A stretch of 64,000 nt of DNA from Natranaerofaba carboxydovora (GTDB lineage: Bacteria > Bacillota > Natranaerobiia > Natranaerobiales > Natranaerofabaceae), in the NCBI RefSeq assembly GCF_022539405.1, contig NZ_CP054394.1, positions 1,366,501-1,430,500 on the forward strand, given 5' to 3'. The notes under the pieces are model-generated. The model saw only the letters and a list, made by a program, of their open reading frames with translations, had not been told where the DNA came from and did not search any database. A program made the translations under genes and the position numbers. Below are positions 1 through 64,000 of this stretch, one piece after another. Numbering within the stretch: the first letter of the stretch is position 1; every line of letters starts with the position of its first letter.

Positions 1-673
1 CATATTCTTTCGCCTGGATAAGCATACCACCACTACCAACACATGGGTCATAAACGGTCATACCCTGTTTGGGTTCCACTATATTTACAACTAAACGCAC
101 TACCTCTGGAGGTGTGAAAAACTCTCCGCCTTTTTTGCCGGCACTATCGGCAAAGTATTTGATTAAGTATTCATAAGCAGCACCCATTAAATCGGGAAAC
201 TCAAAGTCTTCATCTTTCATGGGTATGTTATCGAAATGCTGTATAAATTCTACTAATGTTGCATCATCTAAAGAGCTTTGTCCAACTCTTCTGTTAAAGT
301 TTATACCCTTTAAAACATCTTCAAGGGTGTTAGGGTTATTATCCTCAAGAGTACCTAATGCCTTGTTGAGACTATCACCTACATCTTTTTTTAAGTGTCT
401 GATGTTTTCCCAACGGGCTTCTTCTGGGACGAAGAAACTATAATGATGGGGGTTATTAAGCTGTTTTTGTATCAACTCTTCTTTTATTCCTTTTTCTTCA
501 TATTTCTTTCTAAGATCTTTTCTTTCTTCTTCAAATTTATCTGAAAGTCGTTTTAAGAAAATCATTCCAAAAACAAACTCTTTATATTCATTGGCTTCCA
601 TTCTGCCTCGGAGAATGTCACATGCTTGAAGTAATAGTGATTCAAGGCGTGATAAGGTAATTTTTTCGGTCAT
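1..673 (-). CDS. hsdM: Type I restriction-modification DNA methyltransferase subunit (HsdM), partial
   Basis: The first 224 residues of an N6-adenine methyltransferase subunit; the rest lies beyond the left edge. The N-terminal helical HsdM_N region ([12 protein letters not shown] start, [14 protein letters not shown]) comes first. It is followed by the start of the Rossmann methylase domain with [15 protein letters not shown] and the SAM-binding [10 protein letters not shown] motif. In the family, HsdM methylates host DNA and works with HsdS and HsdR, which would be expected further left. The start is the ATG at 673; the GGAGG upstream is about 13 bases away, rather long. The family call is secure, but completeness cannot be judged. 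Confidence 0.9.
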
Positions 674-915
674 TATTTAATTTCGGCCTCCTTGTTACAA
701 TATTAATAATACAACAAAATCATTTTACATGTTTTCTAAATGTACTTCGCTTTTGATTAAATATTATCCTTGTCTATCCGTTAAATAAGGTTTTATAAGC
801 AATCGTAACAATTAAGTGTATATGTTCCTCATAATTCATAAGTGAAAAAACTGTCCTTGCAATATATTTGCGTGGAATAGGATATTAGATAGATATATTT
901 CAGGTAACCGGGTTT

Positions 916-1866
916 TCAAGCAAGATATACATTTTCATTGTGCCATCTTAAAAATTTTTCAGAGGGTTTTTCTTGTTGTTTTTCTGGTAAGGTTTTTAAA
1001 TTTTTTCCATGATAAGCATAATAATTACGACCATTGCCATAGAGGTCTTTTAATTTTCTACTAACTTCGATCTTTAAGTCCTCATTCACCGTAATATATC
1101 CCCGATCAAACAAGGTGTGTAGATCACTTCTTAGGAGTAATCCGTTATTGGGTCTGTGGGGGCCATTTTTGGAATAAGGTTTAATATGAGAGGCTTCAAG
1201 GACAGGTAATGCTTTTTCGCCTGTAACAGCACAGCGACGCTTATATGCTTCAGTTACAATGACTCTAAATGCTCCCTGCCCTAGCCTTGGGGTGACAATT
1301 TGTTCTGTTCCATATCTATTATCTAAGTTATTTGTTTCATAGATATAATTTTCTTGGATATTTAGGTCCAATACTTCTTGTATCTTTTTATATAGTTTTT
1401 CTCCTATCACACTACTTGTATCGTATGTTTTACCTTGAACAATATTTGGACTCCAATCTTCAGGAACTTCAATCCAGTTATTTTCATTAAAGAAAAAAGG
1501 AGAAGCAAGAATTATACACCCTATTACCGGGTCCGGGTCAGCCTGTCTATTAGTTCTTCGATAACTTAGAATGCGTTCTAGCAAACTATAATAATCTGGC
1601 ATTCCATTTTTATCACCAAAGGCTTCCCAAGCTAGTGAAACAGGTAGAAAAGAAAATCTAACAAAAAATCCTCCCCCTACAATATAATTATATGGGCTAT
1701 GTAATTTAAACAAAAAAAGGTCACCTTCATTAAGGGCTTTAAAGCCCTGTTTTCCCCCGGGACGCCAAAAGTTAACCTCATTAGGTTGTTTTTTTGATAG
1801 GTAGTTAAACCAGTTGTAATCTGTTACTCCAACATAGAATTTGATTGGGGCCACCCCCATTTTCAT
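916..1866 (-). CDS. HNH endonuclease domain protein, putative restriction nuclease
   Basis: A 316-residue protein with a C-terminal HNH domain (about residues 205-285). The core ASHIKPYSKNGPHRPNNG and LRSDLHTLFDRGY match the HNH_2 type found in putative modification-dependent or type IV restriction nucleases. The N-terminal part (NFWRPGGKQGF..., LFKLHSPYNYIVGGG) resembles PUA/EVE-like modules seen in such proteins; this assignment is tentative. The ATG is preceded by AAAGGAT. It lies 242 bases upstream of hsdM on the same strand, so it may belong to the same defence locus. Target and activity cannot be read from the sequence. Confidence 0.78.
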   Translation of the reverse strand: MKMGVAPIKFYVGVTDYNWFNYLSKKQPNEVNFWRPGGKQGFKALNEGDLFLFKLHSPYNYIVGGGFFVRFSFLPVSLAWEAFGDKNGMPDYYSLLERILSYRRTNRQADPDPVIGCIILASPFFFNENNWIEVPEDWSPNIVQGKTYDTSSVIGEKLYKKIQEVLDLNIQENYIYETNNLDNRYGTEQIVTPRLGQGAFRVIVTEAYKRRCAVTGEKALPVLEASHIKPYSKNGPHRPNNGLLLRSDLHTLFDRGYITVNEDLKIEVSRKLKDLYGNGRNYYAYHGKNLKTLPEKQQEKPSEKFLRWHNENVYLA

Positions 1867-1974
1867 GACTTATCCTTTACTTTATTATTTTCGACAATAA
1901 TCAGACTATTACCTGCAAGTATTTTCCATACGTTTTAGGATTAATGCAATAAAATTTTGCTTACAACTTTATAA

Positions 1975-2931
1975 TTACCTTTGCCTAATCTTTTGACCAT
2001 ATAATGCCTTCATATCATTGATCTCTTCTAGCATCTTTTCTCTCAACCACTTTGGCTCTAGTATTTCAGCTTTTCGGCCAAAAGATAGTACCCAGGAATA
2101 CACGTCACGCCAGTTGGCTGCAGTTATTTGGTAGATAATTTCACCGTCTTTTTTAGTTTTCTTTTCTTTTGGGTTGAAGGTGGTTTCTTCAATAAGTGGA
2201 GCTACTTCTTCAGTGAATTTTACTGCTATTGTTGCAGGCTCCCCCCTCATCAAATCAAAGCTATCTGTTAAGAATTCTTCTAGTTCGAAGCCCTTTGGTA
2301 TTTCATATTTATCCGGTAAGGTCTTTAATTGTTTTATTCTACTGCATTTAAACATCCTAATTTCATTATTATTATGACAGTATCCAACCATATACCAGGC
2401 CTTTTTTTTGAAAAACACCCCGTAAGGGTCCACCATTCTCCAATTAAGATCCTTTGAAGAATGTGAGCCATAATACATATTAACCCGGTTTTTTGATTCT
2501 ATAATATCTTTTAATCGTTTGATATGTTCTCTACCATCATTAGTATTATTGTGAGGATGAATAAGCAGGTTTTTTTGAAGTTTTTTGTATTTGTCAATCA
2601 TTTTTTCAGGCAGGTAGTCTTTTAATTTTTCATATATATTATCCGGGATCTCTTCGTCTATTTCATACCGGGATAAGAAGTTTGTTATTAGCAGTAAGAA
2701 CATTACTTCATCAGGGTCGAATTTGACCTTTGGAAGTTCTACATCACTCATGAATCTTAATCCATTGTAGTTTTGTATGGGAAGACCTGCTTCTCCTAAG
2801 ATGTCTATATCTCTTCTGATAGTTCTTTCTGATACCTCCAAATCTTCTGCAATATCTTTATACTTAAGCCCCGGTTCTTTTCTTATCTTTTCAATAACCG
2901 AAATTATTCTGACAAGCCTATCAAGCTTCAT
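1975..2931 (-). CDS. YafY-type WYL-domain transcriptional regulator
   Basis: A DeoR-like helix-turn-helix (residues about 5-60, including DLEVSERTIRRDIDIL) is followed by a WYL domain (about 140-220, WRMVDPYGVFFKKKAWYMVGYC) and a C-terminal WCX-like region. WYL proteins bind nucleic acid or small ligands and often control defence or DNA-damage genes. The start is the ATG at 2931: AGGTG overlaps an in-frame GTG at 2940 and sits at proper spacing to this ATG. A truncated paralogue lies at 17689-18033. Its position next to HNH and hsdM genes suggests, but does not prove, a regulatory link. Confidence 0.88.
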   Translation of the reverse strand: MKLDRLVRIISVIEKIRKEPGLKYKDIAEDLEVSERTIRRDIDILGEAGLPIQNYNGLRFMSDVELPKVKFDPDEVMFLLLITNFLSRYEIDEEIPDNIYEKLKDYLPEKMIDKYKKLQKNLLIHPHNNTNDGREHIKRLKDIIESKNRVNMYYGSHSSKDLNWRMVDPYGVFFKKKAWYMVGYCHNNNEIRMFKCSRIKQLKTLPDKYEIPKGFELEEFLTDSFDLMRGEPATIAVKFTEEVAPLIEETTFNPKEKKTKKDGEIIYQITAANWRDVYSWVLSFGRKAEILEPKWLREKMLEEINDMKALYGQKIRQR

Positions 2932-3049
2932 AAAGCACACCTCAAGATAAAAATATTAGTATTATTTTATAAATTCTGCCTAGGATGGTAATTTCCTTCT
3001 AAAATATTTTTAAATACATTATTTTAAATATATTAATAATAAAATTAAG

Positions 3050-3076
3050 AAAGCCCTAAATAAGGGCTCTCTAAAA
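3050..3076 (-). terminator. Hairpin terminator
   Basis: Inverted repeat AGAGAGCCCT / AGGGCTTTCT around an AT-rich loop, with a moderate T-rich tail on the minus strand. It directly follows the stop of the small membrane-protein gene at 3096. Confidence 0.6.
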
Positions 3077-3095
3077 AATATTATATTAACTGATA

Positions 3096-3446
3096 CTAAC
3101 TAGTATTAACTTGCAGTTCGTTTTTGGCCCCGATTATGGCCATAATACCACCTAATAGCGCAAGTACCATGAAGATTGCCACGAGAGTACCACCAAATAT
3201 TGCTGTAAGGATAGATAATACGATTATTCCAATAGCAGGCTTGGTAGATGGCATTACAATCACTACTACTGAAATAACAATTAGAAGGAAAGATAAAAAC
3301 AATCCCGCCCAGCCAAGCCCTGTGACAGTACCTGCCTCTTCAGCTCCAAAGGCACCGCCAACACCACCGATGAAAAGTGTTACAAATGCCATTCCCACAG
3401 CTATAATTGAAGCAATCAATGATATTATTCCGCCTGCAAGCCTCAT
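3096..3446 (-). CDS. Small four-helix membrane protein (DUF4064-like)
   Basis: A 116-residue, strongly hydrophobic protein with about four membrane segments: an N-terminal GGIISLIASIIAVG helix, an internal FLSFLLIVISVVVIVM helix, a helix beginning IGIIVLSILTAIFGG and a short C-terminal one. The pattern of a Gly-rich, four-helix small protein resembles DUF4064-type membrane proteins, but the match is by eye only. The start is taken as ATG 3446, eight bases after an AGGGGG ribosome site, rather than the upstream in-frame TTG. No function can be assigned. Confidence 0.6.
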   Translation of the reverse strand: MRLAGGIISLIASIIAVGMAFVTLFIGGVGGAFGAEEAGTVTGLGWAGLFLSFLLIVISVVVIVMPSTKPAIGIIVLSILTAIFGGTLVAIFMVLALLGGIMAIIGAKNELQVNTS

Positions 3447-3489
3447 GAGCAATTCCCCCTCTCTCTAATGTTGTCATCCAAGTTATTTA

Positions 3490-3732
3490 TTAGCCTTCGA
3501 TCTCGTCTGCATGAATCTCAAATATTGCCTGACCAAAGCCTAGAAAATCCGGCTCAAAAACAAGTTCGAACCTTTCGCTATCTGCTGGCACCTCAAAAGG
3601 CAGCTCACCGCGCATCTTCCTACCTGCACCAAGATCTCCATCTAACTGGCCTTCTATCTCACTAAATGCACCTGCTGCTACATCCGCTGATCTGTTCTCA
3701 TCATCATAGACATTAAACATCATAAAAGCCAT
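3490..3732 (-). pseudogene. C-terminal fragment of a DUF4352 lipoprotein-like gene
   Basis: The 80-residue reading frame resembles only the second half of a DUF4352 (immunoglobulin/telokin-like) domain: the pattern L-G-D-L-G-A-G-R-K-M-R-G followed by FEVPADSERFELVFEPDF is typical. The signal peptide and first half of the domain are absent. The fragment abuts the right end of the IscB element at 3733, and the other side of that element carries an unrelated gene fragment. I therefore read this as a gene truncated by insertion and subsequent deletion. Confidence 0.6.
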
Positions 3733-3775
3733 AGGTGTGGAAACCCCCGGCTTTAAGCCGTGGGAGGAAACACCT
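3733..3775. repeat. Right-end hairpin of the IscB element
   Basis: AGGTGT and ACACCT pair as an outer stem around an inner hairpin CCCCGGCTT / AAGCCGTGGG. This resembles an IS200/IS605 subterminal recognition hairpin. It marks the junction with the DUF4352 fragment. Confidence 0.55.
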
Positions 3776-3817
3776 AATATTTTAAGATACCACTAATCCA
3801 TTACAGAACATATAAGG

Positions 3818-4324
3818 CTATAATTTATTTACCGCCACAGATTTGTTGTTCTCCTTTAACATAACCCTTGTGCCTTTACAGTGTGTACCTTTAACTGTAA
3901 ACACTTGATTTTTAAATTTAACTAAATCGTTTGGCTGATAAAAATACCTCTTTCTTATTATAGTCCTTTTGCCTTTAGCTGTCTTATGGCCACGATATTT
4001 ACGCAGGTTTTCACCATCTAGGTTTTTATCTCTTTTTCTCCTGCCGCTAAACAACTTCTGGCCTTTTTTCTTTTTACCGTCTCTTATATCAGTGTATTTT
4101 GCATCATAGAATTTTTCTAAACTCCTGTTGTTTCTTCTGTACTGGTTAATTATATAAGGCTCTAACCTTTTTTGTTCCTTACCACCTGCTATGACAAAGG
4201 CATCATTTACATGGGATTTAGTTAAACCCAGTGCTATCCTTTTGCTTTTAAGCAGTCTTCTTACCTTGCCGTATCTTTCTGTCGGCATGAGCGGTTTACC
4301 ATCTTTTGAGATAACATACACCAT
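3818..4324 (-). pseudogene. iscB: Internally deleted IscB (PLMP domain fused to RuvC-III and C-terminal domain)
   Basis: IscB is the RNA-guided nuclease ancestor of Cas9, usually 400-500 residues with PLMP, split RuvC and HNH domains. Here only 168 residues remain. Residues 1-30 are a normal PLMP start (SKDGKPLMPTERYGKVRRLL). Immediately after KSKR the frame continues as ALGLTKSHVNDAFVIAGG, which is the RuvC-III block. The usual IscB tail follows (SGRRKRDKNLDGENLRKYRG; YQPNDLVKFKN). RuvC-I, bridge helix, RuvC-II and HNH are all missing, so nuclease activity is not expected. The frame stays open across the junction and has a ribosome site (AAAGGAG), so a small binding protein could still be made. 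It could instead be a decaying gene. Confidence 0.75.
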
Positions 4325-4600
4325 AGTTCAAAAACTCCTTTACAGAGTAAGTCAGGTTTTAAAACAAAACCTGTTGGCTCACATCCCCAATGTTATCCCA
4401 CGGTTTAAGATTGACAGCAGCACTTTTCCTAACCCTGCAGAAATGTTTAACCACTGCCCGTAGAGGTCGGGGACTTGTGAAGCATCTCCGACATACCTAT
4501 TGTTTAATTCGTGGGTAACGTAGCACTCGAAGTGCTTAGGGTAATCAACAAGGCTTATAGATTTTCTACAAGCCTGTGGCTTTTAGCCACGGGTAGTTGA
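4325..4600 (-). ncRNA. Putative omega-RNA of the IscB element
   Basis: IscB proteins use a guide RNA encoded directly upstream of the gene, and about 275 bases of structured, non-coding sequence occupy that place. On the minus strand it contains a terminal hairpin (CCCGTGGCT / AGCCACAGG), a GCACTTCGAGTGC hairpin, the segment AAGTCCCCGACCTC and then GGGATAACATTGGGG. Near the gene start is an AGGTTTTGTTTTAAAACCT hairpin. Segments with AGTCCCCG and a gene-proximal hairpin are familiar from published omega-RNAs. The guide would lie at the 5' end, next to 4600. This is inferred from position and similar layout, not from a covariance search. Confidence 0.6.
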
Positions 4601-4781
4601 CCCATGATGGCAGGTCAAATTGTGAAAGATAATCTCTTAGGACAAAAACCACACTGTCTATACCTAAGAATTGAAACCAGGAGAACATTAACAAAGTATC
4701 CGGGCGAAAGCCTATGTATATTAGACCTCCAATGATTAAGGGAAATACTGTTAATGTAGTTATAAATAACATATAAAACAT
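4566..4781 (-). pseudogene. Small membrane protein gene truncated by the IscB element
   Basis: Reading from ATG 4781 (AGGTG six bases upstream), the product has an N-terminal membrane helix (FITTLTVFPLIIGGLIYIGF). It continues with RPDTLLMFSWFQFLG and VLRDYLSQFDLPSW, then runs into the element's end hairpin and stops at 4566. The last 10-12 residues are encoded by the element, so the natural C-terminus is lost. The motif arrangement resembles a family of small VanZ-like integral membrane proteins, but I cannot name it with confidence. Confidence 0.5.
4573..4593. repeat. Left-end hairpin of the IscB element
   Basis: CCTGTGGCT TTT AGCCACGGG forms a near-perfect hairpin on either strand. It sits just inside the junction with the truncated membrane-protein gene and would also form the 5' part of the omega-RNA scaffold. 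Confidence 0.55.
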
Positions 4782-4880
4782 CTTCATCACCTAAAAAAAT
4801 TATAACTAACAGCTTTGACCACTGTTTGTCATAATTTTTTGACATTTAACAATTAATTTTTTTAAAAGAGTCGCCACGCA

Positions 4881-4911
4881 CTCTCGGTGACTTTAGTCAT
4901 GAGAGGTTCAC
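4881..4911. repeat. Possible remnant end of a second IS200/IS605-like element
   Basis: CTCTC-GG-TGACT / AGTCA-TG-AGAG is a hairpin with a two-base internal mismatch, followed by GTTCAC. Its layout parallels the right-end hairpin at 3733-3775. It lies just past the 3' end of the methyltransferase pseudogene. No associated coding remnant is visible. Confidence 0.3.
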
Positions 4912-4920
4912 TTAGTTTGT

Positions 4921-5693
4921 TTAATCTGGTTTTTGAAAAGAAATGAAATATATTCGATTATTCCATAGTTTGCGTTCAGTTACATTTTCCATATGATCAG
5001 GTATCATATCCACTGGCGCTGTGTATATATCAGGATTTTTATCAGGATCAGGCACTTCAAAAAGTCTATCTAAAAATGACGGTTGTTTTTTAACCACATC
5101 TTCTGTTTCATCTCCAATATAGAGCTTAGCTCCAGGTTTGGCTACCCGGATCATTTCTAGAATAGCCTTCTTTCTATTATCAAAAAAGTTTATCCCTCCA
5201 AAATGATAAACTACATCAAAAGATGCGTCATTTCGGCATTTCCTTGCACAAGATCTATATTAGATAATAGTTTAGTTTTACTTTGACACTTTTTTAGCAT
5301 TCCATAAGAAATATCCAATCCTACAAATTGACCAACTTTTCCATGATCTAATAAGTTTTTAACCTGGTTTCCTGTACCCACGGAAGTTTCTAATACTAGA
5401 TCGTTTTCTTCGATTTCAATAATATGAGCTATTTCCTTGGCAACTTCATAGGCGCTACCATAAACCTTGGCATACAATAAGGTAAGTGTATCGTAGAAAT
5501 AACTAACCCAATCATACATCTTTTGGTACTTTTTATTTTGACCTATAACTTGGCCATCTTTAAGCATAATAGGTATTCCATCTTTAATGGTGAACTCTTC
5601 CCCTGTTTCAGTATCTATTAACTTCTGTCCTTCTTTATTGACTTCATTGCCAGTGTCTGGATTTATTAGGATTGAAATAGTTGTTTCCCTCAT
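4921..5693 (-). pseudogene. Class I SAM-dependent methyltransferase, broken by a small internal deletion
   Basis: The N-terminal piece (start 5693) begins with a Trm112-like segment (NPDTGNEVNKEGQKL, DGIPIML). It continues into the methyltransferase fold with motif I LVLETSVGTGNQ and FVGLDISYGML. After IDLVQGNAE the frame hits a stop at 5211. A second frame picks up at once with DASFDVVYHFGGINFF and runs through LEMIRVAKPGAKLYIGDE to 4921, giving the rest of a UbiE/Methyltransf_11-type domain. The usual short linker between these blocks (about LPF-x) is missing near 5230, so a deletion of roughly 14-17 bases explains the frame change. The product is probably non-functional. Confidence 0.75.
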
Positions 5694-5813
5694 AATAATT
5701 TTCCCCCTTTTAAAAAGTACTTGCTAATATACCTCTTTTGTTATATAATCATCACAAGATGTTAATTATTTTTAACATTTAGTTATCTATAAATCACATA
5801 GGAGGTAATAAAA

Positions 5814-6149
5814 ATGAAAAAGAATAAACTTAAGTACATGGGATTATTAGGTCTATTTGGTTTAATTGGGCTGTTCACGGGTAACTACGGTTTCTTTGGC
5901 TTTTTTGGGTTTTTCGGATTTTTCGGGATTTCTTCTCAAACAAATGATGAACTCCTAAAAAAGAACCTTGCAAGAGCTGGATTTAATGCCTTCATTGTAA
6001 GCAATATAGCCTTAGTACTATCTATTGTTGGAATCACCTTAACAGAAACTATTGAATTTGCCGCTGTAATGATTGCTGCTATATTCGTAATTCAGTTATT
6101 TGTATTTATCATTTCATTTAACTACTATGAAAAACGTGGTGATGTATAA
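5814..6149 (+). CDS. DUF3796-type small membrane protein
   Basis: A 111-residue membrane protein with a Gly/Phe-rich N-terminal helix containing three tandem GFF copies (FFGFFGFFGFFG). Two further membrane segments follow (NIALVLSIVGITL and AVMIAAIFVIQLFVFIISF). DUF3796 proteins are typically encoded directly upstream of a small Cro/CI-type regulator, as here. The stop codon overlaps the next start (TAATG), implying translational coupling. The ribosome site is AGGAGG. The role of the family is unknown; the pairing suggests a membrane protein controlled by, or controlling, its partner regulator. Confidence 0.7.
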   Translation: MKKNKLKYMGLLGLFGLIGLFTGNYGFFGFFGFFGFFGISSQTNDELLKKNLARAGFNAFIVSNIALVLSIVGITLTETIEFAAVMIAAIFVIQLFVFIISFNYYEKRGDV

Positions 6150-6361
6150 TGGAAAAAATCACATTTAAATCCAGAATTAAAGAACTCCGTGCCCGATATG
6201 ATCTGACCCAGGAAGAGCTCGCTAATAAAGTTGATGTGAGACGAGAAACCATCGGGCATATAGAAAATAATAAATACAATTTATCATTGATTTTAGCATA
6301 TAAAATATCTAGGGCATTAAACAGTACAATTGAAGAGGTATTTATATTTGATGAACAATAA
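6149..6361 (+). CDS. Small Cro/CI-family helix-turn-helix regulator
   Basis: A 70-residue protein that is essentially one HTH_3 domain: RARYDLTQEELANKVDVRR supplies helices 2-3 and ETIGHIENNKYNLSLILAYK the rest. Size and composition match YozG-like regulators. It is translationally coupled to the preceding DUF3796 gene and is probably autoregulatory, as is usual for such pairs. The coding region ends just where a fragment of a CPBP protease gene begins on the other strand. Confidence 0.85.
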   Translation: MEKITFKSRIKELRARYDLTQEELANKVDVRRETIGHIENNKYNLSLILAYKISRALNSTIEEVFIFDEQ

Positions 6362-6365
6362 TTCT

Positions 6366-6537
6366 TTGCTGACCAAAGTGGAGCAAAACGCCGCTGCAAT
6401 AAAGGGAGTGCTAGACCACGCCAGCCAAACTCTTCTACAGGTCCTAAGAGAAGCATATTTAACAATGCAGGTAAAACAAAATACCATGGTTCGTATTGGA
6501 AAGGATCAAAATTCCTCCAATAAAGAGATGTTAATCT
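6366..6537 (-). pseudogene. Internal fragment of a CPBP (CAAX) intramembrane protease gene
   Basis: On the minus strand, a frame reads DPFQYEPWYFVLPALL, then LGPVEEFGWRGLALPLLQRRF and APLWSA. This is the first catalytic block (EE-x3-R) of the CPBP/Abi protease family. No start, no second or third catalytic block and no stop in a natural place are present. The fragment is bounded by the stop of the regulator gene on one side and the stop of the acetyltransferase gene on the other. A complete but different family member lies at 7700-8494. Confidence 0.7.
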
Positions 6538-7164
6538 TTAAGAGGATGAGGAAAACTCATAATACATATGATAAGCCGTGATTAAGTCTAGATTTCTTTC
6601 TTGAAAAATATTATATCCTAAGCCTTCATATAAGGTTTTATTCTTCTCATCACTAGTAAATAAATAGATTCCAGAAATTCGGTCTTTTTTAGATGCCTCT
6701 TCATGAATTTTTTTAATAAGAAGTTTACCGATTCCTTTACCCTGGTGGTGAGGATGTACAGCAAGTGCTTCAAGAGTTGCATGAGGGCTTTCTATACATG
6801 TTGGTTTCTCGCTAGCTCGTTTTAGTGTATTTAAGTTTCGATAGTTAATTCTAAAAAGAAAAGGAGTCAATTTTATTAACGGCAAAATACATTTCAAAAT
6901 GTCCTTAAATGGCAGTTTTTTTTGATCATATTCTTTCAAAACCCCAACACCTACTACTTGGTCGTCTACTATCGTTACCCACATGGGTTGTCCTAACTTA
7001 TTATAGATAGAAATTTTTAATTCCATGGCCTTTGTGAAAAGATATTTACTTTGTTTGTTTCTTAAATTAAACATTCTTTTAGTAAAACCTTCGTTCAAAA
7101 AAGCCTCACCAATTACACTAGCAGCTTGAGGAATTTTTTTGGCTGGCAAACTGATAACTTCCAT
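6538..7164 (-). CDS. GNAT-family N-acetyltransferase
   Basis: A 208-residue protein. The acetyl-CoA binding motif A is clear: LEALAVHPHHQGKGIGKLL, with the QGKGIG pyrophosphate loop, followed by ISGIYLFTSDEKNKTLYEGLGY (motif B). GNAT proteins transfer acetyl from acetyl-CoA to an amine; the substrate here is unknown. The start is ATG 7164, preceded by AGAGGGGG, rather than the longer in-frame start at 7203. It is intact, unlike most of its neighbours in this decayed zone. Confidence 0.85.
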   Translation of the reverse strand: MEVISLPAKKIPQAASVIGEAFLNEGFTKRMFNLRNKQSKYLFTKAMELKISIYNKLGQPMWVTIVDDQVVGVGVLKEYDQKKLPFKDILKCILPLIKLTPFLFRINYRNLNTLKRASEKPTCIESPHATLEALAVHPHHQGKGIGKLLIKKIHEEASKKDRISGIYLFTSDEKNKTLYEGLGYNIFQERNLDLITAYHMYYEFSSSS

Positions 7165-7208
7165 ATGTATTACCCCCTCTAGATTAATGGTAATTGTTTT
7201 CATTTCTT

Positions 7209-7487
7209 TTATTGCTTTTTGCCTACCTTCTCTACTTTAATAAACTGAACCCCAAGCCCTAAATCCCTTAACTTAAGAATCAAACCATATACAGCAGGTA
7301 GATCGGATAACTCACCTGATAAAAGAGTACTTCCATCTTGTTTCAGATCAAAGGTTAAATCGCCAAAGTAATCATATAATCTTTGGTCAGGATGACCTAA
7401 AAACTTCACCAAAACACTCCAATAGTGCTCACCACCGATCTTATTATCGATATTATCGGTCAGCTTGCTGTCCTTTTCATCTCTCAT
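7209..7487 (-). CDS. Conserved small protein of unknown function
   Basis: A 92-residue, mildly acidic soluble protein with a strong ribosome site (GGAGGGAG) before the ATG. The C-terminal part, LPAVYGLILKLRDLGL followed by a short strand, resembles a small domain seen in several uncharacterised Firmicutes proteins where it pairs with a sense of 'xxxLRDLGLxLxxV'. I cannot name the family. It lies 45 bases upstream of the acetyltransferase start and could be cotranscribed with it. Confidence 0.6.
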   Translation of the reverse strand: MRDEKDSKLTDNIDNKIGGEHYWSVLVKFLGHPDQRLYDYFGDLTFDLKQDGSTLLSGELSDLPAVYGLILKLRDLGLGVQFIKVEKVGKKQ

Positions 7488-7560
7488 TTGACTCTCCCTC
7501 CATCCCTTTGTTCTAAGTCAAAGCATCTGTTAATTCATTAATCAACAATAGCCGGAGGCA

Positions 7561-7677
7561 TTATCTATTACCCCTAGCTACAATAGTCACATCTAAACCC
7601 GCTTCCTTCATTTTGGCAGCATATAGACTACCTAGTACACCCGCTCCAAAAAATAGTACTTTCATTTTTTTGTTCAT
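7561..7677 (-). pseudogene. N-terminal stub of a ketopantoate reductase-like gene
   Basis: From ATG 7677 (ribosome site GGGAGTGG) the frame encodes 38 residues including MKVLFFGAGVLGSLYAAKM and TIVARGNR, then stops. This is the NAD(P)-binding start of the ApbA/PanE ketopantoate reductase family (GxGxxGxxxA). The remaining 250 or so residues are absent and the following DNA encodes nothing recognisable. The gene was evidently truncated. Confidence 0.75.
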
Positions 7678-7699
7678 AATTGGCCACTCCCTTGTCTTG

Positions 7700-8494
7700 T
7701 TATTTAAGCTTATCATACCCTAGATTTCTGTTATTTGTACCTGACAAAGGTTTGTTTTTTGTTACAATAATCAAAATAACTGAAACAAAAAAAGTACTTA
7801 AAGTCATATAAGAATAAGAACTCATCAGCTCTAATGGCACCCATCCTGAAGGTGCATTAACAGCACCATGTAATAACATCGCTATAAAGATACTGCCTCC
7901 TGTACTATTGAAAAACCACGTAAAAATAATCGAAAGAAAAATTGTATTTAGAAGATACCACCCAAAAGGGAAATTGGCTTGATATGTAGCTGAAGCATAG
8001 AAAAGGGGAATGTGCCAAAAAGCCCACATCACACCCAAGATAACACTGCTTGTAAAGGGGCTGTATTTTGACTGTAAACGCGGCAAAGCAAACCCTCGCC
8101 ACCCTACTTCTTCTTGTCCTCCTCCAAATAAAGTGGCAAAAATAAGAGCTATGGGGTAGAAAAATATACTCGGGGTAACAAAGTCCTCTACTGTGCCACC
8201 CCGAAACAAGTACATCTGATAGGCAAAGTAATAGATTATTATAGGTAGGATAAGGGCAAAAAAATACCAACCTAGAGCAACTTTTAGCCTAAAAATCCCT
8301 TTGATAAATTGCTTGGCTTGGGACTTCCCTTCATTATTAAATACAACGAGTACCGCTGCAATTAATGGGCCAAACCCACCTAGTAACCAGAAAATACTTG
8401 TACTTGAAAAGATAAAGGGCAACCAAAAAGTCCAAGAAATCAAGTAGGCTAATACAAAAAAGCTCACTATTGGATAGTGTTTTACTAATTTCAT
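7700..8494 (-). CDS. CPBP family intramembrane metalloprotease
   Basis: A 264-residue integral membrane protein with about seven hydrophobic segments. The three CPBP/Abi blocks are intact: EEVGWRGFALPRL (EE-x3-R), WAFWHIPLFY (F-x3-H) and the late MLLHGAVNAPSGW (H-x3-N). Family members cleave prenylated or small peptides in the membrane, or act in bacteriocin immunity; which applies here is unknown. The ATG is preceded by GGTGGTGA. It lies directly upstream of the ketopantoate reductase stub on the same strand. Confidence 0.85.
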   Translation of the reverse strand: MKLVKHYPIVSFFVLAYLISWTFWLPFIFSSTSIFWLLGGFGPLIAAVLVVFNNEGKSQAKQFIKGIFRLKVALGWYFFALILPIIIYYFAYQMYLFRGGTVEDFVTPSIFFYPIALIFATLFGGGQEEVGWRGFALPRLQSKYSPFTSSVILGVMWAFWHIPLFYASATYQANFPFGWYLLNTIFLSIIFTWFFNSTGGSIFIAMLLHGAVNAPSGWVPLELMSSYSYMTLSTFFVSVILIIVTKNKPLSGTNNRNLGYDKLK

Positions 8495-8688
8495 AGATTC
8501 ACCACCATATATTTGATAATAATTTTTGCCCTAACTTAGGTTGGTTTTTCTCAAGATTAGTTCATTTTTATTATACTAACAATGGCAGATATTCGCTCAG
8601 GATAATTGATAGCTGCAAGCTGGCTCACGTAACTACCCAAGGATTGTTCAACTACAACTGCTTTTTAGCTTTTTAACAAGTAACAGCC

Positions 8689-10296
8689 TCATCTTTGGAA
8701 GTTGCAACCAAGGATTAAAAATGTAACATCATCGGCTATCTCATTTTCACCAATGAATAGTTTAAAGTCATTTATAATTAGTTCTCTAAGTTCTTTTGTA
8801 GGAGTATTCAGATTATTTTTCATAAGCTGACGAAAGCGATTTTCATATTTTTCATCATTATTATAAGCCTCGATTAACCCATCTGTGGTGATCAATAACT
8901 GATCCCCAGGTTCTAATTCTAGCTTTTTTTCATCTGAGTTTAATAGCTCTACCGGGATTACACCAGAGATGGGAAGTCCGCCCAGAGGGAACTCAAGCAA
9001 CTCATTTTTTTTATTTAGCATTATGCTAGTGTGAAATCCTGAGGAGCTATAAGTTAAAGTATTACTAGCGGGGTCAAAAACTCCTAAAAATAAGCAGGCG
9101 AAGTAATCATTTGGATACCCCATTTTTTGAAATTGGTCACATACAAATTCCAAACCTTCTTTCACATTTGGCTCCTTATCACCCAGTGCTGCTACCCAGT
9201 TCATAATACAACTTTTTATGAAAGTGGCTATCATTGCACCGTCTAAACCGTGACCACTAACATCTACTAAAACAATTAGCAGTTTATCTTTATGCTTTAT
9301 TAAGTCATACAGATCACCACCAAGACTCATTGCCGCCTTATAATATGCTTCTATCACAGTTCCGGGCATACTAGGTATTTTTGTAGGAAGTAGCCGATTG
9401 TGAATTACTTCGGCTTTTGACATTTCTTCAACAAGTCTGTTATTAAGCCTTTCTAGTTCCTCTGCAGCTCTCTTTCTCTCTGTTACGTCACGCTGTATCC
9501 CAAAATGCCCCACTATTCTACCCTCATCATCATATATACAAAGGTACTCTCCTTCTATGTACATGGGTTCTCCTGATAATCTTTGTTCTTTTGTTTCTAT
9601 GTACAAAACTCCCCTGTCAAAGAATTCCCTCCAAACAGCTTTGCCATGATCTATGTCATGGGCAAAAAGCTTACGTACTGTTAGCCCGAGAAACTGTTCT
9701 TCCGTCGTCCCGTATTGATTTAGCATAGACTGGTTAACTTTCGTAATCCTCTGATGATCTAAAACATATTCTAGGGTAGAATCTTTGTCCACTGTATCAT
9801 CCCAAGTAATGGGTTTATCTATCATCATATAAAAAAATCCGTCAGATGAATTATCAAATAACATCTCTAAATCTTTTTCTCTTGAAGCAAGTTCAGTTTG
9901 GATCTGTTTTTGTCTTGTTATATCTATATTAGTGCCTCTTTGTCCTAAGTAGCTTCCTTCATCATCAAAAATAGGAAAACAAAAGTGACTTATCCAGCGA
10001 ATATCTCCATCATTGTGAACAATACGAAACTCTAGTTCATGATTGTCTCTTTCTCCATATAACACCTCTTCTATATGACTTTTGAATCGTTCTTGATCTT
10101 CAGGGTGTAGTATATCAAAAAGCAGGTTGGGATTATTAATAAACTCTTCAGCAGAAATCCCTGTTATTCTTTCGCAAGAAGGCGAAATATATTCTAGCTT
10201 GCTATCCTTATTAACAAAAAACTCTATACAATAACTTTGATCTAACATAACTCTGTATGAAATACTGGTATCAAAATTTTCAAACTTTTTTAGCAT
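8689..10296 (-). CDS. PAS-PAS-SpoIIE (RsbU-type) serine phosphatase
   Basis: Domains in order: PAS (about 15-130, ITGISAEEFINNP), PAS (about 150-275, with a WREFF insertion), a short coiled coil (ERLNNRLVEEMSKAE), then a PP2C-type SpoIIE phosphatase domain (about 300-535). The domain carries GGDLYDLIKHKDKLLIVLVD, SGHGLDGAMIATF, TTDGLIEAYN and DDVTFLIL, including the metal-binding Asp residues. Such proteins dephosphorylate anti-anti-sigma factors in response to PAS-sensed signals. The start is ATG 10296, eight bases after AGGGGTG. It follows the larger phosphatase gene by 35 bases, so the two form an operon. Confidence 0.88.
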   Translation of the reverse strand: MLKKFENFDTSISYRVMLDQSYCIEFFVNKDSKLEYISPSCERITGISAEEFINNPNLLFDILHPEDQERFKSHIEEVLYGERDNHELEFRIVHNDGDIRWISHFCFPIFDDEGSYLGQRGTNIDITRQKQIQTELASREKDLEMLFDNSSDGFFYMMIDKPITWDDTVDKDSTLEYVLDHQRITKVNQSMLNQYGTTEEQFLGLTVRKLFAHDIDHGKAVWREFFDRGVLYIETKEQRLSGEPMYIEGEYLCIYDDEGRIVGHFGIQRDVTERKRAAEELERLNNRLVEEMSKAEVIHNRLLPTKIPSMPGTVIEAYYKAAMSLGGDLYDLIKHKDKLLIVLVDVSGHGLDGAMIATFIKSCIMNWVAALGDKEPNVKEGLEFVCDQFQKMGYPNDYFACLFLGVFDPASNTLTYSSSGFHTSIMLNKKNELLEFPLGGLPISGVIPVELLNSDEKKLELEPGDQLLITTDGLIEAYNNDEKYENRFRQLMKNNLNTPTKELRELIINDFKLFIGENEIADDVTFLILGCNFQR

Positions 10297-10331
10297 AACT
10301 AACACACCCCTTGTCATCTTGTACAAATGTA

Positions 10332-13300
10332 TTACATCAAAACAAGATAAGCTTTATTTCCTTTATCATTATAGAGGAGGGATTTGCATATCATTTTGGT
10401 CATCATAATACCTCTTCCTCTTTCTTTTTCATGATTTAGGTCCATATCATCTTTTGTTTTTTGCCAATCAAAACCTGCCCCTTCATCTTCCACTATTGCG
10501 AGTAGATAATCATTTGTTTCTATTATCTCTAAGTAAGCATTTTTTTCAGGATTAAATTTGTTACCATGTTCAATTGCATTAACTACTAACTCATAAAGTC
10601 CCTGAAAGGTTATCTCATTGTCTTCGCCTAATAATTCTATAATATAAGGATGAACTTCAGAGTAAAGTCTGTTTATTTCTTCTAAGGTGCTATTAAAAGT
10701 CCATCTTTTAGTTTTTTTATCATCCTGTTCATTTTGGATTATCAGATAGGATATATCATCAAAGGTCTCTAGATTACCAAAATTAAAATTTCGAAACTCT
10801 TCTTTCATTACCTGCTTAATATATTCAGGGGGATATTTACTGTTTTCAAAGAATATTTTATTTTTCCTATTTAGAAAAAGCTCATTTTCTACCATATGCT
10901 CGGACAATCCGTCTGTATTAACAAAAATTGTAGATCCTTTCATTAGCTTTGCGACCTTTGGCCCAAAACACATAGCTTCAATATCGATTGTATTAGATAT
11001 AGGAGGCCCTTCGCTATTTAGTTCAAGATATTTATCTTCTTTAGCACAATTACTGTAATACATAAGTATGGGTTCCTGAAATCCAGCCCCGGTATAACTA
11101 AGTTCGTAAGTTTCTAAATCCAAAATTCCTATAATAATGCTGATAAAATAATCATCCGGGTATTCATCTTGTTTAAACTGTTTGTACAAATGCTCTAGTA
11201 TTTTCCCTACACATATGTTATCAGGCTTTAAGGTAATATAACTGTCTATAGCTTCCTTAATGAATGCACTAATTAGAGCTGCTTCAATTCCATGACCTGT
11301 AACATCAGATAGATAAAAAATTAGCTTATTATTAATTTTTGTAAAATTATAAAAGTCTCCTCCCATAATTTTTGCAGGTTGATAATAAGCAGCAATTCTG
11401 ATACCTTCTATGTCAGGTAAGCTTTGTGGTAAAATTGCCTTATGGATTTTTTGGGCTTTGTTAACTTCTTTACCGAGTTTTTCATACAAATTTTCTGCTT
11501 CTAGTTTTTTAATTTCCAATTCTTTTTGATTTTCTTTTAACTTATGTTCTATTTCTTTTCGATCAGTTATATCCAAAAATGAACTCAGATAATTGTAGTT
11601 ATCTAATTTAGTCACATGAATATCCATCCATCTACTTTTCCCCTGTTTGGTAATAACTAACACTTCTCCACTTGTATATCCTTTTTCTTGTAAAATATTC
11701 ATGCTTTGTTTAACTTCATCGATGTATCTTTCATCTGTAAGATCCAATAGATTAAAATTTAATAATTCTTCTCTAGAATAGCCAAGTAGTTCATGCCCTT
11801 TAGTGTTTGTATCTATATAATTACCATTTTGATCTATCAGGTGTATCCCAGCAGGTGAATTATCAAAGTATTTTTTTAGGAGCTGTTGATTTTCTTTTAA
11901 TTTAGCTTCGGCATTTTTATATTCAGTCACATCTGTGATGTATCCATGCCAGATAACACTGCCATCTAGTTGTTTTTCTGGTCTTGCACTTCCTTTTAAC
12001 CATCTTGTACCTTTAGATGGTAAGTTTACCCTGTATTCTTGTTCCCAGACTGTCATTGTATTGTATGATCTTTCTATTGAACTAACAACTTCATTGTAAT
12101 CTTCTTTATGTAACCTTTCATAAACTTTGGTAGCATCAGTTTTTATCTCTTCGGGTTTTACCTCATAGATATGCCATATTCCATAACTAGCAAAAGGAAA
12201 ACATGATGTACCGTCAAGAAAAACCTGATACTGATAAATGGCGCCAGGAACTTGCTCGGATAGTTTTTCCAAAAGTTCATCTCGTTTTAGTAATTTTTCT
12301 TCTGTTCTTTTTTGATCAGAGATATCAGTAGATACACCCAATGTACCAGATAAATCGCCTTTATCATCAAACAAAGGTTCTAAAGTAAAAATAGCGGGAA
12401 ACATTTCACCATTTCTTCTGACGAGTTCTGTTTCAATGGTAAAGCCTTTTTTGTCAAATTTAAGTTTTTCTATATACTCGGATAATTTTTTTGCATCTGA
12501 AGGCTCATGAAGTGGGCTTACACATTTTCCTATAACCTCTTCTCTATTATAGCCAAATGTAGTCTCAGCCCCGGGGCTAAACTCTTCGATTGTTGAATTT
12601 AAGTCAGTAACTATTAATGAAACACTTTTGGCAGCACTTACTATTGAGCGAAACTTTTTTTCACTTATTTTTAAAGCTTTTTCTATCTCTTTTTGTTTTG
12701 TAATATCTCGACCTGAACCGATAATTTTAATCACTGTATTATTTACAATTACCGGAGACAAAACAGTATGATAGATTTTTTTGTCTTTTGATAGCTGTAA
12801 TGTTTCTTCATAATCAATTTTTTCTTTAAGCCTACAGCATCTTGTATAGTTTTCAACTACTTGTTTGGCTGTTTTTTTGTCAAGGACTTCATAAGGAGTT
12901 TTCCCTCTAAGTTCTTCTAAAATTAAGCCTGTCAATTCTTGATGCTTTTTGTTATTTCTTTCAAAGTAAAAAGTCTTTTCATCTTTTACATTTATTACAA
13001 ATACAGCATCATGTGTGTTTTCCATAATTATTTCATATTCTTTTGAAGAAGTTATATCTCTAAAAATAGTGGTAAAATAACCTGGTTTATGACTATATGC
13101 AGAAATTTCATACCAACGTCCAAGGGGTTTTGAGTACTGTTGAAATTTATCACTAATTTCACCATTTAATGCAATTTCACCATACTTTTTTATCCAATCA
13201 AAACCATTATCTTTAATATCCGGCAGCACCTCTGTGACTTTTTTATTAATAATTTTATCTTTTAACAAACCAGTCATTTCTTCAAAAGCAGGATTAACAT

Positions 13301-13424
13301 CAAGGAAAATATAATCAGTGGACACACCATTATCATCTGTAACTATTTGATGATATGCAAGGGCATCCGGGAAATTTTTTATCATTAAATTATAATAATC
13401 TTTTGAGATATTATCTTCAGACAC
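10332..13424 (-). CDS. Multi-PAS SpoIIE phosphatase fused to an RsbW-like kinase domain
   Basis: A 1030-residue soluble protein. About five PAS domains fill residues 1-640, one of them PAS_3-like (residues about 385-500, EEYRVNLPSKGTRWLKG). A coiled coil precedes a SpoIIE phosphatase (about 660-870; GGDFYNFTKINNKLIFYLSD, TGHGIEAALISAF, NTDGLSEHM, DDISYLII). The C-terminus is a GHKL ATPase of the RsbW/SpoIIAB type (about 890-1030; ELVVNAIEHGNKFN, VEDEGAGFDW, GRGIMMTKM). Opposing activities, phosphatase and anti-sigma-type kinase, thus sit in one polypeptide. The start is GTG 13424, five bases after GGGGGTG. It is the first gene of a two-gene operon. Confidence 0.88.
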   Translation of the reverse strand: MSEDNISKDYYNLMIKNFPDALAYHQIVTDDNGVSTDYIFLDVNPAFEEMTGLLKDKIINKKVTEVLPDIKDNGFDWIKKYGEIALNGEISDKFQQYSKPLGRWYEISAYSHKPGYFTTIFRDITSSKEYEIIMENTHDAVFVINVKDEKTFYFERNNKKHQELTGLILEELRGKTPYEVLDKKTAKQVVENYTRCCRLKEKIDYEETLQLSKDKKIYHTVLSPVIVNNTVIKIIGSGRDITKQKEIEKALKISEKKFRSIVSAAKSVSLIVTDLNSTIEEFSPGAETTFGYNREEVIGKCVSPLHEPSDAKKLSEYIEKLKFDKKGFTIETELVRRNGEMFPAIFTLEPLFDDKGDLSGTLGVSTDISDQKRTEEKLLKRDELLEKLSEQVPGAIYQYQVFLDGTSCFPFASYGIWHIYEVKPEEIKTDATKVYERLHKEDYNEVVSSIERSYNTMTVWEQEYRVNLPSKGTRWLKGSARPEKQLDGSVIWHGYITDVTEYKNAEAKLKENQQLLKKYFDNSPAGIHLIDQNGNYIDTNTKGHELLGYSREELLNFNLLDLTDERYIDEVKQSMNILQEKGYTSGEVLVITKQGKSRWMDIHVTKLDNYNYLSSFLDITDRKEIEHKLKENQKELEIKKLEAENLYEKLGKEVNKAQKIHKAILPQSLPDIEGIRIAAYYQPAKIMGGDFYNFTKINNKLIFYLSDVTGHGIEAALISAFIKEAIDSYITLKPDNICVGKILEHLYKQFKQDEYPDDYFISIIIGILDLETYELSYTGAGFQEPILMYYSNCAKEDKYLELNSEGPPISNTIDIEAMCFGPKVAKLMKGSTIFVNTDGLSEHMVENELFLNRKNKIFFENSKYPPEYIKQVMKEEFRNFNFGNLETFDDISYLIIQNEQDDKKTKRWTFNSTLEEINRLYSEVHPYIIELLGEDNEITFQGLYELVVNAIEHGNKFNPEKNAYLEIIETNDYLLAIVEDEGAGFDWQKTKDDMDLNHEKERGRGIMMTKMICKSLLYNDKGNKAYLVLM

Positions 13425-13487
13425 ATAATCACCCCCAAATTAAAAAAATTAAAAAAATTTAATCGTTAGATTAGTTGATAATAACTA

Positions 13488-13523
13488 AAGCCCGGTTACA
13501 ATAACATCAAGTAACCGGGCTTA
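13488..13523 (-). terminator. Hairpin terminator
   Basis: AAGCCCGGTTAC / GTAACCGGGCTT, a perfect 12-bp stem with a 10-11 base loop. It lies downstream of the PAS-GGDEF-HD-GYP gene and upstream of the phosphatase operon. The T tail is short. Confidence 0.65.
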
Positions 13524-13687
13524 TAAGTAAATATTAATTAAATATAATTAAGTCACATAATGCTTGTAAACTTTAAATTATAATTCTAATCGCGTTTTTA
13601 ATCACGCTTTGCTATATTTAATTAATAACATTATAATAAATTTTGTAGATTTTATCTATACAAATAACAAAATAAATAACAAATTAA

Positions 13688-15475
13688 TCAAATATATTTT
13701 AAGAAAATTTCTACTAACTCAGGGTCAAATTGTTTCGCGGAACATCTTTTGAACTCATCTATAATTTCTTCCCGAGAAAGAGATTCTTTGTAGGGTCTTC
13801 CACTGCTCATAACTTCATAAGCATCTGCTATAGCAACTATACGAGCTAATATAGGTATTTTCTCACCTTTTAATCCCCGGGGGTAACCACTTCCATCAAA
13901 GCACTCGTGATGTGCAAGAATATCTTCTGCTATATGGGCGTATTCTTCTGTAGCTCTCACTATCCTATATCCTGTTTCTGGATGCTTCTTTATAATATCC
14001 CATTCTTTTTCTGTTAAAGGTTCTTTTTTCATCAATATATCTTTAGATATATTGATTTTACCTATATCATGTATTTTAATTAATTGTTTTAACCTTTCAA
14101 GGTCAGTATTAGAAAGTTTAGTATCCTGAGCGATTTTCAAAGCTATATCTTGCATTCGTCGGGCATGTTCTTTGGTTTCATAGCTTTTAGCTTCCAAACC
14201 TTCTAGTAATGAATTTATAATATTCCTTTTAGTTTCTTTACTTTCTTCAAGTTTATTATTGTACATTATATCTTCTGCTTCCTGAATAATTAGTTCCCAA
14301 CTTTTGTCAAGTTTATCCTTTATTACAGCTCCTAAAGATAAGGAGACAGGTATATTCTCTACGTAAGTGTCTTTGCTATTTTCTTTTATTCTTTTACTGA
14401 TATTGTCCGTGTCTTCTTTTGTGACTTGAGGAAGAAAGATTACAAATTCATCGCCACCCCAGCGAGCAATTATATCTTCTTTTCGACATGAGTTTATTAA
14501 AATTTTAGCTGCATACTTTAGCATATCATCGCCTACTTTGTGTCCATAGGTGTCATTAGTCAACTTTAACCCATTTAGGTCAACCATTATAATCCCAATT
14601 GGCAGCTGTCTTTTAGTCTCTAGTCTTTTCATCTCTTCTTCCAAAAAGCGGCGATTATAAAGGCCGGTTAGACTATCATGAAAACTTAAATAACGTATTT
14701 TTTCTTCAGCTTCTTTTCGTTTGGTGATATCAAAAATAACCATTACTATACCATCAATTGTCCCTTTATAGTCTCGTTTTGGAGCAAGAGAAAAATTTAC
14801 GGATATATTTGAACCATCTTTTCTAAAACAACTAAGTTCCAAATCTTTTGTGATATTACCTTCTAAAGCACTTTCACAATAACTGTATAAAATATTATCC
14901 GGATCATTAAGGTATAAAAATAGTTCTTTTTCTATTACATCTTTTTCGGACCATCCAAGGAGGTATTCAGCAGCTGAACTCCAACTTTTTATATAAAAAT
15001 CTGTATCAATAGAGATAACAGAAACTGGAGAAGCATGGAGAATAGTTCTGTATTTTTCTCCTAGTTCTTGTAAATCTTTCTTATCCTTTATCTGGGATGT
15101 TAAATCCGTTCCGTTTAAGATATGATATTTTATAACACCATCTTTTACATTTAAAGCATTATATTTCCATAATATTGTCAAGACTGTATCGTTTTCGTTC
15201 TTGTTTATAAGTTGAGTTTCCAGTTCGAGAGGGTATTGATCTGGCCTGAGCATCGAAAAAAAAGATTTATACAATTCTTTTTCTTCAGGTAAACAAAAAA
15301 GTTCCCAGTAATATTTGCCCCTTGCTTTTTCTAATTCAAATCCTGTTATATTTTCACATGCTTTATTGTAATACTCAATTTTACCTTTTTGGTCTAATAT
15401 TATTATAAGATTATCTAAATAGTCGGTTATAATAGAGTAAAAATTGTATTTATTATCAGTATCTTTATTATTCAT
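13688..15475 (-). CDS. PAS-PAS-GGDEF-HD-GYP signalling protein
   Basis: A 595-residue protein: PAS (about 10-135), PAS (about 140-260), GGDEF diguanylate cyclase domain (about 265-415) with intact ARWGGDEFVIFLP, and an HD-GYP phosphodiesterase domain (about 420-595) with HDIGKINI, HHECFDGSGYPRGL and IADAYEVM. It could both make and degrade c-di-GMP, with PAS domains sensing the signal. The start is ATG 15475, seven bases after GGAGGT. It follows the HD-GYP gene by 27 bases (same operon) and ends at the terminator near 13500. Confidence 0.9.
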   Translation of the reverse strand: MNNKDTDNKYNFYSIITDYLDNLIIILDQKGKIEYYNKACENITGFELEKARGKYYWELFCLPEEKELYKSFFSMLRPDQYPLELETQLINKNENDTVLTILWKYNALNVKDGVIKYHILNGTDLTSQIKDKKDLQELGEKYRTILHASPVSVISIDTDFYIKSWSSAAEYLLGWSEKDVIEKELFLYLNDPDNILYSYCESALEGNITKDLELSCFRKDGSNISVNFSLAPKRDYKGTIDGIVMVIFDITKRKEAEEKIRYLSFHDSLTGLYNRRFLEEEMKRLETKRQLPIGIIMVDLNGLKLTNDTYGHKVGDDMLKYAAKILINSCRKEDIIARWGGDEFVIFLPQVTKEDTDNISKRIKENSKDTYVENIPVSLSLGAVIKDKLDKSWELIIQEAEDIMYNNKLEESKETKRNIINSLLEGLEAKSYETKEHARRMQDIALKIAQDTKLSNTDLERLKQLIKIHDIGKINISKDILMKKEPLTEKEWDIIKKHPETGYRIVRATEEYAHIAEDILAHHECFDGSGYPRGLKGEKIPILARIVAIADAYEVMSSGRPYKESLSREEIIDEFKRCSAKQFDPELVEIFLKYI

Positions 15476-15502
15476 AAGTTCTACCTCCAAATATATGAAT
15501 AT

Positions 15503-16597
15503 CTATTCTAAAACCTTGGTTATAGTTAGATTAAGATGTTTAGAAAGGTCGAGATCATAAGGACTTGGATGAGGGGCTAAGTCTTCACCTACATATATAA
15601 TTCTTACCACCGGCCGAAGGGTTAGTTCAGAGTTGTTAGCAATTACTAGGCCGCTTTCTTTATTACTTAACAAAACGTGGGTTCCTATAGGATAAGCGGC
15701 AATACAAGTAAGAAAATACTTTAATATTTCTAGATTGAAGTTAGTTTGGCCCCAACTCGCTAACATTTCTACTGCTTCATGTGGTTGATAAGCATTTCTA
15801 TATGGCCTTACTGATGTCAAAGCATCATACACATCTACAACACCTGCAATCTGTGCCAAATAATATATTTTTTGGTCTTTTAAACCTTGAGGATAGCCCT
15901 GCCCTTGAAAACGTTCATGATGTTGTAAAATTATTGCACCAGCGCGGGAATCAAAGATTGATGTGTTTTTAAACATTTCATACCCGTAGATCGGATGTCG
16001 TTTGATAGATTCGTACTCTTCTTCAGTTAGGTTACCACTTTTATTAATTATAGCTTCTGGTACAGCTGCCATTCCTATGTCATGGAGTAAAGTTCCTGTT
16101 GATAAGAGTTTTAGATTTTCATTATTTAAGTTCATTTTTACCCCTACAAGAGTTGCTAGAACACAACAGTTAACACTATGTGCAAAAACATATTCATTAA
16201 GTGTTCTTAAATCTTGAAGCTGCGCTGTCAGTTCTTTGTTTTCTAAAAGTTCTTCAATAATCTGAGAAACTGCTTTAACAATATCATTATCTCTTAGGTT
16301 AATTCCTTTTTTCTTTGAGGTACTCTTTGAGGTACCCATTTGTATATCATTCATAATATCCGAAACCAAAGAATGTGCTTCGCGGCGTGTTTCATCCGTT
16401 ATTATATCATTTACTTCAATATCTCCCATTCTGCTATCCTGGATATAAATTTGATTTATCCCCAGCTGTTTTAAATATGTTAAATACTGTGGTTTTATTT
16501 CCACTCCTGCTTTTAATAGTACTTGACCATTACTTCCAAAGATGGATTTTGCTAATGTCATTCCTGTTCGCACAGAGTCTAATGAAACTTTTCTCAA
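15503..16597 (-). CDS. HD-GYP domain phosphodiesterase-like protein
   Basis: A 364-residue protein. The N-terminal 60 residues (RTGMTLAKSIFGSNGQVLL, KAGVEI) match the small beta domain common before HD-GYP. The HD-GYP core (about 125-300) has LLHDIGMAAVPEAIIN, KRHPIYGYEMF, HHERFQGQGYPQGL and GVVDVYDALTS. In the HHExxDGxGYP signature the usual Asp is Gln, a substitution seen in other members of this subfamily; metal-binding His and Asp elsewhere are kept. The start is TTG 16597, seven bases after AAGGTGA. It is the first gene of an operon with the PAS-GGDEF-HD-GYP protein, so both probably act on c-di-GMP. Confidence 0.85.
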   Translation of the reverse strand: MRKVSLDSVRTGMTLAKSIFGSNGQVLLKAGVEIKPQYLTYLKQLGINQIYIQDSRMGDIEVNDIITDETRREAHSLVSDIMNDIQMGTSKSTSKKKGINLRDNDIVKAVSQIIEELLENKELTAQLQDLRTLNEYVFAHSVNCCVLATLVGVKMNLNNENLKLLSTGTLLHDIGMAAVPEAIINKSGNLTEEEYESIKRHPIYGYEMFKNTSIFDSRAGAIILQHHERFQGQGYPQGLKDQKIYYLAQIAGVVDVYDALTSVRPYRNAYQPHEAVEMLASWGQTNFNLEILKYFLTCIAAYPIGTHVLLSNKESGLVIANNSELTLRPVVRIIYVGEDLAPHPSPYDLDLSKHLNLTITKVLE

Positions 16598-16649
16598 AAC
16601 AAAATCACCTTCTCTTTCACTGGTTAAATGCGTTTATATATCTTCCTTC

Positions 16650-17475
16650 TTATATAACTTTCAAAAATATATCTACTAGTTCAGGATCAAACTGGGTGCC
16701 TCTGCATCTTTTAAATTCTTTAACGATTTCTTCAGGGCTCATAGGGGTTTCATTCTTCATTTGTTAACTTTTCTTTTTTGGTAAGTATACTTTCAGGCAT
16801 GTTTATTTTACCTATGTCATGTAAGGTTATCAAAATTGATAAGCGGTTAAGTTCAGATATGGGAAGACCAAGCTTTTTACCTATTTTTCTAGCCACTTCT
16901 TGCATCCTGCGGGTATGCTTACTCGTCTCGAAGCTTTTTGCTTCTAATGTTTTTAACATATTATTTAATACAGCACTTCTAGCACTTTTGCTTTCGACTA
17001 TCTTCTGTTTATACATATCATCTTCTGCTTCTTTCATTATAGTTGTTAAGCTTTTGTTAGCCTGGTTCATAGTTGAATTTCCTAGTGCCATGGAGATAGG
17101 AATATCTTTTACAAAATTATTTCGGCATTTATCTATAACAAAATTGCAGATATCATTTGCTTCTATTTCTGTTGATTTTGGAAGAATAATAACAAACTCG
17201 TCTCCTCCCCATCTTGCTATTAAACCTTTTTTCCGGCAGGATTCTTTTAATATTTTTGCAGCTCTTTTTAATACTTCATCTCCAATTTTATGTCCATAAG
17301 AATCGTTAATCATCTTCAAACCATTGAAGTCAGCCATTATAATACTTAAAGGTATTTGTTTTTCATTAATTAGCTCTTCAAAATTTTCTTTTTGTCAATA
17401 ATAACTTCAAGACATATTATAGGATCAGGAAATTTTTCAAATAGAGATAAGATCCTTTGTCATTCCATCACTCCT
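16650..17475 (-). pseudogene. Decayed PAS-GGDEF-HD-GYP gene
   Basis: A relic closely resembling the gene at 13688. A PAS-like start (LSLFEKFPDPIICLEV) is out of frame with the GGDEF part. The longest intact frame (16750-17337) covers MADFNGLKMINDSYGHKIG, ARWGGDEFVIILPKS and the first HD segment HDIGKINMPESIL, then stops. In another frame the extreme C-terminus follows directly (EEIVKEFKRCRGTQFDPELV). About 80-90 residues of the HD-GYP core, with HHExxDGxGYP, are gone. A shortened diguanylate cyclase could in principle be made, but two frame breaks argue for a dead gene. Confidence 0.8.
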
Positions 17476-17621
17476 CATTTCCCACATAAATAAGTAAAAT
17501 AAACTATAGTCAACATAATGATGTTTTTATTTAAATATAAATAATTCTACTTTATTGATATAAAATCCTGCTAAAACTTGGTAATATATCACAATCTTTT
17601 TGGATTTTTTTCAAATATTGA

Positions 17622-17653
17622 CAAAAAATAACCACCTCGATTAGGTGATTATT
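17622..17653 (-). terminator. Hairpin terminator
   Basis: AATAATCACCT / AGGTGGTTATT with a five-base loop, followed by TTTTTTG on the minus strand. It lies 36 bases past the stop of the truncated WYL-type regulator. Confidence 0.75.
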
Positions 17654-17688
17654 AATATAATTTTATTTTGTTGTAAAAATATTAATAT

Positions 17689-18033
17689 TTACTTGCTAGT
17701 AATCTTTTTAGGTAAAAATTTGCTTAATTTTTTGTACATGCTATCAGGAACTTCACTTTCTAATTCATAACTAGACAAAAAATGTGTAACTAATAATAAG
17801 AATATTAACTCATGAGAATTAAGCTGTACTTTTGGAATTTCTATATCGCTCACTAATCTTAAGCCATTACAGTTTTTGATAGGAATTCCTGCATCTTCAA
17901 TGATATTAACATCTCTTCTAATAGTTCTTTCTGATACCTCAAACTCTTCTGCCAGCTCTTGGTATGTTATTCCGGGCTTATTCCTTACAATTTCAACAAC
18001 TGACATAACTCTTAATAAGCGATCTAGTTTCAT
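17689..18033 (-). CDS. Truncated YafY-type regulator (HTH only, WYL domain missing)
   Basis: The 114 residues align throughout with the first 115 or so of the full-length regulator at 1975-2931: the same MKLDRL start, FEVSERTIRRDVNIIEDAGI in the helix-turn-helix, NCNGLRLVSDIEIPKVQL, and LLLVTHFLSSYELESEVPD. The WYL ligand domain is absent; the gene ends after PKKITSK with a proper terminator. It retains a good ribosome site (GGGGTG, five bases before ATG 18033). It may be a degenerate copy or a DNA-binding-only regulator that competes with its paralogue. Confidence 0.75.
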   Translation of the reverse strand: MKLDRLLRVMSVVEIVRNKPGITYQELAEEFEVSERTIRRDVNIIEDAGIPIKNCNGLRLVSDIEIPKVQLNSHELIFLLLVTHFLSSYELESEVPDSMYKKLSKFLPKKITSK

Positions 18034-18288
18034 ATTAACACCCCACACCCCAGTTAAAATTATTAGATTAGTTAGCTACATTATTTTAATTCTTTTCTAT
18101 ATGGTAAAATCCTCCTAGAACATCAAGTATTTTTTAAAATTTTCAAAATGATTTTATAATTAAGTTAAGTTTGACTTTTATTAATATTTGCGCAAGTTAA
18201 CACTAAAAAAGCAGGTGACTTAACATATTTTGGCGAATATATTAAAATAAAATATTTCAAAATCTAAAAAGAAAGTGTGGTGATGTTA

Positions 18289-18717
18289 ATGAATATTTTA
18301 GTTTGTACAGATGGTTCAGAACAAAGTTTTAATGCTATCAAAAAAACTGCAAAAATTGCAGAAAATTTAAAAGAAGCCACCATATCTATCCTATTTGTTT
18401 TTGACCCTGCCCCATTAAACACAGAAACTGAAGGATTATCAATCAGTAGGGTTCAAACCATTAAAAGCGAAAGAGGTCAAGAGGTACTTGAACAAGCAGA
18501 GGAGTTATTAAACAAATATAATATTAATATCGCAAACAAAATAGTTAGAGAAGGGCACCCGGTTAATGAAATTACAGATGAAGTCTCTCAAAACAATTAT
18601 GACCTAGTAGTAATTGGCAATAGAGGAATAGGTAGAATCCAGAGTATGTTTTTGGGAAGCGTGAGCAGTGCTGTCGCCCAAGAAGCCAAAACTGACGTTA
18701 TGATAGTCAAAAAGTAA
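18289..18717 (+). CDS. Universal stress protein (UspA family)
   Basis: A 142-residue single-domain Usp: the strand-1 MNILVCTDGSEQSFNAI start, and the ATP-binding signature near the C-terminus VVIGNRGIGRIQSMFLGSVSSAV (G-x2-G-x9-G-S/T). Usp proteins bind ATP and help survival in stress or growth arrest. The ATG at 18289 is chosen over the in-frame GTGs at 18277 and 18280 because GGTG lies just upstream of it. It is a stand-alone gene, transcribed away from the WYL-like gene. Confidence 0.9.
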   Translation: MNILVCTDGSEQSFNAIKKTAKIAENLKEATISILFVFDPAPLNTETEGLSISRVQTIKSERGQEVLEQAEELLNKYNINIANKIVREGHPVNEITDEVSQNNYDLVVIGNRGIGRIQSMFLGSVSSAVAQEAKTDVMIVKK

Positions 18718-18807
18718 CAGATAATGTTAGTATCCCTACTATATGTTTTGGTCAGTTGACTAATTTGTATAGGATCCTTTTCCCAGGTTATTTAGCGGAT
18801 AATACAA

Positions 18808-19761
18808 TCAATCCGCAAACTTCTGGGTAAACATAATACCGTGCCTTCCACCCTGAACAGCACCTATACCTACACGCTTAAACTCTGAACGTAGTATATT
18901 TTCTTTGTGACCGGGACTATCCATTAGTCCCTGGTGTGCCATTGGCACTGAAGGGGCAACAGCAAGGTTTTCACCTGCATAAATATAATTCACCCCACCA
19001 TCAGACATCCTATCAAAAGCTGTGACCCCTTCTGGGCCTACGTGGGAAAAATATCCCCTCTGAAACATGTCTTTAGAGTGCTTTCTTGCAACATCTCTTA
19101 ATGTTTCATCCATAACTAGTTCTTGTTGTCCTCTTTCCTCTCTTTCTTTATTTACGAGCTGAAGCATTTTTTCTTCTGCTTCTGGGTCAACTTCTGGGTT
19201 TTCAACTGTATAATTAAGCTCTATAAACTCATCCTCTGTTGTCTGAATTGTAAAAAATCCTATTGCATGTCTAAGTGGCTCTCCAAAAATATTACTTCCG
19301 ATAGTGGTGATAACAGTAGAATATTCCAAAAATTTAGGTCCAAAATGGGACTGTTCAGCCCTTTGAGAGGTAAATACCGGTACCGGCATTGAGATAAGAA
19401 GTGCAACTACAAGGGTTATTATAATCAAACCCTGTAAAAAACCAGGTATAACCCCAAGGGTTTTGTTTACAGTTGAGTCCCGCAACAGTTTTGGAACCAG
19501 TCGGTATATAAATAATGAAATTAAATTATATAAAACTGAAACCACAGCCCATATTATCAAAAAGGCTATAGCTCCTGAATAAATTTGGGAGATACCAAGC
19601 TCCTCAATAAAACTTCCCAGTGGAATATAAAAAATCAGTGCAGCTAAAACTGAAACAATAATTCCCCCAAGTTCTATTACAGAGGATATAAAACCTCTCT
19701 TTGCACCTATAACAATAAAAACTACTATGAAAGCTATAATTAATATGTCAAAAATATTCAT
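18808..19761 (-). CDS. CvpA-like membrane domain fused to a CAP/SCP domain
   Basis: A 317-residue protein. Residues 1-165 form a CvpA-type membrane region with four hydrophobic helices (IFDILIIAFIVVFIVIG, GGIIVSVLAALIFYI, AIAFLIIWAVVSVLY, LQGLIIITLVVALLI). After a linker (about 165-195) comes a CAP domain (about 195-317): LVNKEREERGQQELV, ARKHSKDMFQRGYFSHVGP, GENLAV and HKENILRSEFKRVGIG. The two CAP histidines (in HSKDM and SHVGP) and HKENI are present. The CAP part should lie outside the membrane, perhaps acting on the cell wall. The start follows AGGAG. CvpA-CAP fusions are known in Firmicutes. Confidence 0.85.
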   Translation of the reverse strand: MNIFDILIIAFIVVFIVIGAKRGFISSVIELGGIIVSVLAALIFYIPLGSFIEELGISQIYSGAIAFLIIWAVVSVLYNLISLFIYRLVPKLLRDSTVNKTLGVIPGFLQGLIIITLVVALLISMPVPVFTSQRAEQSHFGPKFLEYSTVITTIGSNIFGEPLRHAIGFFTIQTTEDEFIELNYTVENPEVDPEAEEKMLQLVNKEREERGQQELVMDETLRDVARKHSKDMFQRGYFSHVGPEGVTAFDRMSDGGVNYIYAGENLAVAPSVPMAHQGLMDSPGHKENILRSEFKRVGIGAVQGGRHGIMFTQKFAD

Positions 19762-19990
19762 TTATTATGCTCCTTTCTTGACTACAATATTATTTTAGAG
19801 CATTATTATGAACAAAATCAAATAAATTTATTATTTTCATAAATTTATTTACAAGTTTAGGGAACTGCCTTCAGATGAATATAATTCATGTTGATTATAA
19901 TTCTTAAAGAAGGATTTTAGTTGATTTATTAGAAAGTTAACTATTATATTATTAAGCTTGTATTAGATCATGTTAATGGGGGGATTTAAA

Positions 19991-21379
19991 TTGATTTATG
20001 ACTTAGTTTTGAAAAACGCCAGAATTGTAGATTATAGCAGCCAGTTAAATGATATTATGGACATTGGAATTAAAGATAATAAAATAATAGAAATAAGTAG
20101 GGATATTATAACTACCTCTAAGAATCATATTGATCTATCAGACAAAATAGTGATTCCAGGAATTATAGATGTTCACGTACATATATCTAGTTTATTAGGT
20201 GGTCCTGAAGGACACAAAATGATGGCGAAGTCTGGTGTTACTACCGCAATAGATTTTGCTGGACCATTAGAAAGTGTGATCCATTCCTTATATAACAAAG
20301 GTAGTGGACTAAATATTGGCTGCTTAGAGTCGTTAAGGCCAGGGTATAATTTGTCATCTGATGCTGACAAATCACAAGTTAAAGAAGTTATTGATGACAC
20401 TCTTAAACAGGGAGCTATGGGAATAAAAATTATGGGTGGTCACTACCCTTTGAGTAAAGAAACCACTAAGTATATATTTGAGTATTGTAATGAGAAAAAG
20501 GTTATAATCGCATTTCATGCAGGAACTCTTTCTTCTAGAAGTGATTTGAGAGGATTTAGAGAAGCTGTAGAATTAGCAGGAGATTACCGTGTTTATATCC
20601 CTCATGTAAATAGTTATTGTAGAGGGATGACAAAAGAACCTCTCGATGAATTAAAGGAATTGCTCCAAGAATTGAGCAGTAACGACAATATCATCTCCGG
20701 CTCTTACCTGGCCAAAATAAATGCAACTAGTGGTTACTGTACTAACGGAGAGCCCCTGAGTAAAGTAACACAGAACTGCCTAAAAATAGGAGGATATGAC
20801 CTAACTAAAAAGGGGTTAGAAAAAGCAATTACAGATGGCTTTGCTATGGTTAATGCTATCAAAAATGATGAAAAAATATTACTCAAAGGCGAAAATGGAG
20901 TTCAGTACTGGCTAGATAATAAGACTGATACCACTGTAAGTTTTCCCGTTAATTTGATGGATGTTGCGTATCTTTGTGCAACATCAAAAGATAAGAATGA
21001 CGAATTCATAGTCGATATGATCTCTACTGACGGTGGTGGGATTCCACGTAATGTGTCATTACATCAGGCGTTATTACTTGTTAAGTTTGGTGCTTTTAGC
21101 ATATTAGATATGGCTAATAAGATGAGTTACAAACCAGCAAAAGTTTTTGGATTTGAGAACAAAGGTTTTATCAAAGAAGGTGCTGATGCAGACTTAACAG
21201 TTATTGATTATGACAAAAACAATGCTTATATGACAATTGCTGGTGGAAATATAATCATGATTGACGGTACTGTTATTGGAGAAAAGGGTACATTATATAC
21301 TACTGATTTTTGTGATAAAGAATTTGGTAACATAAAAACATCAAAAATCGATAGAGATTCGTTCTATTTAGATGCCTAA
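19991..21379 (+). CDS. Amidohydrolase (hydantoinase / aminoacylase-like)
   Basis: A 462-residue metal-dependent hydrolase of the amidohydrolase superfamily. The N-terminal beta part (VLKNARIVDYSSQ, DKIVIPGIIDVHVHIS) supplies the HxH metal ligands; KIMGGHYPL carries a Lys in the place of the bridging carbamylated lysine; FHAGT and PHVNSYCRG supply later histidines; DGGGIP holds the catalytic Asp. The C-terminus returns to the beta domain (GFIKEGADADLTVID). Such enzymes open cyclic amides or deacylate amino acids. The start is TTG 19991, six bases after GGGGGGA; the upstream ATGs lie in or before that site. Substrate unknown. Confidence 0.8.
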   Translation: MIYDLVLKNARIVDYSSQLNDIMDIGIKDNKIIEISRDIITTSKNHIDLSDKIVIPGIIDVHVHISSLLGGPEGHKMMAKSGVTTAIDFAGPLESVIHSLYNKGSGLNIGCLESLRPGYNLSSDADKSQVKEVIDDTLKQGAMGIKIMGGHYPLSKETTKYIFEYCNEKKVIIAFHAGTLSSRSDLRGFREAVELAGDYRVYIPHVNSYCRGMTKEPLDELKELLQELSSNDNIISGSYLAKINATSGYCTNGEPLSKVTQNCLKIGGYDLTKKGLEKAITDGFAMVNAIKNDEKILLKGENGVQYWLDNKTDTTVSFPVNLMDVAYLCATSKDKNDEFIVDMISTDGGGIPRNVSLHQALLLVKFGAFSILDMANKMSYKPAKVFGFENKGFIKEGADADLTVIDYDKNNAYMTIAGGNIIMIDGTVIGEKGTLYTTDFCDKEFGNIKTSKIDRDSFYLDA

Positions 21380-21455
21380 TACACAACCAATTCTATGAGG
21401 GTTTTGTAGAGAAATGAATGAAATATTCTATAGTTTATATTAACATAGACTTGAG

Positions 21456-21743
21456 GTGATAAAAATTAATATTTTATTAATTATAATAATCTTAATTAAT
21501 ATAACAGGGTTTGTTTTAATAGGCTTAGACAAAAAAAGAGCGGTAAAAAACAAATGGAGAATACCAGAAAAAAATTTATTATTTATAGCTGTAGTTGGTG
21601 GTTCACCAGGTATTTTTATTGGCATGAAAGTATTCAGGCACAAAATTAATAGAAAAGTTTTTAAATACTTTATTCCATTTTTAATACTGCTTCACCTGTT
21701 TGTATTTAAAAAATTATTTGAATATCATGCAGGGATTTTTTAA
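21456..21743 (+). CDS. DUF1294 family membrane protein
   Basis: A 95-residue protein with two membrane segments. The family pattern is plain: FVLIGLDKKRAVKNKWRIPE (DK-x2-A...RI-E), then VGGSPGIFIGMKVFRHKINR (GG-x2-G...RHK). DUF1294 proteins are small inner-membrane proteins of unknown role. The start is awkward: the only standard start codon is GTG 21456, which lies inside the GAGGTGA ribosome-binding sequence, while an ATT at 21465 sits at ideal spacing from it. Confidence 0.8.
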   Translation: MIKINILLIIIILINITGFVLIGLDKKRAVKNKWRIPEKNLLFIAVVGGSPGIFIGMKVFRHKINRKVFKYFIPFLILLHLFVFKKLFEYHAGIF

Positions 21744-21804
21744 AAAAAATATAATTTAATTATGAAAATAATTTAACTCAAACTAAAATATGGAGGTAGA
21801 ACTT

Positions 21805-22737
21805 ATGAAAACATTAGAGCGAATCAGTAAAGTTGCAGGAGATTATTTTGCAGTGTGGGTTATTATTGTTGCTGTATTAGCTTTTTGGGCGCCAGCCTCA
21901 TTCCAGGGCATACCTGAGAGAATACCTCTTTTACTTGGAATTATTATGTTTGGTATGGGAATGACCTTAAAAACTGAAGATTTTAAAAGAGTTCTATCAC
22001 AACCTAAGTCAATCATTGTTGGAGTTATAGCTCAGTATACTATAATGAGTCTAGTTGCTTTTGCTTTAGCTACTATAATGAACCTGCCACCAGAACTTGC
22101 CGTTGGGATGGTCCTTGTTGGTACCTGTCCCGGAGGAACAGCGTCTAATGTAATGGCTTATCTTGCAAAAGGAAATGTTCCAGTTTCTGTATCTATGACT
22201 TCTATATCAACCATTCTTGCACCATTACTTACACCAATCATTACATTGGCTCTTGCAGGTCAGTGGCTTCCTGTAGCTGCTGGTGATATGTTTATTGAGA
22301 TAGTTCAAATAGTAATATTACCTATTGTGCTTGGTATTATTGTTAGAAGTTTATTCAGCAAAATTGTTGAAAAAGCTATTAAAGTCTTACCATTAATAAG
22401 TGTTCTTGCTATCGTCGCTATAGTAGGTGGTGTTGTTTCTGTAAATACAGAAGAGCTAGTTACAAGTGGCGTCTTAATTTTTCTTGCAGTTATTTTGCAT
22501 AATATTATTGGGTTATTTATTGGATATAGCATTGGTAAATTCTTTGATATAGATGAAGCATCAAGAAGAGCAATATCTATCGAAGTAGGTATGCAAAACT
22601 CTGGTCTTGCATCATCTCTTGCCATGGCTCATTTTAGCCCATTGGCTGCTTTACCAGGTGCAATTTTTAGTGTTTGGCATAATATTTCTGGTCCACTTCT
22701 TGCTACTTATTGGGCAAGAAAATCGGATAGAGAATAA
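21805..22737 (+). CDS. BASS family (bile acid:Na+ symporter-like) transporter
   Basis: A 310-residue integral membrane protein with about nine hydrophobic segments and the BASS/SBF pattern: LLGIIMFGMGMTLKTEDF, LVGTCPGGTASNVMAYLAKG with the conserved crossover Pro-Gly-Gly-Thr, and the second crossover region EVGMQNSGLASSLA. Family members use the sodium gradient to import organic anions such as bile acids, pantoate or 2-keto acids. The start is ATG 21805, seven bases after GGAGGT. It ends at a strong terminator. Substrate unknown. Confidence 0.9.
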   Translation: MKTLERISKVAGDYFAVWVIIVAVLAFWAPASFQGIPERIPLLLGIIMFGMGMTLKTEDFKRVLSQPKSIIVGVIAQYTIMSLVAFALATIMNLPPELAVGMVLVGTCPGGTASNVMAYLAKGNVPVSVSMTSISTILAPLLTPIITLALAGQWLPVAAGDMFIEIVQIVILPIVLGIIVRSLFSKIVEKAIKVLPLISVLAIVAIVGGVVSVNTEELVTSGVLIFLAVILHNIIGLFIGYSIGKFFDIDEASRRAISIEVGMQNSGLASSLAMAHFSPLAALPGAIFSVWHNISGPLLATYWARKSDRE

Positions 22738-22777
22738 GCATCTTTCATTATTTTAAGTTGTAAGATTTCAATTTGAT

Positions 22778-22820
22778 AAGGGGCTGTCCCAAAATTTGGG
22801 GTTTAGCCCCTTATTTTTTT
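22778..22820 (+). terminator. Rho-independent terminator
   Basis: AAGGGGCT / AGCCCCTT around an inner CCCAAAATTTGGG stem, followed by ATTTTTTT. It follows the BASS transporter gene. Confidence 0.9.
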
Positions 22821-22881
22821 ATGTTCTTTTAAGTTTTTTTAATAGTATCTTTGTTATTGCCTCGTTTTCATTTGAATTTAA

Positions 22882-24333
22882 TTACAAACTATCTCCAAAA
22901 TCTTCTTTAAACTTTTGATAAAGTTCATCTGGCCAATCAGTAATTGGCTTTAACCTTCCAAAGAAAAACCTTAATACCCTTGGCTCATCAACAAATTTTA
23001 GCCCGCCAATTAACTTACGATTTTCATAAAGCCAGGCAATACGATCAACTGCATACTTGATTTGAGACAGTGTAAAGACCCTTCTAGGCAAAGCTAAACG
23101 GAGAAGCTCCATATGAGCGAGAGTATCATTTCCATCTTTATCTCTTTCTTCAGATAATGTACCACGCTCCATCCCACGAACTCCGCTTACAAGATAAAGG
23201 GCAGAAGCAAGTGCGCCAGCAGGATACTTGCTTTGGGGGATATGATCAACAAATTCAATAGCATTCAAGTGACAACCTAAGCCTCCCGGTGGTGTTACAA
23301 CAGGAACTCCTTTTTTCTCTAGCTCTTCAGTCATATATTTTATGAATTTTGGTCCTTGTTCTATAATCCCTTCATCCATAGTTTCATCAAGTCCAACAAC
23401 AATTGCTTCCATTTCGCGAACTGACATACCACCATAAGTAAGAAACCCTTCATAGAGAGGAACGTATTCACGCATCTGCATATAAGCTTCTTCATCATTC
23501 ATGCACATGCCACCGCCACGGGCACAGCCAAGCTTACGAGCTGAAAAATAAATTATATCCGAAAGGTCAGAAATAGCCTTAGTTATCTCTTTTATACTCA
23601 TGTTTTTACACTTTTCTTCTCTATTTTTTATGAAATATAAGTTATCCTGTAACAAACTAGCATCTAGTACAAGTTTTAAGCCAAAATCATCACAAACTTT
23701 TCGTACTTCTTCTAAGTTTTGAAGTGAAAAAGGCTGCCCACCTATAAGATTAGCGCCAGCCTCCATCCTTACAAATGGAATTTTATCAGCACCCTTTTCT
23801 TCTATCAAATCACGTAATTTTTTAATATCCATATTGCCTTTAAATGGGTTTTCACTTTTTGCAACTAAAGCTTCATCTAAAAATAGTTCCTCTACAATGC
23901 CACCGTTAATAGTAATATGTGCTTTAGTGGTAGTGAAATGGTAATTCATAGGTATAACTGAATCCTGAAAAACGTAATTTTGAGATAATATATTTTCACA
24001 TGCTCTACCCTGGTGCATTGGCAAAAAATATTTTTTACCAAAGAGTTCTTGTATTTTGTTTTCTAATCTTGTAAATGTTTCAGACCCTGCATAACTATCA
24101 TCAGCCTGCATCATTGCTGCCTGCTGATTATCACTCATGGCATTGACTCCACTATCAGTTAGCATGTCTAAGTAGACATCGCGATTTTTTAACAAGAAAG
24201 TATTGTAGCCAGCTTCATTGATTGCATCAAAACGCTTTTCAATTGGAAGCAAATTTAGTCTTTGTACTATTCTAACTTTGTGCATTTCAAGAGGTACATT
24301 TTCCCCGTAAAAGAATTTGACATTGTCGTCCAT
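22882..24333 (-). CDS. Tyrosine phenol-lyase / tryptophanase family beta-eliminating lyase
   Basis: A 483-residue PLP enzyme of fold type I. LTDSGVNAMSDNQQAAMM, DDSYAGSETF and MHQGRACENI match the N-terminal half of tryptophanase and tyrosine phenol-lyase (TPL). YFSARKLGCARGGG holds the PLP lysine in the SAKK position. GVRGMERGTLS retains the MERG motif whose Arg (381 in Citrobacter TPL) contacts the phenol ring, whereas tryptophanase has AVEIG here. LRFFFGRL matches TPL LRFF. The expected reaction is L-tyrosine to phenol, pyruvate and ammonia, but the family is divergent around the lysine, so other beta-elimination substrates are possible. It is divergent from the AIR-synthase-like gene. Confidence 0.8.
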   Translation of the reverse strand: MDDNVKFFYGENVPLEMHKVRIVQRLNLLPIEKRFDAINEAGYNTFLLKNRDVYLDMLTDSGVNAMSDNQQAAMMQADDSYAGSETFTRLENKIQELFGKKYFLPMHQGRACENILSQNYVFQDSVIPMNYHFTTTKAHITINGGIVEELFLDEALVAKSENPFKGNMDIKKLRDLIEEKGADKIPFVRMEAGANLIGGQPFSLQNLEEVRKVCDDFGLKLVLDASLLQDNLYFIKNREEKCKNMSIKEITKAISDLSDIIYFSARKLGCARGGGMCMNDEEAYMQMREYVPLYEGFLTYGGMSVREMEAIVVGLDETMDEGIIEQGPKFIKYMTEELEKKGVPVVTPPGGLGCHLNAIEFVDHIPQSKYPAGALASALYLVSGVRGMERGTLSEERDKDGNDTLAHMELLRLALPRRVFTLSQIKYAVDRIAWLYENRKLIGGLKFVDEPRVLRFFFGRLKPITDWPDELYQKFKEDFGDSL

Positions 24334-24533
24334 TTATATTCACTCCTGTCTTAAATTATTAAATACACTGCTGAAATCATGACCAAAATTCTATAATTAT
24401 AAAGTTTTTTCCTTCTAATAAAGCAAATAAAGCAAAAATTCAGCGCATGGTTCATTAACCGGGAGGAAAAATAAAAATAATCAGCGAAATATAGCAGGGT
24501 ACATATTGATATAGACTCTAGGAGGGAAATAAA

Positions 24534-25643
24534 TTGAAAAAAATTGAAAAAGCTCTTATGCATGGTTTGTTTGTTCATTTGCACCACAATATTGATAAAG
24601 CAATTGATTTTGGTAAGTTCAAAACGCTAAATGATAAGGTGAACGAAAATTGGCCAAACGCCCTTGTAGTAGGACCCGATGCCGATGATGACGCCGCAGT
24701 GGTTGATGTTTCTGAAAAAGGGGGCCTGATTGCAGCTAAAATGGAGAGCCACTGTTCGCCTTGTGTCCCAAGACCGTATGATGGTTCTGCAACAGGTGCT
24801 GGTGGTGCTATGAGAGATGTTGTAGCAATGGGTGCTAGACCTTTATTTTTATTAGACTTCATTGGTACAAGACCCTTAGAAGATGAGGTTATTATTGGAC
24901 CCTGCGGTTTTCAGGGAAAATGCACATGTGGTAATTGCAAAGTGACCACAAGCCAGGAAAGACTTGATATAATGCTACAGGGTATTAGGGATATGTGTGA
25001 TAATATGGATGTTTTTGTTGCCGGTGGAGGGTTTTCTACATCGTTTAGTGATATAGTACCTGCAGTTGTAGTGTCCGTAATTGGAAAGTTGGTTACAGAA
25101 AAACCACTAACTAAGCCTGCCAAATCAACAGGAGACAAACTTATTATAATTGGTAAAACCGGAAACGATGGAAACGATACATTATATAGAGCTGGACTTG
25201 TAGAAGAAATGTTACCTGCCCAGGCACTTTTTGAGGAAGAAAGAGAAACCATGGAAGCTAGTTTAGCAGCTTTTAAAACAGGAAAGATAAATGCTTGTTC
25301 TGATCTTGGGGCTGCAGGTGTAGGTGCTGCAGTATGTGAATCTGCCCGTTTTGGAGGCCTTGGAGCAAAGGTAGATTTAACAAAAGTGCCGGTCAAGGTA
25401 GATAATATATCTCCTGAGGAAGTTCTGATTTGTGAAACTCAAGCTAGAATGTTAGTCCAGGTTTCACCAAACGATGTAGATGAAGTTTTAGAAGCTATTA
25501 AGTCCCAAGACAGTAATGTTGCTACAGCTGTAATTGGTGAAATGACAGATGATGAAAAGGTTGTATTTGAATACAACGGCGAAGAAGTTGCAACAATTCC
25601 AAACAATCCATCTGAGGAAACTATTGAAAAGCTAAAAGAGTAG
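24534..25643 (+). CDS. AIR-synthase/PurL-like ATP-binding protein with Cys cluster
   Basis: A 369-residue protein of the AIRS (PurM/PurL/SelD/HypE/ThiL) superfamily. Residues about 45-110 (GPDADDDAAVV, DGSATGAGGAMRDVVAMGARPL) resemble the PurL core EPYxGAATGxGGxxRDI. The C-terminal half (TGDKLIIIGKTGNDGN, ACSDLGAAGVGAAVCESA) is the AIRS_C domain. Between them lies CGFQGKCTCGNC (about residues 123-134), a four-Cys cluster not found in PurL or PurM as I know them, probably binding metal. It is not a standard purine enzyme: it is much shorter than PurL and stands alone. The start is TTG 24534, seven bases after AGGAGGG. Confidence 0.7.
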   Translation: MKKIEKALMHGLFVHLHHNIDKAIDFGKFKTLNDKVNENWPNALVVGPDADDDAAVVDVSEKGGLIAAKMESHCSPCVPRPYDGSATGAGGAMRDVVAMGARPLFLLDFIGTRPLEDEVIIGPCGFQGKCTCGNCKVTTSQERLDIMLQGIRDMCDNMDVFVAGGGFSTSFSDIVPAVVVSVIGKLVTEKPLTKPAKSTGDKLIIIGKTGNDGNDTLYRAGLVEEMLPAQALFEEERETMEASLAAFKTGKINACSDLGAAGVGAAVCESARFGGLGAKVDLTKVPVKVDNISPEEVLICETQARMLVQVSPNDVDEVLEAIKSQDSNVATAVIGEMTDDEKVVFEYNGEEVATIPNNPSEETIEKLKE

Positions 25644-25656
25644 AGCAATTATAGTA

Positions 25657-25712
25657 CAAAAAAAGGATTACCCTGCATACTTAGTACTGTTGTAGCAAGG
25701 TAATCCTTTTTT
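25657..25712. terminator. Bidirectional terminator between convergent genes
   Basis: AAAAAAAGGATTACC / GGTAATCCTTTTTT with a roughly 26-base loop. A/T runs flank both sides, so it can serve the AIRS-like gene on the plus strand and the isochorismatase-like gene on the minus strand. Confidence 0.85.
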
Positions 25713-25746
25713 ATTTTCCAAAGTTTAGTATTTAATTAAATTATAC

Positions 25747-26256
25747 TTACTTAATCAATGGAGATAGTTCTTTGAATTCCGGGGTTCCTGCTTCTTTCAT
25801 TAGATCAAAAAATACGCTTTCGGTATTAATGATTACTGCTCCCATTTCCTGCATTAAAGCTAAGCCATTGAAATAATCTTCTTTTTTCCTCGAACAGACC
25901 CCATCATTTACCACAAAAACTTGATATCCTTCTTTTAACAAATCTCTTACTGTCTGATAAACACATACATGGGTTTCCATTCCTGATACTATTATTTTCT
26001 TTTTACCATTTTCTTTTAAATAACTTAATAATTCCTCCGTACAGCTTGAAAAAGTCATTTTTTCAAACACTTTTACCTGATCAAAGTATTTTGTTACCCT
26101 TTCAACTGTTCTTCCCAGGCCTTTTGGATATTGTTCTGTAGCTATTACAGGCATGCCTAATTTGTTAGCTATCTGGGTTAATATATTAGTTTTTTCAATA
26201 ATTTGATTGCCATATTTCATTGATGGAAGTAGTTTTTCTTGAATATCGATCACCAT
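25747..26256 (-). CDS. Isochorismatase-family cysteine hydrolase
   Basis: A 169-residue hydrolase: MVIDIQEKLLP with the catalytic Asp, PVIATEQYPKGLG, FEKMTFSS with the Lys, and VSGMETHVCVYQTVRDLL with the nucleophilic Cys after the cis-peptide region. YcaC/nicotinamidase-like members hydrolyse small amides; the substrate is unknown. The family normally has 10-15 more residues at the start. These (ILYQKEESLL) exist just upstream but in frame with no start codon. The ATG with the GGAGGTGG ribosome site (26294) is one base out of frame, reads 12 codons and ends in TAATG overlapping the start used here. Confidence 0.8.
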   Translation of the reverse strand: MVIDIQEKLLPSMKYGNQIIEKTNILTQIANKLGMPVIATEQYPKGLGRTVERVTKYFDQVKVFEKMTFSSCTEELLSYLKENGKKKIIVSGMETHVCVYQTVRDLLKEGYQVFVVNDGVCSRKKEDYFNGLALMQEMGAVIINTESVFFDLMKEAGTPEFKELSPLIK

Positions 26257-26383
26257 TAGTAAAGATTCTTCTTTTTGATATAATATTTTTCCATGCTAAT
26301 AAATTCCACCTCCCCAAAATTATTTTATCTTATACTTCTTATAATTCTTATACTTCGATATTTGTTAATTAGTTCCTTTATAA

Positions 26384-26419
26384 AATAAAAAACTGTTGAA
26401 GCAAAATGCCTCAACAGTT
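26384..26419 (-). terminator. Rho-independent terminator
   Basis: AACTGTTGA / TCAACAGTT with an 11-base loop and a TTTTTTATTTTA tail on the minus strand. It starts at the stop codon of the aldehyde:ferredoxin oxidoreductase gene. Confidence 0.85.
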
Positions 26420-28103
26420 ATTTATCAAAAAACTCATCTAATTTTTTTGAATCAACATCAAAGGAAACGTTGCTATCAGGATTTACTTCTTCGTACATGT
26501 AATGAGGAAGCCGGTCTGCACCTTCACTATAACCTGCTTTATTATTAAATTCTTTTTCGAGAAGTAAGATTTTTTCACCTAACTCTCTTAAATATTCTTC
26601 ACTTTTTTCTCCTCCAAGGCGAGCATTCAAAGCTTCAACTAAAGACTTTTGATTTGCTCCAAGTCCTCCAACGGTGAAAAGACAAATACCCAAGGCATCA
26701 ATTGCAGTAGATAAAAGCTGTGACTTTTTTGATAAATCAATTTGTGGTTCTGGGTCTTTATGGTCAACATTTGCTCTAACTGTATTACCTGCAGTATGAT
26801 CTGCTCCCATAGGAGAAGTAGCATATGTCACACCTAACCCTTTAATTGACCTTGGATCATACGCGGCAAATGATTGCCCTTTGACAGTAGGGATTCTCTT
26901 AGATCCAAATACCTGACCGGTTGTTAATGCTCCTGAACCAATAATTCTACCGATAAGGCTTCCTTTATCTATTTCTTGTAAAAGCTCTTTTGCTTTTTCA
27001 TAATCGCCAAACTCACATACATCTTCGTCCATCATAACCCCTATTGCTGCTCCCACCTCAATGGTGTCAACACCTACATCGTTACATATATAGTTCAGAT
27101 GGGCTATCTTATCCAAATCACCTATTCCCAAATTAGAGCCCAAAAGTCCAATGGTTTCATATTCTAAAGGAGCTACAATGGTTTCACCCTTTTCATCTGG
27201 GTATATATTAGAACACCTAATAATACATCCTGGCATACAAGGGTGGCTTGGACTCCCGTCTCCCCCTCTTTTTTCAATAATATCTCTCAAGTATTCACCA
27301 TTTATTTTGTCTGCTTCACTAAATTTGCCCCTAGAGAAGTTATAAGTTGGAAGTCCACCCAAAGCATTAGTAACATCAACCATAGCAGGGGTACCATAAT
27401 CCCTATAAGTTGGTGTAGTGGGCGCTTCTTTTACGACTTTATTTAACTCTTTCACCCAGTTTTTATATTCTTCAGTTAATTTTTCTCTTTCACAACCTTC
27501 ATCATTCACTATAATTGCCTTTAATCCTTTAGTACCCATTACAGCTCCAAGGCCACCACGACCATTCATCCGACTAGGATTATCGTCCATATCCAAATTA
27601 GCAATACATGCGGTTGAAAGCTCTTTTTCTCCAGCACTGCCAATAGTTATTAAAGCACTGCCCGGATATTTTTGTAATAGCTTTTCACTAAGTTCATAAT
27701 TGTTCATTCCTCTACATTCTTCAGCATCCTCCAGCCTTGCTCCATCTTTATCAATTACTAGGTTATATAGTCCTTTTTCTGGCTTTTCTTCCACTATTAT
27801 GCCCCTGTAACCAAGTCTTGCGATTTTGTGTCCGGTTGTTCCTCCTGCATTAGACTCTTTAATCCCACCCGTAAGAGGGCTCTTAGCTCCAATTGATAGC
27901 CTACCCGAGCAAGTAAGATTTGTACCTGCAAAAGGACCTACCGCAAATATTATCTTATTCTCTCCACTTAAAGGGTCGCAGTTAGGATTTACTTCCTGAC
28001 TAACTACATGGGAAGTTAAAGCTCGTCCTCCAATACGTTGAAGTTCATTATTTAATTGTTCGTCTGTAATTTTTCCTTCTTTCATGTTAACCCGCAAAAG
28101 CAT
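26418..28103 (-). CDS. aor: Aldehyde:ferredoxin oxidoreductase (tungsten enzyme family)
   Basis: A 561-residue member of the AOR family, which oxidises aldehydes to carboxylic acids with reduction of ferredoxin through a tungsten-bispterin and a 4Fe-4S cluster. AVGPFAGTNLTCSGRLSIG and SNAGGTTGHKIARLGY form the pterin-binding N-domain; NGRGGLGAVMGTKGLKAI is characteristic. The cluster ligands appear as CMPGCIIRCSNIY (C-x3-C-x3-C) and the late DALGICLFT. KGLGVTYATSPMGADHT lies near the active site. The start is ATG 28103 after GGGGGTGG. It lies downstream of a permease gene, separated by a hairpin terminator. It probably works in amino-acid or aldehyde fermentation with the ADP-forming acyl-CoA synthetase encoded at 45-47 kb. 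Confidence 0.92.
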   Translation of the reverse strand: MLLRVNMKEGKITDEQLNNELQRIGGRALTSHVVSQEVNPNCDPLSGENKIIFAVGPFAGTNLTCSGRLSIGAKSPLTGGIKESNAGGTTGHKIARLGYRGIIVEEKPEKGLYNLVIDKDGARLEDAEECRGMNNYELSEKLLQKYPGSALITIGSAGEKELSTACIANLDMDDNPSRMNGRGGLGAVMGTKGLKAIIVNDEGCEREKLTEEYKNWVKELNKVVKEAPTTPTYRDYGTPAMVDVTNALGGLPTYNFSRGKFSEADKINGEYLRDIIEKRGGDGSPSHPCMPGCIIRCSNIYPDEKGETIVAPLEYETIGLLGSNLGIGDLDKIAHLNYICNDVGVDTIEVGAAIGVMMDEDVCEFGDYEKAKELLQEIDKGSLIGRIIGSGALTTGQVFGSKRIPTVKGQSFAAYDPRSIKGLGVTYATSPMGADHTAGNTVRANVDHKDPEPQIDLSKKSQLLSTAIDALGICLFTVGGLGANQKSLVEALNARLGGEKSEEYLRELGEKILLLEKEFNNKAGYSEGADRLPHYMYEEVNPDSNVSFDVDSKKLDEFFDK

Positions 28104-28166
28104 GTTTCCACCCCCAAATCATAACAAGATCAATTAATTGTAAATTGTAATAAACAAAATAAGAGT

Positions 28167-28205
28167 AAAAGTTCCGTGTAATTATGCATATGACACGGAA
28201 CTTTT
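28167..28205 (-). terminator. Hairpin terminator between permease and AOR genes
   Basis: AAAAGTTCCGTGT / ACACGGAACTTTT, a perfect 13-bp stem with a 13-base loop, followed by a short T-rich stretch on the minus strand. It may terminate or attenuate transcription from the permease into aor. Confidence 0.75.
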
Positions 28206-28226
28206 AATTTATTTATTACTTATTTA

Positions 28227-29636
28227 TTACTTCTCTTCATTTTCTTCATCTTCTTCATCAATTCCTTCTGCAAGTGCAGCATCTTCTTTTTCGAATTTGC
28301 CTCCATATTCTATGATGAAGTAAAGAATAACTCCTGAGATCAATCCCTGTGCAGGACCAACTATAGCTATTATACCTGCCATTACTATCGCTACAGATCT
28401 TTGTTCGTTAGTCTGTAGAAGCCTCATTCCAATATTACCACAAACTACAACCTGAACTGCCATTGTTATACCAAAGAATATATCAAAAGCTGGCTTGATA
28501 AGTGTAACAAGAGGCATAAGCATAACTGCTATAACTGTTGCAGCTCTAAATGTACCAAGTCCATCCCAAATTGAATCCATAGTCTTTTTACCCATTTTAT
28601 ATCTTTCTGTTATAGGCACAAGCCCAGCTGCCCAAAGGGGTCCGTTCATAGGCACCCATGGTGTGAATAAAGCCATAAGTCCATTTCTTATACCATTAAC
28701 CAGGTTTGATCTATTTGTATTTATTTCAATTGTTTCATCAGGCCTTTTTTCGCGGGATTCTCTAACAATATCCTGACCAAGGATCATATCTCCAAAGGCT
28801 ATTACATAAGCCATTAAGGCCATAGGGATTGCCAAAACAAAAAGGTTAGCGTCAGGGACTCCTATACCAAAGACTGTATAGTTTTCAAAAACATGTCCAA
28901 AATTAAGCGGTGTAAAGCCCCATTCAATTTCTGGAATAGGAAGCTCTCTTATCAAAAAAGGTCCGGCAAAAATAGCAAATAACTGCGGTGGAACAATTCC
29001 AAGTCCTTTTAGAATTTTAAACCTACTGTCTCTTTCAGCAAGTTTAGTTAAAACTTTAGAGAATAGGAAGAAAAATGCTATGATAACGGAAATAGTTAAT
29101 GTGACTGGTCCTTGCGGTATTCTATCGTTAATAACATTTAACGCTGCTGCAAAACCTGCACCAAGAATTATACCACCTCTGACAGAGATAGGTATTATAT
29201 TTACCAGCTTGGCGCCAAGACCGGTCATACCCATAATAAAGAATAGTAAGGCTACAACAAGTTGCAATGCAATCATTGCATGAATTCTCTCGGGCCCAAT
29301 TGCAAAATCAGATAAATAAGCAATCGTAAGCGGTAATGCCGGAGTAATCCACCCTGGAACTACTGGATCACCAAAGTGAGCTGGAACTGCATACATAATA
29401 GCGTTCACTACTGCAAATGTAAGTGCAATCTCAAAAGAGTCAACTCCAAGCACGTCAATTGTAATTGCAGTACCTGCACCTAGGCAAGCAACACCCAAAA
29501 ATAAAGCTGCTAAAAACTCAGTCCATGCCCATTTGTAATGTACTAGTGGTAATCTGATCTTAAATGGTCCTAAAGGAAAATAAGGCTGTTCTCCTCCCTC
29601 TTCTCTTTTACGAAGAGGAAAAGTCTGTTTAGACAT
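28227..29636 (-). CDS. NCS2-like (xanthine/uracil permease superfamily) membrane transporter
   Basis: A 469-residue integral membrane protein with about 12 hydrophobic segments and a highly acidic tail (EGIDEEDEENEEK). Features such as AHFGDPVVPGWITPALPLTIAYL, ISVRGGIILGAGFAAALNVI and NGPLWAAGLVPITERYKMG fit the broad NCS2/SulP-type 14-helix fold, but it is not a close match to known purine or uracil carriers. It has a sigma-54-type promoter upstream and lies between aor and a sigma-54 activator, so it may import the compound whose aldehyde AOR oxidises. That is inference. The ATG follows AGGAGGG. Confidence 0.65.
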   Translation of the reverse strand: MSKQTFPLRKREEGGEQPYFPLGPFKIRLPLVHYKWAWTEFLAALFLGVACLGAGTAITIDVLGVDSFEIALTFAVVNAIMYAVPAHFGDPVVPGWITPALPLTIAYLSDFAIGPERIHAMIALQLVVALLFFIMGMTGLGAKLVNIIPISVRGGIILGAGFAAALNVINDRIPQGPVTLTISVIIAFFFLFSKVLTKLAERDSRFKILKGLGIVPPQLFAIFAGPFLIRELPIPEIEWGFTPLNFGHVFENYTVFGIGVPDANLFVLAIPMALMAYVIAFGDMILGQDIVRESREKRPDETIEINTNRSNLVNGIRNGLMALFTPWVPMNGPLWAAGLVPITERYKMGKKTMDSIWDGLGTFRAATVIAVMLMPLVTLIKPAFDIFFGITMAVQVVVCGNIGMRLLQTNEQRSVAIVMAGIIAIVGPAQGLISGVILYFIIEYGGKFEKEDAALAEGIDEEDEENEEK

Positions 29637-29702
29637 TTTATTCCCTCCTTTGGTTAATAGTAAAAAAAGTATGAGTTTATAAATTCTTCGACCTTACTTT
29701 AG

Positions 29703-29720
29703 TTGCAAATTCTATGCCAA
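29703..29720 (-). promoter_or_regulatory. Sigma-54 promoter (-24/-12)
   Basis: On the minus strand TTGGCAT-AGAAT-TTGCAA places GG and GC ten bases apart, closely matching the sigma-54 consensus TGGCAC-N5-TTGC. It lies about 67 bases upstream of the permease start, and the adjacent gene encodes a sigma-54-dependent activator. Confidence 0.75.
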
Positions 29721-29760
29721 TAAATAAGATACTAAATAATTAATTTTTATTTAACTGACA

Positions 29761-29784
29761 TGTCTTCCGACAAAAAGCGACATA
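29761..29784. promoter_or_regulatory. Possible activator site with TGTC/GACA repeats
   Basis: TGTCTTCCGACA is a TGTC-N4-GACA palindrome, followed within ten bases by another GACA. It lies 45-80 bases upstream of the sigma-54 promoter, a usual place for enhancer-binding protein sites. The assignment to the neighbouring activator is inferred. Confidence 0.4.
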
Positions 29785-29786
29785 AT

Positions 29787-29833
29787 TAAACATTATAAAA
29801 GTTTTATAATCAAATAAACTTTTATAATGTTTA
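29787..29833. repeat. Perfect 18-bp inverted repeat upstream of the permease operon
   Basis: Arms at 29787-29804 and 29816-29833 (TAAACATTATAAAAGTTT and its exact complement) are separated by 11 bases. It has no T tail typical of a terminator and no gene stops next to it. It may be an upstream activating sequence or a DNA hairpin. Confidence 0.7.
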
Positions 29834-29896
29834 GAACTAAGATAAAATTTCCTTGCAGGGATTTGGCAATGTGTCAATATGGTACACTTGAACAAT

Positions 29897-29944
29897 AAAA
29901 ACCCGAGTCAGTGTTTCAAAACATCACACTTAACTCGGATTTTT
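29897..29944 (-). terminator. Terminator of the sigma-54 activator gene
   Basis: AAAAATCCGAGT / ACTCGGGTTTTT with a 24-base loop containing a further weak hairpin. It lies about 75 bases past the activator stop codon. Confidence 0.8.
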
Positions 29945-30017
29945 AATAACTTAATATAACTCAATGTGTCATAATTGAACAGTTTTGTGTCAGATTAATA
30001 CATTTTCGTTGTATACA

Positions 30018-31931
30018 TCATTTGTCTATGCTGTACTTTTCCATTTTTCTGTACATTGTATTTCTAGAAACATTAAGAATTTTACTAGCTTCTTTGATAT
30101 TTCCATCTGTATAATTTAATGTTCTTATTATTGCTTGTTTTTCTAGCTCATCCAAAGGTTGCAGAACAATATCATCTTTTTTACCTTCTATTGTCACATC
30201 TATTGTAAAATGCTCTTTTTTTAAAGTTTTTCCTTCAGAAAGTACAATAGCTTTTTCGATAACGTTACCTAGCTCTCTAATATTACCCGGCCAATCATGG
30301 TTTATCAAAATTTCCATAGCTCTTTTATCAATTTTTGGCGCTGGTAAGGATAGCTTTTTACTGATAACTTCAATTAGATGATTTGATAAAACTGGAATAT
30401 CCTCTTTTCTTTCTTTTAGAGGTGGGATTTCGATTGTCATTACATTTAATCTATAATATAGATCTCTTCTAAATTTCTCCATTTGTACTTCGTTATAAAG
30501 ATTCTTGTTTGTTGCAGAAATTATTCTCACATCAAATGGTACTGGCTCTTTTCCTCCTACCCTTGTAACCTTATTATCTTGTATAACTCTTAAAAGTTTT
30601 ACCTGCATTTCTAAAGAAAGTTCTCCTACCTCATCTAGAAAAAGCGTACCACCATCTGCTAATTCAAATTTTCCTAATTTGCCACCTTTTAGGGCACCAG
30701 TAAAAGCACCTTCTTCATAACCAAATAGTTCACTTTCTATTAAGTCTCTTGGAATGGCACCACAGTTTATTGCAACAAAAGGTTTGTCGGCTCTTTCACT
30801 TGAATTGTGTATTGCCTGTGCAAAGAGCTCTTTCCCTGTACCGCTTTCTCCCTGTAAAAGTACAGTAGAGTTACTTCCTGCAATTTTTTTGGCAAGTTTT
30901 GTAGCCTCTAAAATTTTAGAACTTTTCCCTTTAATATCTTCAAAAGAAAATCTAGCATTAGAGCCTGTAACTTTGTTAATAAAGTTACTAACATTACTTT
31001 TTTCCTTCAAAGTTATTAGACTACCAATAAAACTGTTGTTTGATTTCAAAGAAGTAGTTTCAATTAAAAATCTTTTTTTGCCTTCTTTTGTATCTAGGGA
31101 AATCTCACCTTTGTTCTTACCTTTCTTACCTTTATTCTCTTTTATAATCTTTCTCAAATTATCCTTATATTCTAAATCAAGCATTTTAGCTGCTTTTTTG
31201 TTAATATGAATTATTTTATCATTATTATCTACAGCTATTACACCATCCGAAAAAGCTTCTATGGTAGCTAATAATGAATTGTTTAAATTCATCATCTTTT
31301 CATTTTTATCTTTTAAAAGTAATTCATTTTCAATCGCCTTAACGATGGAGATTACCATACCTAATGTATGTTTGTGGACTAAGTTATAATCTCCAGACAA
31401 ATTAAGGGCTCCAACTAAATTCCCTTCCGGACTGTGTATAGGCGCTGAAGAACAGGTCCACTTATGAAATTGAACATTATAATGTTCAGCGCCAACAATT
31501 TGGATCGGTTTTCTTTCAGCTAGTGAATAACCTATACCATTTGTGCCAACTAGCTTTTCTGATCTACATGCACCAGGAACCAAAAAGTTTTTCTTAGCAT
31601 TCTCAACAACATGATCATCTCCAACCATTTCTAATAAATAGCCATCTTTATCAGTTAAGATAACTACAAAGCCTGAGTTTTCTACTGATTGATGCAAAAT
31701 CTCCATAAATGGAATACATACATCAATTAATGACTTGTTTTCTTTTAATTTCCTATTTAATTCCCACTCATCCAACAAGAGTTTTTTAAGATCTAATTCC
31801 GGATCTATTCTATTTCTTTTTGATCTCATCCATGAGTTCAAGATTTCAGGCCGTATAATATTATCTGATACTTGAGTACCTTTTTGAAACTTTGCCCATT
31901 CCCGTTTAATTTCAGATAGGCTATGCTTCAA
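30018..31931 (-). CDS. Sigma-54-dependent activator (AcoR-like)
   Basis: A 637-residue enhancer-binding protein. The N-terminal GAF-like sensor (about 70-215, with [20 protein letters not shown] typical of AcoR-type proteins) is followed by PAS (about 220-320), the AAA+ domain (about 335-565) and a Fis-type HTH (about 590-637, [17 protein letters not shown]). In the AAA+ part are [18 protein letters not shown] (Walker A), [19 protein letters not shown] (GAFTGA sigma-54 contact loop) and [12 protein letters not shown] (Walker B). The start is TTG 31931, six bases after GAGGTG. It probably drives the sigma-54 promoter at 29703. Confidence 0.92.
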
Positions 31932-32076
31932 TATAATCACCTCATTATTTTATTCAGCGTAATTATTATATCAAGAAGTTCATATACATGCTATAGTTAT
32001 CACTTGTTTAAATAATGATCTTGGTATAAAATTTAGTTAAGTTTTCAAAATATTTCAACAAAACCAGGTGGTTATT

Positions 32077-34020
32077 ATGTATTACTTTGACTGTGAAATT
32101 TCAACTGATTACAAACAGCTTATACAAAATTTAGAACCCTTTACCTTTATTAAAGAAGATACCTTGAGAAGCTTTTTAGAAAAACTTCAGATTAGAAGAT
32201 ATCCCGAAGGTAGCTATGTGTTTCGACAAGGTGAATCTAATAAAGAGGTTATTTTTATTGTCCTTAAGGGAAGAATAGAACTATTAACAAAGGACAACCA
32301 AGGAAGACAAGTGAAACAATACGAAATAATACCTCATAACTTTTTTGGAACCCCTACTTTCTTCTCAGACGGCAGGTATGCACTATCTGCTAAAGTTGCA
32401 GAAACAACAGATTGTTTAATACTAGACAACGAAACTTTTAGAAAACTCGCTAGTGAAACTCCAAAATTTTCGCGCCACTTCAAAAAAAACCTTGGAGAAC
32501 GACTTAAAAGCATATATGAAAGTTATATAACAGTAGAAAAAAACAGCTCATTAAGTCAATATTTTAAAAATAATAACCATTTATGGATTCCTATTGAAGA
32601 AAAAATGAAAAAACCTGTTGTAGTATGTAATAAAGAGGACTCAGTAAAAAGGGTAGCTCGAATTATGGAACACAATGATGTAAGTTCAGTTATCGTCCTA
32701 GATAATAACAACAAACTATATGGAATAATTACCGAAAAGGATCTAGTTCAAAATGTTATAGCTAATGAGATATCTCCAAAGTATAATAAAGCTGAAGGTA
32801 TATGTCATGAAAATGTTATAACTTTGCCCCCTGACGAGTATATGTACAAAGCCCTTGTCTTAATGGTGAAGTATAGATTAAAGCACATGGTCATAACAGA
32901 CCCAAATAATGAACCAATTGGAATTTTAAGTTTAAGGGACTTAATCAAATCAAAAAAGTTGGGAGCAATTTATATATCCAACAAAATCGATAAAGCAAAA
33001 GCATTTGATGACTTACTACACTCAAAGAACGACATAGATTTTCTAATGATAGAATTAGTAAAAGAAAGAACTAGTACAAGGATAACTTGTGAAATTATAA
33101 ATGAATATTACGATCAGCTAAATAGGAAAATTATAAAATTAGCAGAAGATGAAATGATTCAGGAAGGGCATGGAGAACCCCCGGTAAATTATAGTTTCAT
33201 AACTATGGGGAGTAATGGTCGTAGAGAGCAATTAATGATTACAGATATGGATAATGGAATTATTTATGCAGATCCTATCAAGCAAAATGAACAAGAAGTT
33301 AAAGATTATTTTTTAAAATTAGGAGAAAAAATTATTTTTGGATTAATTAAGTGTGGTTTTAACGAGTGTCATGATAACGTGATGGCTAATAACCCTAAAT
33401 GGTGTCGCTCTTTTAAAAGCTGGAGAGCGCTTGTAAAAAGTTGGACTGATTCACCTAATGAAAAAAATACGAAATCCATGTCTATCTTTTTAGACTTCAG
33501 ACATTTATACGGAGATAAGAAGTACTATGATTTATTGAAAAATTTTGTTTTAAGACAATTCAGAGAAAGTACTGTCGCTCATCACTATATTGTAAAAAAT
33601 GCAATGACAACAAGACCTATAATTAGTACTTTCAGGAGAATAAAGGCAAAAAAGGATAGAGAATATGGCAGGTATATTGACCTTAAAGAGTCTGCCTGTG
33701 TTCAAATTGTTGACTCTATAAAAGTTTTTGCTTTAAGAGAAGGAATTATAGAAACAAACACTCATGAAAGATTATCCCAATTAGAAGAAAAAAATGTTTT
33801 TAATAAAGATCAGGCCAAATTCATACAAGCTGCTTATGAGACCTTTATGATGTACAGATTAAAAGAAAATGTTGAAAAGAAAGAAAGAAGAGAAGTACCT
33901 AATAATTATCTGTCTCTAAAAGACTTATCAGTATGGGAAACTAACAATTTAAAAGATTCGCTTTCTACAGTAGATAAATTACTTAATTTAGCCACAAAAA
34001 GCTTTCACGCTTATGTCTAA
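32077..34020 (+). CDS. cNMP-binding, CBS-pair and DUF294 putative nucleotidyltransferase protein
   Basis: A 647-residue protein. Domains in order: cyclic-nucleotide-binding-like (about 15-135, PEGSYVFRQGESNKEV), CBS pair (about 170-300, VKRVARIMEHNDVSSVIVLD), DUF294 putative nucleotidyltransferase (about 330-465, FITMGSNGRREQLMITDMDN with the G-S...D-x-D signature), and its C-terminal helical domain (about 490-640). Proteins of this layout resemble GlnD-like sensors that respond to nucleotides and are often near signalling or transport genes. The start is ATG 32077, five bases after AGGTGG, not the GTG within that site. It is divergent from the sigma-54 activator. Confidence 0.85.
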   Translation: MYYFDCEISTDYKQLIQNLEPFTFIKEDTLRSFLEKLQIRRYPEGSYVFRQGESNKEVIFIVLKGRIELLTKDNQGRQVKQYEIIPHNFFGTPTFFSDGRYALSAKVAETTDCLILDNETFRKLASETPKFSRHFKKNLGERLKSIYESYITVEKNSSLSQYFKNNNHLWIPIEEKMKKPVVVCNKEDSVKRVARIMEHNDVSSVIVLDNNNKLYGIITEKDLVQNVIANEISPKYNKAEGICHENVITLPPDEYMYKALVLMVKYRLKHMVITDPNNEPIGILSLRDLIKSKKLGAIYISNKIDKAKAFDDLLHSKNDIDFLMIELVKERTSTRITCEIINEYYDQLNRKIIKLAEDEMIQEGHGEPPVNYSFITMGSNGRREQLMITDMDNGIIYADPIKQNEQEVKDYFLKLGEKIIFGLIKCGFNECHDNVMANNPKWCRSFKSWRALVKSWTDSPNEKNTKSMSIFLDFRHLYGDKKYYDLLKNFVLRQFRESTVAHHYIVKNAMTTRPIISTFRRIKAKKDREYGRYIDLKESACVQIVDSIKVFALREGIIETNTHERLSQLEEKNVFNKDQAKFIQAAYETFMMYRLKENVEKKERREVPNNYLSLKDLSVWETNNLKDSLSTVDKLLNLATKSFHAYV

Positions 34021-34045
34021 AAATAGCGCATTTATTCTAAGATTC

Positions 34046-34073
34046 AGCGCACTCAAAACGGTGCGCTTTTTTA
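34046..34073 (+). terminator. Rho-independent terminator
   Basis: AGCGCAC / GTGCGCT hairpin followed by TTTTTT, 26 bases past the stop of the cNMP/CBS/DUF294 gene. Confidence 0.85.
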
Positions 34074-34151
34074 ATTTATTATTATACTTTTATAAGTATC
34101 AATTATTTGCTATAATAATAAAGTTAACTATATATGTAGGAGGAATACAAA

Positions 34152-35963
34152 TTGGATATTAACGAGATTAAAAACATTGCTTTGATAGCACATGTTGATC
34201 ATGGCAAGACCACCCTGGTAGATGGACTATTAAAACAAAGCGGGGTTTTTCATGAAAGAGAAAGTGTAAGTGAAAGAATTATGGACTCCAATGATCTAGA
34301 ACGAGAGAGAGGTATTACCATATTATCAAAAAATACCGCTATTAAATATAAAGATACTAAAATTAATATAGTCGACACACCTGGACATGCAGATTTTGGT
34401 GGAGAAGTTGAAAGAATTCTTAATATGGTAGAAGGAGTTTTACTTCTTGTTGATGCTGTTGAAGGACCAATGCCTCAAACAAAGTTTGTGCTAGAAAAAG
34501 CTCTCTCCCTTGGACTAATCCCAATCGTTGTAATAAATAAGATTGACCGCCCTATGGCAAGACCTCAGGAAGTAGCCGATGAGGTTTTAGATCTTTTTTT
34601 TGATTTGGATGCTAAGGAAGATCAGTTAGATTTTCCTATTGTTTATTCAGATGCCCTAAAAGGGATTTCTTATTTAAATTTGAATGATGAAAAAAATATT
34701 AAAAATCCAACTCTTGAACCTTTATTTGAATCAATTTTAAGAGAGGTCCCTTCCCCAAATGTTGATCCATCAGGCCCCTTTCAGATGCTTGTGACTAGTA
34801 CTGAATATGATAGTTTTTTGGGGAAATATGCTGTCGGGAAGATAAATAGAGGGTCAATATCAAAACATGATGAAATAGTTATCCTGGGAGAAAATGATAA
34901 AAAAACCAAAACCAAAGCTGGTCAAATTTTTACCTATGAAAACCTGGATAAATCTGAAGTAAATACTGCGTCAGCCGGTGATATAGTTGCCATCTCTGGT
35001 ATAGATCAGATTAATATTGGAGAAACCCTTGCGAACCCTGATCATCCAGAGAAACTACCTTCTCCTCAAATAGACGAACCAACAATATCAATGACTTTCG
35101 GAGTTAACAATAGTCCTTTTGCAGGAAAAGATGGTAAATACCTTACTTCAAGGAAATTAAAAGAACGTCTTTTTACAGAACAGAAGTCAAATGTAAGCTT
35201 AAAAGTAGAAGAAACTGATAATCCTGAGCTATTCAAAGTTTCAGGCCGTGGTGAACTCCACCTTTCTACGGTAATAGAAAAAATGCGCCGTGAGGGGTAC
35301 GAATTTCAGGTATCTAAACCAGAAGTTATCTACAAAACCATTGATGGTGTAAAATGCGAACCAGTGGAGTCTGTAGTTATTAACTTGCCAGAACAATATA
35401 CGGGTTCAGTAATTGAGGCCTTAAATCAGAGGAAAGGCGAACTACTAGAGTTCAAAAATATATCTAATGAAAATGCCAGATTAAAGTTCAAAGTTCCAGC
35501 AAGAGGCCTTATTGGATTTAGATCACAATTTCTAACCCTTACTAGAGGTGAAGGGGTTTTCTATCATAACTTCTATCAATATGAACCTTATAAAGGTGAC
35601 TTCTCTACAAGAGTAAACGGGGTTTTAATCGCCCATCAAGACGGAGAAGCGACATTTTATAGTATTAATGCTATGGAAGATAGAGGCGAATTTTTTATCT
35701 CACCTGGGACTAAGGTTTACGAAGGTATGATCGTAGGAAAAAGACCTCAAGAAGGTGATCTAGATATAAACGTTTGTAAAGAAAAACATCTCACAAACGT
35801 CAGAGCAGCAGGATCAGACAACACTGTTAAAATTGCTCCGCCAAAGCTAATGACTTTAGAAGAGTCTTTAGAATTCATTAATGATGATGAGTTAGTTGAG
35901 ATAACTCCTAAGCATATAAGACTTAGGAAAAAAACATTAAAAAAGCAGTTTAGGAAAAATTAG
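34152..35963 (+). CDS. typA: TypA/BipA ribosome-associated GTPase
   Basis: A 603-residue translational GTPase. G1 AHVDHGKTT, G2 RERGITI, G3 DTPGHADF and G4 NKIDR are all present at normal places in the first 135 residues. EF-G-like domains II, III and V follow, then the TypA-specific C-terminus (FRSQFLTLTRGEGVFYHNF; MTLEESLEFINDDELVEITP). TypA binds ribosomes and supports subunit assembly and growth under cold or stress. The start is TTG 34152, after AGGAGGAATACAAA. It precedes a cold-shock gene that has its own promoter. Confidence 0.96.
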   Translation: MDINEIKNIALIAHVDHGKTTLVDGLLKQSGVFHERESVSERIMDSNDLERERGITILSKNTAIKYKDTKINIVDTPGHADFGGEVERILNMVEGVLLLVDAVEGPMPQTKFVLEKALSLGLIPIVVINKIDRPMARPQEVADEVLDLFFDLDAKEDQLDFPIVYSDALKGISYLNLNDEKNIKNPTLEPLFESILREVPSPNVDPSGPFQMLVTSTEYDSFLGKYAVGKINRGSISKHDEIVILGENDKKTKTKAGQIFTYENLDKSEVNTASAGDIVAISGIDQINIGETLANPDHPEKLPSPQIDEPTISMTFGVNNSPFAGKDGKYLTSRKLKERLFTEQKSNVSLKVEETDNPELFKVSGRGELHLSTVIEKMRREGYEFQVSKPEVIYKTIDGVKCEPVESVVINLPEQYTGSVIEALNQRKGELLEFKNISNENARLKFKVPARGLIGFRSQFLTLTRGEGVFYHNFYQYEPYKGDFSTRVNGVLIAHQDGEATFYSINAMEDRGEFFISPGTKVYEGMIVGKRPQEGDLDINVCKEKHLTNVRAAGSDNTVKIAPPKLMTLEESLEFINDDELVEITPKHIRLRKKTLKKQFRKN

Positions 35964-35985
35964 ATAATTAATTAGGCAAATTTTG

Positions 35986-36014
35986 TTGACATGGCCAAAT
36001 ATTGATGCTATAAT
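35986..36014 (+). promoter_or_regulatory. Consensus sigma-A promoter of the cold-shock gene
   Basis: TTGACA, a 17-base spacer and TATAAT: both hexamers are perfect. Transcription would start near 36021, giving a 5' leader of about 88 bases before the cold-shock gene, as is common for csp mRNAs. Confidence 0.9.
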
Positions 36015-36108
36015 AATTATTGTTGTATTAAAGAAGTGAGTCCACATAGTAGACTTTTAATTCTTTACATACTACAAAATATTTAAATTTTTTTGGAGGT
36101 TTTTTTTA

Positions 36109-36309
36109 ATGAATACTGGAACAGTTAAATGGTTTAACTCAAACAAAGGTTACGGATTTATCGAGCAAGAAGAAGGAAACGACGTATTCGTTCACTTCTC
36201 AGCTATTCAAGAGGATGGTTTCAAGACTCTTGATGAAGGTCAAAAAGTTGAATTCAACATTGTTGAAGGCGACCGCGGACCTCAAGCTGCTGAAGTAGTT
36301 AAGTTATAG
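36109..36309 (+). CDS. Cold-shock protein (CspA/CspB family)
   Basis: A 66-residue single cold-shock domain: [19 protein letters not shown] (RNP1 KGYGFI), DVFVHFSAI (RNP2), and [13 protein letters not shown] at the end. It binds single-stranded RNA or DNA and acts as an RNA chaperone. A strong TTTGGAGG ribosome site, perfect promoter, leader of about 88 bases and strong terminator indicate an abundant monocistronic transcript. Confidence 0.97.
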
Positions 36310-36328
36310 ATTAGATAACTTTGACTAC

Positions 36329-36366
36329 AAAAACTGCCCCAATTTCAATTTGGGGCAGTTTTTTTA
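36329..36366 (+). terminator. Rho-independent terminator
   Basis: AACTGCCCC / GGGGCAGTT with an AATTTCAATT-type loop and a TTTTTTT tail, just after the cold-shock gene. Confidence 0.93.
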
Positions 36367-36520
36367 TGGCTAATTATAAATTCGAATTAACCTTTTGTAA
36401 TACTTTTGTAATATTTGATTAATTCCAATGTAATAAATTTTATTATAATATAAACGTGAAAATTGTTACAGATTTGTGTCGAAAAATATAAGAAGAATAT
36501 AAAGGAGGGATTTCGAAAAC

Positions 36521-37915
36521 ATGAAAAAAGTAGTATTTCTTGTAGTTTTATTTTCATTAGCACTCATTTTCACTTTTCATGCAATTGGCTGTGACCCGGG
36601 CGAAGTTGACGAGCCAGACGAAGTAGACAAAAAAGAAGAAAAGCCTGATGAAGGTCTAGCAGAAGAACCAAAAGAATTTACAGGATTAGATCTTGAAGAG
36701 GCCGCTGATCCTGATGCATGGAATGAATTCTTCCCAAATCAATATGCCACCTGGGAAGAAACATCAGAAATGAATGAAATGGGTGTGGACACTACTTTTG
36801 GTGGCGCTTCGAAAGATGGAGAATTGATTGATTATACTGAGGTGTATCCATTTTTACAGACAAATTATGACGGATTTGGATTTGCAGAAAGTTATAACAG
36901 GTCAAGAGGTCATTATTATGCTTTAGAAGATGTCAAAGAAACTGGAAGGCTTCCTGATTGGGAAGATAGACCTGCTACATGCCTTGCGTGCAAAAGTTCT
37001 GATGTAGTAGTAGGTGAAGAAGAACATGGTGGAGATTTTTATGATGCGTCTTTTGAAGAGGTAGTAGGAGATAATACAGTTAGCTGTCTAGATTGTCATA
37101 GTCATGAAGATGGCTCTGTACAAGCACAAAGAGGATATGTTGATCAGGCATTCGAGATTTCTGAAGATCAATTTAAGAACATCGATCCTTTTGATGAAGA
37201 CTATGAAAATGACCAGACCTGTGCACAGTGCCACGTGAATTATTACTTTGAGTTTGACACTGATAAAGAATTCGTAGAAGCTAAAGGTCAGCCAATATTA
37301 CCATGGTCTGAAGGATTAGCAGCTGAAGAACAATATGAGCATTATGAAAAAGTCGGTTTTGACGGGGAATTTGAACACGCAAGAACAGGAACACCAACAA
37401 TTAAGGCCCAGCATCCTGAGTATGAGTTGTTGCATGAAGGTAAAGAGTCAAATGTACATTCAGATATGGGATTAAGCTGCGTTGACTGTCATATGCCAGA
37501 AACAGAAAGTGATGACGGAGAAACTTTCTCCTCTCATAAATGGACTAGTCCTCTAACAGATGAAGATTCAATAGATGATTGTTTAAGCTGTCATTCTGAT
37601 TGGGAAGACCAGGATGAAGTTAAAGAAAAGACTGCCGAGGTCCAAGAAGGTGTATATGAAAAACAAAATAGAATTGGTGAAAAACTAGAAGAATTTATCG
37701 ACAAATTAGCTGATGCAAAGGATGATGAGGAACTTACAGGAGAAAACTTAGAAGAAGCCCAGTCCATCCATAGAGAAGCACAATTCTACTGGGATTTTAT
37801 TTGGGTAGAAAACAGTAATGGATTCCATAACTGGGACGAAGCCTATAGAGTCTTAAACAAAGCTGATGAAATGATCGATGAAGGCATGGAATTTTTAGAA
37901 GATAACATAGAATAA
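36521..37915 (+). CDS. nrfA: Ammonia-forming cytochrome c nitrite reductase (NrfA), lipoprotein form
   Basis: A 464-residue exported multiheme protein. The signal peptide ends in FHAIGC, a lipobox, so it is probably lipid-anchored outside the membrane. Five heme motifs: CLACK (the special Lys-ligated active-site heme of NrfA), CLDCH, CAQCH, CVDCH and CLSCH. CAQCHVNYYFEF includes the active-site Tyr region and TPTIKAQHPEYELL the Lys/Gln/His cluster. It reduces nitrite to ammonium with six electrons. No nrfH or other quinol-oxidising partner lies nearby. The long acidic linker after the lipobox suits a saline habitat. It is convergent with a two-component system and close to a nap operon. Confidence 0.94.
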   Translation: MKKVVFLVVLFSLALIFTFHAIGCDPGEVDEPDEVDKKEEKPDEGLAEEPKEFTGLDLEEAADPDAWNEFFPNQYATWEETSEMNEMGVDTTFGGASKDGELIDYTEVYPFLQTNYDGFGFAESYNRSRGHYYALEDVKETGRLPDWEDRPATCLACKSSDVVVGEEEHGGDFYDASFEEVVGDNTVSCLDCHSHEDGSVQAQRGYVDQAFEISEDQFKNIDPFDEDYENDQTCAQCHVNYYFEFDTDKEFVEAKGQPILPWSEGLAAEEQYEHYEKVGFDGEFEHARTGTPTIKAQHPEYELLHEGKESNVHSDMGLSCVDCHMPETESDDGETFSSHKWTSPLTDEDSIDDCLSCHSDWEDQDEVKEKTAEVQEGVYEKQNRIGEKLEEFIDKLADAKDDEELTGENLEEAQSIHREAQFYWDFIWVENSNGFHNWDEAYRVLNKADEMIDEGMEFLEDNIE

Positions 37916-37950
37916 ACTGAAAATATGAAACTCTAAAACCCCTAACAAAG

Positions 37951-37998
37951 AAGACAGCTATTGGCTATAAAAAAACTTAAGCCTTAGCTGTCTTTTTT
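37951..37998. terminator. Bidirectional terminator between nrfA and the response-regulator gene
   Basis: AAGACAGCTA / TAGCTGTCTT with a 24-base loop, then TTTTTT on the plus strand. It overlaps the 3' end of the convergent response-regulator gene. Confidence 0.75.
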
Positions 37999-38790
37999 AT
38001 TAGCTTCTTCAACTTTATAACCCACACCCCAAACGGTTTTAATCACCCCTGGCTCTTCTGGGTCTTTTTCAATTTTGCTTCTAAGTCTTCTAATCATTAC
38101 ATTAACTGTATTTATATCACCTACATAATCAGTTTGCCAAACTTTTTGAAGAAGTTTTTCTCTGGTAAATACTTTATTTTTATTTTTAGCCAATATCCAT
38201 AACAATTCAAACTCTTTTGCAGTAAGTTTAACCTCTTCCCCATCAACCAAAACTTTTCTTGTGTTTTTATCTACAACTATATCTATACTAGAATTAATTT
38301 TAGCTTTATCATTATCCTCATCTTTGTCAAATTCAACTTTCTTCTTTGTATTTTCTTGACTAACTTGACTATTATGAGTCAAAGTCTGTTCATTGTTATT
38401 AGTACGTCTAAGTATGGCAACAATCCTCATATAAAGTTCAGTAGGACTAAAAGGTTTCGTTACATAATCGTCCACACCTAAAGAAAATCCTCTGCTTTTG
38501 TCCTTTAGTTCATCTTTAACAGATAGAATTATAACTGGTACGTTGGTGTCATATTCTCTTACTTCTGCCAAAACATCAAATCCATCCATTTCAGGAAGCA
38601 TCAAATCTAATATTATTAGATCCGGATTATTCTCAAAATAACTATTCACACCTTCTAAACCATCTACAGCTGTTATTACTTCAAACTCTTTTTTCTTCAA
38701 AAACTGTGATACTACACGACGAATTTTTTCATCATCATCTACAACCAGTATTCTTTTCGATTTTAAATCCTTCTCGACAAAACTATCCAT
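37984..38790 (-). CDS. OmpR-family response regulator
   Basis: A 268-residue protein: receiver domain (about 12-125, ILVVDDDEKIRRVV, phosphoacceptor Asp in DLIILDLMLPEMDG, KPF near 107), a charged linker of about 40 residues, and a winged-helix Trans_reg_C domain (about 165-262, KLTAKEFELLWILAKNKNKV; TVWGVGYKVEE). It follows the histidine kinase gene by two bases, with GAGGAGG across the junction. Its position between nrfA and nap genes suggests control of nitrate/nitrite respiration. Confidence 0.92.
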   Translation of the reverse strand: MDSFVEKDLKSKRILVVDDDEKIRRVVSQFLKKKEFEVITAVDGLEGVNSYFENNPDLIILDLMLPEMDGFDVLAEVREYDTNVPVIILSVKDELKDKSRGFSLGVDDYVTKPFSPTELYMRIVAILRRTNNNEQTLTHNSQVSQENTKKKVEFDKDEDNDKAKINSSIDIVVDKNTRKVLVDGEEVKLTAKEFELLWILAKNKNKVFTREKLLQKVWQTDYVGDINTVNVMIRRLRSKIEKDPEEPGVIKTVWGVGYKVEEANKKDS

Positions 38791-38792
38791 AA

Positions 38793-40415
38793 TTATTCCT
38801 CCTCTAGAGGAAGATTAATTGTAAATCTACTTCCCCACTCTGGACTACTCACTAAATTTATTTTCCCTCCATGTAGTTCAACGAGCTCTTTAACAAGAGA
38901 TAATCCAAGCCCTGTTCCTTTGTATCTTCTAGTAGTAGAACCATCAAGTTGGGTGAATTTTTCAAAAATCTTTTCTTGTTCTTGTGTGCTAATCCCTTCC
39001 CCATTGTCTTCGACAAAAATTTCAACATGTTTATCTTTTTGCTTTGTACCCATACTGATAGTTCCCCCGTTTGGTGTGAATTTTATTGCATTAGATAAAA
39101 GGTTTTCTAATATTTGTCTAATCTTTACCGGGTCACAGTATATTAGGCTCTTTTCATCTTTAAGATTAACATCTAGCGTTATTTCTTTTTGTTTGGCCCA
39201 AGGACGCAGTTCTCGCTCACAATCGTATATTAGTCTGTTAATATCAGTCAATTCTTTATTTAACTCCAATGTACCTGCTTCCGCTTTTGAGAAGTCCAAT
39301 ATATCAGTAATCATAGTAAGTAATTTGTCGGCACTTTCCCTAATATCTTGTAGATTTTCTTTATCTTCTTTGGTAAGTCGTTCTTCTTCGTCTTCTTGCA
39401 TTAGCTCACAACATGCAATTATGCTAGTTAAAGGTGTTTTTAGTTCATGGCTCATATTTGCCAAAAATTCAGATTTTAGACGATTATTATCTTTTAATTT
39501 TTTATTTAGTTTTCTTAATTCCGCAGTCCTTTCCTGAACTTTATCTTCTAAATTCTCATATAACTCACTAAGCTTTCTGGCCATATTATTAAACTCATCA
39601 GTCAATAAAGCTATTTCACCCATAGCATTAACATCAATAAATTTGTTTTGTTTTTTCCTAAAATCTCCTTCGCCAAATTTCATCACTTCATTTGTAAGAT
39701 TTCTTAACGGATCATCAATTAAAAAACGCATTAAACCATATACACCAAATATTAATGCTGAAACTAGAATTAATGTAAACACACTATAACTCAAATAAGT
39801 ACTTGTAAGGTTGTCGTAAAAACTTTTCATTGGAACTTTTATACTCAAAGCCCCTGCCAAATCTCCTTGTTCATAGCCTTCTCTTTCAAAACCCGCTATA
39901 TCTTTTTCTCCTTTAGGGTTTCCATGGCATTCTAAACATGATGTTTCTATATGAAGTGGCTTAAGATATCTGAAATAAGGTTCGCCATTTACTTCAGTTT
40001 CACTGTAAATTTCCTCTTTTTTGGAGTTATCCTCTAAAATTTTTAATTTATTTTTTTCAAATTCATCGGCTTCATTGTTTGGATTTCTAGCATCAACAGC
40101 TGCTTGTTTAATACCATAATCAGTTTTTTCATCAAAAATTGCTGAGACACCTTGACCAACTGCTGCTGGGTTTAAGCCTTTAAATTCAAAATTACCGTCT
40201 GAATCATAGTTAATTTTATCTTGATTTATGGCCATGAACCTCCGCATGGACAAAAATTGTTTGCTTATTATTTCGGATTTTTCTCTCATATCATTCAAAG
40301 CTTGCTCTTTTTGGTTATTAAGTGTCCAGGCAAGATACAGGCCGTTTATTATAATTACAATTATGACAAGATAAAACACAAAAGTTTTTATTAATGGACG
40401 CTTAATCCTTTTCAT
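38793..40415 (-). CDS. Histidine kinase with DUF3365 heme-binding (CxxCH) sensor domain
   Basis: A 540-residue membrane kinase. TM1 (about 10-30), an extracytoplasmic DUF3365/Tll0287-like domain (about 35-200) with SCLECHGNPKGEKD, TM2 (about 205-230), HAMP, coiled coil, HisKA with FLANMSHELKTPLTSI (phosphorylated His) and HATPase_c (NLLSNAIKFTPNGG; GTGLGLSLVKEL). The CxxCH motif can hold covalent heme c, so the sensor may detect redox state, NO or nitrite. That is inferred from family knowledge and location. It is cotranscribed with the following response regulator. Confidence 0.92.
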   Translation of the reverse strand: MKRIKRPLIKTFVFYLVIIVIIINGLYLAWTLNNQKEQALNDMREKSEIISKQFLSMRRFMAINQDKINYDSDGNFEFKGLNPAAVGQGVSAIFDEKTDYGIKQAAVDARNPNNEADEFEKNKLKILEDNSKKEEIYSETEVNGEPYFRYLKPLHIETSCLECHGNPKGEKDIAGFEREGYEQGDLAGALSIKVPMKSFYDNLTSTYLSYSVFTLILVSALIFGVYGLMRFLIDDPLRNLTNEVMKFGEGDFRKKQNKFIDVNAMGEIALLTDEFNNMARKLSELYENLEDKVQERTAELRKLNKKLKDNNRLKSEFLANMSHELKTPLTSIIACCELMQEDEEERLTKEDKENLQDIRESADKLLTMITDILDFSKAEAGTLELNKELTDINRLIYDCERELRPWAKQKEITLDVNLKDEKSLIYCDPVKIRQILENLLSNAIKFTPNGGTISMGTKQKDKHVEIFVEDNGEGISTQEQEKIFEKFTQLDGSTTRRYKGTGLGLSLVKELVELHGGKINLVSSPEWGSRFTINLPLEEE

Positions 40416-40587
40416 GATACAAATTTCCTCCAGTAATTTGAGAATAAAATAAGTAATTATTTAAATAATAATTCTTCGTCTTTGTGATATTTGCTACAAG
40501 GTTCTACAAAATAATTAATTTCCCTTCTAATATCTAATTAATAAATACTAATATTTATTGAATTATTTATCAAAAATCTCACTAACT

Positions 40588-40617
40588 AATATTAGGGGCT
40601 AAAATAGCCCCTAATAT
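40588..40617 (-). terminator. Hairpin at the end of the nap operon
   Basis: AATATTAGGGGCT / AGCCCCTAATATT, a perfect 13-bp stem with a four-base loop, directly after the last gene of the nap cluster. The following minus-strand sequence is not T-rich, so it may act mainly as a 3'-end stabiliser. Confidence 0.6.
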
Positions 40618-40893
40618 TTAAAAAGTATAAACTTTTATTGCTGATGGTTTTTTTACGCAATTTGATTCGCATTGCCCACAGCCTTGACATTTACTTTTAT
40701 CTACTTTTGGGTATAGCCCTTCAATAATTTTAATGGCATTGTTGCGACATCTGTTATAGCATAATTGACAAAATGTCTTTTGATAGCACAAACAACGGTC
40801 TGTATTTATCTCTGCTTTACCTTTAATAATATCTCCTTTTTTTAAAAGTTCTTTAAAAAAATTTCTTCTATCTAATTTACTATCTTTTAACAT
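40618..40893 (-). CDS. NapF-like small ferredoxin
   Basis: A 91-residue protein. DRRNFFKELLKKG at the start resembles the N-terminus of NapF-type proteins. Two Cys-rich blocks follow: CLCYQKTFCQLCYNRC, and the regular CQGCGQCESNCVKKPSAI 4Fe-4S motif. NapF helps load or electron-supply NapA in other bacteria. The start is ATG 40893, eight bases after GGGGA; it overlaps the end of napD by 14 bases, implying coupling. The first Cys block has more cysteines than usual and irregular spacing. Confidence 0.7.
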   Translation of the reverse strand: MLKDSKLDRRNFFKELLKKGDIIKGKAEINTDRCLCYQKTFCQLCYNRCRNNAIKIIEGLYPKVDKSKCQGCGQCESNCVKKPSAIKVYTF

Positions 40894-41143
40894 TTTGCTC
40901 TTCCCCAAATGCTAATTCTTCAAAATTGATGTAAACTGGAAATACACCATGTATATTTGCATTGGAATTCTCAATCTCTTTGGATAAGCTTTCTAAACCA
41001 TTGGTATTTGGAGCTTCTAATACTACAGCAATTTCCCCTTCTTTTTTTCCTTCTACTTGAGCACCTGATAGTTCATTTATCTTATCTTCCACTTCTTTTT
41101 CGAATCCTTCTTTTAGTTTCACTAAAGCACCTGCAAAAATCAA
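40880..41143 (-). CDS. napD: NapD-like chaperone for the nitrate reductase Tat signal
   Basis: An 87-residue ferredoxin-fold protein with the NapD pattern: FAGALVKLKEGF, then a two beta-alpha-beta layout ending GVFPVYINFE. NapD binds the twin-arginine signal of NapA and delays export until the cofactor is inserted. The start is TTG 41143 after GGGAGTG. It follows napA by 21 bases in the same operon and overlaps the NapF-like gene. Confidence 0.8.
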   Translation of the reverse strand: MIFAGALVKLKEGFEKEVEDKINELSGAQVEGKKEGEIAVVLEAPNTNGLESLSKEIENSNANIHGVFPVYINFEELAFGEEQNVKR

Positions 41144-41164
41144 TTAAATCACTCCCTAAAATTC

Positions 41165-43459
41165 TTAAGCTTTTTTAATATTAACTGCACTGATCTTGTA
41201 TTCAGGCTGCTGAGAAGCTTGATCAACTGCATCATTCACTACTATATTAACTAATCTATCTCTATCATCATCGTGAAAGTTCATGTATAACAATCCTTTT
41301 TGAGGTTTGCCTCTACCATCAAGTTTAATTCTACTAGTTATCTCTCCACGCTCCGACTCAATCTTAACTTTTTCTCCATTTTCTAAACCTAACTCCTCAG
41401 CGTCTTCAGGGTTCATTTCTACAAACCATTCTATACCATCACGTTGTACTTCATCTATCTTAATCAAGTCTGGAACTTGTCCGGTCATTGTCATGGTATG
41501 CCATTGTTCTAATAATCTACCAGTAGTTAAATAGAACGGGTAATCTTCAGTTGGTTCTTCTGCTGGACCTTTGTGAGGTCTTAGGAAAACTTTGGCTCTA
41601 CCATCAGGTTGACTATAAAATTTAATTTCATCCTCTTCATCAACATATGGATCCTCCGGTGCAACAAACCTTCTTACTGTCTCAGGTCCATCTGGATCAG
41701 GTACAGGCCAACGAAGCCCCCGTTCTTCCCTGTATCTATCAAGCGGCGCTACATCCATTCCTGTATCGAGTGTGGTTTCTCTATATTCATCCCAAATCTC
41801 ATCAAGAGATTCATAATTAAAGTTTTCTTCATATCCTAGTCTTTTAGCAACTTCCAAAAGTGCCCATACATCAGGCTTTACCCCTTCTGGAGGTTCTATC
41901 GCCTTTTCCATATGCTGGGTTCGTCTTTCTGCATTACCATATACACCTTCTTTTTCACACCATACTGCAGCAGGTAAGAGAACATCAGCAAGCTCAGAAG
42001 TTCGTGTTGGATGATAACCTTCTGATACTACCAAAAAGGCCTTTTTCATACCTTCTCTATAGTGATTTACATTTGGAAGCGAATGACCTGGATTAGTACA
42101 CATTACCCACATGCCTTTAATCTCTTCATCAACAGTTGCCTGAAACATATCCATTAGAGGTTTTCCTGGTGCATCCTGTATATCATCAGTGTCACAACCC
42201 CATATTTTTGCAATTTCTTCTCGATGGTCAGGATTTTCTACAACTCTATGTGCAGGTAACATATGGGATAGTGCTCCTACTTCTCTTACACTTCCACACG
42301 CACTTGGCTGACCAGTCAAAGAAAAGGGCGTGGAACCAGGTCTACATATTTTTCCTGTAATCAAATGTATATTATGAATAAGATTATTAGCCCATACTCC
42401 TCTTATCCTTTGATTTATTCCCATGCACCACATTGACATCATATCTTTGTCAGGGTCTGCTAGTTTTCTTGCAAGTTCTTTGATTTTTTCTGCATCTATT
42501 CCGACTATTTCTTCTACATCTTCTGGTGAATAATCTTTTAGAAATTGCACAAAGTCATCAAAGCTTCTTTCTTCATCATCTTCTTCAAAGTTCACATGAT
42601 TTTCAATAAATTCATCATCTGTAAGTCCTTCTTCCACTATTACATTAGCTATACTATTCAAAAGAGCAAGATCTGTACCTGGTTTAAATATAATTTTTTC
42701 GTCTGCAGCATTAGTTGCTCTAGTTTCTCTTGGATCGGCAACTATCAATTCTACATCTGGATCGTCAGATCTTCTTTCAAGCATTTTGGCCCAGAGAACA
42801 GGGTGAGCTTCCGGCGCATTACTACCGATAAGGAAAAAAACATCAGCATCTTCAATATCATCGTAACTTCCCATAGGCTCGTCCGAGCCAAAAGTAGTTA
42901 CATAGCCTGCAACGGCACTTGCCATACAAGTTCTAGGATTTCCTTCCACGTTATTAGTCCCTATAAAACCTTTAAAAAGCTTGTTATAAACATAAGACTC
43001 ATCTGCACTGCATTGACCAGAACCATAGAATGAAAGAGCATCTGGGCCATAATTGTCTTTTATTTCGGTAAATTTTTCGGCAATCAAATCTAGAGCTTCA
43101 TCCCAGCTTGCTTCTTCTAATTCTCCATTTTTCCTGATCATAGGAGTTTTTAGACGATTATCTGTATACAGTATATCTGCTAAAAAGTAAGCTTTAACAC
43201 AGAACTGTCCTTTATTGACTGGGTTGTCCTCATCAGCTTTAACTTCTGTTACTTTACCTTCTTTTACTCCTACCATGGCACCACAACCAACACCACAGTA
43301 TCTACATACTGTTTTGTGCCATGTCTTCCCCTCTTCTTCTTCTGGATCTTTTACCTCCTCTTCATCTGTTTCTTCTGTACCACATCCCCCTCCTAAAGCA
43401 GCAAGTGCAGCACCTGCAGCAGTAGCTTTTAATAATTGGCGTCTTGTTAAATAAAACAA
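41165..43459 (-). CDS. napA: Periplasmic-type nitrate reductase catalytic subunit (NapA)
   Basis: A 764-residue molybdenum enzyme of the DMSO reductase family. A Tat signal (LTRRQLLKATAAG) ends in a possible lipobox GGGC, so it may be both Tat-exported and lipid-anchored. CRYCGVGCGAMV with a later QFCVKAYF binds a 4Fe-4S cluster; the Mo ligand Cys lies in NPRTCMASAVAGY. WCMGINQ and PFSLTGQPSACGSVREVG match NapA, and the C-terminal molybdopterin-binding domain ends in LLYMNFHDDD. It reduces nitrate to nitrite outside the membrane. The start is TTG 43459, directly after the napH stop and seven bases past GGAGGG. No napB or napC is nearby. Confidence 0.93.
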   Translation of the reverse strand: MFYLTRRQLLKATAAGAALAALGGGCGTEETDEEEVKDPEEEEGKTWHKTVCRYCGVGCGAMVGVKEGKVTEVKADEDNPVNKGQFCVKAYFLADILYTDNRLKTPMIRKNGELEEASWDEALDLIAEKFTEIKDNYGPDALSFYGSGQCSADESYVYNKLFKGFIGTNNVEGNPRTCMASAVAGYVTTFGSDEPMGSYDDIEDADVFFLIGSNAPEAHPVLWAKMLERRSDDPDVELIVADPRETRATNAADEKIIFKPGTDLALLNSIANVIVEEGLTDDEFIENHVNFEEDDEERSFDDFVQFLKDYSPEDVEEIVGIDAEKIKELARKLADPDKDMMSMWCMGINQRIRGVWANNLIHNIHLITGKICRPGSTPFSLTGQPSACGSVREVGALSHMLPAHRVVENPDHREEIAKIWGCDTDDIQDAPGKPLMDMFQATVDEEIKGMWVMCTNPGHSLPNVNHYREGMKKAFLVVSEGYHPTRTSELADVLLPAAVWCEKEGVYGNAERRTQHMEKAIEPPEGVKPDVWALLEVAKRLGYEENFNYESLDEIWDEYRETTLDTGMDVAPLDRYREERGLRWPVPDPDGPETVRRFVAPEDPYVDEEDEIKFYSQPDGRAKVFLRPHKGPAEEPTEDYPFYLTTGRLLEQWHTMTMTGQVPDLIKIDEVQRDGIEWFVEMNPEDAEELGLENGEKVKIESERGEITSRIKLDGRGKPQKGLLYMNFHDDDRDRLVNIVVNDAVDQASQQPEYKISAVNIKKA

Positions 43460-44299
43460 TTAATAACCCTCCTTAGTTAATTTTTCTGATGATGTCTTTT
43501 TATTAATTAAATTTGACTTATTAAAGTCAAATTTCAAAGCATTTTGGGGACAATTATCTATACAATCACCACAATTGATACAATCACTTAATACTTTTCT
43601 TTCACCTTCGGAGATAATATGAGGTCTTAAGATGTATTCTCCTCCTTTACAAACACTTGTACATTTTAGGCATTTAATACAACTTTCACTTTTTACATTG
43701 ATGCTTAAAATACGTCTTTTTGCTAAAAGGGAGTAAAATGCTCCCCAGGGACATAGGCTAAAGCACCAACCACCATTGTTTTTTGAACTTATATCATATG
43801 CAACAACTGCAAATATGAATATTATTTCCATGGTAAATCCAAATAAAATAATCCTTTTAAACATTGTTAAAGGTGAAAAAACTTCTAAGATAGAAACTCT
43901 TGTGATTAAAGTAACAACCAAAAGAACCATTAAAAAATAATATTTGAATTCATAAATTGTTTGGGTATTATTATCGGTTTTTACTATATTTACAAATAAT
44001 TTAGAGCGGGCTTTATGTAAAAGTTCTAAAAAAAATCCAAAAGGACAAATCCACCCACAAAATATCCTGCCTAGCAAAATATATATTAATGTCAAAATCG
44101 CAACTATTGATAAAAAACTTACTGTCAAAAAAGCAGGGCTTGTAAGTAGTGCTTGTAATCCAAAGATAGGATTGATATAAAGTAACGTATTACTTAGGTT
44201 CACACTTGTCCAAGTAAAAAACCCAAACTTAGGTAAAATCAAAAGTAAAACAATAAAACTTCTGGTTAAATAACGGCTTACAGTATAGTTTTTAAGCAA
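43460..44299 (-). CDS. napH: NapH-like membrane ferredoxin
   Basis: A 279-residue protein with about four to five membrane helices, the conserved FCGWICPFGFFLELLH and CFSLCPWGAFYSLL (CxxxCP) motifs between them, and a cytoplasmic tail with two 4Fe-4S motifs (CIKCLKCTSVCKGG; CINCGDCIDNCPQNAL). In other bacteria NapH takes electrons from quinol and passes them, with NapG, towards NapA. The start is TTG 44299, seven bases after GGAGG. It sits between napG and napA. Confidence 0.88.
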   Translation of the reverse strand: MLKNYTVSRYLTRSFIVLLLILPKFGFFTWTSVNLSNTLLYINPIFGLQALLTSPAFLTVSFLSIVAILTLIYILLGRIFCGWICPFGFFLELLHKARSKLFVNIVKTDNNTQTIYEFKYYFLMVLLVVTLITRVSILEVFSPLTMFKRIILFGFTMEIIFIFAVVAYDISSKNNGGWCFSLCPWGAFYSLLAKRRILSINVKSESCIKCLKCTSVCKGGEYILRPHIISEGERKVLSDCINCGDCIDNCPQNALKFDFNKSNLINKKTSSEKLTKEGY

Positions 44300-44327
44300 T
44301 TAACTGCCTCCTTCGCTCCTTCGATCG

Positions 44328-44858
44328 TCACGGTTTAATTTTTACTGCTGGCTCCTTATTAACACAAACATATTCACAAATACCACAGCCCACACATTCA
44401 TCTTCATTTATTACAGGTCTTCTATAATTCTCTAATTCTATTGCATCCTCTACTTTACATGAAAGATAGCATACCCTACATTCATCTCCTGCCCAGGCAT
44501 TGCATTTACTGCGGTCAGTTTTTGCAACGCCCATTTTAACTTGTTTTTTATCTTTAACAGGTCTAAGTGCATCAGTAGGACATACTTTAGTACAATCAAA
44601 GTTATTACATAACCTGCATGGCTGCTTTTGAGGAATAATAGTAGGGGTACCAACGGATAACCCCTTATCTGCAGATGCAATTTCAATACTATTATAAGGA
44701 CATGCTAGTGCACATTTTCCGCATCTAGCACATATAGCCAAAAACTCATCTTCCGGCAACGCCCCTGGCGGCCGTATTTCATTTTTATGTGTACCTTTTA
44801 ATTTATTGATAAAATAATAGCTTATAAATCCTAAGATAATGAAGTATAATTTGTACAT
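44328..44858 (-). CDS. napG: NapG-like ferredoxin with N-terminal membrane anchor
   Basis: A 176-residue protein with four 4Fe-4S motifs: CARCGKCALACPYNSI, CRLCNNFDCTKVCPTDAL, CNAWAGDECRVCYLSC and CVGCGICEYVCVNKEP. This pattern, including the CNAWAGDEC block, is that of NapG. Usual NapG carries a Tat signal; here the start is MYKLYFIILGFISYYFINKL, a membrane helix without twin arginines, so export of the folded protein is less clear. It is the first gene of the nap operon. Confidence 0.87.
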   Translation of the reverse strand: MYKLYFIILGFISYYFINKLKGTHKNEIRPPGALPEDEFLAICARCGKCALACPYNSIEIASADKGLSVGTPTIIPQKQPCRLCNNFDCTKVCPTDALRPVKDKKQVKMGVAKTDRSKCNAWAGDECRVCYLSCKVEDAIELENYRRPVINEDECVGCGICEYVCVNKEPAVKIKP

Positions 44859-44970
44859 CTTCTACTCCTTAAAAATTTATTTTAATATTTTGCTTGTGAA
44901 AAATTATACAATAAAATAATTACTTAATCATTAATCAATTATTACAAATTCATTACAAATTAAAGCAATA

Positions 44971-45002
44971 AAAAAGATGTGCTTGAAAATCCAAGCACAT
45001 CT
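44971..45002 (-). terminator. Rho-independent terminator
   Basis: AGATGTGCTTG / CAAGCACATCT, a perfect 11-bp stem with a TTTTTTATTG tail on the minus strand, downstream of the acyl-CoA synthetase gene. Confidence 0.88.
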
Positions 45003-45045
45003 AACTAATTTTACTATATTTTATAATAAATTATTTTATCACTTT

Positions 45046-47151
45046 TTATTCTATCCTTACCCTTGCATCAATGGTTAAAATACTGTTTTCTCTAACCATA
45101 ACCGGGTTTAAATCAAGTTCTATTATGTTAGGAAATTTGTAAAGTAATATAGAAACTCTTTTTATCATATCTACAAAAGAATAGATGTCCCCAGGGGTTT
45201 TCCCCCTAGCACCTTCTAAAATTTCATATGCATTTAGACGTTCAAGATGTTTTCGTATGCTCTCTTCTTTGGCAGGACATAAAAGACTTGCTACATCCCT
45301 AAACACCTCTATATAGATCCCTCCCATCCCAAAGGAAACTACCGGACCAAAGGATGGATCTTGTCTCCCTCCTACAAACATCTCATACCCCTCGGTTGCC
45401 ATTTGTTGAATTCTTACCCCACTAAACCCAGCTGATTTATCATACTTTATTAAATTTTCTCTAATTGTATCAAAGCTTTTTTCTACTTCTTCTGGCCTAT
45501 TAATATTTAGCATAACTCCACCAGCATCTGACTTATGTAATACATCAGGCGAAACCAATTTCATTGCAACAGGAAAACCAAGTTCTCTAGCATAATCTAT
45601 AGCTTCATTTTTGCTTTTAGCAATTTTTGATTCTGCAACGGGAATATCATAACTCGATAAAAGTTCAAGAACTTCTTCTCCAAGATCTCCTTTTTTACCA
45701 TCCATCCAATTTTGGGCGGCATTGTGATCTATTCCTGGAGGAAATTCCAACTCATTTTTTGTATCTTCTAGTAGCTTTTCTTTTTGTTCATAAAATTTTT
45801 GCTGTTTTTTTAGAGCATTAATCATGCCATCAGGACTATTAAAAATAGGGAAATCAGATATATTTTTAGCTTTAGAAATCATTTTATCCGGACCAAATAA
45901 ACATAAGCCAAAAGGTTTATTGGAGGAAAGCATGTTTCCTTTGATTTCTTTTGAAAAGTCAGTTAAAAACATATCATGAAATACACTCTCACCCTCTGGC
46001 ATATCTGGCCTCTGCGTCACATATATCGCTCCATCAACTTGATCAGAATGCATTACAGTGTGAAAAACATTGGTTATAGTATCTGTATCATATATATTAC
46101 CCATATCAAGAGGGTTGGAAAAATTAATTATATTAGCACTGCTGTATTTTTTAAGCTGTTCGTAAAAGTCATCCCCCATATCTGCAAATTCAAAACCTAT
46201 CTCTTCGCACATATCTGCTGCTGAAACAGTAAATCCTCCTGCTGGACTCATTGCCATAATTCGTCTTCCCTTCATTGGAGGAAGATGAAAGGCTTTTGTT
46301 ACCTCTACAAAATCTAAAAAATTATCTATCCTAATAACTCCAGCTTCTTCAAAGGCAGAGTTTATAATATCTTCATTATTACTTACTGCAGCAGTATGAC
46401 TCATGGCTGCTTTTTCTCCTGCAGAAGTAGTATTAGATTTATAAACTATAATAGGTTTGTCTATGTCTTTTACAACATTAATAAAATCTCTTCCTCTATC
46501 AACACTTTCAAGGTATAAACATATTATCTCAGTGTTAGGGTCATCACCTAGATACTCGACAAAATCTACCTCATCTAGATCAAGTTTGTTTCCAATACTT
46601 GCAAATTTAGCAAGACCAATTTTTTCGTCTTCAAGGTAATTTAGCATTGTAAGTGCAACAGCTCCGCTTTGAGATACAATGGACATCTTTCCTTCAGGTG
46701 GCTTATGTAATGACACAAAAGGAAGACATAATCCACTTTTTGTATTTGCTACCGTTACACCGTTCGGACCTACAAAGCGTATACCGTATTTTTTTGCTAT
46801 TTCAACAGTTTTATTAGCTAGACTTTCACCTTCTTCACCAAATTCAGAGAACCCTCCTGAAGGGATTGCCATTCTTTTTATCCCAAAATTGCCACAGTGC
46901 TCTACGATACTTGGTACAAACTTAGCCGAAACCATGCAGTAAGCCAAATCCGGTACTTCTGGCAGATCTTCTAACCTTTTGTACATCTTTACTCCATTAA
47001 CGTGTTTATCATCAACCCTTGGATTAACTCCAAATATACGTCCTCTATATCCCCACCTAAGCAAATTTTCAAGGGTAAGTCTTGGTATATTAGATGATTT
47101 AGAAGATAATCCAATGATAACTATTGACTTAGGATAAAAAAACTTTTCCAT
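45046..47151 (-). CDS. ADP-forming acetate/acyl-CoA ligase, fused alpha-beta
   Basis: A 701-residue protein with the alpha part first: CoA-binding Rossmann domain (about 1-125, SIVIIGLSSKSSNIPRLTL), then ligase domains (about 150-450) with IVSQSGAVALTMLNYL and KAAMSHTAAVSNN, the latter holding a conserved His. The C-terminal beta part (about 480-701) is an ATP-grasp_5 domain (SSYDIPVAESKIAKSKNEA; MKLVSPDVLHKSDAGGVML). Acyl-CoA plus ADP and phosphate gives acid, CoA and ATP, the energy-conserving step of amino-acid and aldehyde fermentations. It would complement the AOR at 26-28 kb. Monocistronic. Confidence 0.93.
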   Translation of the reverse strand: MEKFFYPKSIVIIGLSSKSSNIPRLTLENLLRWGYRGRIFGVNPRVDDKHVNGVKMYKRLEDLPEVPDLAYCMVSAKFVPSIVEHCGNFGIKRMAIPSGGFSEFGEEGESLANKTVEIAKKYGIRFVGPNGVTVANTKSGLCLPFVSLHKPPEGKMSIVSQSGAVALTMLNYLEDEKIGLAKFASIGNKLDLDEVDFVEYLGDDPNTEIICLYLESVDRGRDFINVVKDIDKPIIVYKSNTTSAGEKAAMSHTAAVSNNEDIINSAFEEAGVIRIDNFLDFVEVTKAFHLPPMKGRRIMAMSPAGGFTVSAADMCEEIGFEFADMGDDFYEQLKKYSSANIINFSNPLDMGNIYDTDTITNVFHTVMHSDQVDGAIYVTQRPDMPEGESVFHDMFLTDFSKEIKGNMLSSNKPFGLCLFGPDKMISKAKNISDFPIFNSPDGMINALKKQQKFYEQKEKLLEDTKNELEFPPGIDHNAAQNWMDGKKGDLGEEVLELLSSYDIPVAESKIAKSKNEAIDYARELGFPVAMKLVSPDVLHKSDAGGVMLNINRPEEVEKSFDTIRENLIKYDKSAGFSGVRIQQMATEGYEMFVGGRQDPSFGPVVSFGMGGIYIEVFRDVASLLCPAKEESIRKHLERLNAYEILEGARGKTPGDIYSFVDMIKRVSILLYKFPNIIELDLNPVMVRENSILTIDARVRIE

Positions 47152-47307
47152 TATGTAATACCCCCAACATTTATTGTAATTAACAATATTTTTAGCATTA
47201 CTTTTTTATTTAATAACAGAATATTAATTCAACTGCAAAAATTCTATTCACATAAGTAAACTGTTTTTAATTAGTATTCAAAAACAAAACTTTGTCCATA
47301 TAATTTT

Positions 47308-47919
47308 TCAAATTATACTTAGTTTTTGCTCGTATGGCCTAATAATCTGTTTTAGTGCTGTAATATTATTATTTAAAGGTTCAAGCCATTTATCTTCTTC
47401 TTCTCTAGCCAATATAACAGGCATTCTATGATGAATATCTTTTATCTCATTATTTGCTTCAACAGTCAAAATTGAATAAGCAAAGTATTCATTGCCTTCT
47501 TTATCATGAAATTTGTCATATATACCTGCTAGAGAAAAAATTTCTTGATCAGGTACAAATATTTTACGTTTTAATTTTTTATTATCAGCCTGTTTTTCCC
47601 ACTCGAAAAAAGCCTCAGCAGGAATCAAGCATCTATGTTTTAAAATAGATTTTTTAAATGTAGGTTTTTGATCGACGGTTTCCCCCCTTGCATTAATTAG
47701 TAGCTTATTGGTAAATGATGGAGCAAAGCCCCATTTCATTTGAACAAGCTTTTTTGAATCTTTTGTTAACACTACAGGTGCATCTTGAGATGGAAAAATC
47801 TCTCCACCAAAAGATTCGTCTGTTAGACTAGTCAGGTCATAATGATTATTACCTTCATCTATATCATACCTATTAAGAAGTTCTCTAAAGCTTTTTGAAA
47901 GAAAGTACCTTCCACACAT
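47308..47919 (-). CDS. SRAP/HMCES family protein (abasic-site shield, YedK-like)
   Basis: A 203-residue SOS-response-associated peptidase family protein. MCGRYFLS puts the catalytic Cys at position 2, where it crosslinks abasic sites after Met removal. NARGETVDQKPTFKK, RCLIPAEAFFEWEK (with Glu) and IHHRMPVILARE (catalytic His) are also present. The start is therefore fixed at ATG 47919 by the need for Cys2, even though the ribosome site (AAAGG) is about 14 bases away. The open frame extends 34 codons upstream through a hydrophobic stretch, which I judge to be untranslated or an error-prone alternative start. Confidence 0.88.
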   Translation of the reverse strand: MCGRYFLSKSFRELLNRYDIDEGNNHYDLTSLTDESFGGEIFPSQDAPVVLTKDSKKLVQMKWGFAPSFTNKLLINARGETVDQKPTFKKSILKHRCLIPAEAFFEWEKQADNKKLKRKIFVPDQEIFSLAGIYDKFHDKEGNEYFAYSILTVEANNEIKDIHHRMPVILAREEEDKWLEPLNNNITALKQIIRPYEQKLSII

Positions 47920-48050
47920 ATAGTTGATCACTGCCTTTTTAAATATAATTAAGCAAATATAGTTAATAATGACAAAACATGCTACAAGTATTATACCGAA
48001 AATGAATGATAATTCATACACCTGAATAAAAAAATTATTTCTTTTCTGTT

Positions 48051-48851
48051 CTATTCATCTTCTATTACAGACTTAACCATATTCCTTGAAGACATCTCAA
48101 AGTTAGAAACTAAAGAAATAAATTTTGTGTCCTTATAGTGCAGGGCTTTGTCAATCTTTTTGATGCTTAAGCCTTTTCTTCTTAACTCTAATATTTTTTC
48201 TTTTTCTTCTTCTAAAAATTCTAATTTATCTCTCAGCATTTTTTTGCCATTTGGTACAGCTCCGGCATGACTACAAAATAACGTGTCAAAATCATATTCT
48301 AATAACTTTTTTATATCTCTCATTAGTTGATAGTAATTTTCCTGCTTATAAAAAAGTTTAGTTTTAGTAGAAATAAATACATCACCTGTAAACATCACGC
48401 CTTTGTCAGGGACAAAAAAGCAGACATGGTCCCTTGAGTGACATGGAGTATCAATCACATTTACTTTGTTTCCAGAAATGCTGAAAGTGTCGGGGAGTTC
48501 TACGGCTTTAATACCAGGTCTTACCCCCCAAAACACTCTTCTATATAGTGGTAAAGATGGTCTTTTCTCCAAAAGCTTTATGGAGCTTGAATTTGCATGG
48601 ATATCAAGCCCAAATCTTTTAAGTAAGAATGCATTACCACTGTGATCTTCATGGTAGTGGGTCAGGATAACCTTTTTGATATCTTTGCTATCAAAAAAGT
48701 CCAAAAAAAGCCCGGATGCACGAACCGGGCCAGTATCAATCAATAATCCATCAAAGTAATAAATATATACATCCATAGAATTACCAAAGACTCTTATAGT
48801 AGTTTTGGCACATGTAACTCCTTCACATGAAGATATCTCTAACCTTGCCAA
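48051..48851 (-). CDS. MBL-fold metallo-hydrolase
   Basis: A 266-residue metallo-beta-lactamase-fold protein: LTHYHEDHSGN is the HxHxDH metal motif, DTPCHSRDHVCFF supplies the next His, FTGDVFI the bridging Asp, and LFCSHAGAV the last His. The C-terminal helical tail (about 200-266) carries RRKGLSIKKIDKALHYKD. The start is TTG 48851, six bases after GAGGTG, because the ATG is immediately adjacent to that site. It is the last gene of the minus-strand run that begins at the cobalamin riboswitch at 53.5 kb, 18 bases after ubiD. Substrate unknown; a thioester or ester linked to aromatic acid metabolism is one possibility. Confidence 0.85.
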   Translation of the reverse strand: MARLEISSCEGVTCAKTTIRVFGNSMDVYIYYFDGLLIDTGPVRASGLFLDFFDSKDIKKVILTHYHEDHSGNAFLLKRFGLDIHANSSSIKLLEKRPSLPLYRRVFWGVRPGIKAVELPDTFSISGNKVNVIDTPCHSRDHVCFFVPDKGVMFTGDVFISTKTKLFYKQENYYQLMRDIKKLLEYDFDTLFCSHAGAVPNGKKMLRDKLEFLEEEKEKILELRRKGLSIKKIDKALHYKDTKFISLVSNFEMSSRNMVKSVIEDE

Positions 48852-48869
48852 AAACATCACCTCAAAGTT

Positions 48870-50236
48870 TTACAAATCTGATATTATCTTTTTTACTTTA
48901 TTAAGGACCTCTGGGTCTGTTTTTATTCGAGGCGAAAAGTCATCAAGGGACATAGTAGCATCGATTCCCATCTTTGCCGTACGACTAAGTTCATCAGTTG
49001 AAGGGTCTAAAGTTTCACCCATACCAAGATTTTGTGGAGTTATAATCGTATCTTGATCTGCCTGCATCCTTGTACATATCGCCCATAAAACTTCTTCTTC
49101 GTTAAACACATCCACATCTTCGTCAACCACTACGGCTAGTTTTATATGATGATCAATTGCAAAGGCATTAAATATAGCCTGCAGGGGTTGGCCTTCGGCT
49201 GTCTTTTTCATGGCAATATAACAGTGAAATAGACCGCAGCTCGAGAGCGGGACATGGACATTTTTAATATTGGGAAGCTTTTCATTTAGAGCATTAAGTA
49301 AATCCCCTTCTCGCTGTACAGCAATTATTGTGTTGTGTTCAGCGCACATTCCTGGTGTAATACATTGATATATCGGGTTATTACGGTACTGAATATTTAT
49401 CACCTTAAAAACATTCTCCGTGCTTCTATGACAAGCATATCCTGTGAATTCTGCAAAAGGTCCTTCTGGTTCTCTTTCATTAGCTAAAATCTCGCCTTCT
49501 ATTACAATCTCTGCCCAAGCAGGTACTTCTAAATCAATTGTACTACAAGGTGTTAATTCCATAGGTTCATCAAAAAGTCCTCCCATTGCTTCAAATTTTC
49601 CTAGATGATAAGGTACAAGGGCCATAGAACCAAGGGAAATATTTGGGTGAACACCTAGGACAACTGCTGCTTCTAAATTTTGATTATTCTCTTCAGCGCG
49701 TCTAAAGTATTCCCACAACCTTTGTCTAGAGTGAAGACTTATCCCAAGTTTATCTTTACCTTTTAGCTGCATACGGTGATAACCAGCTGTGTTTGCACCT
49801 GTTTTTGGATCTTTGGTAACTACAAGCCCTGCTGTGATATATGGACTGGCATCAATGGGAAAGTGCGTTAATATTGGGAATCTATTCAAATCTATATCTT
49901 CTCCAGACAAATTATTTTCCATAAAAGGAGCCTTGTCCAAAATTTTGGGTTCTATTCTATTAGTTATACGTTTGGCGTATTCAAATGATATGTCTTCTTC
50001 ATCTACACCCATTGCAAGGGCAAAACGTTCTCTACCCGCTATAGTATTTGCTACCACAGGTATTTCATTATCATCAATATTATTGAATTTGATTACAGGC
50101 TTCTTACCCATCCTTTCTAATTCTAGGACCATTGCTGTAGGTTCATACTTTGAAGATAATTTGTGATCTATCTCTAGTAATCCCTGTGAATCTTTTTTCT
50201 AACTTCATCCAAAAATGTCCTCCAGTCTTGTTTCAT
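48870..50236 (-). CDS. ubiD: UbiD family prenyl-FMN-dependent decarboxylase, frameshifted near the N-terminus
   Basis: UbiD enzymes decarboxylate aromatic or alpha,beta-unsaturated acids using prenylated FMN made by UbiX. Residues such as TAGLVVTKDPKTGANTAGYH, LGVHPNISLGSM and EREPEGPFAEFTGYACH (region of the catalytic Glu pair) are characteristic. The natural start is ATG 50236 (GGGAGGT six bases upstream): MKQDWRTFLDEVRKK is followed by a stop. The continuation DSQGLLEIDHKLSSKYEPTA joins the long frame (48870-50132) only if one A is added to the six-A run at about 50192-50197. With that base the protein would be 455 residues, a normal length. Either a sequencing error, a real mutation or slippage. 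Confidence 0.85.
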
Positions 50237-50283
50237 GCCAATACCTCCCAGAGATGATTTTAATATATGTCATGAATAAACTT

Positions 50284-51042
50284 TTAATTTAGAGTATTTA
50301 TAAATATGACTAGAAAAAATAATACAAATGATGTTGTAGAAAATACTATATCTTTAGAATTAAATTTTAACTCTTTTAAGAAAGTTCTTTTTGAAGCATA
50401 ACCAAATCCTTTAAGTTCCATTGACAGTGCCACCTGATGAGTACGTCGAAGTGCTCTAAGAAGGAGGGGCAGGATCACCGGAATAAAACCTTTGATTTTT
50501 TGTGAAAGTGTTGATAGTTCAAGGCCCCTAATTTGCTGGCTATCATATATAGTTTTTAATTCTTTTTCTAATAAAGGCAAGAATTTGAAGGCAAGGCCAC
50601 CTAATATAGCATATCTATAGGGCAATTTGAATTTGACAAGCATAAGAGCAAGTTCATCAGGATGACACCAGGTCAAAAACTGCATAAATAAATTCATCCA
50701 GATAAATAATCTAATCGAAACCAAAAGCCCAAGATAGATCCCTCCACTGTAAAGTTTGATTAAATTCCATTCAAAAAGTAAATCTCCTGTTTGGTGAAAT
50801 AACCCTTGAATTATAGTAAGCTGGATCAAAAGGATTAACATTATTTTTGTCATTTTCCATAGTTTTGACCATTCTATTCCACCTGCACTACCTACTAGGA
50901 TAACAACTGCTAATTGCATAATCATAAGCCATAGGTCTGTTGTGATTAACGCAGCAGCCGCCATTAATAAAGCCCAGAGAAGTTTTGACCTTGGATCTAA
51001 ATCATAGATTTTATTGTTGTTGATTTGGCTTGACTTTTCCAC
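50284..51042 (-). CDS. ecfT: ECF transporter transmembrane component (EcfT)
   Basis: A 252-residue membrane protein with about five to six helices and the two coupling-helix motifs typical of EcfT: SQQIRGLELSTLSQK (A-R-G pattern) and ALSMELKGFGYASKR. EcfT couples ATP hydrolysis by the EcfA subunits to substrate import through an S component. The start is GTG 51042, following GGAGG and overlapping the ATPase stop region; the longer TTG start at 51063 would include the ribosome site. Third gene after S component and fused ATPase. Confidence 0.9.
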   Translation of the reverse strand: MEKSSQINNNKIYDLDPRSKLLWALLMAAAALITTDLWLMIMQLAVVILVGSAGGIEWSKLWKMTKIMLILLIQLTIIQGLFHQTGDLLFEWNLIKLYSGGIYLGLLVSIRLFIWMNLFMQFLTWCHPDELALMLVKFKLPYRYAILGGLAFKFLPLLEKELKTIYDSQQIRGLELSTLSQKIKGFIPVILPLLLRALRRTHQVALSMELKGFGYASKRTFLKELKFNSKDIVFSTTSFVLFFLVIFINTLN

Positions 51043-51043
51043 T

Positions 51044-52633
51044 TCAATGAGCCTCCGTTTCAAGGATTTGTGGATTTGTAGTAAATTCAGAAGTAAATTC
51101 TAGCGGCGAGTCATCAAAAATTACCTTGCTATCGTCTAACATAATTATCCTATCTGAATATTTCAAAGCCATCTCTATATCGTGAGTTATTAATATTACT
51201 GATCTGTCTTTATTAGAGAGCTTTCTTAATAAGTTCATTATTTTTAATGTTGTATTATAGTCAACACCATTACAGGGTTCATCCATAATAATGACATCTG
51301 GATCATTAATTAATGCAGATGCTATTCCAAGTAGTTGTATATTTCCCTTAGAGAGCCTATATGGATGCAGCTCGGCTACGTTTTCTATGCCTAGATTTTG
51401 AAGCAGTTTATTTACTTTGATTTTTCGTTCTTCATTAGAAACCCCCTGTATCTCTAGGCTGTATTCAATCTGTTCAAATACAGTATTTTTGAATATCTGC
51501 CACTCTGGATTTTGAAACATATAACCAATTTTATTTGCTAGTTGCAATCTTCTATATTCCTCTAAAGGTTTATTATCTAATATCACTGTTCCTTCTGTCG
51601 GGGTTAATAGTTTAACTATATGCTTAGCTAGAGTAGTTTTACCAGCGCCGTTTTTACCAATCAAAGAGATAAACTCTTTTCTTCCAATATCCAAATTCAC
51701 ATCTTTAATTCCACATTCACCACTGGGATAATAATGGCTTAAGTTTTGTATCTTGATTATAGGTTCAAAAGCTTTTATTTTATTTTTATTGTCATTTAAA
51801 TCATCTGTGTTATCTGTCTTATAATTTGTCTTGTCCCTTAACTCATCGGTTCTTGTGCCTATGTTAGATGGTATCCTGATTCCTAAACTGTTTAGCTTAT
51901 CAAGATTTTCATCAGCCCAGAAATAATCAGCGTCCTGATCGATCACTATGTTGCCGTTTTTTAGTACAATATATCTGCTGGCAAAATCAATCACCTCATC
52001 AAACCTATCTTCGATCATTATCATTGTTTTATTTTCCTGATGGCATAGCTTTTTTAGGTTTTGATAGATTTGCTTTCTGCCTAACGGATCAAGCTCCCCA
52101 GCAGGTAGATCCAAAATTAAAATATCCTGATTAAGGGCAAGAATACTTGCAAGGACAACCCTTTGTGCTTCTCCTCCAGAGAGAGTTTCTGGGTTTCTAT
52201 GACGATAATTTTCTAAACCAACAGATGACAAAGCTTTTTCTACTCTATTTTTTATTTCGTCTTTTGGCAGCATTAGATTTCCCGGTCCAAAGGCAACATC
52301 TTCTTCCACGCTCAAATGAAAAAGTTGATTTTGAGGATCCTCTAGAACAAGACCAATATCTTTAGCTAACTTTGGAAGTGATATAGATGAAATATCTTTG
52401 TCATCTAATCCTTTGTCTTTTAGGGAAACGCTGCCGTTGTAATCTCCTTCCACAAAATTCGGAATAGCTCCACAAAGACAGTAAGCAAGAGTGGTCTTAC
52501 CAGAAGCACCACCTCCGGTTATAACTACAATTTCTCCCTTTTTGATATCTAAATTGATATTTTCTAAAGCAGGAGTTTTTGTTCCAGGATAATAAAAATA
52601 GTTTATTTGTGCTTCTAAAACATTCCTTGTCAT
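51044..52633 (-). CDS. ecfA: ECF transporter fused dual ATPase (EcfA-EcfA')
   Basis: A 529-residue protein with two ABC domains. Domain 1 (about 1-235): Walker A GGGASGKTT, signature LSGGEAQRV, Walker B ILILDLPAGELD, in which the catalytic Glu after Asp is Leu. Domain 2 (about 290-520): Walker A GKNGAGKTT, signature LSKGNIQLLG (degenerate), Walker B VIIMDEPCNGVD (normal) and switch His in LITHDIE. So one composite ATP site looks intact and the other degenerate. It energises uptake together with EcfT and the S component on either side. Confidence 0.93.
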   Translation of the reverse strand: MTRNVLEAQINYFYYPGTKTPALENINLDIKKGEIVVITGGGASGKTTLAYCLCGAIPNFVEGDYNGSVSLKDKGLDDKDISSISLPKLAKDIGLVLEDPQNQLFHLSVEEDVAFGPGNLMLPKDEIKNRVEKALSSVGLENYRHRNPETLSGGEAQRVVLASILALNQDILILDLPAGELDPLGRKQIYQNLKKLCHQENKTMIMIEDRFDEVIDFASRYIVLKNGNIVIDQDADYFWADENLDKLNSLGIRIPSNIGTRTDELRDKTNYKTDNTDDLNDNKNKIKAFEPIIKIQNLSHYYPSGECGIKDVNLDIGRKEFISLIGKNGAGKTTLAKHIVKLLTPTEGTVILDNKPLEEYRRLQLANKIGYMFQNPEWQIFKNTVFEQIEYSLEIQGVSNEERKIKVNKLLQNLGIENVAELHPYRLSKGNIQLLGIASALINDPDVIIMDEPCNGVDYNTTLKIMNLLRKLSNKDRSVILITHDIEMALKYSDRIIMLDDSKVIFDDSPLEFTSEFTTNPQILETEAH

Positions 52634-52686
52634 ATAAAATCACCTATCTTCTTAATAACTTAACTTATTAGTATTTTTTGTATTAT

Positions 52687-53253
52687 TTAGATTGTAAGCC
52701 CTGCTCTTTCAATCAAGCGTGAAATATATATTGTTGCCGCTGTTCCACCAGCAGTACCAACTGCTGCAGTCAAAATTGAAAGCCCTAATACCACAGGTAC
52801 TGGTAAATTTAAAATATAATACATCCCAAGTCCAGTACATATATTCCCTGTAATATTTGTGGCTGCCTGTGCCAAAAGAAAATGATACCATTTTTCCATA
52901 GAAAACATTGAAGAGGAAATAGAAAAAGCTATTGAACCAAGCCCGTTAGCGGGGATAAAAAATACAGCAAGGGGCGAAAGACCAGAAGCTATTGCAATTA
53001 AAGCCTGGGTCTCTCCCATAATCACTCCTGCAGGTTGACGTAAAAGATATGCAACAAAACCCGTAAAGGTAGCCCACGACACCCCACCGATAATTAAAAG
53101 TCCAGGAAAAATCATATTGTCAATCCTGTGTGCAACCTGCTGGGCAAGAACAAAAACCACACCAATCAAAATTGCTCCAACTAAAGCTTTGGTATCTACC
53201 CTCCAAAACTTTTTGGTGCTTACGGTACTTTCAAAAGTTTGATTTGGTAACAT
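52687..53253 (-). CDS. ECF transporter substrate-binding S component
   Basis: A 188-residue membrane protein with about five to six helices (KALVGAILIGVVFVLAQQV; LLIIGGVSWATFTGFVAYLL; VVLGLSILTAAVGTAGGTA). Small size, helix pattern and position before fused EcfA and EcfT identify it as an S component. Its gene is preceded by a cobalamin riboswitch, so the obvious substrates are cobalamin, a cobamide precursor or its lower-ligand base. Co-location with ubiD leaves an aromatic acid as an alternative. Start ATG 53253 follows GGAGGG. Confidence 0.82.
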   Translation of the reverse strand: MLPNQTFESTVSTKKFWRVDTKALVGAILIGVVFVLAQQVAHRIDNMIFPGLLIIGGVSWATFTGFVAYLLRQPAGVIMGETQALIAIASGLSPLAVFFIPANGLGSIAFSISSSMFSMEKWYHFLLAQAATNITGNICTGLGMYYILNLPVPVVLGLSILTAAVGTAGGTAATIYISRLIERAGLTI

Positions 53254-53312
53254 AAAGGCGGACCCTCCTAGAATTAATTTAAAATATTATTTAACTAGTA
53301 GTACCTAAACAA

Positions 53313-53346
53313 CAAAAAAAGCCCCCAAGCAATGCTTGAGGACTTT
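53313..53346 (-). terminator. Expression-platform terminator of cobalamin riboswitch 1
   Basis: AAGTCCTCAAGC / GCTTGGGGGCTT (with G-U pairs) followed by TTTTTTTG on the minus strand. It lies between the aptamer and the S-component gene, so B12 binding would be expected to favour termination. Confidence 0.85.
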
Positions 53347-53562
53347 ACCATCGTCCTTCAAGGTAACCTTCTAGTTCATAGTAGGCAACCCGGCTGTACA
53401 GGCAGGTCTACTGGCTCCAGTTCACAGTTTCCTTAAACCTTCCCATTCCCCTTATTTAATCTTGAGGAACAGTGGCATAACTTAAGGTCACTCCCCGTTA
53501 CAGTGGCGGGACCGCTCAGGTCTTTCACCTGATTCCCTAGCACCTGCACGCCGTTTTATATT
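53347..53562 (-). ncRNA. Cobalamin riboswitch 1 (upstream of the ECF/ubiD operon)
   Basis: On the minus strand the conserved landmarks appear in order: AGGTGCTAGGGAATCAGGTG, GACCTGAGCGGTCCCGCCACTGT, ATGCCACTGT, GAGCCAGTAGACCTGCC (B12 box), then GGACGATGG before the terminator. This is the arrangement of the AdoCbl/cobalamin riboswitch. It would repress the S component-EcfA-EcfT-UbiD-MBL genes when B12 is plentiful. Confidence 0.93.
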
Positions 53563-53610
53563 AAATTTCATTCAATCTCTGTCAACCCTGACGACTATTC
53601 AGTGAAAATT

Positions 53611-54000
53611 TTAGCTCAATTTCAAAGTTCTGTCAAGTAGGTCATAAGCTACTTCATAACAGTTGTTTGATAACTTTTCTATATCTTTTTGGTCAGCATT
53701 TGGTACATGAATACCTGCTATAACTGTCACAACCTGATTTAACTCTTTAGCAAACATCTCTGATATGGGCTTAGCTACAATATCATCTTTGTGGCCTGTC
53801 ATATTAAAGACAGATGTTGTACAGCTTGTCTTAATACTATTTTCATTTTTGGTTTTTCTTGGAATGCTAATAATCACAGTACCTATATGAGGTTTTTCAC
53901 CGCCAAGTATTTGTATTATCACACCCTCACTAGTGTAAGTAAGCTGACCGTACACAATAAAATTTTGCTCCCCTGTTTTTGAAACCAAAGTTTCTATCAT
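53611..54000 (-). CDS. LpdD/VdcD-like prenyl-flavin decarboxylase accessory protein
   Basis: A 129-residue protein. GGEKPHIGTVIISIPR, the central TGHKDDIVAKPISEMFA and VVTVIAGIHVPNAD match the small third protein (LpdD/VdcD/BsdD-like) encoded with UbiX and UbiD partners in hydroxybenzoate, vanillate and gallate decarboxylase operons, where it is thought to help with the prenylated flavin. It follows ubiX by four bases, with AAGGTGGGAG before the ATG. Its presence argues that the system decarboxylates an aromatic hydroxy acid rather than serving quinone synthesis. Confidence 0.75.
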   Translation of the reverse strand: MIETLVSKTGEQNFIVYGQLTYTSEGVIIQILGGEKPHIGTVIISIPRKTKNENSIKTSCTTSVFNMTGHKDDIVAKPISEMFAKELNQVVTVIAGIHVPNADQKDIEKLSNNCYEVAYDLLDRTLKLS

Positions 54001-54004
54001 ACTG

Positions 54005-54559
54005 TTACTCCCACCTTTTGATCAAGTCATTTTCTATTCCTAACTGATCTAAGACCCTTGAAACAGTATGGTCTACTATATCATTAATGCTTTGGGGTTT
54101 GTGATAAAAAGCAGGCAAAGGAGGCATTATAACAGCTCCAATTTTGGATAGCTTTAGCATATTTTCTAAATGTATTGCAGTCAAAGGCGTTTCTCTTGGC
54201 AAAAGAACTAGTTTCCTGTTTTCTTTAATAGCTACTGATGCAGCCCTTGTAACTAAGTTATCATCATAGCCTTGAGAAATTCCTGCAAGGGTCTTCATAC
54301 TACATGGTGCTATAACCATTCCATCATGTCTAAATGAACCACTAGAGATTGATGCACATAACTCATTTTCATCATAGATTGTATCAGCAAGTTCTTTTAT
54401 GAAAGAGACGTTATAATCTGTTTCTATTTCGATTGTTTTTCTAGCCCAGCTTGTCAAAATCAAATGTGTTTTAATATTCTTATATTGACTTAAAATTTCT
54501 AATAATCTTATCCCATATATTGCTCCTGATGCTCCAGTGATAGCAAGTACTATTATCAT
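54005..54559 (-). CDS. ubiX: UbiX family flavin prenyltransferase
   Basis: A 184-residue flavoprotein. AITGASGAIYGIRLLEIL binds the FMN phosphate; SSGSFRHDGMVIAPCSMKTLA and LLPRETPLTAIHLENML are the UbiX signatures around the active site. It attaches dimethylallyl phosphate to FMN to make the UbiD cofactor. The start is ATG 54559 after GGAGGAG; the much longer open frame upstream is only the riboswitch read as protein. It is preceded by cobalamin riboswitch 2 and followed at once by the LpdD-like gene. Confidence 0.93.
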   Translation of the reverse strand: MIIVLAITGASGAIYGIRLLEILSQYKNIKTHLILTSWARKTIEIETDYNVSFIKELADTIYDENELCASISSGSFRHDGMVIAPCSMKTLAGISQGYDDNLVTRAASVAIKENRKLVLLPRETPLTAIHLENMLKLSKIGAVIMPPLPAFYHKPQSINDIVDHTVSRVLDQLGIENDLIKRWE

Positions 54560-54605
54560 AAGCTCTCCTCCTTTGTAGATTTTTGATACTTCTATTAACC
54601 CCAAA

Positions 54606-54645
54606 AAAAGTCCTCCATCAAATACAATATTTTGATGGAGGACTT
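54606..54645 (-). terminator. Expression-platform terminator of cobalamin riboswitch 2
   Basis: AAAGTCCTCCATC / GATGGAGGACTTT, a perfect 13-bp stem, followed by TTTTTTTGGGG on the minus strand, between the aptamer and ubiX. Confidence 0.9.
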
Positions 54646-54646
54646 T

Positions 54647-54875
54647 GCCATCATCCTCATCACCCGAAAATAATAAGGCAGGTCTCCTGGCTATCAAGTC
54701 ATGGCCTTTTGGACAGAGCCTTCCCAACTTAAATTAGCCAGTGGCTGCTGCCCGGCTCCTCGAATACAGTGGTGGGTCCGCTCCGTTCATGACATATGAC
54801 ATTTGGGATAAGTACCCAAATACCACTCAGATTCCCTATTATCCCTGAAACAGGCACCTTATTATCTTAGATGTT
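54647..54875 (-). ncRNA. Cobalamin riboswitch 2 (upstream of ubiX-lpdD)
   Basis: Minus-strand landmarks in order: AAGGTGCCTGTTTCAGGG, AATAGGGAATCTGAGTGG, GGAGCGGACCCACCACTGT, AGCCACTGGC, GAAGGCTCTGTCC, AGCCAGGAGACCTGCC (B12 box) and GATGAGGATGATGG, then the terminator hairpin. It is a full cobalamin riboswitch directly ahead of ubiX, which is unusual for a decarboxylase cofactor gene. Confidence 0.93.
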
Positions 54876-54946
54876 ATTAACTTTTAACAGTATATTATCA
54901 TAAAGGCTAAATTTTGTTAACTATAATTTTAGTAAAATAATATAAG

Positions 54947-56239
54947 TCAACTTTCATGTGCAGGAAGATAAATTATAAAGCTAGTCCCTTTGTTTTTCTC
55001 AGATTCAGCTTTTATACAGCCTTCGTGAGACTCAATTATTGAATAAGCAGTTGAGAGTCCAAGGCCACTACCTTCAGCTTTGGTAGTAAAAAAAGGATCG
55101 AAGATTTTTTGTAAATTTTCATCTGTAATTCCTGGACCATTATCTGTTATTGTTATTTTTAAATAATCTCCTTCTGGCAGTGGCACTATATTTTGACTTT
55201 CTTTTTCCGTTAAGTAAATATTTTCGCCTTTAACCCAGGTTGTGCCCCCTTCAGGCATAGCTTGTGTTGCATTGAAAAAAATATTATAAAAAACCTGGTA
55301 AATTTGTTCTTTATCAATTTTTACCGGATAAAGATCATCAGGTAACATAATATTACTAGTTATTTTTGTATTGTTAAATGCCAAGTAAGCACTATCATTA
55401 ATGATTTCATTTACATAACTCACCTCTTTAATTGGTTCCTCTCCTCTAGCAAGAATTTGAAGTTTTTTAGTTATGTCTTTAGCTTTATTTATTACCATTT
55501 CCATATTATTTAAGTTCTTAGATATTTTATCAGGTTTATTTTTATATTGTATTATATATGAGAGATTAGCAAGCAGAACAGCAAGATAATTATTAAAATC
55601 ATGAGCAATACCTCTAGCCATAACACCAAAGGATTCGAACTTGTCTGCTCTATATTTGTATTCATTAAATGTTTTTTCTATTTTTTCTAACTTTTTACGC
55701 TCACTTATGTCTATCAACACGACACATTCAGGTTTAATCTCCATTTGTACCCACAACTCATCATCACTTTCTACTCTTCCTACCATTCTTAATTCGCATA
55801 CCTGTTTTTCGCCAGTTTCAAGCGATTTACGGCGAGTAAAATAATATTTATCTTGATCATAAAAATCAACAAAACGATTTAAAGGCTGTTTAATTAGTTT
55901 ATTTTTCTCAACTTGCAGGATTTTTGTAGAAGCACTATTAGCCTCTTCTATTATTCCGTTCTTATCAAGTTTTAAATATCCAACAGGAGCTTTTTCAAAT
56001 AAATCGTAATAATGTGCTTGTGTTTTTTTAAGTTCAGATTGTGTTCTTCGAAGTTCCTCATTTTGCATCTCTAGCTCAACTTGATGTAATTTTAATTCTT
56101 TTATTATTTCTTTTGAATCTTGTTCATGAAGATACTCGGTGATTTCATTTAGAACTTCATTTGAATTAGTATTTATAACACTTTCTGCTTTTTTTCTTAG
56201 ATCTTTTAAATCCTGTATATTTTCCTCACTATAGACCAT
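54947..56239 (-). CDS. PAS-domain sensor histidine kinase
   Basis: A 430-residue soluble kinase. An N-terminal coiled coil ([30 protein letters not shown]) leads into one PAS domain (about 75-185, [18 protein letters not shown]), then a HisKA-like helix with [17 protein letters not shown], and HATPase_c (about 320-425, [27 protein letters not shown]). The start is ATG 56239, six bases after GGAGGTG; it overlaps the end of the CheB-CheR fusion gene by 11 bases. No receiver domain or response-regulator gene is next to it, so its partner is unknown. Confidence 0.9.
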
Positions 56240-59150
56240 TTGAATCACCTCCTATTTTTAAACAACGCTCGGTAGTAGCTAAGGCGTAAGGGGTCCCTTC
56301 CTGATCTACTAATGCTGTAGCTGTTAATATTATGTCTATAACATTACCTTCTTTTGTAAGTCTTTTGGTTTCGTAAGGTTCTATTTTTTCGTTTAAGGCA
56401 ATGTTTTTAATCATTTTCATAGTCTCTACTTTTCTACTAGAAGGTATTGTATTACTGATATTCATTTGTAATGCTTCAGCTTCACTCCAACCGTATATTA
56501 ATTCTGCCTTGTTGTTCCAAGCCTGTATATTACCCTCAAAGTCCTGAACTGTTATCACATCACTAGAATCACGCACCACAACTGCCAGTCGATTAACTGA
56601 ATCCAACATATCTTTTTGCCTTGTTATGTCAACAAAATTTATCACAGCTCCTTCAACAACATTCTCCATTGTTCTATACGGCAAGATACGCATCAAGTAC
56701 CAATAGCCATCCTTTGTTTGAATCTCTCGCTCTTTTTGTTTAAGTGTATCAAGTGTATACTTTATATCATCCTCTAAGGTGTAATATTCATTTAGCTTTG
56801 AAGTTATATTATTTATCGGTCTACCAATATCGTCTTCTATTAAATTAAAAACCTCTTTCACTGCAGGGGTGAAATTTTTGATACAATATGATTCATCCAG
56901 AAATAAACTTCCTACTCCAGTCCCTGTAAGCATATTATTCATATCGTTATTAGCCTGTCTTAATTCTTCTATTTTGTTTTGTAGGTCTTTGTTAACAGTC
57001 ATTAGTTCTTCATTGACAGATTGGAGCTCTTCCTTTGAGGTTTCTAATTCTTCGTTGGTTGACTGATACTCTTCATTAACTGACTGCAGTTCTTCACTAT
57101 AAGTTTCTAACTCCTCGATGGTTGACTGAAGGTATTCTTCTTTGTCCTGTAACTCCTGTTCTAAAGCAACAATCCTTTTATCTTTTTCACTAACCAAATC
57201 ACTAGCTACAGCTGTTTCTTTTTCACTTAACCTTTCAAGTACATCTGGTGAACTTAACTCTTTAAATATTATCATAATCATTCCCTGCAAATCTGCAAAA
57301 CTATCATTGACAGGAAAAACCTCCAAGTTAACAATTGATAAGTCTCCGTTCGACACTACCCTTAGACCTTCATAAGATACTGGTTTGTTTTGTTGGTTAA
57401 CATTTCTTACAGCTTCCATCAATTCAAGTTTTAGGCCTTCTCTAGCCATTTTAAAAATATTCATACTAGCCTGTCCGGCCGCTGGTTCCAAATACTTCCC
57501 GGTACGTCCATGGATATACATAATATCTCCTCTTTCATTTATGACTACTGCAGCCGGAGTATAGTGCCTTAGAAGTGTTTTTTCTACCAGATTTTTTATG
57601 CTACCCTTTTCTTCATCTCCTTTTTTTAATGAAGGACGGCGTGAAAACTTTAAAATATCTTTAGAAGAAGTAGCATCTTTTCCTGGTGTTATATACAGGT
57701 TACTTACTGAGCCTTTTCGTTTATATATTTTGTGTGTCTGGTCCAAACTTTCAAAGAGATCAGTCATTTCACCGATCGACTCTGAACTTCCAAGAAATAA
57801 ATAGCCATTCTTGTTTAATGCATAGTGAAATAGGCGAAATATTTTTTCTTGCTGTTTTGGCTTCAAAAAAATTAATAAATTCCTGCAGGTGATTAAATCA
57901 AGTTTGGTAAAGGGAGGATCATCCATTACATTTTGTTCGGCAAATATTAACATATCACGTAGTTCTCGATTTATTTGATAGGTGTTACCCTCTACATTTC
58001 GATCAAAATACCGCATTATACGTTCATTTGATATATCGGCTGCTATACTAATTGGATATATTCCCTGTCTAGCTTTTTCTATAGCATCACTATCAATATC
58101 AGTTGCGAAAATATGAACTTTATAATGCTGTTTTCGTCTGTCAAGTTCTTCTTTGATCAGTATAGCTATAGAATAAGCTTCCTCACCTGTAGAACAGCCC
58201 GGCACCCATACTCTGATAGCTTCTCCAGGTTCTTTGCCTTCAAAAAGTTTTGGTATAACTTTTTCTTTAAGAGCTTCAAATGATTCGGGATCACGAAAGA
58301 AACTGGTAACTCCTACCAAGGTGTCTTTGAATAAAGCTTTAGTTTCTTCAATATTATTCTCCACATATCGCACATATTCTTCTAAAGATTTAATCTGCAT
58401 CACAGCCATACGACGCTCAAGTCTTCTTCTGATAGTATTTAATTTATACCCAGAAAAATCATGTCCTACCTCTTGTCTTAAAAGATCAAAGATCTTTTGA
58501 ACTTGTTCGCTCTCTTCCATTGTCCCCTCTGGAGCGACAGAACGTTCTTTTATTTCAAATACGTAGTTTATATATGCTAAAAGCTGGGGTGGCATCTTAT
58601 CTGGAGATAAAACATAATCCACCATACCGGTCGTTATAGCACTATTGGGCATACTGTCGTACTCGGTGGTATCTGGATCTTGAACAATGGTCATACCACC
58701 TTCACCTTTTATCGCTTTAAGACCTAACGTCCCATCAGTCCCAGTTCCTGATAATAAGACACAGATTGATTTTTCCTTCAGATTCTCGGCAAGCGAACGA
58801 AAAAAGAAATCTATTGGTAATCTCATCCCACGCTCATAGCTTGGTTTACTCAAATGAAGTTTCCCTTTTTCCAAATTCATAAACCTATCAGGAGGAATTA
58901 TATAGACGCTATTTAGATTAATTTTCATCCCGTCTTTAACTTCACATACTTCCATATTAGTACACTTATCTATTAGATTAACCAGGTTGCTTTCATGTTC
59001 TGTGGATAAATGATGAACAATAACATAAGCAGCCTTATTATCCATTTCAGAAGGTATATTCGTAAAAAATTTTTTTAAAGCTGATAGGCCTCCAGCTGAA
59101 GAGCCTATCCCAATAACCGAAAAGTCAACATTTGATGATGACATTAGCAT
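56229..59150 (-). CDS. CheB-CheR-PAS fusion (chemotaxis-type methylesterase/methyltransferase)
   Basis: A 973-residue protein. CheB methylesterase domain (about 8-190): GIGSSAGGLSALKKFF with the nucleophilic Ser, IVHHLSTEH with the catalytic His, LLSGTGTDGTLGLKAI with the Asp. CheR methyltransferase (about 215-480): GVTSFFRDPESFEAL, RVWVPGCSTGEEAYSIAIL (SAM site), MDDPPFTKLDLITCRNLLIF. Then a PAS-like segment, a long coiled coil (about 645-735) with repeated EELxSxNEE units, and two PAS domains. No receiver domain is present. Such fusions usually modify or mimic modification of sensory proteins rather than classical chemoreceptors. Start ATG 59150 after GGAGG. Coupled to the downstream histidine kinase. 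Confidence 0.93.
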   Translation of the reverse strand: MLMSSSNVDFSVIGIGSSAGGLSALKKFFTNIPSEMDNKAAYVIVHHLSTEHESNLVNLIDKCTNMEVCEVKDGMKINLNSVYIIPPDRFMNLEKGKLHLSKPSYERGMRLPIDFFFRSLAENLKEKSICVLLSGTGTDGTLGLKAIKGEGGMTIVQDPDTTEYDSMPNSAITTGMVDYVLSPDKMPPQLLAYINYVFEIKERSVAPEGTMEESEQVQKIFDLLRQEVGHDFSGYKLNTIRRRLERRMAVMQIKSLEEYVRYVENNIEETKALFKDTLVGVTSFFRDPESFEALKEKVIPKLFEGKEPGEAIRVWVPGCSTGEEAYSIAILIKEELDRRKQHYKVHIFATDIDSDAIEKARQGIYPISIAADISNERIMRYFDRNVEGNTYQINRELRDMLIFAEQNVMDDPPFTKLDLITCRNLLIFLKPKQQEKIFRLFHYALNKNGYLFLGSSESIGEMTDLFESLDQTHKIYKRKGSVSNLYITPGKDATSSKDILKFSRRPSLKKGDEEKGSIKNLVEKTLLRHYTPAAVVINERGDIMYIHGRTGKYLEPAAGQASMNIFKMAREGLKLELMEAVRNVNQQNKPVSYEGLRVVSNGDLSIVNLEVFPVNDSFADLQGMIMIIFKELSSPDVLERLSEKETAVASDLVSEKDKRIVALEQELQDKEEYLQSTIEELETYSEELQSVNEEYQSTNEELETSKEELQSVNEELMTVNKDLQNKIEELRQANNDMNNMLTGTGVGSLFLDESYCIKNFTPAVKEVFNLIEDDIGRPINNITSKLNEYYTLEDDIKYTLDTLKQKEREIQTKDGYWYLMRILPYRTMENVVEGAVINFVDITRQKDMLDSVNRLAVVVRDSSDVITVQDFEGNIQAWNNKAELIYGWSEAEALQMNISNTIPSSRKVETMKMIKNIALNEKIEPYETKRLTKEGNVIDIILTATALVDQEGTPYALATTERCLKIGGDSNGL

Positions 59151-59295
59151 TAAGCCTCCAATTAAATAATTGCATTAATGTATTATGGTATTAGCATAAA
59201 TACAAAATAGCAAAATTTCATATTATATAATTCGATAAAAGTTTAAAAACATCCTGTTATAGAAAAATACTTTGTATCCATTTAAGCTAAGCCAA

Positions 59296-59751
59296 TTATT
59301 TATTATCTTTTAGATTCAGTAATTTAACACCTAACTCATCATCTAAAACACGTTTTGCGCTGCTTCCAATCAACTCAAACATTACTATCTCCATTATCTG
59401 CCATACTTTTATCCCTGACCTTACACAACCTGTTATTGTTTCTTCGTTTCTACCACAGGATGAGTGCATATGAAGTATTGGATTACCTTCTTCATCTGTA
59501 AATAAAGTTCCTGTGCCGGCTAATTCATGCACATCATCCAAGTTATGAAACATCGGTACTACAGGTCTTTTATCCCCGTCTTCAGGGCCTACAACTAGTT
59601 TGCTTCCTTCGCCCACACCACCAACCGCAATCAATGCTGCAGACTTTACTTCTTTTTCTCTTGCAAACTTTTCAATCTCCTCGTGTAATACTTCTCCTTC
59701 TTCCAGACGTAATATAAAGACTCGTCCATGTTCTGCTTGAGTATACTGCAC
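59296..59751 (-). CDS. PPC/DUF296 domain protein
   Basis: A 151-residue single PPC domain protein: LRLEEGEVLHEEIEKFAREK, SAALIAVGGVGEGSKLV, LHMHSSCGRNEE and the closing VWQIMEIVMFELIG. The HMH...C-G-R pattern resembles a metal-binding site seen in prokaryotic PPC proteins of known structure. In plants this domain is joined to AT-hooks and binds DNA; in bacteria the role is unknown. The start is GTG 59751, six bases after AGGTGGAG. Stand-alone gene. Confidence 0.87.
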   Translation of the reverse strand: MQYTQAEHGRVFILRLEEGEVLHEEIEKFAREKEVKSAALIAVGGVGEGSKLVVGPEDGDKRPVVPMFHNLDDVHELAGTGTLFTDEEGNPILHMHSSCGRNEETITGCVRSGIKVWQIMEIVMFELIGSSAKRVLDDELGVKLLNLKDNK

Positions 59752-60112
59752 TTTCTACTCCACCTCTTCCAAAATAATTTATTAGCAAACTTTTATGCTA
59801 ATCCTACTTTGCCTTTAAAATAAGCAATAATAAAATTTTATTTACAGATAATTCTATCAAATCACTAACATTACCTTCTTTATCTACATTATTAATTATT
59901 TTAAACGAAAAAACGTTAACATTATAGATAAAATGGGAAAACTTAATATCATAGCTAATGAATTATATATAATAAATTGAGTTATATTATTAATAGATTA
60001 TAGTCAAATTTTTAGTTTAAAATTTGTTTACAATTTACCTATAATAAGTTTATAATATAGTAAACAAGATATTAATGTTGAAGCAAGATATAATGGCGAG
60101 GTGTTAATGTAG
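59752..60112. other. AT-rich intergenic region between divergent genes
   Basis: These 361 bases separate the divergent PPC and TVP38 genes. I see no RNA gene or coding remnant. The stretch is extremely AT-rich and contains one plausible promoter at 60027-60056 for the rightward gene. Confidence 0.6.
60027..60056 (+). promoter_or_regulatory. Probable sigma-A promoter of the TVP38-family gene
   Basis: TTTACA, 18 bases, TATAAT; a second TATAAT-like box (CTATAATAAG) lies ten bases earlier. The start of the gene is about 57 bases downstream of the -10 box. Confidence 0.5.
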
Positions 60113-60757
60113 GTGAAAGTTAAAAAAGTAATTGTTTTATCATTTGTTGTTTTAATTTTTTCAGTATCTTACTATTTATTTTTTAGTGGATTTTTCTCTG
60201 TAGATAAGTTACAGAATTTACTTGTGGCAGGTGGATGGATAGCGCCTTTGATTTATTTGGTGTTACATGCATTTCGCCCTTTTAGCTTTTTACCGTCTTC
60301 TTTGTTAGTTCTTGCCGGAGGACTTGTTTTCGACTTTTGGTGGGGTGTGTTTTTGTGTATTCTTGGTTTTATGGTAGGATCATCCCTGGTTTATATTCTA
60401 GGCAAGAGATGGGGAGATCTTGGTACCCTTAACAAAAAATACACAGAAAAAGCAAAGCAGCTAACAAGGGTGCTAAAAGGTAAAAGTAAGTATTTTTTGG
60501 CTTCTATATGCTTAATACCTTTATTACCTTCAGATCTAGTAAGTTATGCCTCGGGAGCATCGGAAATGAATTTTTTTGATTTTTTTGGCGGGAAATTACT
60601 TGGTTCCCTACCAGGTCTAATCTTAGTATTTCTATCTGGAAGTCAAATCAAAACTGGTGACTGGACCTATTTAATCATCTCTGTTGTAGGGCTTGTTTGT
60701 TTAACAGTACTAGTGTGGTTTAAGAAAAAAGATTTAGCCAGTGCTTTGGAAATATAA
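60113..60757 (+). CDS. TVP38/TMEM64 family (DedA-like) membrane protein
   Basis: A 214-residue membrane protein with about five to six helices. RPFSFLPSSLLVLAGGLVFDFWWG and ILGFMVGSSLVYILGKRWG match the VTT-domain motif (F-x-P-x-S/T ... GxxxG ... E/K-R), and LASICLIPLLPSDLVSYASG the second half. Members are thought to scramble or flip lipids. The start is GTG 60113 with GAGGTG nine bases upstream. Monocistronic, with a bidirectional terminator after it. Confidence 0.87.
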   Translation: MKVKKVIVLSFVVLIFSVSYYLFFSGFFSVDKLQNLLVAGGWIAPLIYLVLHAFRPFSFLPSSLLVLAGGLVFDFWWGVFLCILGFMVGSSLVYILGKRWGDLGTLNKKYTEKAKQLTRVLKGKSKYFLASICLIPLLPSDLVSYASGASEMNFFDFFGGKLLGSLPGLILVFLSGSQIKTGDWTYLIISVVGLVCLTVLVWFKKKDLASALEI

Positions 60758-60782
60758 TTTAAATTAGTTATAAATAGCAATT

Positions 60783-60829
60783 AAAACTCTCGTTATCTAT
60801 TTAGAAAACGAGAGTTTTAATATTTTTTA
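60783..60829. terminator. Bidirectional terminator
   Basis: AAAACTCTCGTT / AACGAGAGTTTT with a 12-base loop, followed by AATATTTTTT on the plus strand, between the convergent TVP38 and DUF3892 genes. Confidence 0.85.
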
Positions 60830-60848
60830 ATTTGTTTGCAAACTAAAA

Positions 60849-61079
60849 CTAAAATCGAGGTAAGTTGTCAAGATTATTATCTGGGTCTTTATCCGGATCT
60901 GACCTTAAAGTTTTTTCCCCATTTCTTGTAGCACCAGTATTTACGTTTTCAATAAGGCCTGATTCAGCCATTTCTATTACGGTGCTTATATCAAATATTC
61001 TTCCGTCATTTAGCATTACTTGAACAATATTACCCCTATCATCTTTACTTACTCTGCTAATTCTATAGGGTGGTGACAA
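60849..61079 (-). CDS. DUF3892 family small protein
   Basis: A 76-residue soluble protein. RISRVSKDDRGNIVQVML, then DGRIFDISTVIEMAESGLIENV, match the DUF3892 fold, a short beta-alpha unit widespread in Firmicutes. The tail TRNGEKTLRSDPDKDPDNN is acidic and probably disordered. The start is TTG 61079, five bases after AGGAGGTG. Function unknown. Confidence 0.85.
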   Translation of the reverse strand: MSPPYRISRVSKDDRGNIVQVMLNDGRIFDISTVIEMAESGLIENVNTGATRNGEKTLRSDPDKDPDNNLDNLPRF

Positions 61080-61224
61080 TTTAACACCTCCTGCCTGTTT
61101 GTTTTTTATTTATTTTTTCACAATAACATTATTTTTAATCTTAGCCCCAACCTTGTGGTATAATATTAAAGAATATAAGTTAAATTTAAATACGTAAATG
61201 ATTAAATTTTATGGAGAGATTCTC

Positions 61225-62688
61225 ATGCTAGTTATGTTTATAATCATAAAAATTATTTTAATTGTGTCAGTTCTTTTCATTGAAAAAAAGCCACCTATGG
61301 AAGCAATTGCCTGGATATTATTAATTGTTTTTTTCCCGATTGGTGGTTACATATTATATATTTTGTTTGGTGAAACATGGACAAAAAAACTAGCAAAACA
61401 GGGCAATGAAAAATACTTAAAGGAGAATTATGAATCCCACCTTCATGATAGAATAAGAAAAAACGCACCAGGTACAAATCCTACCCCTATAGCAAAATTA
61501 GCTCCTGAAGGTTTTGATAATTTTCATTCGTTATTACAATTACACAAAAATCACAGCAACAGCACTTATACTTTAGATAATAATGTGAAAATCTTTACCT
61601 GTGGTGAAGACAAGTTTAAACAGCTATTTGAAGACATCGAAAATTCTGCACAAAGCATCCATATATTATATTTTAGGATATATAAGGATGATATTAGCAC
61701 TGAGTTTGTCAATAGATTAACAAGGAAGGCTAAACAAGGTGTGGAAGTTAGATTAATATATGACGGGGTTGCTAGTTTTACCTCAAAATCATTTTTTAAA
61801 GATTTGATAAACGCAGGTGGCAAGGTATATGCGGATGAAAGATCTTTTTTGAAAAATTTATTTAAGATAAACTTCAGAAATCACAGGAAGCTGGCTGTTA
61901 TTGACGGCCAAATTGGTTATATAGGTGGAATGAACGTAAGTGATAGATACATGGGCAAACACAAAAAGAAAAACCCCTGGAGAGATACACATCTCAGGGT
62001 AACTGGTTCAGCAGTACTGAGTTTGCAGTTTTACTTTATTCGTGATTGGTCACGGATAGTTCCCTCATTGCTTAATGATATACCAAAAAGTGAGATCGAA
62101 GAATATTTGCCTCTACCAAAAGAAAAAGGAAATATTGGTATGCAGATTGTTATAAGTGGAGTTGGTCCTGAAGAAGAAAGGGTTAAACTTGGATTTATTA
62201 ACATGATCACTCATGCCACAGAAGAGATTCAGATACAGACTCCTTATTTTGTGCCTGATCAGGAAATATTACAAGCATTAAAAGTAGCTATATTATCAGG
62301 AGTTAGAGTCCAGATAATGGTTCCAGGGATATCAAGTAGTATGTTCTTACATCCCGTTACGCTATCATATGCTAAAGAATTGTTGATGGAAGGTGCTGAA
62401 GTTTATTTATATAAAGGGTATATACATGCAAAAACCATTTCTGTTGACAAAAAAGTTTGTTCTATAGGGTCAACGAATTTTGATCAAAGAAGTCTTAATC
62501 TTAGCGATGAAATTAATGCTTTTGTCTATGACAGCGACTTTGCTAGGTATCACAAAGAAATATTTAATGAAGATATAAAGAATTCTATTAAAATAAGAAA
62601 AGAAGACTACGAAAACCAAGATAAAACTACTAAATTCATGGATGCTGTTAGAGAATCCACCCTAAGGCTAATAGCCCCATTTTTGTAA
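61225..62688 (+). CDS. cls: Cardiolipin synthase (phospholipase D family)
   Basis: A 487-residue protein. Two N-terminal membrane helices (VMFIIIKIILIVSVLFI; EAIAWILLIVFFPIGGYILY) precede two phospholipase D half-sites: NHRKLAVIDGQIGYIGGMN (HxKx4D with GG) and YIHAKTISVDKKVCSIGSTNFD (HxKx4D with GS-x-N). It joins two phosphatidylglycerols to cardiolipin and glycerol. The start is ATG 61225, six bases after GGAGAG; the in-frame ATG at 61198 has no ribosome site. Monocistronic. Confidence 0.95.
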   Translation: MLVMFIIIKIILIVSVLFIEKKPPMEAIAWILLIVFFPIGGYILYILFGETWTKKLAKQGNEKYLKENYESHLHDRIRKNAPGTNPTPIAKLAPEGFDNFHSLLQLHKNHSNSTYTLDNNVKIFTCGEDKFKQLFEDIENSAQSIHILYFRIYKDDISTEFVNRLTRKAKQGVEVRLIYDGVASFTSKSFFKDLINAGGKVYADERSFLKNLFKINFRNHRKLAVIDGQIGYIGGMNVSDRYMGKHKKKNPWRDTHLRVTGSAVLSLQFYFIRDWSRIVPSLLNDIPKSEIEEYLPLPKEKGNIGMQIVISGVGPEEERVKLGFINMITHATEEIQIQTPYFVPDQEILQALKVAILSGVRVQIMVPGISSSMFLHPVTLSYAKELLMEGAEVYLYKGYIHAKTISVDKKVCSIGSTNFDQRSLNLSDEINAFVYDSDFARYHKEIFNEDIKNSIKIRKEDYENQDKTTKFMDAVRESTLRLIAPFL

Positions 62689-62728
62689 AATATATAAAAT
62701 AGTATAATATACAAAATAGATCTACATT

Positions 62729-62774
62729 AAGAACTCCTCTTTCTTAAAGTCTTTAAAAAGAAAGAGGAGTTCTT
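62729..62774. terminator. Long perfect hairpin after cls
   Basis: AAGAACTCCTCTTTCTT / AAGAAAGAGGAGTTCTT, a perfect 17-bp stem with a 12-base loop. It lacks a clear T run on either side but sits between convergent genes, so it probably ends transcription from both. Confidence 0.7.
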
Positions 62775-62839
62775 AGTTCATTAATTATTCACCTTGATTT
62801 ATAAAACCTCTAGAAGGTCTATTGCAATAATAATCCTCC

Positions 62840-64000
62840 TTATACTTGAAATCTCTTGATCAATTTATCCATATCTTTTGCCACTTTTGCTAAGTTGTTA
62901 GCATTTGCAGTAATCTCTTCAGTCATAGCATTTTGTTCTTCTATAGTCGCAGCTATATCCTGCATAGCATTAGAAGTTGTACTTACTGTTTCATTTATTG
63001 TAGTTGTTTTTTCTTCAAGCTCCAAGCTATCTTTAGCTAATGAAGTAGTTAATTTTTCATTTTCTCGTATATGCTCTGTTGTAGACTGAACAGAGTTAAT
63101 TATTTCAGTGATTTTTTCGCTAGTTTCATTTATTACTGAGTTCCCTTTATCTATTTCTTCACTTCCTTTTTTCATTAACCCCATAACTTCTTGAATTTTA
63201 TTTTGAGTATCCTTTACAATTTGCATTATTTCATTTGCTGACTGATTAGAGTTTTCGGCCAGAGAACTTACTTCCTCAGCAACAACGGCAAATCCTTTTC
63301 CATGTTCACCTGCCCTTGCTGCTTCAATTGCAGCATTAAGGGCCAGAAGATTAGTCTGCTCAGATATTTCTGTGATTGCATTAATTATAGTGCCAATTTT
63401 TTCTGACTTTTCTTCTAAGTCCTTAATAGCTTCTTCAGAAGTTTTAAATGATGATCTAATTATATCCATTTGATTTTTTGAATCTTCGATAGCTTCACTG
63501 CCTTCTTTTCCTTTATTCGCATTTTCTTCACCAGCTTGCACAGCTTTTTTCATGCTGCCATCTAGATTATTCATGTTTTTGGATACTTTTTGCATGAAAT
63601 TTGCTATTTCACGCATGGCTTCTTCTTGCTCCTGAGCACTAGAACTTACTTCTTCGCTATTAGCAGCCACACTTTCTGTAGCTTTTTGTAGTTCATCTGT
63701 CGAAGAGTCCTGCTCTGCAGAGCTTTTACTAACTTCTGAAGATATATTGATAAGATCGCCTATTAATTTTCCAAGACCCATGCTTAGTTTGTTTGCTTCT
63801 AAAGCTAACTGCCCGAAACTGTCCTGTTTTTGAACTTCTTTATATCTTTGTACATCATTATTTTCGTGAAAGGTCAAATTGCCATTTATTACATTTTTCA
63901 TTCCTTCTTTTGTTAAATTTATAATTTTTTCATGACTCTTCTTTAAAAAATATGCTGCCACTCCACTTACAACAAAGCCTAATATAATGCCTATAATTAA
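62840..64000 (-). CDS. Methyl-accepting chemotaxis protein, N-terminus beyond the window
   Basis: The C-terminal 386 or so residues of a chemoreceptor. The open frame continues to the last base with a membrane helix ([19 protein letters not shown]), so the true start and sensor domain lie to the right. After a HAMP-like linker, the signalling domain follows as a long coiled coil with the conserved hairpin tip [20 protein letters not shown] and [18 protein letters not shown]. It would signal through CheW and CheA, not encoded here. The CheB-CheR-PAS fusion upstream at 56-59 kb lacks a receiver domain and is not an obvious partner. Confidence 0.93.

Follow-up and report, generated by a model that had tools for sequence, protein, structure and literature searches.

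What an importer of the ECF type and a decarboxylase dependent on prenylated FMN (prFMN) have to do with cobalamin is the question raised by a locus of Natranaerofaba carboxydovora, which lies in a stretch of 64,000 nucleotides (the window). Two cobalamin riboswitches divide the locus, and the order on the minus strand is riboswitch 1, ubiX, an lpdD-like gene, riboswitch 2, an S component, EcfAA', EcfT, ubiD and a metallo-beta-lactamase (MBL)-fold hydrolase (Table 1). This gene content agrees with a sequence-only reading of the window, apart from ubiD, which is frame-shifted near its 5' end. In the literature searched, nothing was found joining a cobalamin riboswitch with UbiD, or a B12 riboswitch with UbiX or hydantoinase. 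Corrinoid-starvation proteomics of Dehalobacter was considered as a prior description and set aside, as the five operons reported there exclude the ECF/ubiD operon. The gene set, a B12-switched importer with a decarboxylase, is conserved but undescribed.

Table 1. Features of the locus, with positions in the window
Feature	Position	Strand	Details
Cobalamin riboswitch 1 (RF00174)	54660..54876	-	79.1 bits, E 2.7e-18, model 1-189; upstream of ubiX-lpdD
Intrinsic terminator after riboswitch 1	54607..54646	-	16-bp stem, U run; -24.0 kcal/mol, z -5.1
ubiX, flavin prenyltransferase	54005..54559	-	184 aa; TIGR00421 275 bits (cut-off 109); GGAGG ribosome site
lpdD-like gene, putative prFMN chaperone	53611..54000	-	Pfam PAC_bac PF21758, 104 bits
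Cobalamin riboswitch 2 (RF00174)	53384..53561	-	95.1 bits, E 7.1e-23; upstream of ECF operon
Intrinsic terminator after riboswitch 2	53318..53346	-	z -5.6
ECF S component, new YkoE-like family	52687..53253	-	188 aa, 6 TM helices
Fused EcfA-EcfA' ATPase	51044..52633	-	YkoD-like arrangement; TIGR04521 376 bits, TIGR04520 374 bits, both above cut-off
EcfT	50284..51063	-	Pfam CbiQ PF02361, 97 bits
ubiD, prFMN-dependent decarboxylase	48870..50236	-	TIGR00148 327.7 bits (cut-off 244.9); main ORF 50132-48870
MBL-fold hydrolase	48051..48860	-	starts 9 nt 3' of ubiD

Riboswitch control and its conservation

A covariance search of the window (cmscan) returned two full-length RF00174 matches on the minus strand, and these bear out the cobalamin riboswitches proposed earlier, their scores of 95 and 79 bits both lying above the gathering score of 31.5; the match of riboswitch 1 was found again in a genome-wide search. 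A strong terminator hairpin stands 3' of each aptamer, with 0/200 shuffles equally stable for the first and no shuffle equally stable for the second, suggesting that both riboswitches are probably OFF switches. This succession of aptamer and terminator favours the earlier view that the genes are expressed when B12 is scarce. In the window's genome RF00174 is also found at B12-synthesis operons, and the same riboswitch class is present at such operons in the relatives examined.

For comparison, 36 S-component operons from relatives in the Bacillota, Actinomycetota and Synergistota were collected, the orthologous S components showing 37-60% identity. RF00174 is present at the ECF/S-component operon in 32/36, orthologous UbiD is linked to it in 18/36 and a HyuA relative in 16/36. 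Moreover, in a set of 299 genomes from the phylum, 16 have the S component, and the 11 genomes that carry the UbiD clade are all among these 16 (p ~1e-16). Conserved linkage, on which the sequence-only reading had staked its own refutation, is therefore strongly maintained. Ordinary catabolism or detoxification of aromatic acids, placed behind riboswitches by chance, would be in keeping with the UbiX/UbiD/LpdD sets common in catabolism and with corrinoid methyltransferase-like genes near some loci; nevertheless, it is very unlikely, since retention of RF00174 at so many loci across phyla is too consistent for chance and ECF importers serve scarce micronutrients. HyuA/HyuB are usually also carried by the relatives, in which the genes for UbiD and HyuAB are variously arranged among the ECF genes, and the nearest match of HyuAB is a lactam hydrolase. 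In the window's genome the nearest HyuA is only 40% identical and unlinked to the operon. The MBL gene, which is probably co-transcribed with ubiD in the window, is absent from the operon of every relative compared, and no plasmid carriage of the module was found.

The importer and the decarboxylase

EcfA/A', EcfT and a protein of S-component fold, by which an ECF transporter is recognised, are all found in one operon of the window, in agreement with the dedicated importer suggested earlier. The S component has no Pfam or NCBIfam match, and a sequence search of solved structures was likewise empty. In a fold search with its predicted structure (pLDDT 82), thiamine and biotin S components ranked first and the best PDB match was YkoE (5EDL), so that the modelled protein is closest to YkoE in fold; a B12 S component was not found among the 50 matches listed. 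YkoE belongs to YkoEDC, the thiamine/HMP importer of Bacillus subtilis (5EDL, PMC5037267). Both importers have a dedicated S component, a fused double ATPase and their own T component, and the ring-stacking Trp49 of YkoE aligns with the invariant W60 of the S component; P63 and the R-x-P motif align too. However, YkoEDC is controlled by a THI-box and the window importer by RF00174, sequence similarity is barely detectable, the thiamine ligand E77 corresponds to an aliphatic position (by count from W49/P63) and Q95 corresponds to the invariant N103. With no family match, E77 not kept and Q95 replaced, the S component is considered YkoE-like, but not YkoE. ECF-CbrT, a cobalamin importer, is likewise an ECF importer of B12 metabolism, but none of the solved chains is detectably similar in sequence to the window S component, and ECF-CbrT is not among the fold matches listed.

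The sequence-only reading had placed UbiX, UbiD and LpdD with the trios that decarboxylate hydroxybenzoate, vanillate or gallate, and this assignment was not supported. LpdBCD and VdcBCD do share the combination of UbiX, UbiD and a small third protein, and an LpdD-like ortholog adjoins ubiX at a related locus (L036, 43% identity). The window UbiD, however, lies far below the cut-off of the VdcC/LpdC family NF041204 (265.5 bits, cut-off 650), and to our knowledge LpdBCD and VdcBCD lack a B12 riboswitch and an importer. By sequence comparison, UbiD is closest to HmfF, its nearest solved relative, which acts on furan/pyrrole-type acids, and not to the gallate or vanillate enzymes. HmfF is still distant, at 265 bits compared with 550-650 bits for the UbiD orthologs of the module. 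The R-E-E triad (R120/E223/E228) is invariant in 18 orthologs, as are H266 and R274, which match the substrate-site His of HmfF and its partner Arg. H297 of HmfF is the furan-specificity His of that site (PMC7976604) and is conserved here, but HmfF/HmfG, a furan-dicarboxylate decarboxylase system, serve a catabolic HMF pathway that has neither an ECF importer nor B12 control.

The annotated ubiD ORF (50132-48870) has no true start, and a Shine-Dalgarno sequence with an ATG is located at 50236. The frame from this ATG encodes MKQDWRTFLDEVRKK and then a stop; the rest of the gene lies in the -1 frame after an A AAA AAG run (50200-50192) near codon 15, and reading through a -1 shift gives a gapless match to the ortholog N-terminus. 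Because of the frame change, ubiD of the window may be inactive, and it could be supposed that the module is decaying in this genome, with ubiD broken by an indel, HyuAB unlinked and only the importer of importance. The position of the change at a homopolymer, the lack of significant structure downstream (z -0.77) and the unlinked, 40% identical HyuA agree with such decay, which is nevertheless very improbable: the 420-codon main ORF is otherwise intact with all catalytic residues kept, ubiX, lpdD and both riboswitches are intact, and the frame change would also be accounted for by -1 frameshifting or by an indel from sequencing. Programmed frameshifting was considered and not adopted; the slippery heptamer fits, but the downstream structure does not stand out.

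Links to cobamide assembly

CobT is present in 15/15 genomes with a clear S component, compared with 152/299 overall, although cobT adjoins the operon in only 1/36 loci; at this locus (L042) riboswitch, cobT, riboswitch, ECF genes, ubiD and hyuAB stand in one row. In addition, three genomes belonging to a single family and one Synergistaceae MAG have a BzaC-like protein encoded within the operon; its C-terminus (DUF2284, a common domain) is 42-48% identical to that of BzaC and its N-terminus is weakly BzaC-like. A stand-alone DUF2284 gene lies beside archaeal ECF genes.

These links bear on the possibility that the importer serves the uptake of a corrinoid or of a corrin/pyrrole precursor, as ECF-CbrT does, with UbiD, HyuAB and a tungsten AOR remodelling it or merely co-regulated. 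Cobalamin riboswitches are commonly upstream of corrinoid importers, the ECF genes are often without a linked UbiD (as in many Desulfosporosinus), relatives of HmfF act on five-membered rings and the nearest match of HyuAB acts on lactams. Corrinoid import is nonetheless unlikely. All close carriers have CobT and, where examined, operons for making B12 themselves, while auxotrophs too would be expected to have a B12 importer; the fold matches listed and the interleaving of UbiD and HyuAB with the ECF genes also argue against it. Still less probable is a B12-independent substitute, also raised by the sequence-only reading, in which a vitamin-like compound would be imported and processed when B12 is short, and a B12-dependent enzyme bypassed. 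Cobalamin riboswitches are generally known to control B12-independent isoenzymes as well, but no positive evidence for such a route was found, the chemistry of UbiD, HyuAB and AOR matches no known B12-dependent reaction, and the cobT adjacency and BzaC-like protein point to cobamide assembly. Of the earlier interpretation, riboswitch control, the importer, expression in scarcity and a link to the supply or salvage of a cobamide component are supported, while the hydroxybenzoate-type trio and the B12-independent role are not.

BzaB occurs in 3/11 genomes with the UbiD clade and in 28/299 overall, and as the clade is not depleted in BzaB genomes it does not simply take the place of bza; UbiD as a substitute for BzaAB was set aside for lack of anticorrelation with BzaB. 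The single ThiC-family gene of the window's genome is above the ThiC cut-offs and below that of BzaB, giving no sign of benzimidazole synthesis by BzaA/BzaB, and its single CobT-family gene differs from the two adjacent genes of ArsAB. With ArsAB a two-gene system, a phenolyl-cobamide route (4-hydroxybenzoate to phenol) looks unlikely. A lumichrome-to-DMB route and porphobilinogen-lactam salvage are speculations to which the data give no support.

A candidate route to the lower ligand

The reading preferred here, with a probability of roughly 0.45, is acquisition of a cobamide precursor: in B12 shortage a heteroaromatic compound would be imported and decarboxylated to the lower-ligand base, a reading in which the choice of substrate, the sequence of reactions and the final product are inferred. 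When cobamide is scarce, both OFF riboswitches would stay open, and the four-part YkoEDC-type importer would have high affinity for a precursor with a planar ring and take it up. UbiX is predicted to produce prFMN, which the LpdD-like protein may help to handle or load, and with which UbiD would decarboxylate a (hetero)aryl acid. In relatives, the acid could be prepared by HyuA/HyuB, related to ATP-dependent lactam/hydantoin hydrolases, or alternatively by a B12-switched tungsten AOR with ferredoxin, and in the window the MBL hydrolase may substitute for HyuAB. The product would most likely be a benzimidazole-type (or other heterocyclic) base, to be attached to the corrinoid by CobT. Counting against this reading are the undiminished occurrence of BzaB alongside the UbiD clade, the rarity of an adjacent cobT, the commonness of DUF2284, the many Desulfosporosinus whose ECF genes have no UbiD linked to them and the possible inactivity of the window's ubiD. 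A wider and rather doubtful proposition is that prFMN-dependent conversion of an imported heteroaromatic acid to the lower-ligand base, with HyuAB or tungsten AOR partners, forms an undescribed anaerobic branch of cobamide metabolism, independent of BluB and BzaAB/F and common to Bacillota, Actinomycetota and Synergistota, to which one archaeon may have to be added.

Among the closest known systems is CblT-CblS, an alpha-ribazole transporter and kinase, in which a lower-ligand building block is transported and activated (PMC8123684). Transport followed by activation or processing would be common to both systems, but CblT-CblS imports a ribosylated base and has no decarboxylase, prFMN enzymes or HyuAB. 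The bzaABCDE operons, for anaerobic benzimidazole synthesis, resemble the module in the cobalamin riboswitch, a nearby CobT and the BzaC C-terminal domain, also found in several ECF operons, but derive the base from aminoimidazole ribotide via ThiC-like enzymes and have neither importer nor UbiD. CblT-CblS likewise occurs in an ECF and B12-riboswitch context. Many anaerobic cobamide makers have CobT without BzaB (BzaB in 28, CobT in 152 of the 299 genomes), and the origin of the lower ligand is therefore often unclear; the conserved B12-switched importer and decarboxylase are a concrete candidate for obtaining this base. If the proposal is true, prFMN chemistry enters cobamide assembly and a new S-component family is explained, with a bearing on cobamide identity and hence on dehalogenation, acetogenesis and methyl transfer in cobamide-sharing communities.

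A tungsten AOR/ferredoxin pair is also under RF00174 in the window's genome, where it belongs to the regulon of the ECF/ubiD module. Like HyuA/HyuB of the relatives and the frame shift in ubiD, this pair had gone unmentioned in the sequence-only reading; in three relatives an AOR/Fd pair adjoins the S component.

Riboswitches and the ubiD reading frame

Both cobalamin riboswitches put forward in the sequence-only reading score as RF00174 with cmscan and are exactly the two matches within 40-62 kb of the window, from a total of nine found by a genome-wide search of the 3.26 Mb genome. Each aptamer is directly followed by a terminator, made of a hairpin and U run (-24.0 kcal/mol, z -5.1, for switch 1; -25.1 kcal/mol, z -5.6, for switch 2), the arrangement usual for OFF switches that work through transcription termination. 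The gene content is also as claimed: ubiX (TIGR00421, above cut-off) and an LpdD-like gene (Pfam PF21758) follow switch 1, and an S component, a fused EcfAA' passing both ECF-ATPase cut-offs, EcfT, ubiD (passing the TIGR00148 cut-off) and an MBL-fold hydrolase follow switch 2. The S component has no match in Pfam or NCBIfam.

Features of the window and of other loci (locus coordinates, with own-genome positions in brackets)
Feature	Position	Strand	Detail
Cobalamin riboswitch 1 (RF00174)	54876-54660	-	79.1 bits, full-length
Cobalamin riboswitch 2 (RF00174)	53561-53384	-	95.1 bits, full-length
S component	52687-53253	-	
L027 riboswitch	777-961 (1930776)	+	135 bits, top of the genome
L027 phosphatidylserine-synthase-like gene	1226-1972		TIGR00473, above cut-off
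L028 riboswitch	1035-1225 (3251834)	+	132 bits
L028 flippase-like membrane protein	1381-2385		LPG_synthase_TM
L029 riboswitch	10529-10337 (20528-20336)	-	125 bits
L032 riboswitch	1127-1317 (1023126)	+	
L038 dehydrogenase locus	1133-3579		
L170 dehydrogenase locus	4461-6686		
L048 locus of distant S-component relative	1229-6841		25% identity
L169 second ECF set	4024-11685		contig end

The listed ubiD ORF begins at an internal ATG (50132). The actual start is the ATG at 50236, preceded by GGAGG, from which the peptide MKQDWRTFLDEVRKK is read before a stop a few codons on, and from A AAA AAG (50200-50192, minus strand) onward the remainder of UbiD is encoded in the -1 frame. With the -1 shift, the first 35 residues align with the ortholog of one relative, L036 (MNQDWRAFLDSFEVQFPREVLRIKEELNRKYEPTA), without a gap, and the orthologs inspected have a single reading frame. 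The heptamer is a classic dnaX-type slippery site. Past this site the RNA is no more stably folded than shuffled sequence (z -0.77), which makes a homopolymer indel of one base, whether technical or real, likelier as the cause than -1 frameshifting. The UbiD of this genome may be inactive. That the module is a decaying copy in this genome is improbable; the catalytic R-E-E residues of UbiD are intact (R120, E223, E228).

Conservation and partners of the operon

Of 299 genomes sampled from the phylum, 16 carry an ortholog of the S component, this genome and one distant member included. Named genomes contribute 28 such loci (37-60% identity), with carriers among Thermincola, many Desulfosporosinus, Acetobacterium, Actinomycetota MAGs, a Synergistaceae MAG and a Methanomassiliicoccus MAG. 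The operon is conserved: across 36 distinct related loci, RF00174 is present in 32, EcfA in 33, EcfT in 31, an orthologous UbiD (60-67%) in 18, HyuA in 16, HyuB in 14, UbiX in 7 and LpdD in 6. Riboswitch-ecfAA'-ecfT-S-ubiD-hyuA-hyuB(-ubiX-lpdD) is the most frequent order, with riboswitch-hyuA-hyuB-S-ubiD-ecfA-ecfT and a divergent ubiX-lpdD in L036, riboswitch-S-ubiD-hyuA-hyuB-ecfA-ecfT in L051, and a split behind two riboswitches, much like that of the window, in L057. The UbiD clade is found in 11 of the 299 genomes, and every one of these belongs to the 16 S-component carriers (hypergeometric p 1.2e-16, phylogeny ignored); this association is not chance.

Elsewhere in this genome (L030), a ferredoxin-like protein of 107 aa and a tungsten-type aldehyde:ferredoxin oxidoreductase (AOR) are under the control of another RF00174 element. 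In L037, L038 and L039 this pair comes immediately after the S component (AOR orthologs 63-84% identical). Carriers therefore vary in importer partners, having UbiD/HyuAB, AOR/Fd, both kinds (UbiD and AOR in this genome, all in the relative G011) or none. G011 additionally has a second ECF set without S component beside ubiD-hyuA-hyuB (L169), besides an S-Fd-AOR operon elsewhere. In L048 a distant S-component relative and ECF genes are linked to hydantoinase-like and racemase-like genes, a hint that some members may carry hydantoin-like compounds.

Candidate substrates and a proposed link to cobamide lower ligands

The S-component model has six helices (pLDDT 82), and its high-probability fold matches are exclusively S components, with YkoE (5EDL) first, then ThiT and BioY. 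No match passes E 0.001, so the fold is established and the family is not. In a weak profile alignment (20.1, versus at most 16.8 in 30 shuffles), YkoE Trp49, which stacks on the pyrimidine of thiamine, has its counterpart in W60, which is invariant in 21 sequences, and R61-x-P63 lines up with R72-x-P74. Counting on by hand places YkoE Glu77 at an aliphatic position and Gln95 at the invariant N103; a planar ring thus seems plausible as the ligand, and thiamine does not. The plan of the importer, a fused ATPase with its own T component, is shared with YkoEDC (PMC5037267).

The closest solved relative of UbiD is HmfF, in which H297, taken to be chain position 296 of the alignment, is key to furan-type specificity (PMC7976604). 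The HmfF His/Arg pair is retained (H266, R274) in 18 of 18 orthologs and is missing, in the alignments, from two other enzymes compared, E. coli UbiD and the indole-3-carboxylate enzyme. Assignment as VdcC scores far below cut-off, HyuA/HyuB are nearest, below cut-off, to caprolactamase and acetophenone carboxylase subunits, and ordinary aromatic catabolism is a highly improbable role for this riboswitch-controlled operon.

The operon is associated with CobT, B12 genes and a BzaC-like domain. CobT is present in 15 of 15 genomes with a clear S component versus 152 of 299 overall, and in L042 the gene immediately upstream of the operon is cobT, under a riboswitch of its own. A 409-426 aa protein follows the operon in L044-L046, which belong to three genomes of a single family, and in the Synergistaceae MAG (L072); its C-terminal DUF2284 is 42-48% identical to that of a BzaC-like protein in bza operons of two relatives, its N-terminus has a weak likeness to BzaC, and in the archaeal MAG a free-standing DUF2284 gene lies ahead of the ECF genes. 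UbiD as a simple bza replacement was rejected, BzaB also being present in 3 of 11 UbiD carriers.

We tentatively favour cobamide-precursor acquisition, with importer and UbiD supplying a lower-ligand base to CobT (probability roughly 0.45). Low cobamide would open both riboswitches, the ECF complex would bring in a scarce ring-shaped precursor, and UbiD, with prFMN supplied by UbiX and LpdD, would decarboxylate a heteroaryl acid. In some genomes AOR or HyuAB would prepare this acid, and here possibly the MBL hydrolase; the resulting base would pass to CobT. This genome has CobT, de novo B12 genes and a single ThiC-family gene that scores as ThiC, below the BzaB cut-off. A B12-independent bypass is improbable. 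The closest described idea is CblT-CblS, a ribazole importer and kinase; B12-regulated precursor acquisition is known, and its tie to decarboxylation chemistry is, as far as found, new. Among 5.39 million papers, with coverage mostly outside subscription literature, none was found joining "cobalamin riboswitch" with "UbiD", or a B12 riboswitch with UbiX or hydantoinase, and none of the five riboswitch operons in a Dehalobacter corrinoid-starvation study resembles that of the window.

The wider riboswitch regulon

Other riboswitches of this genome control a B12-synthesis/cobalt-import operon and cobT. In the relatives examined, B12-synthesis, cobT, corrinoid/cobalt-import and often bzaAB operons lie behind RF00174 (identified by eye, except CobT). 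Import of a corrinoid or corrin precursor by the ECF operon itself is the most probable of the rival readings, though unlikely.

Unusual targets are the phosphatidylserine-synthase-like gene of L027 and the flippase-like gene of L028. The L029 riboswitch has no evident sense gene downstream and is directed into the 3' end of an opposite-strand chemoreceptor (dCache-MCP) gene, so that it might drive a B12-regulated antisense RNA. Behind that of L032 lies a peptide/nickel-type ABC importer that may take up cobalt or a chelate. In two relatives (L038, L170), a Zn alcohol/threonine-type dehydrogenase and an anthranilate-phosphoribosyltransferase-like gene (TIGR01245, above cut-off) are under cobalamin-riboswitch control, with base activation or aminopropanol supply as possible roles.
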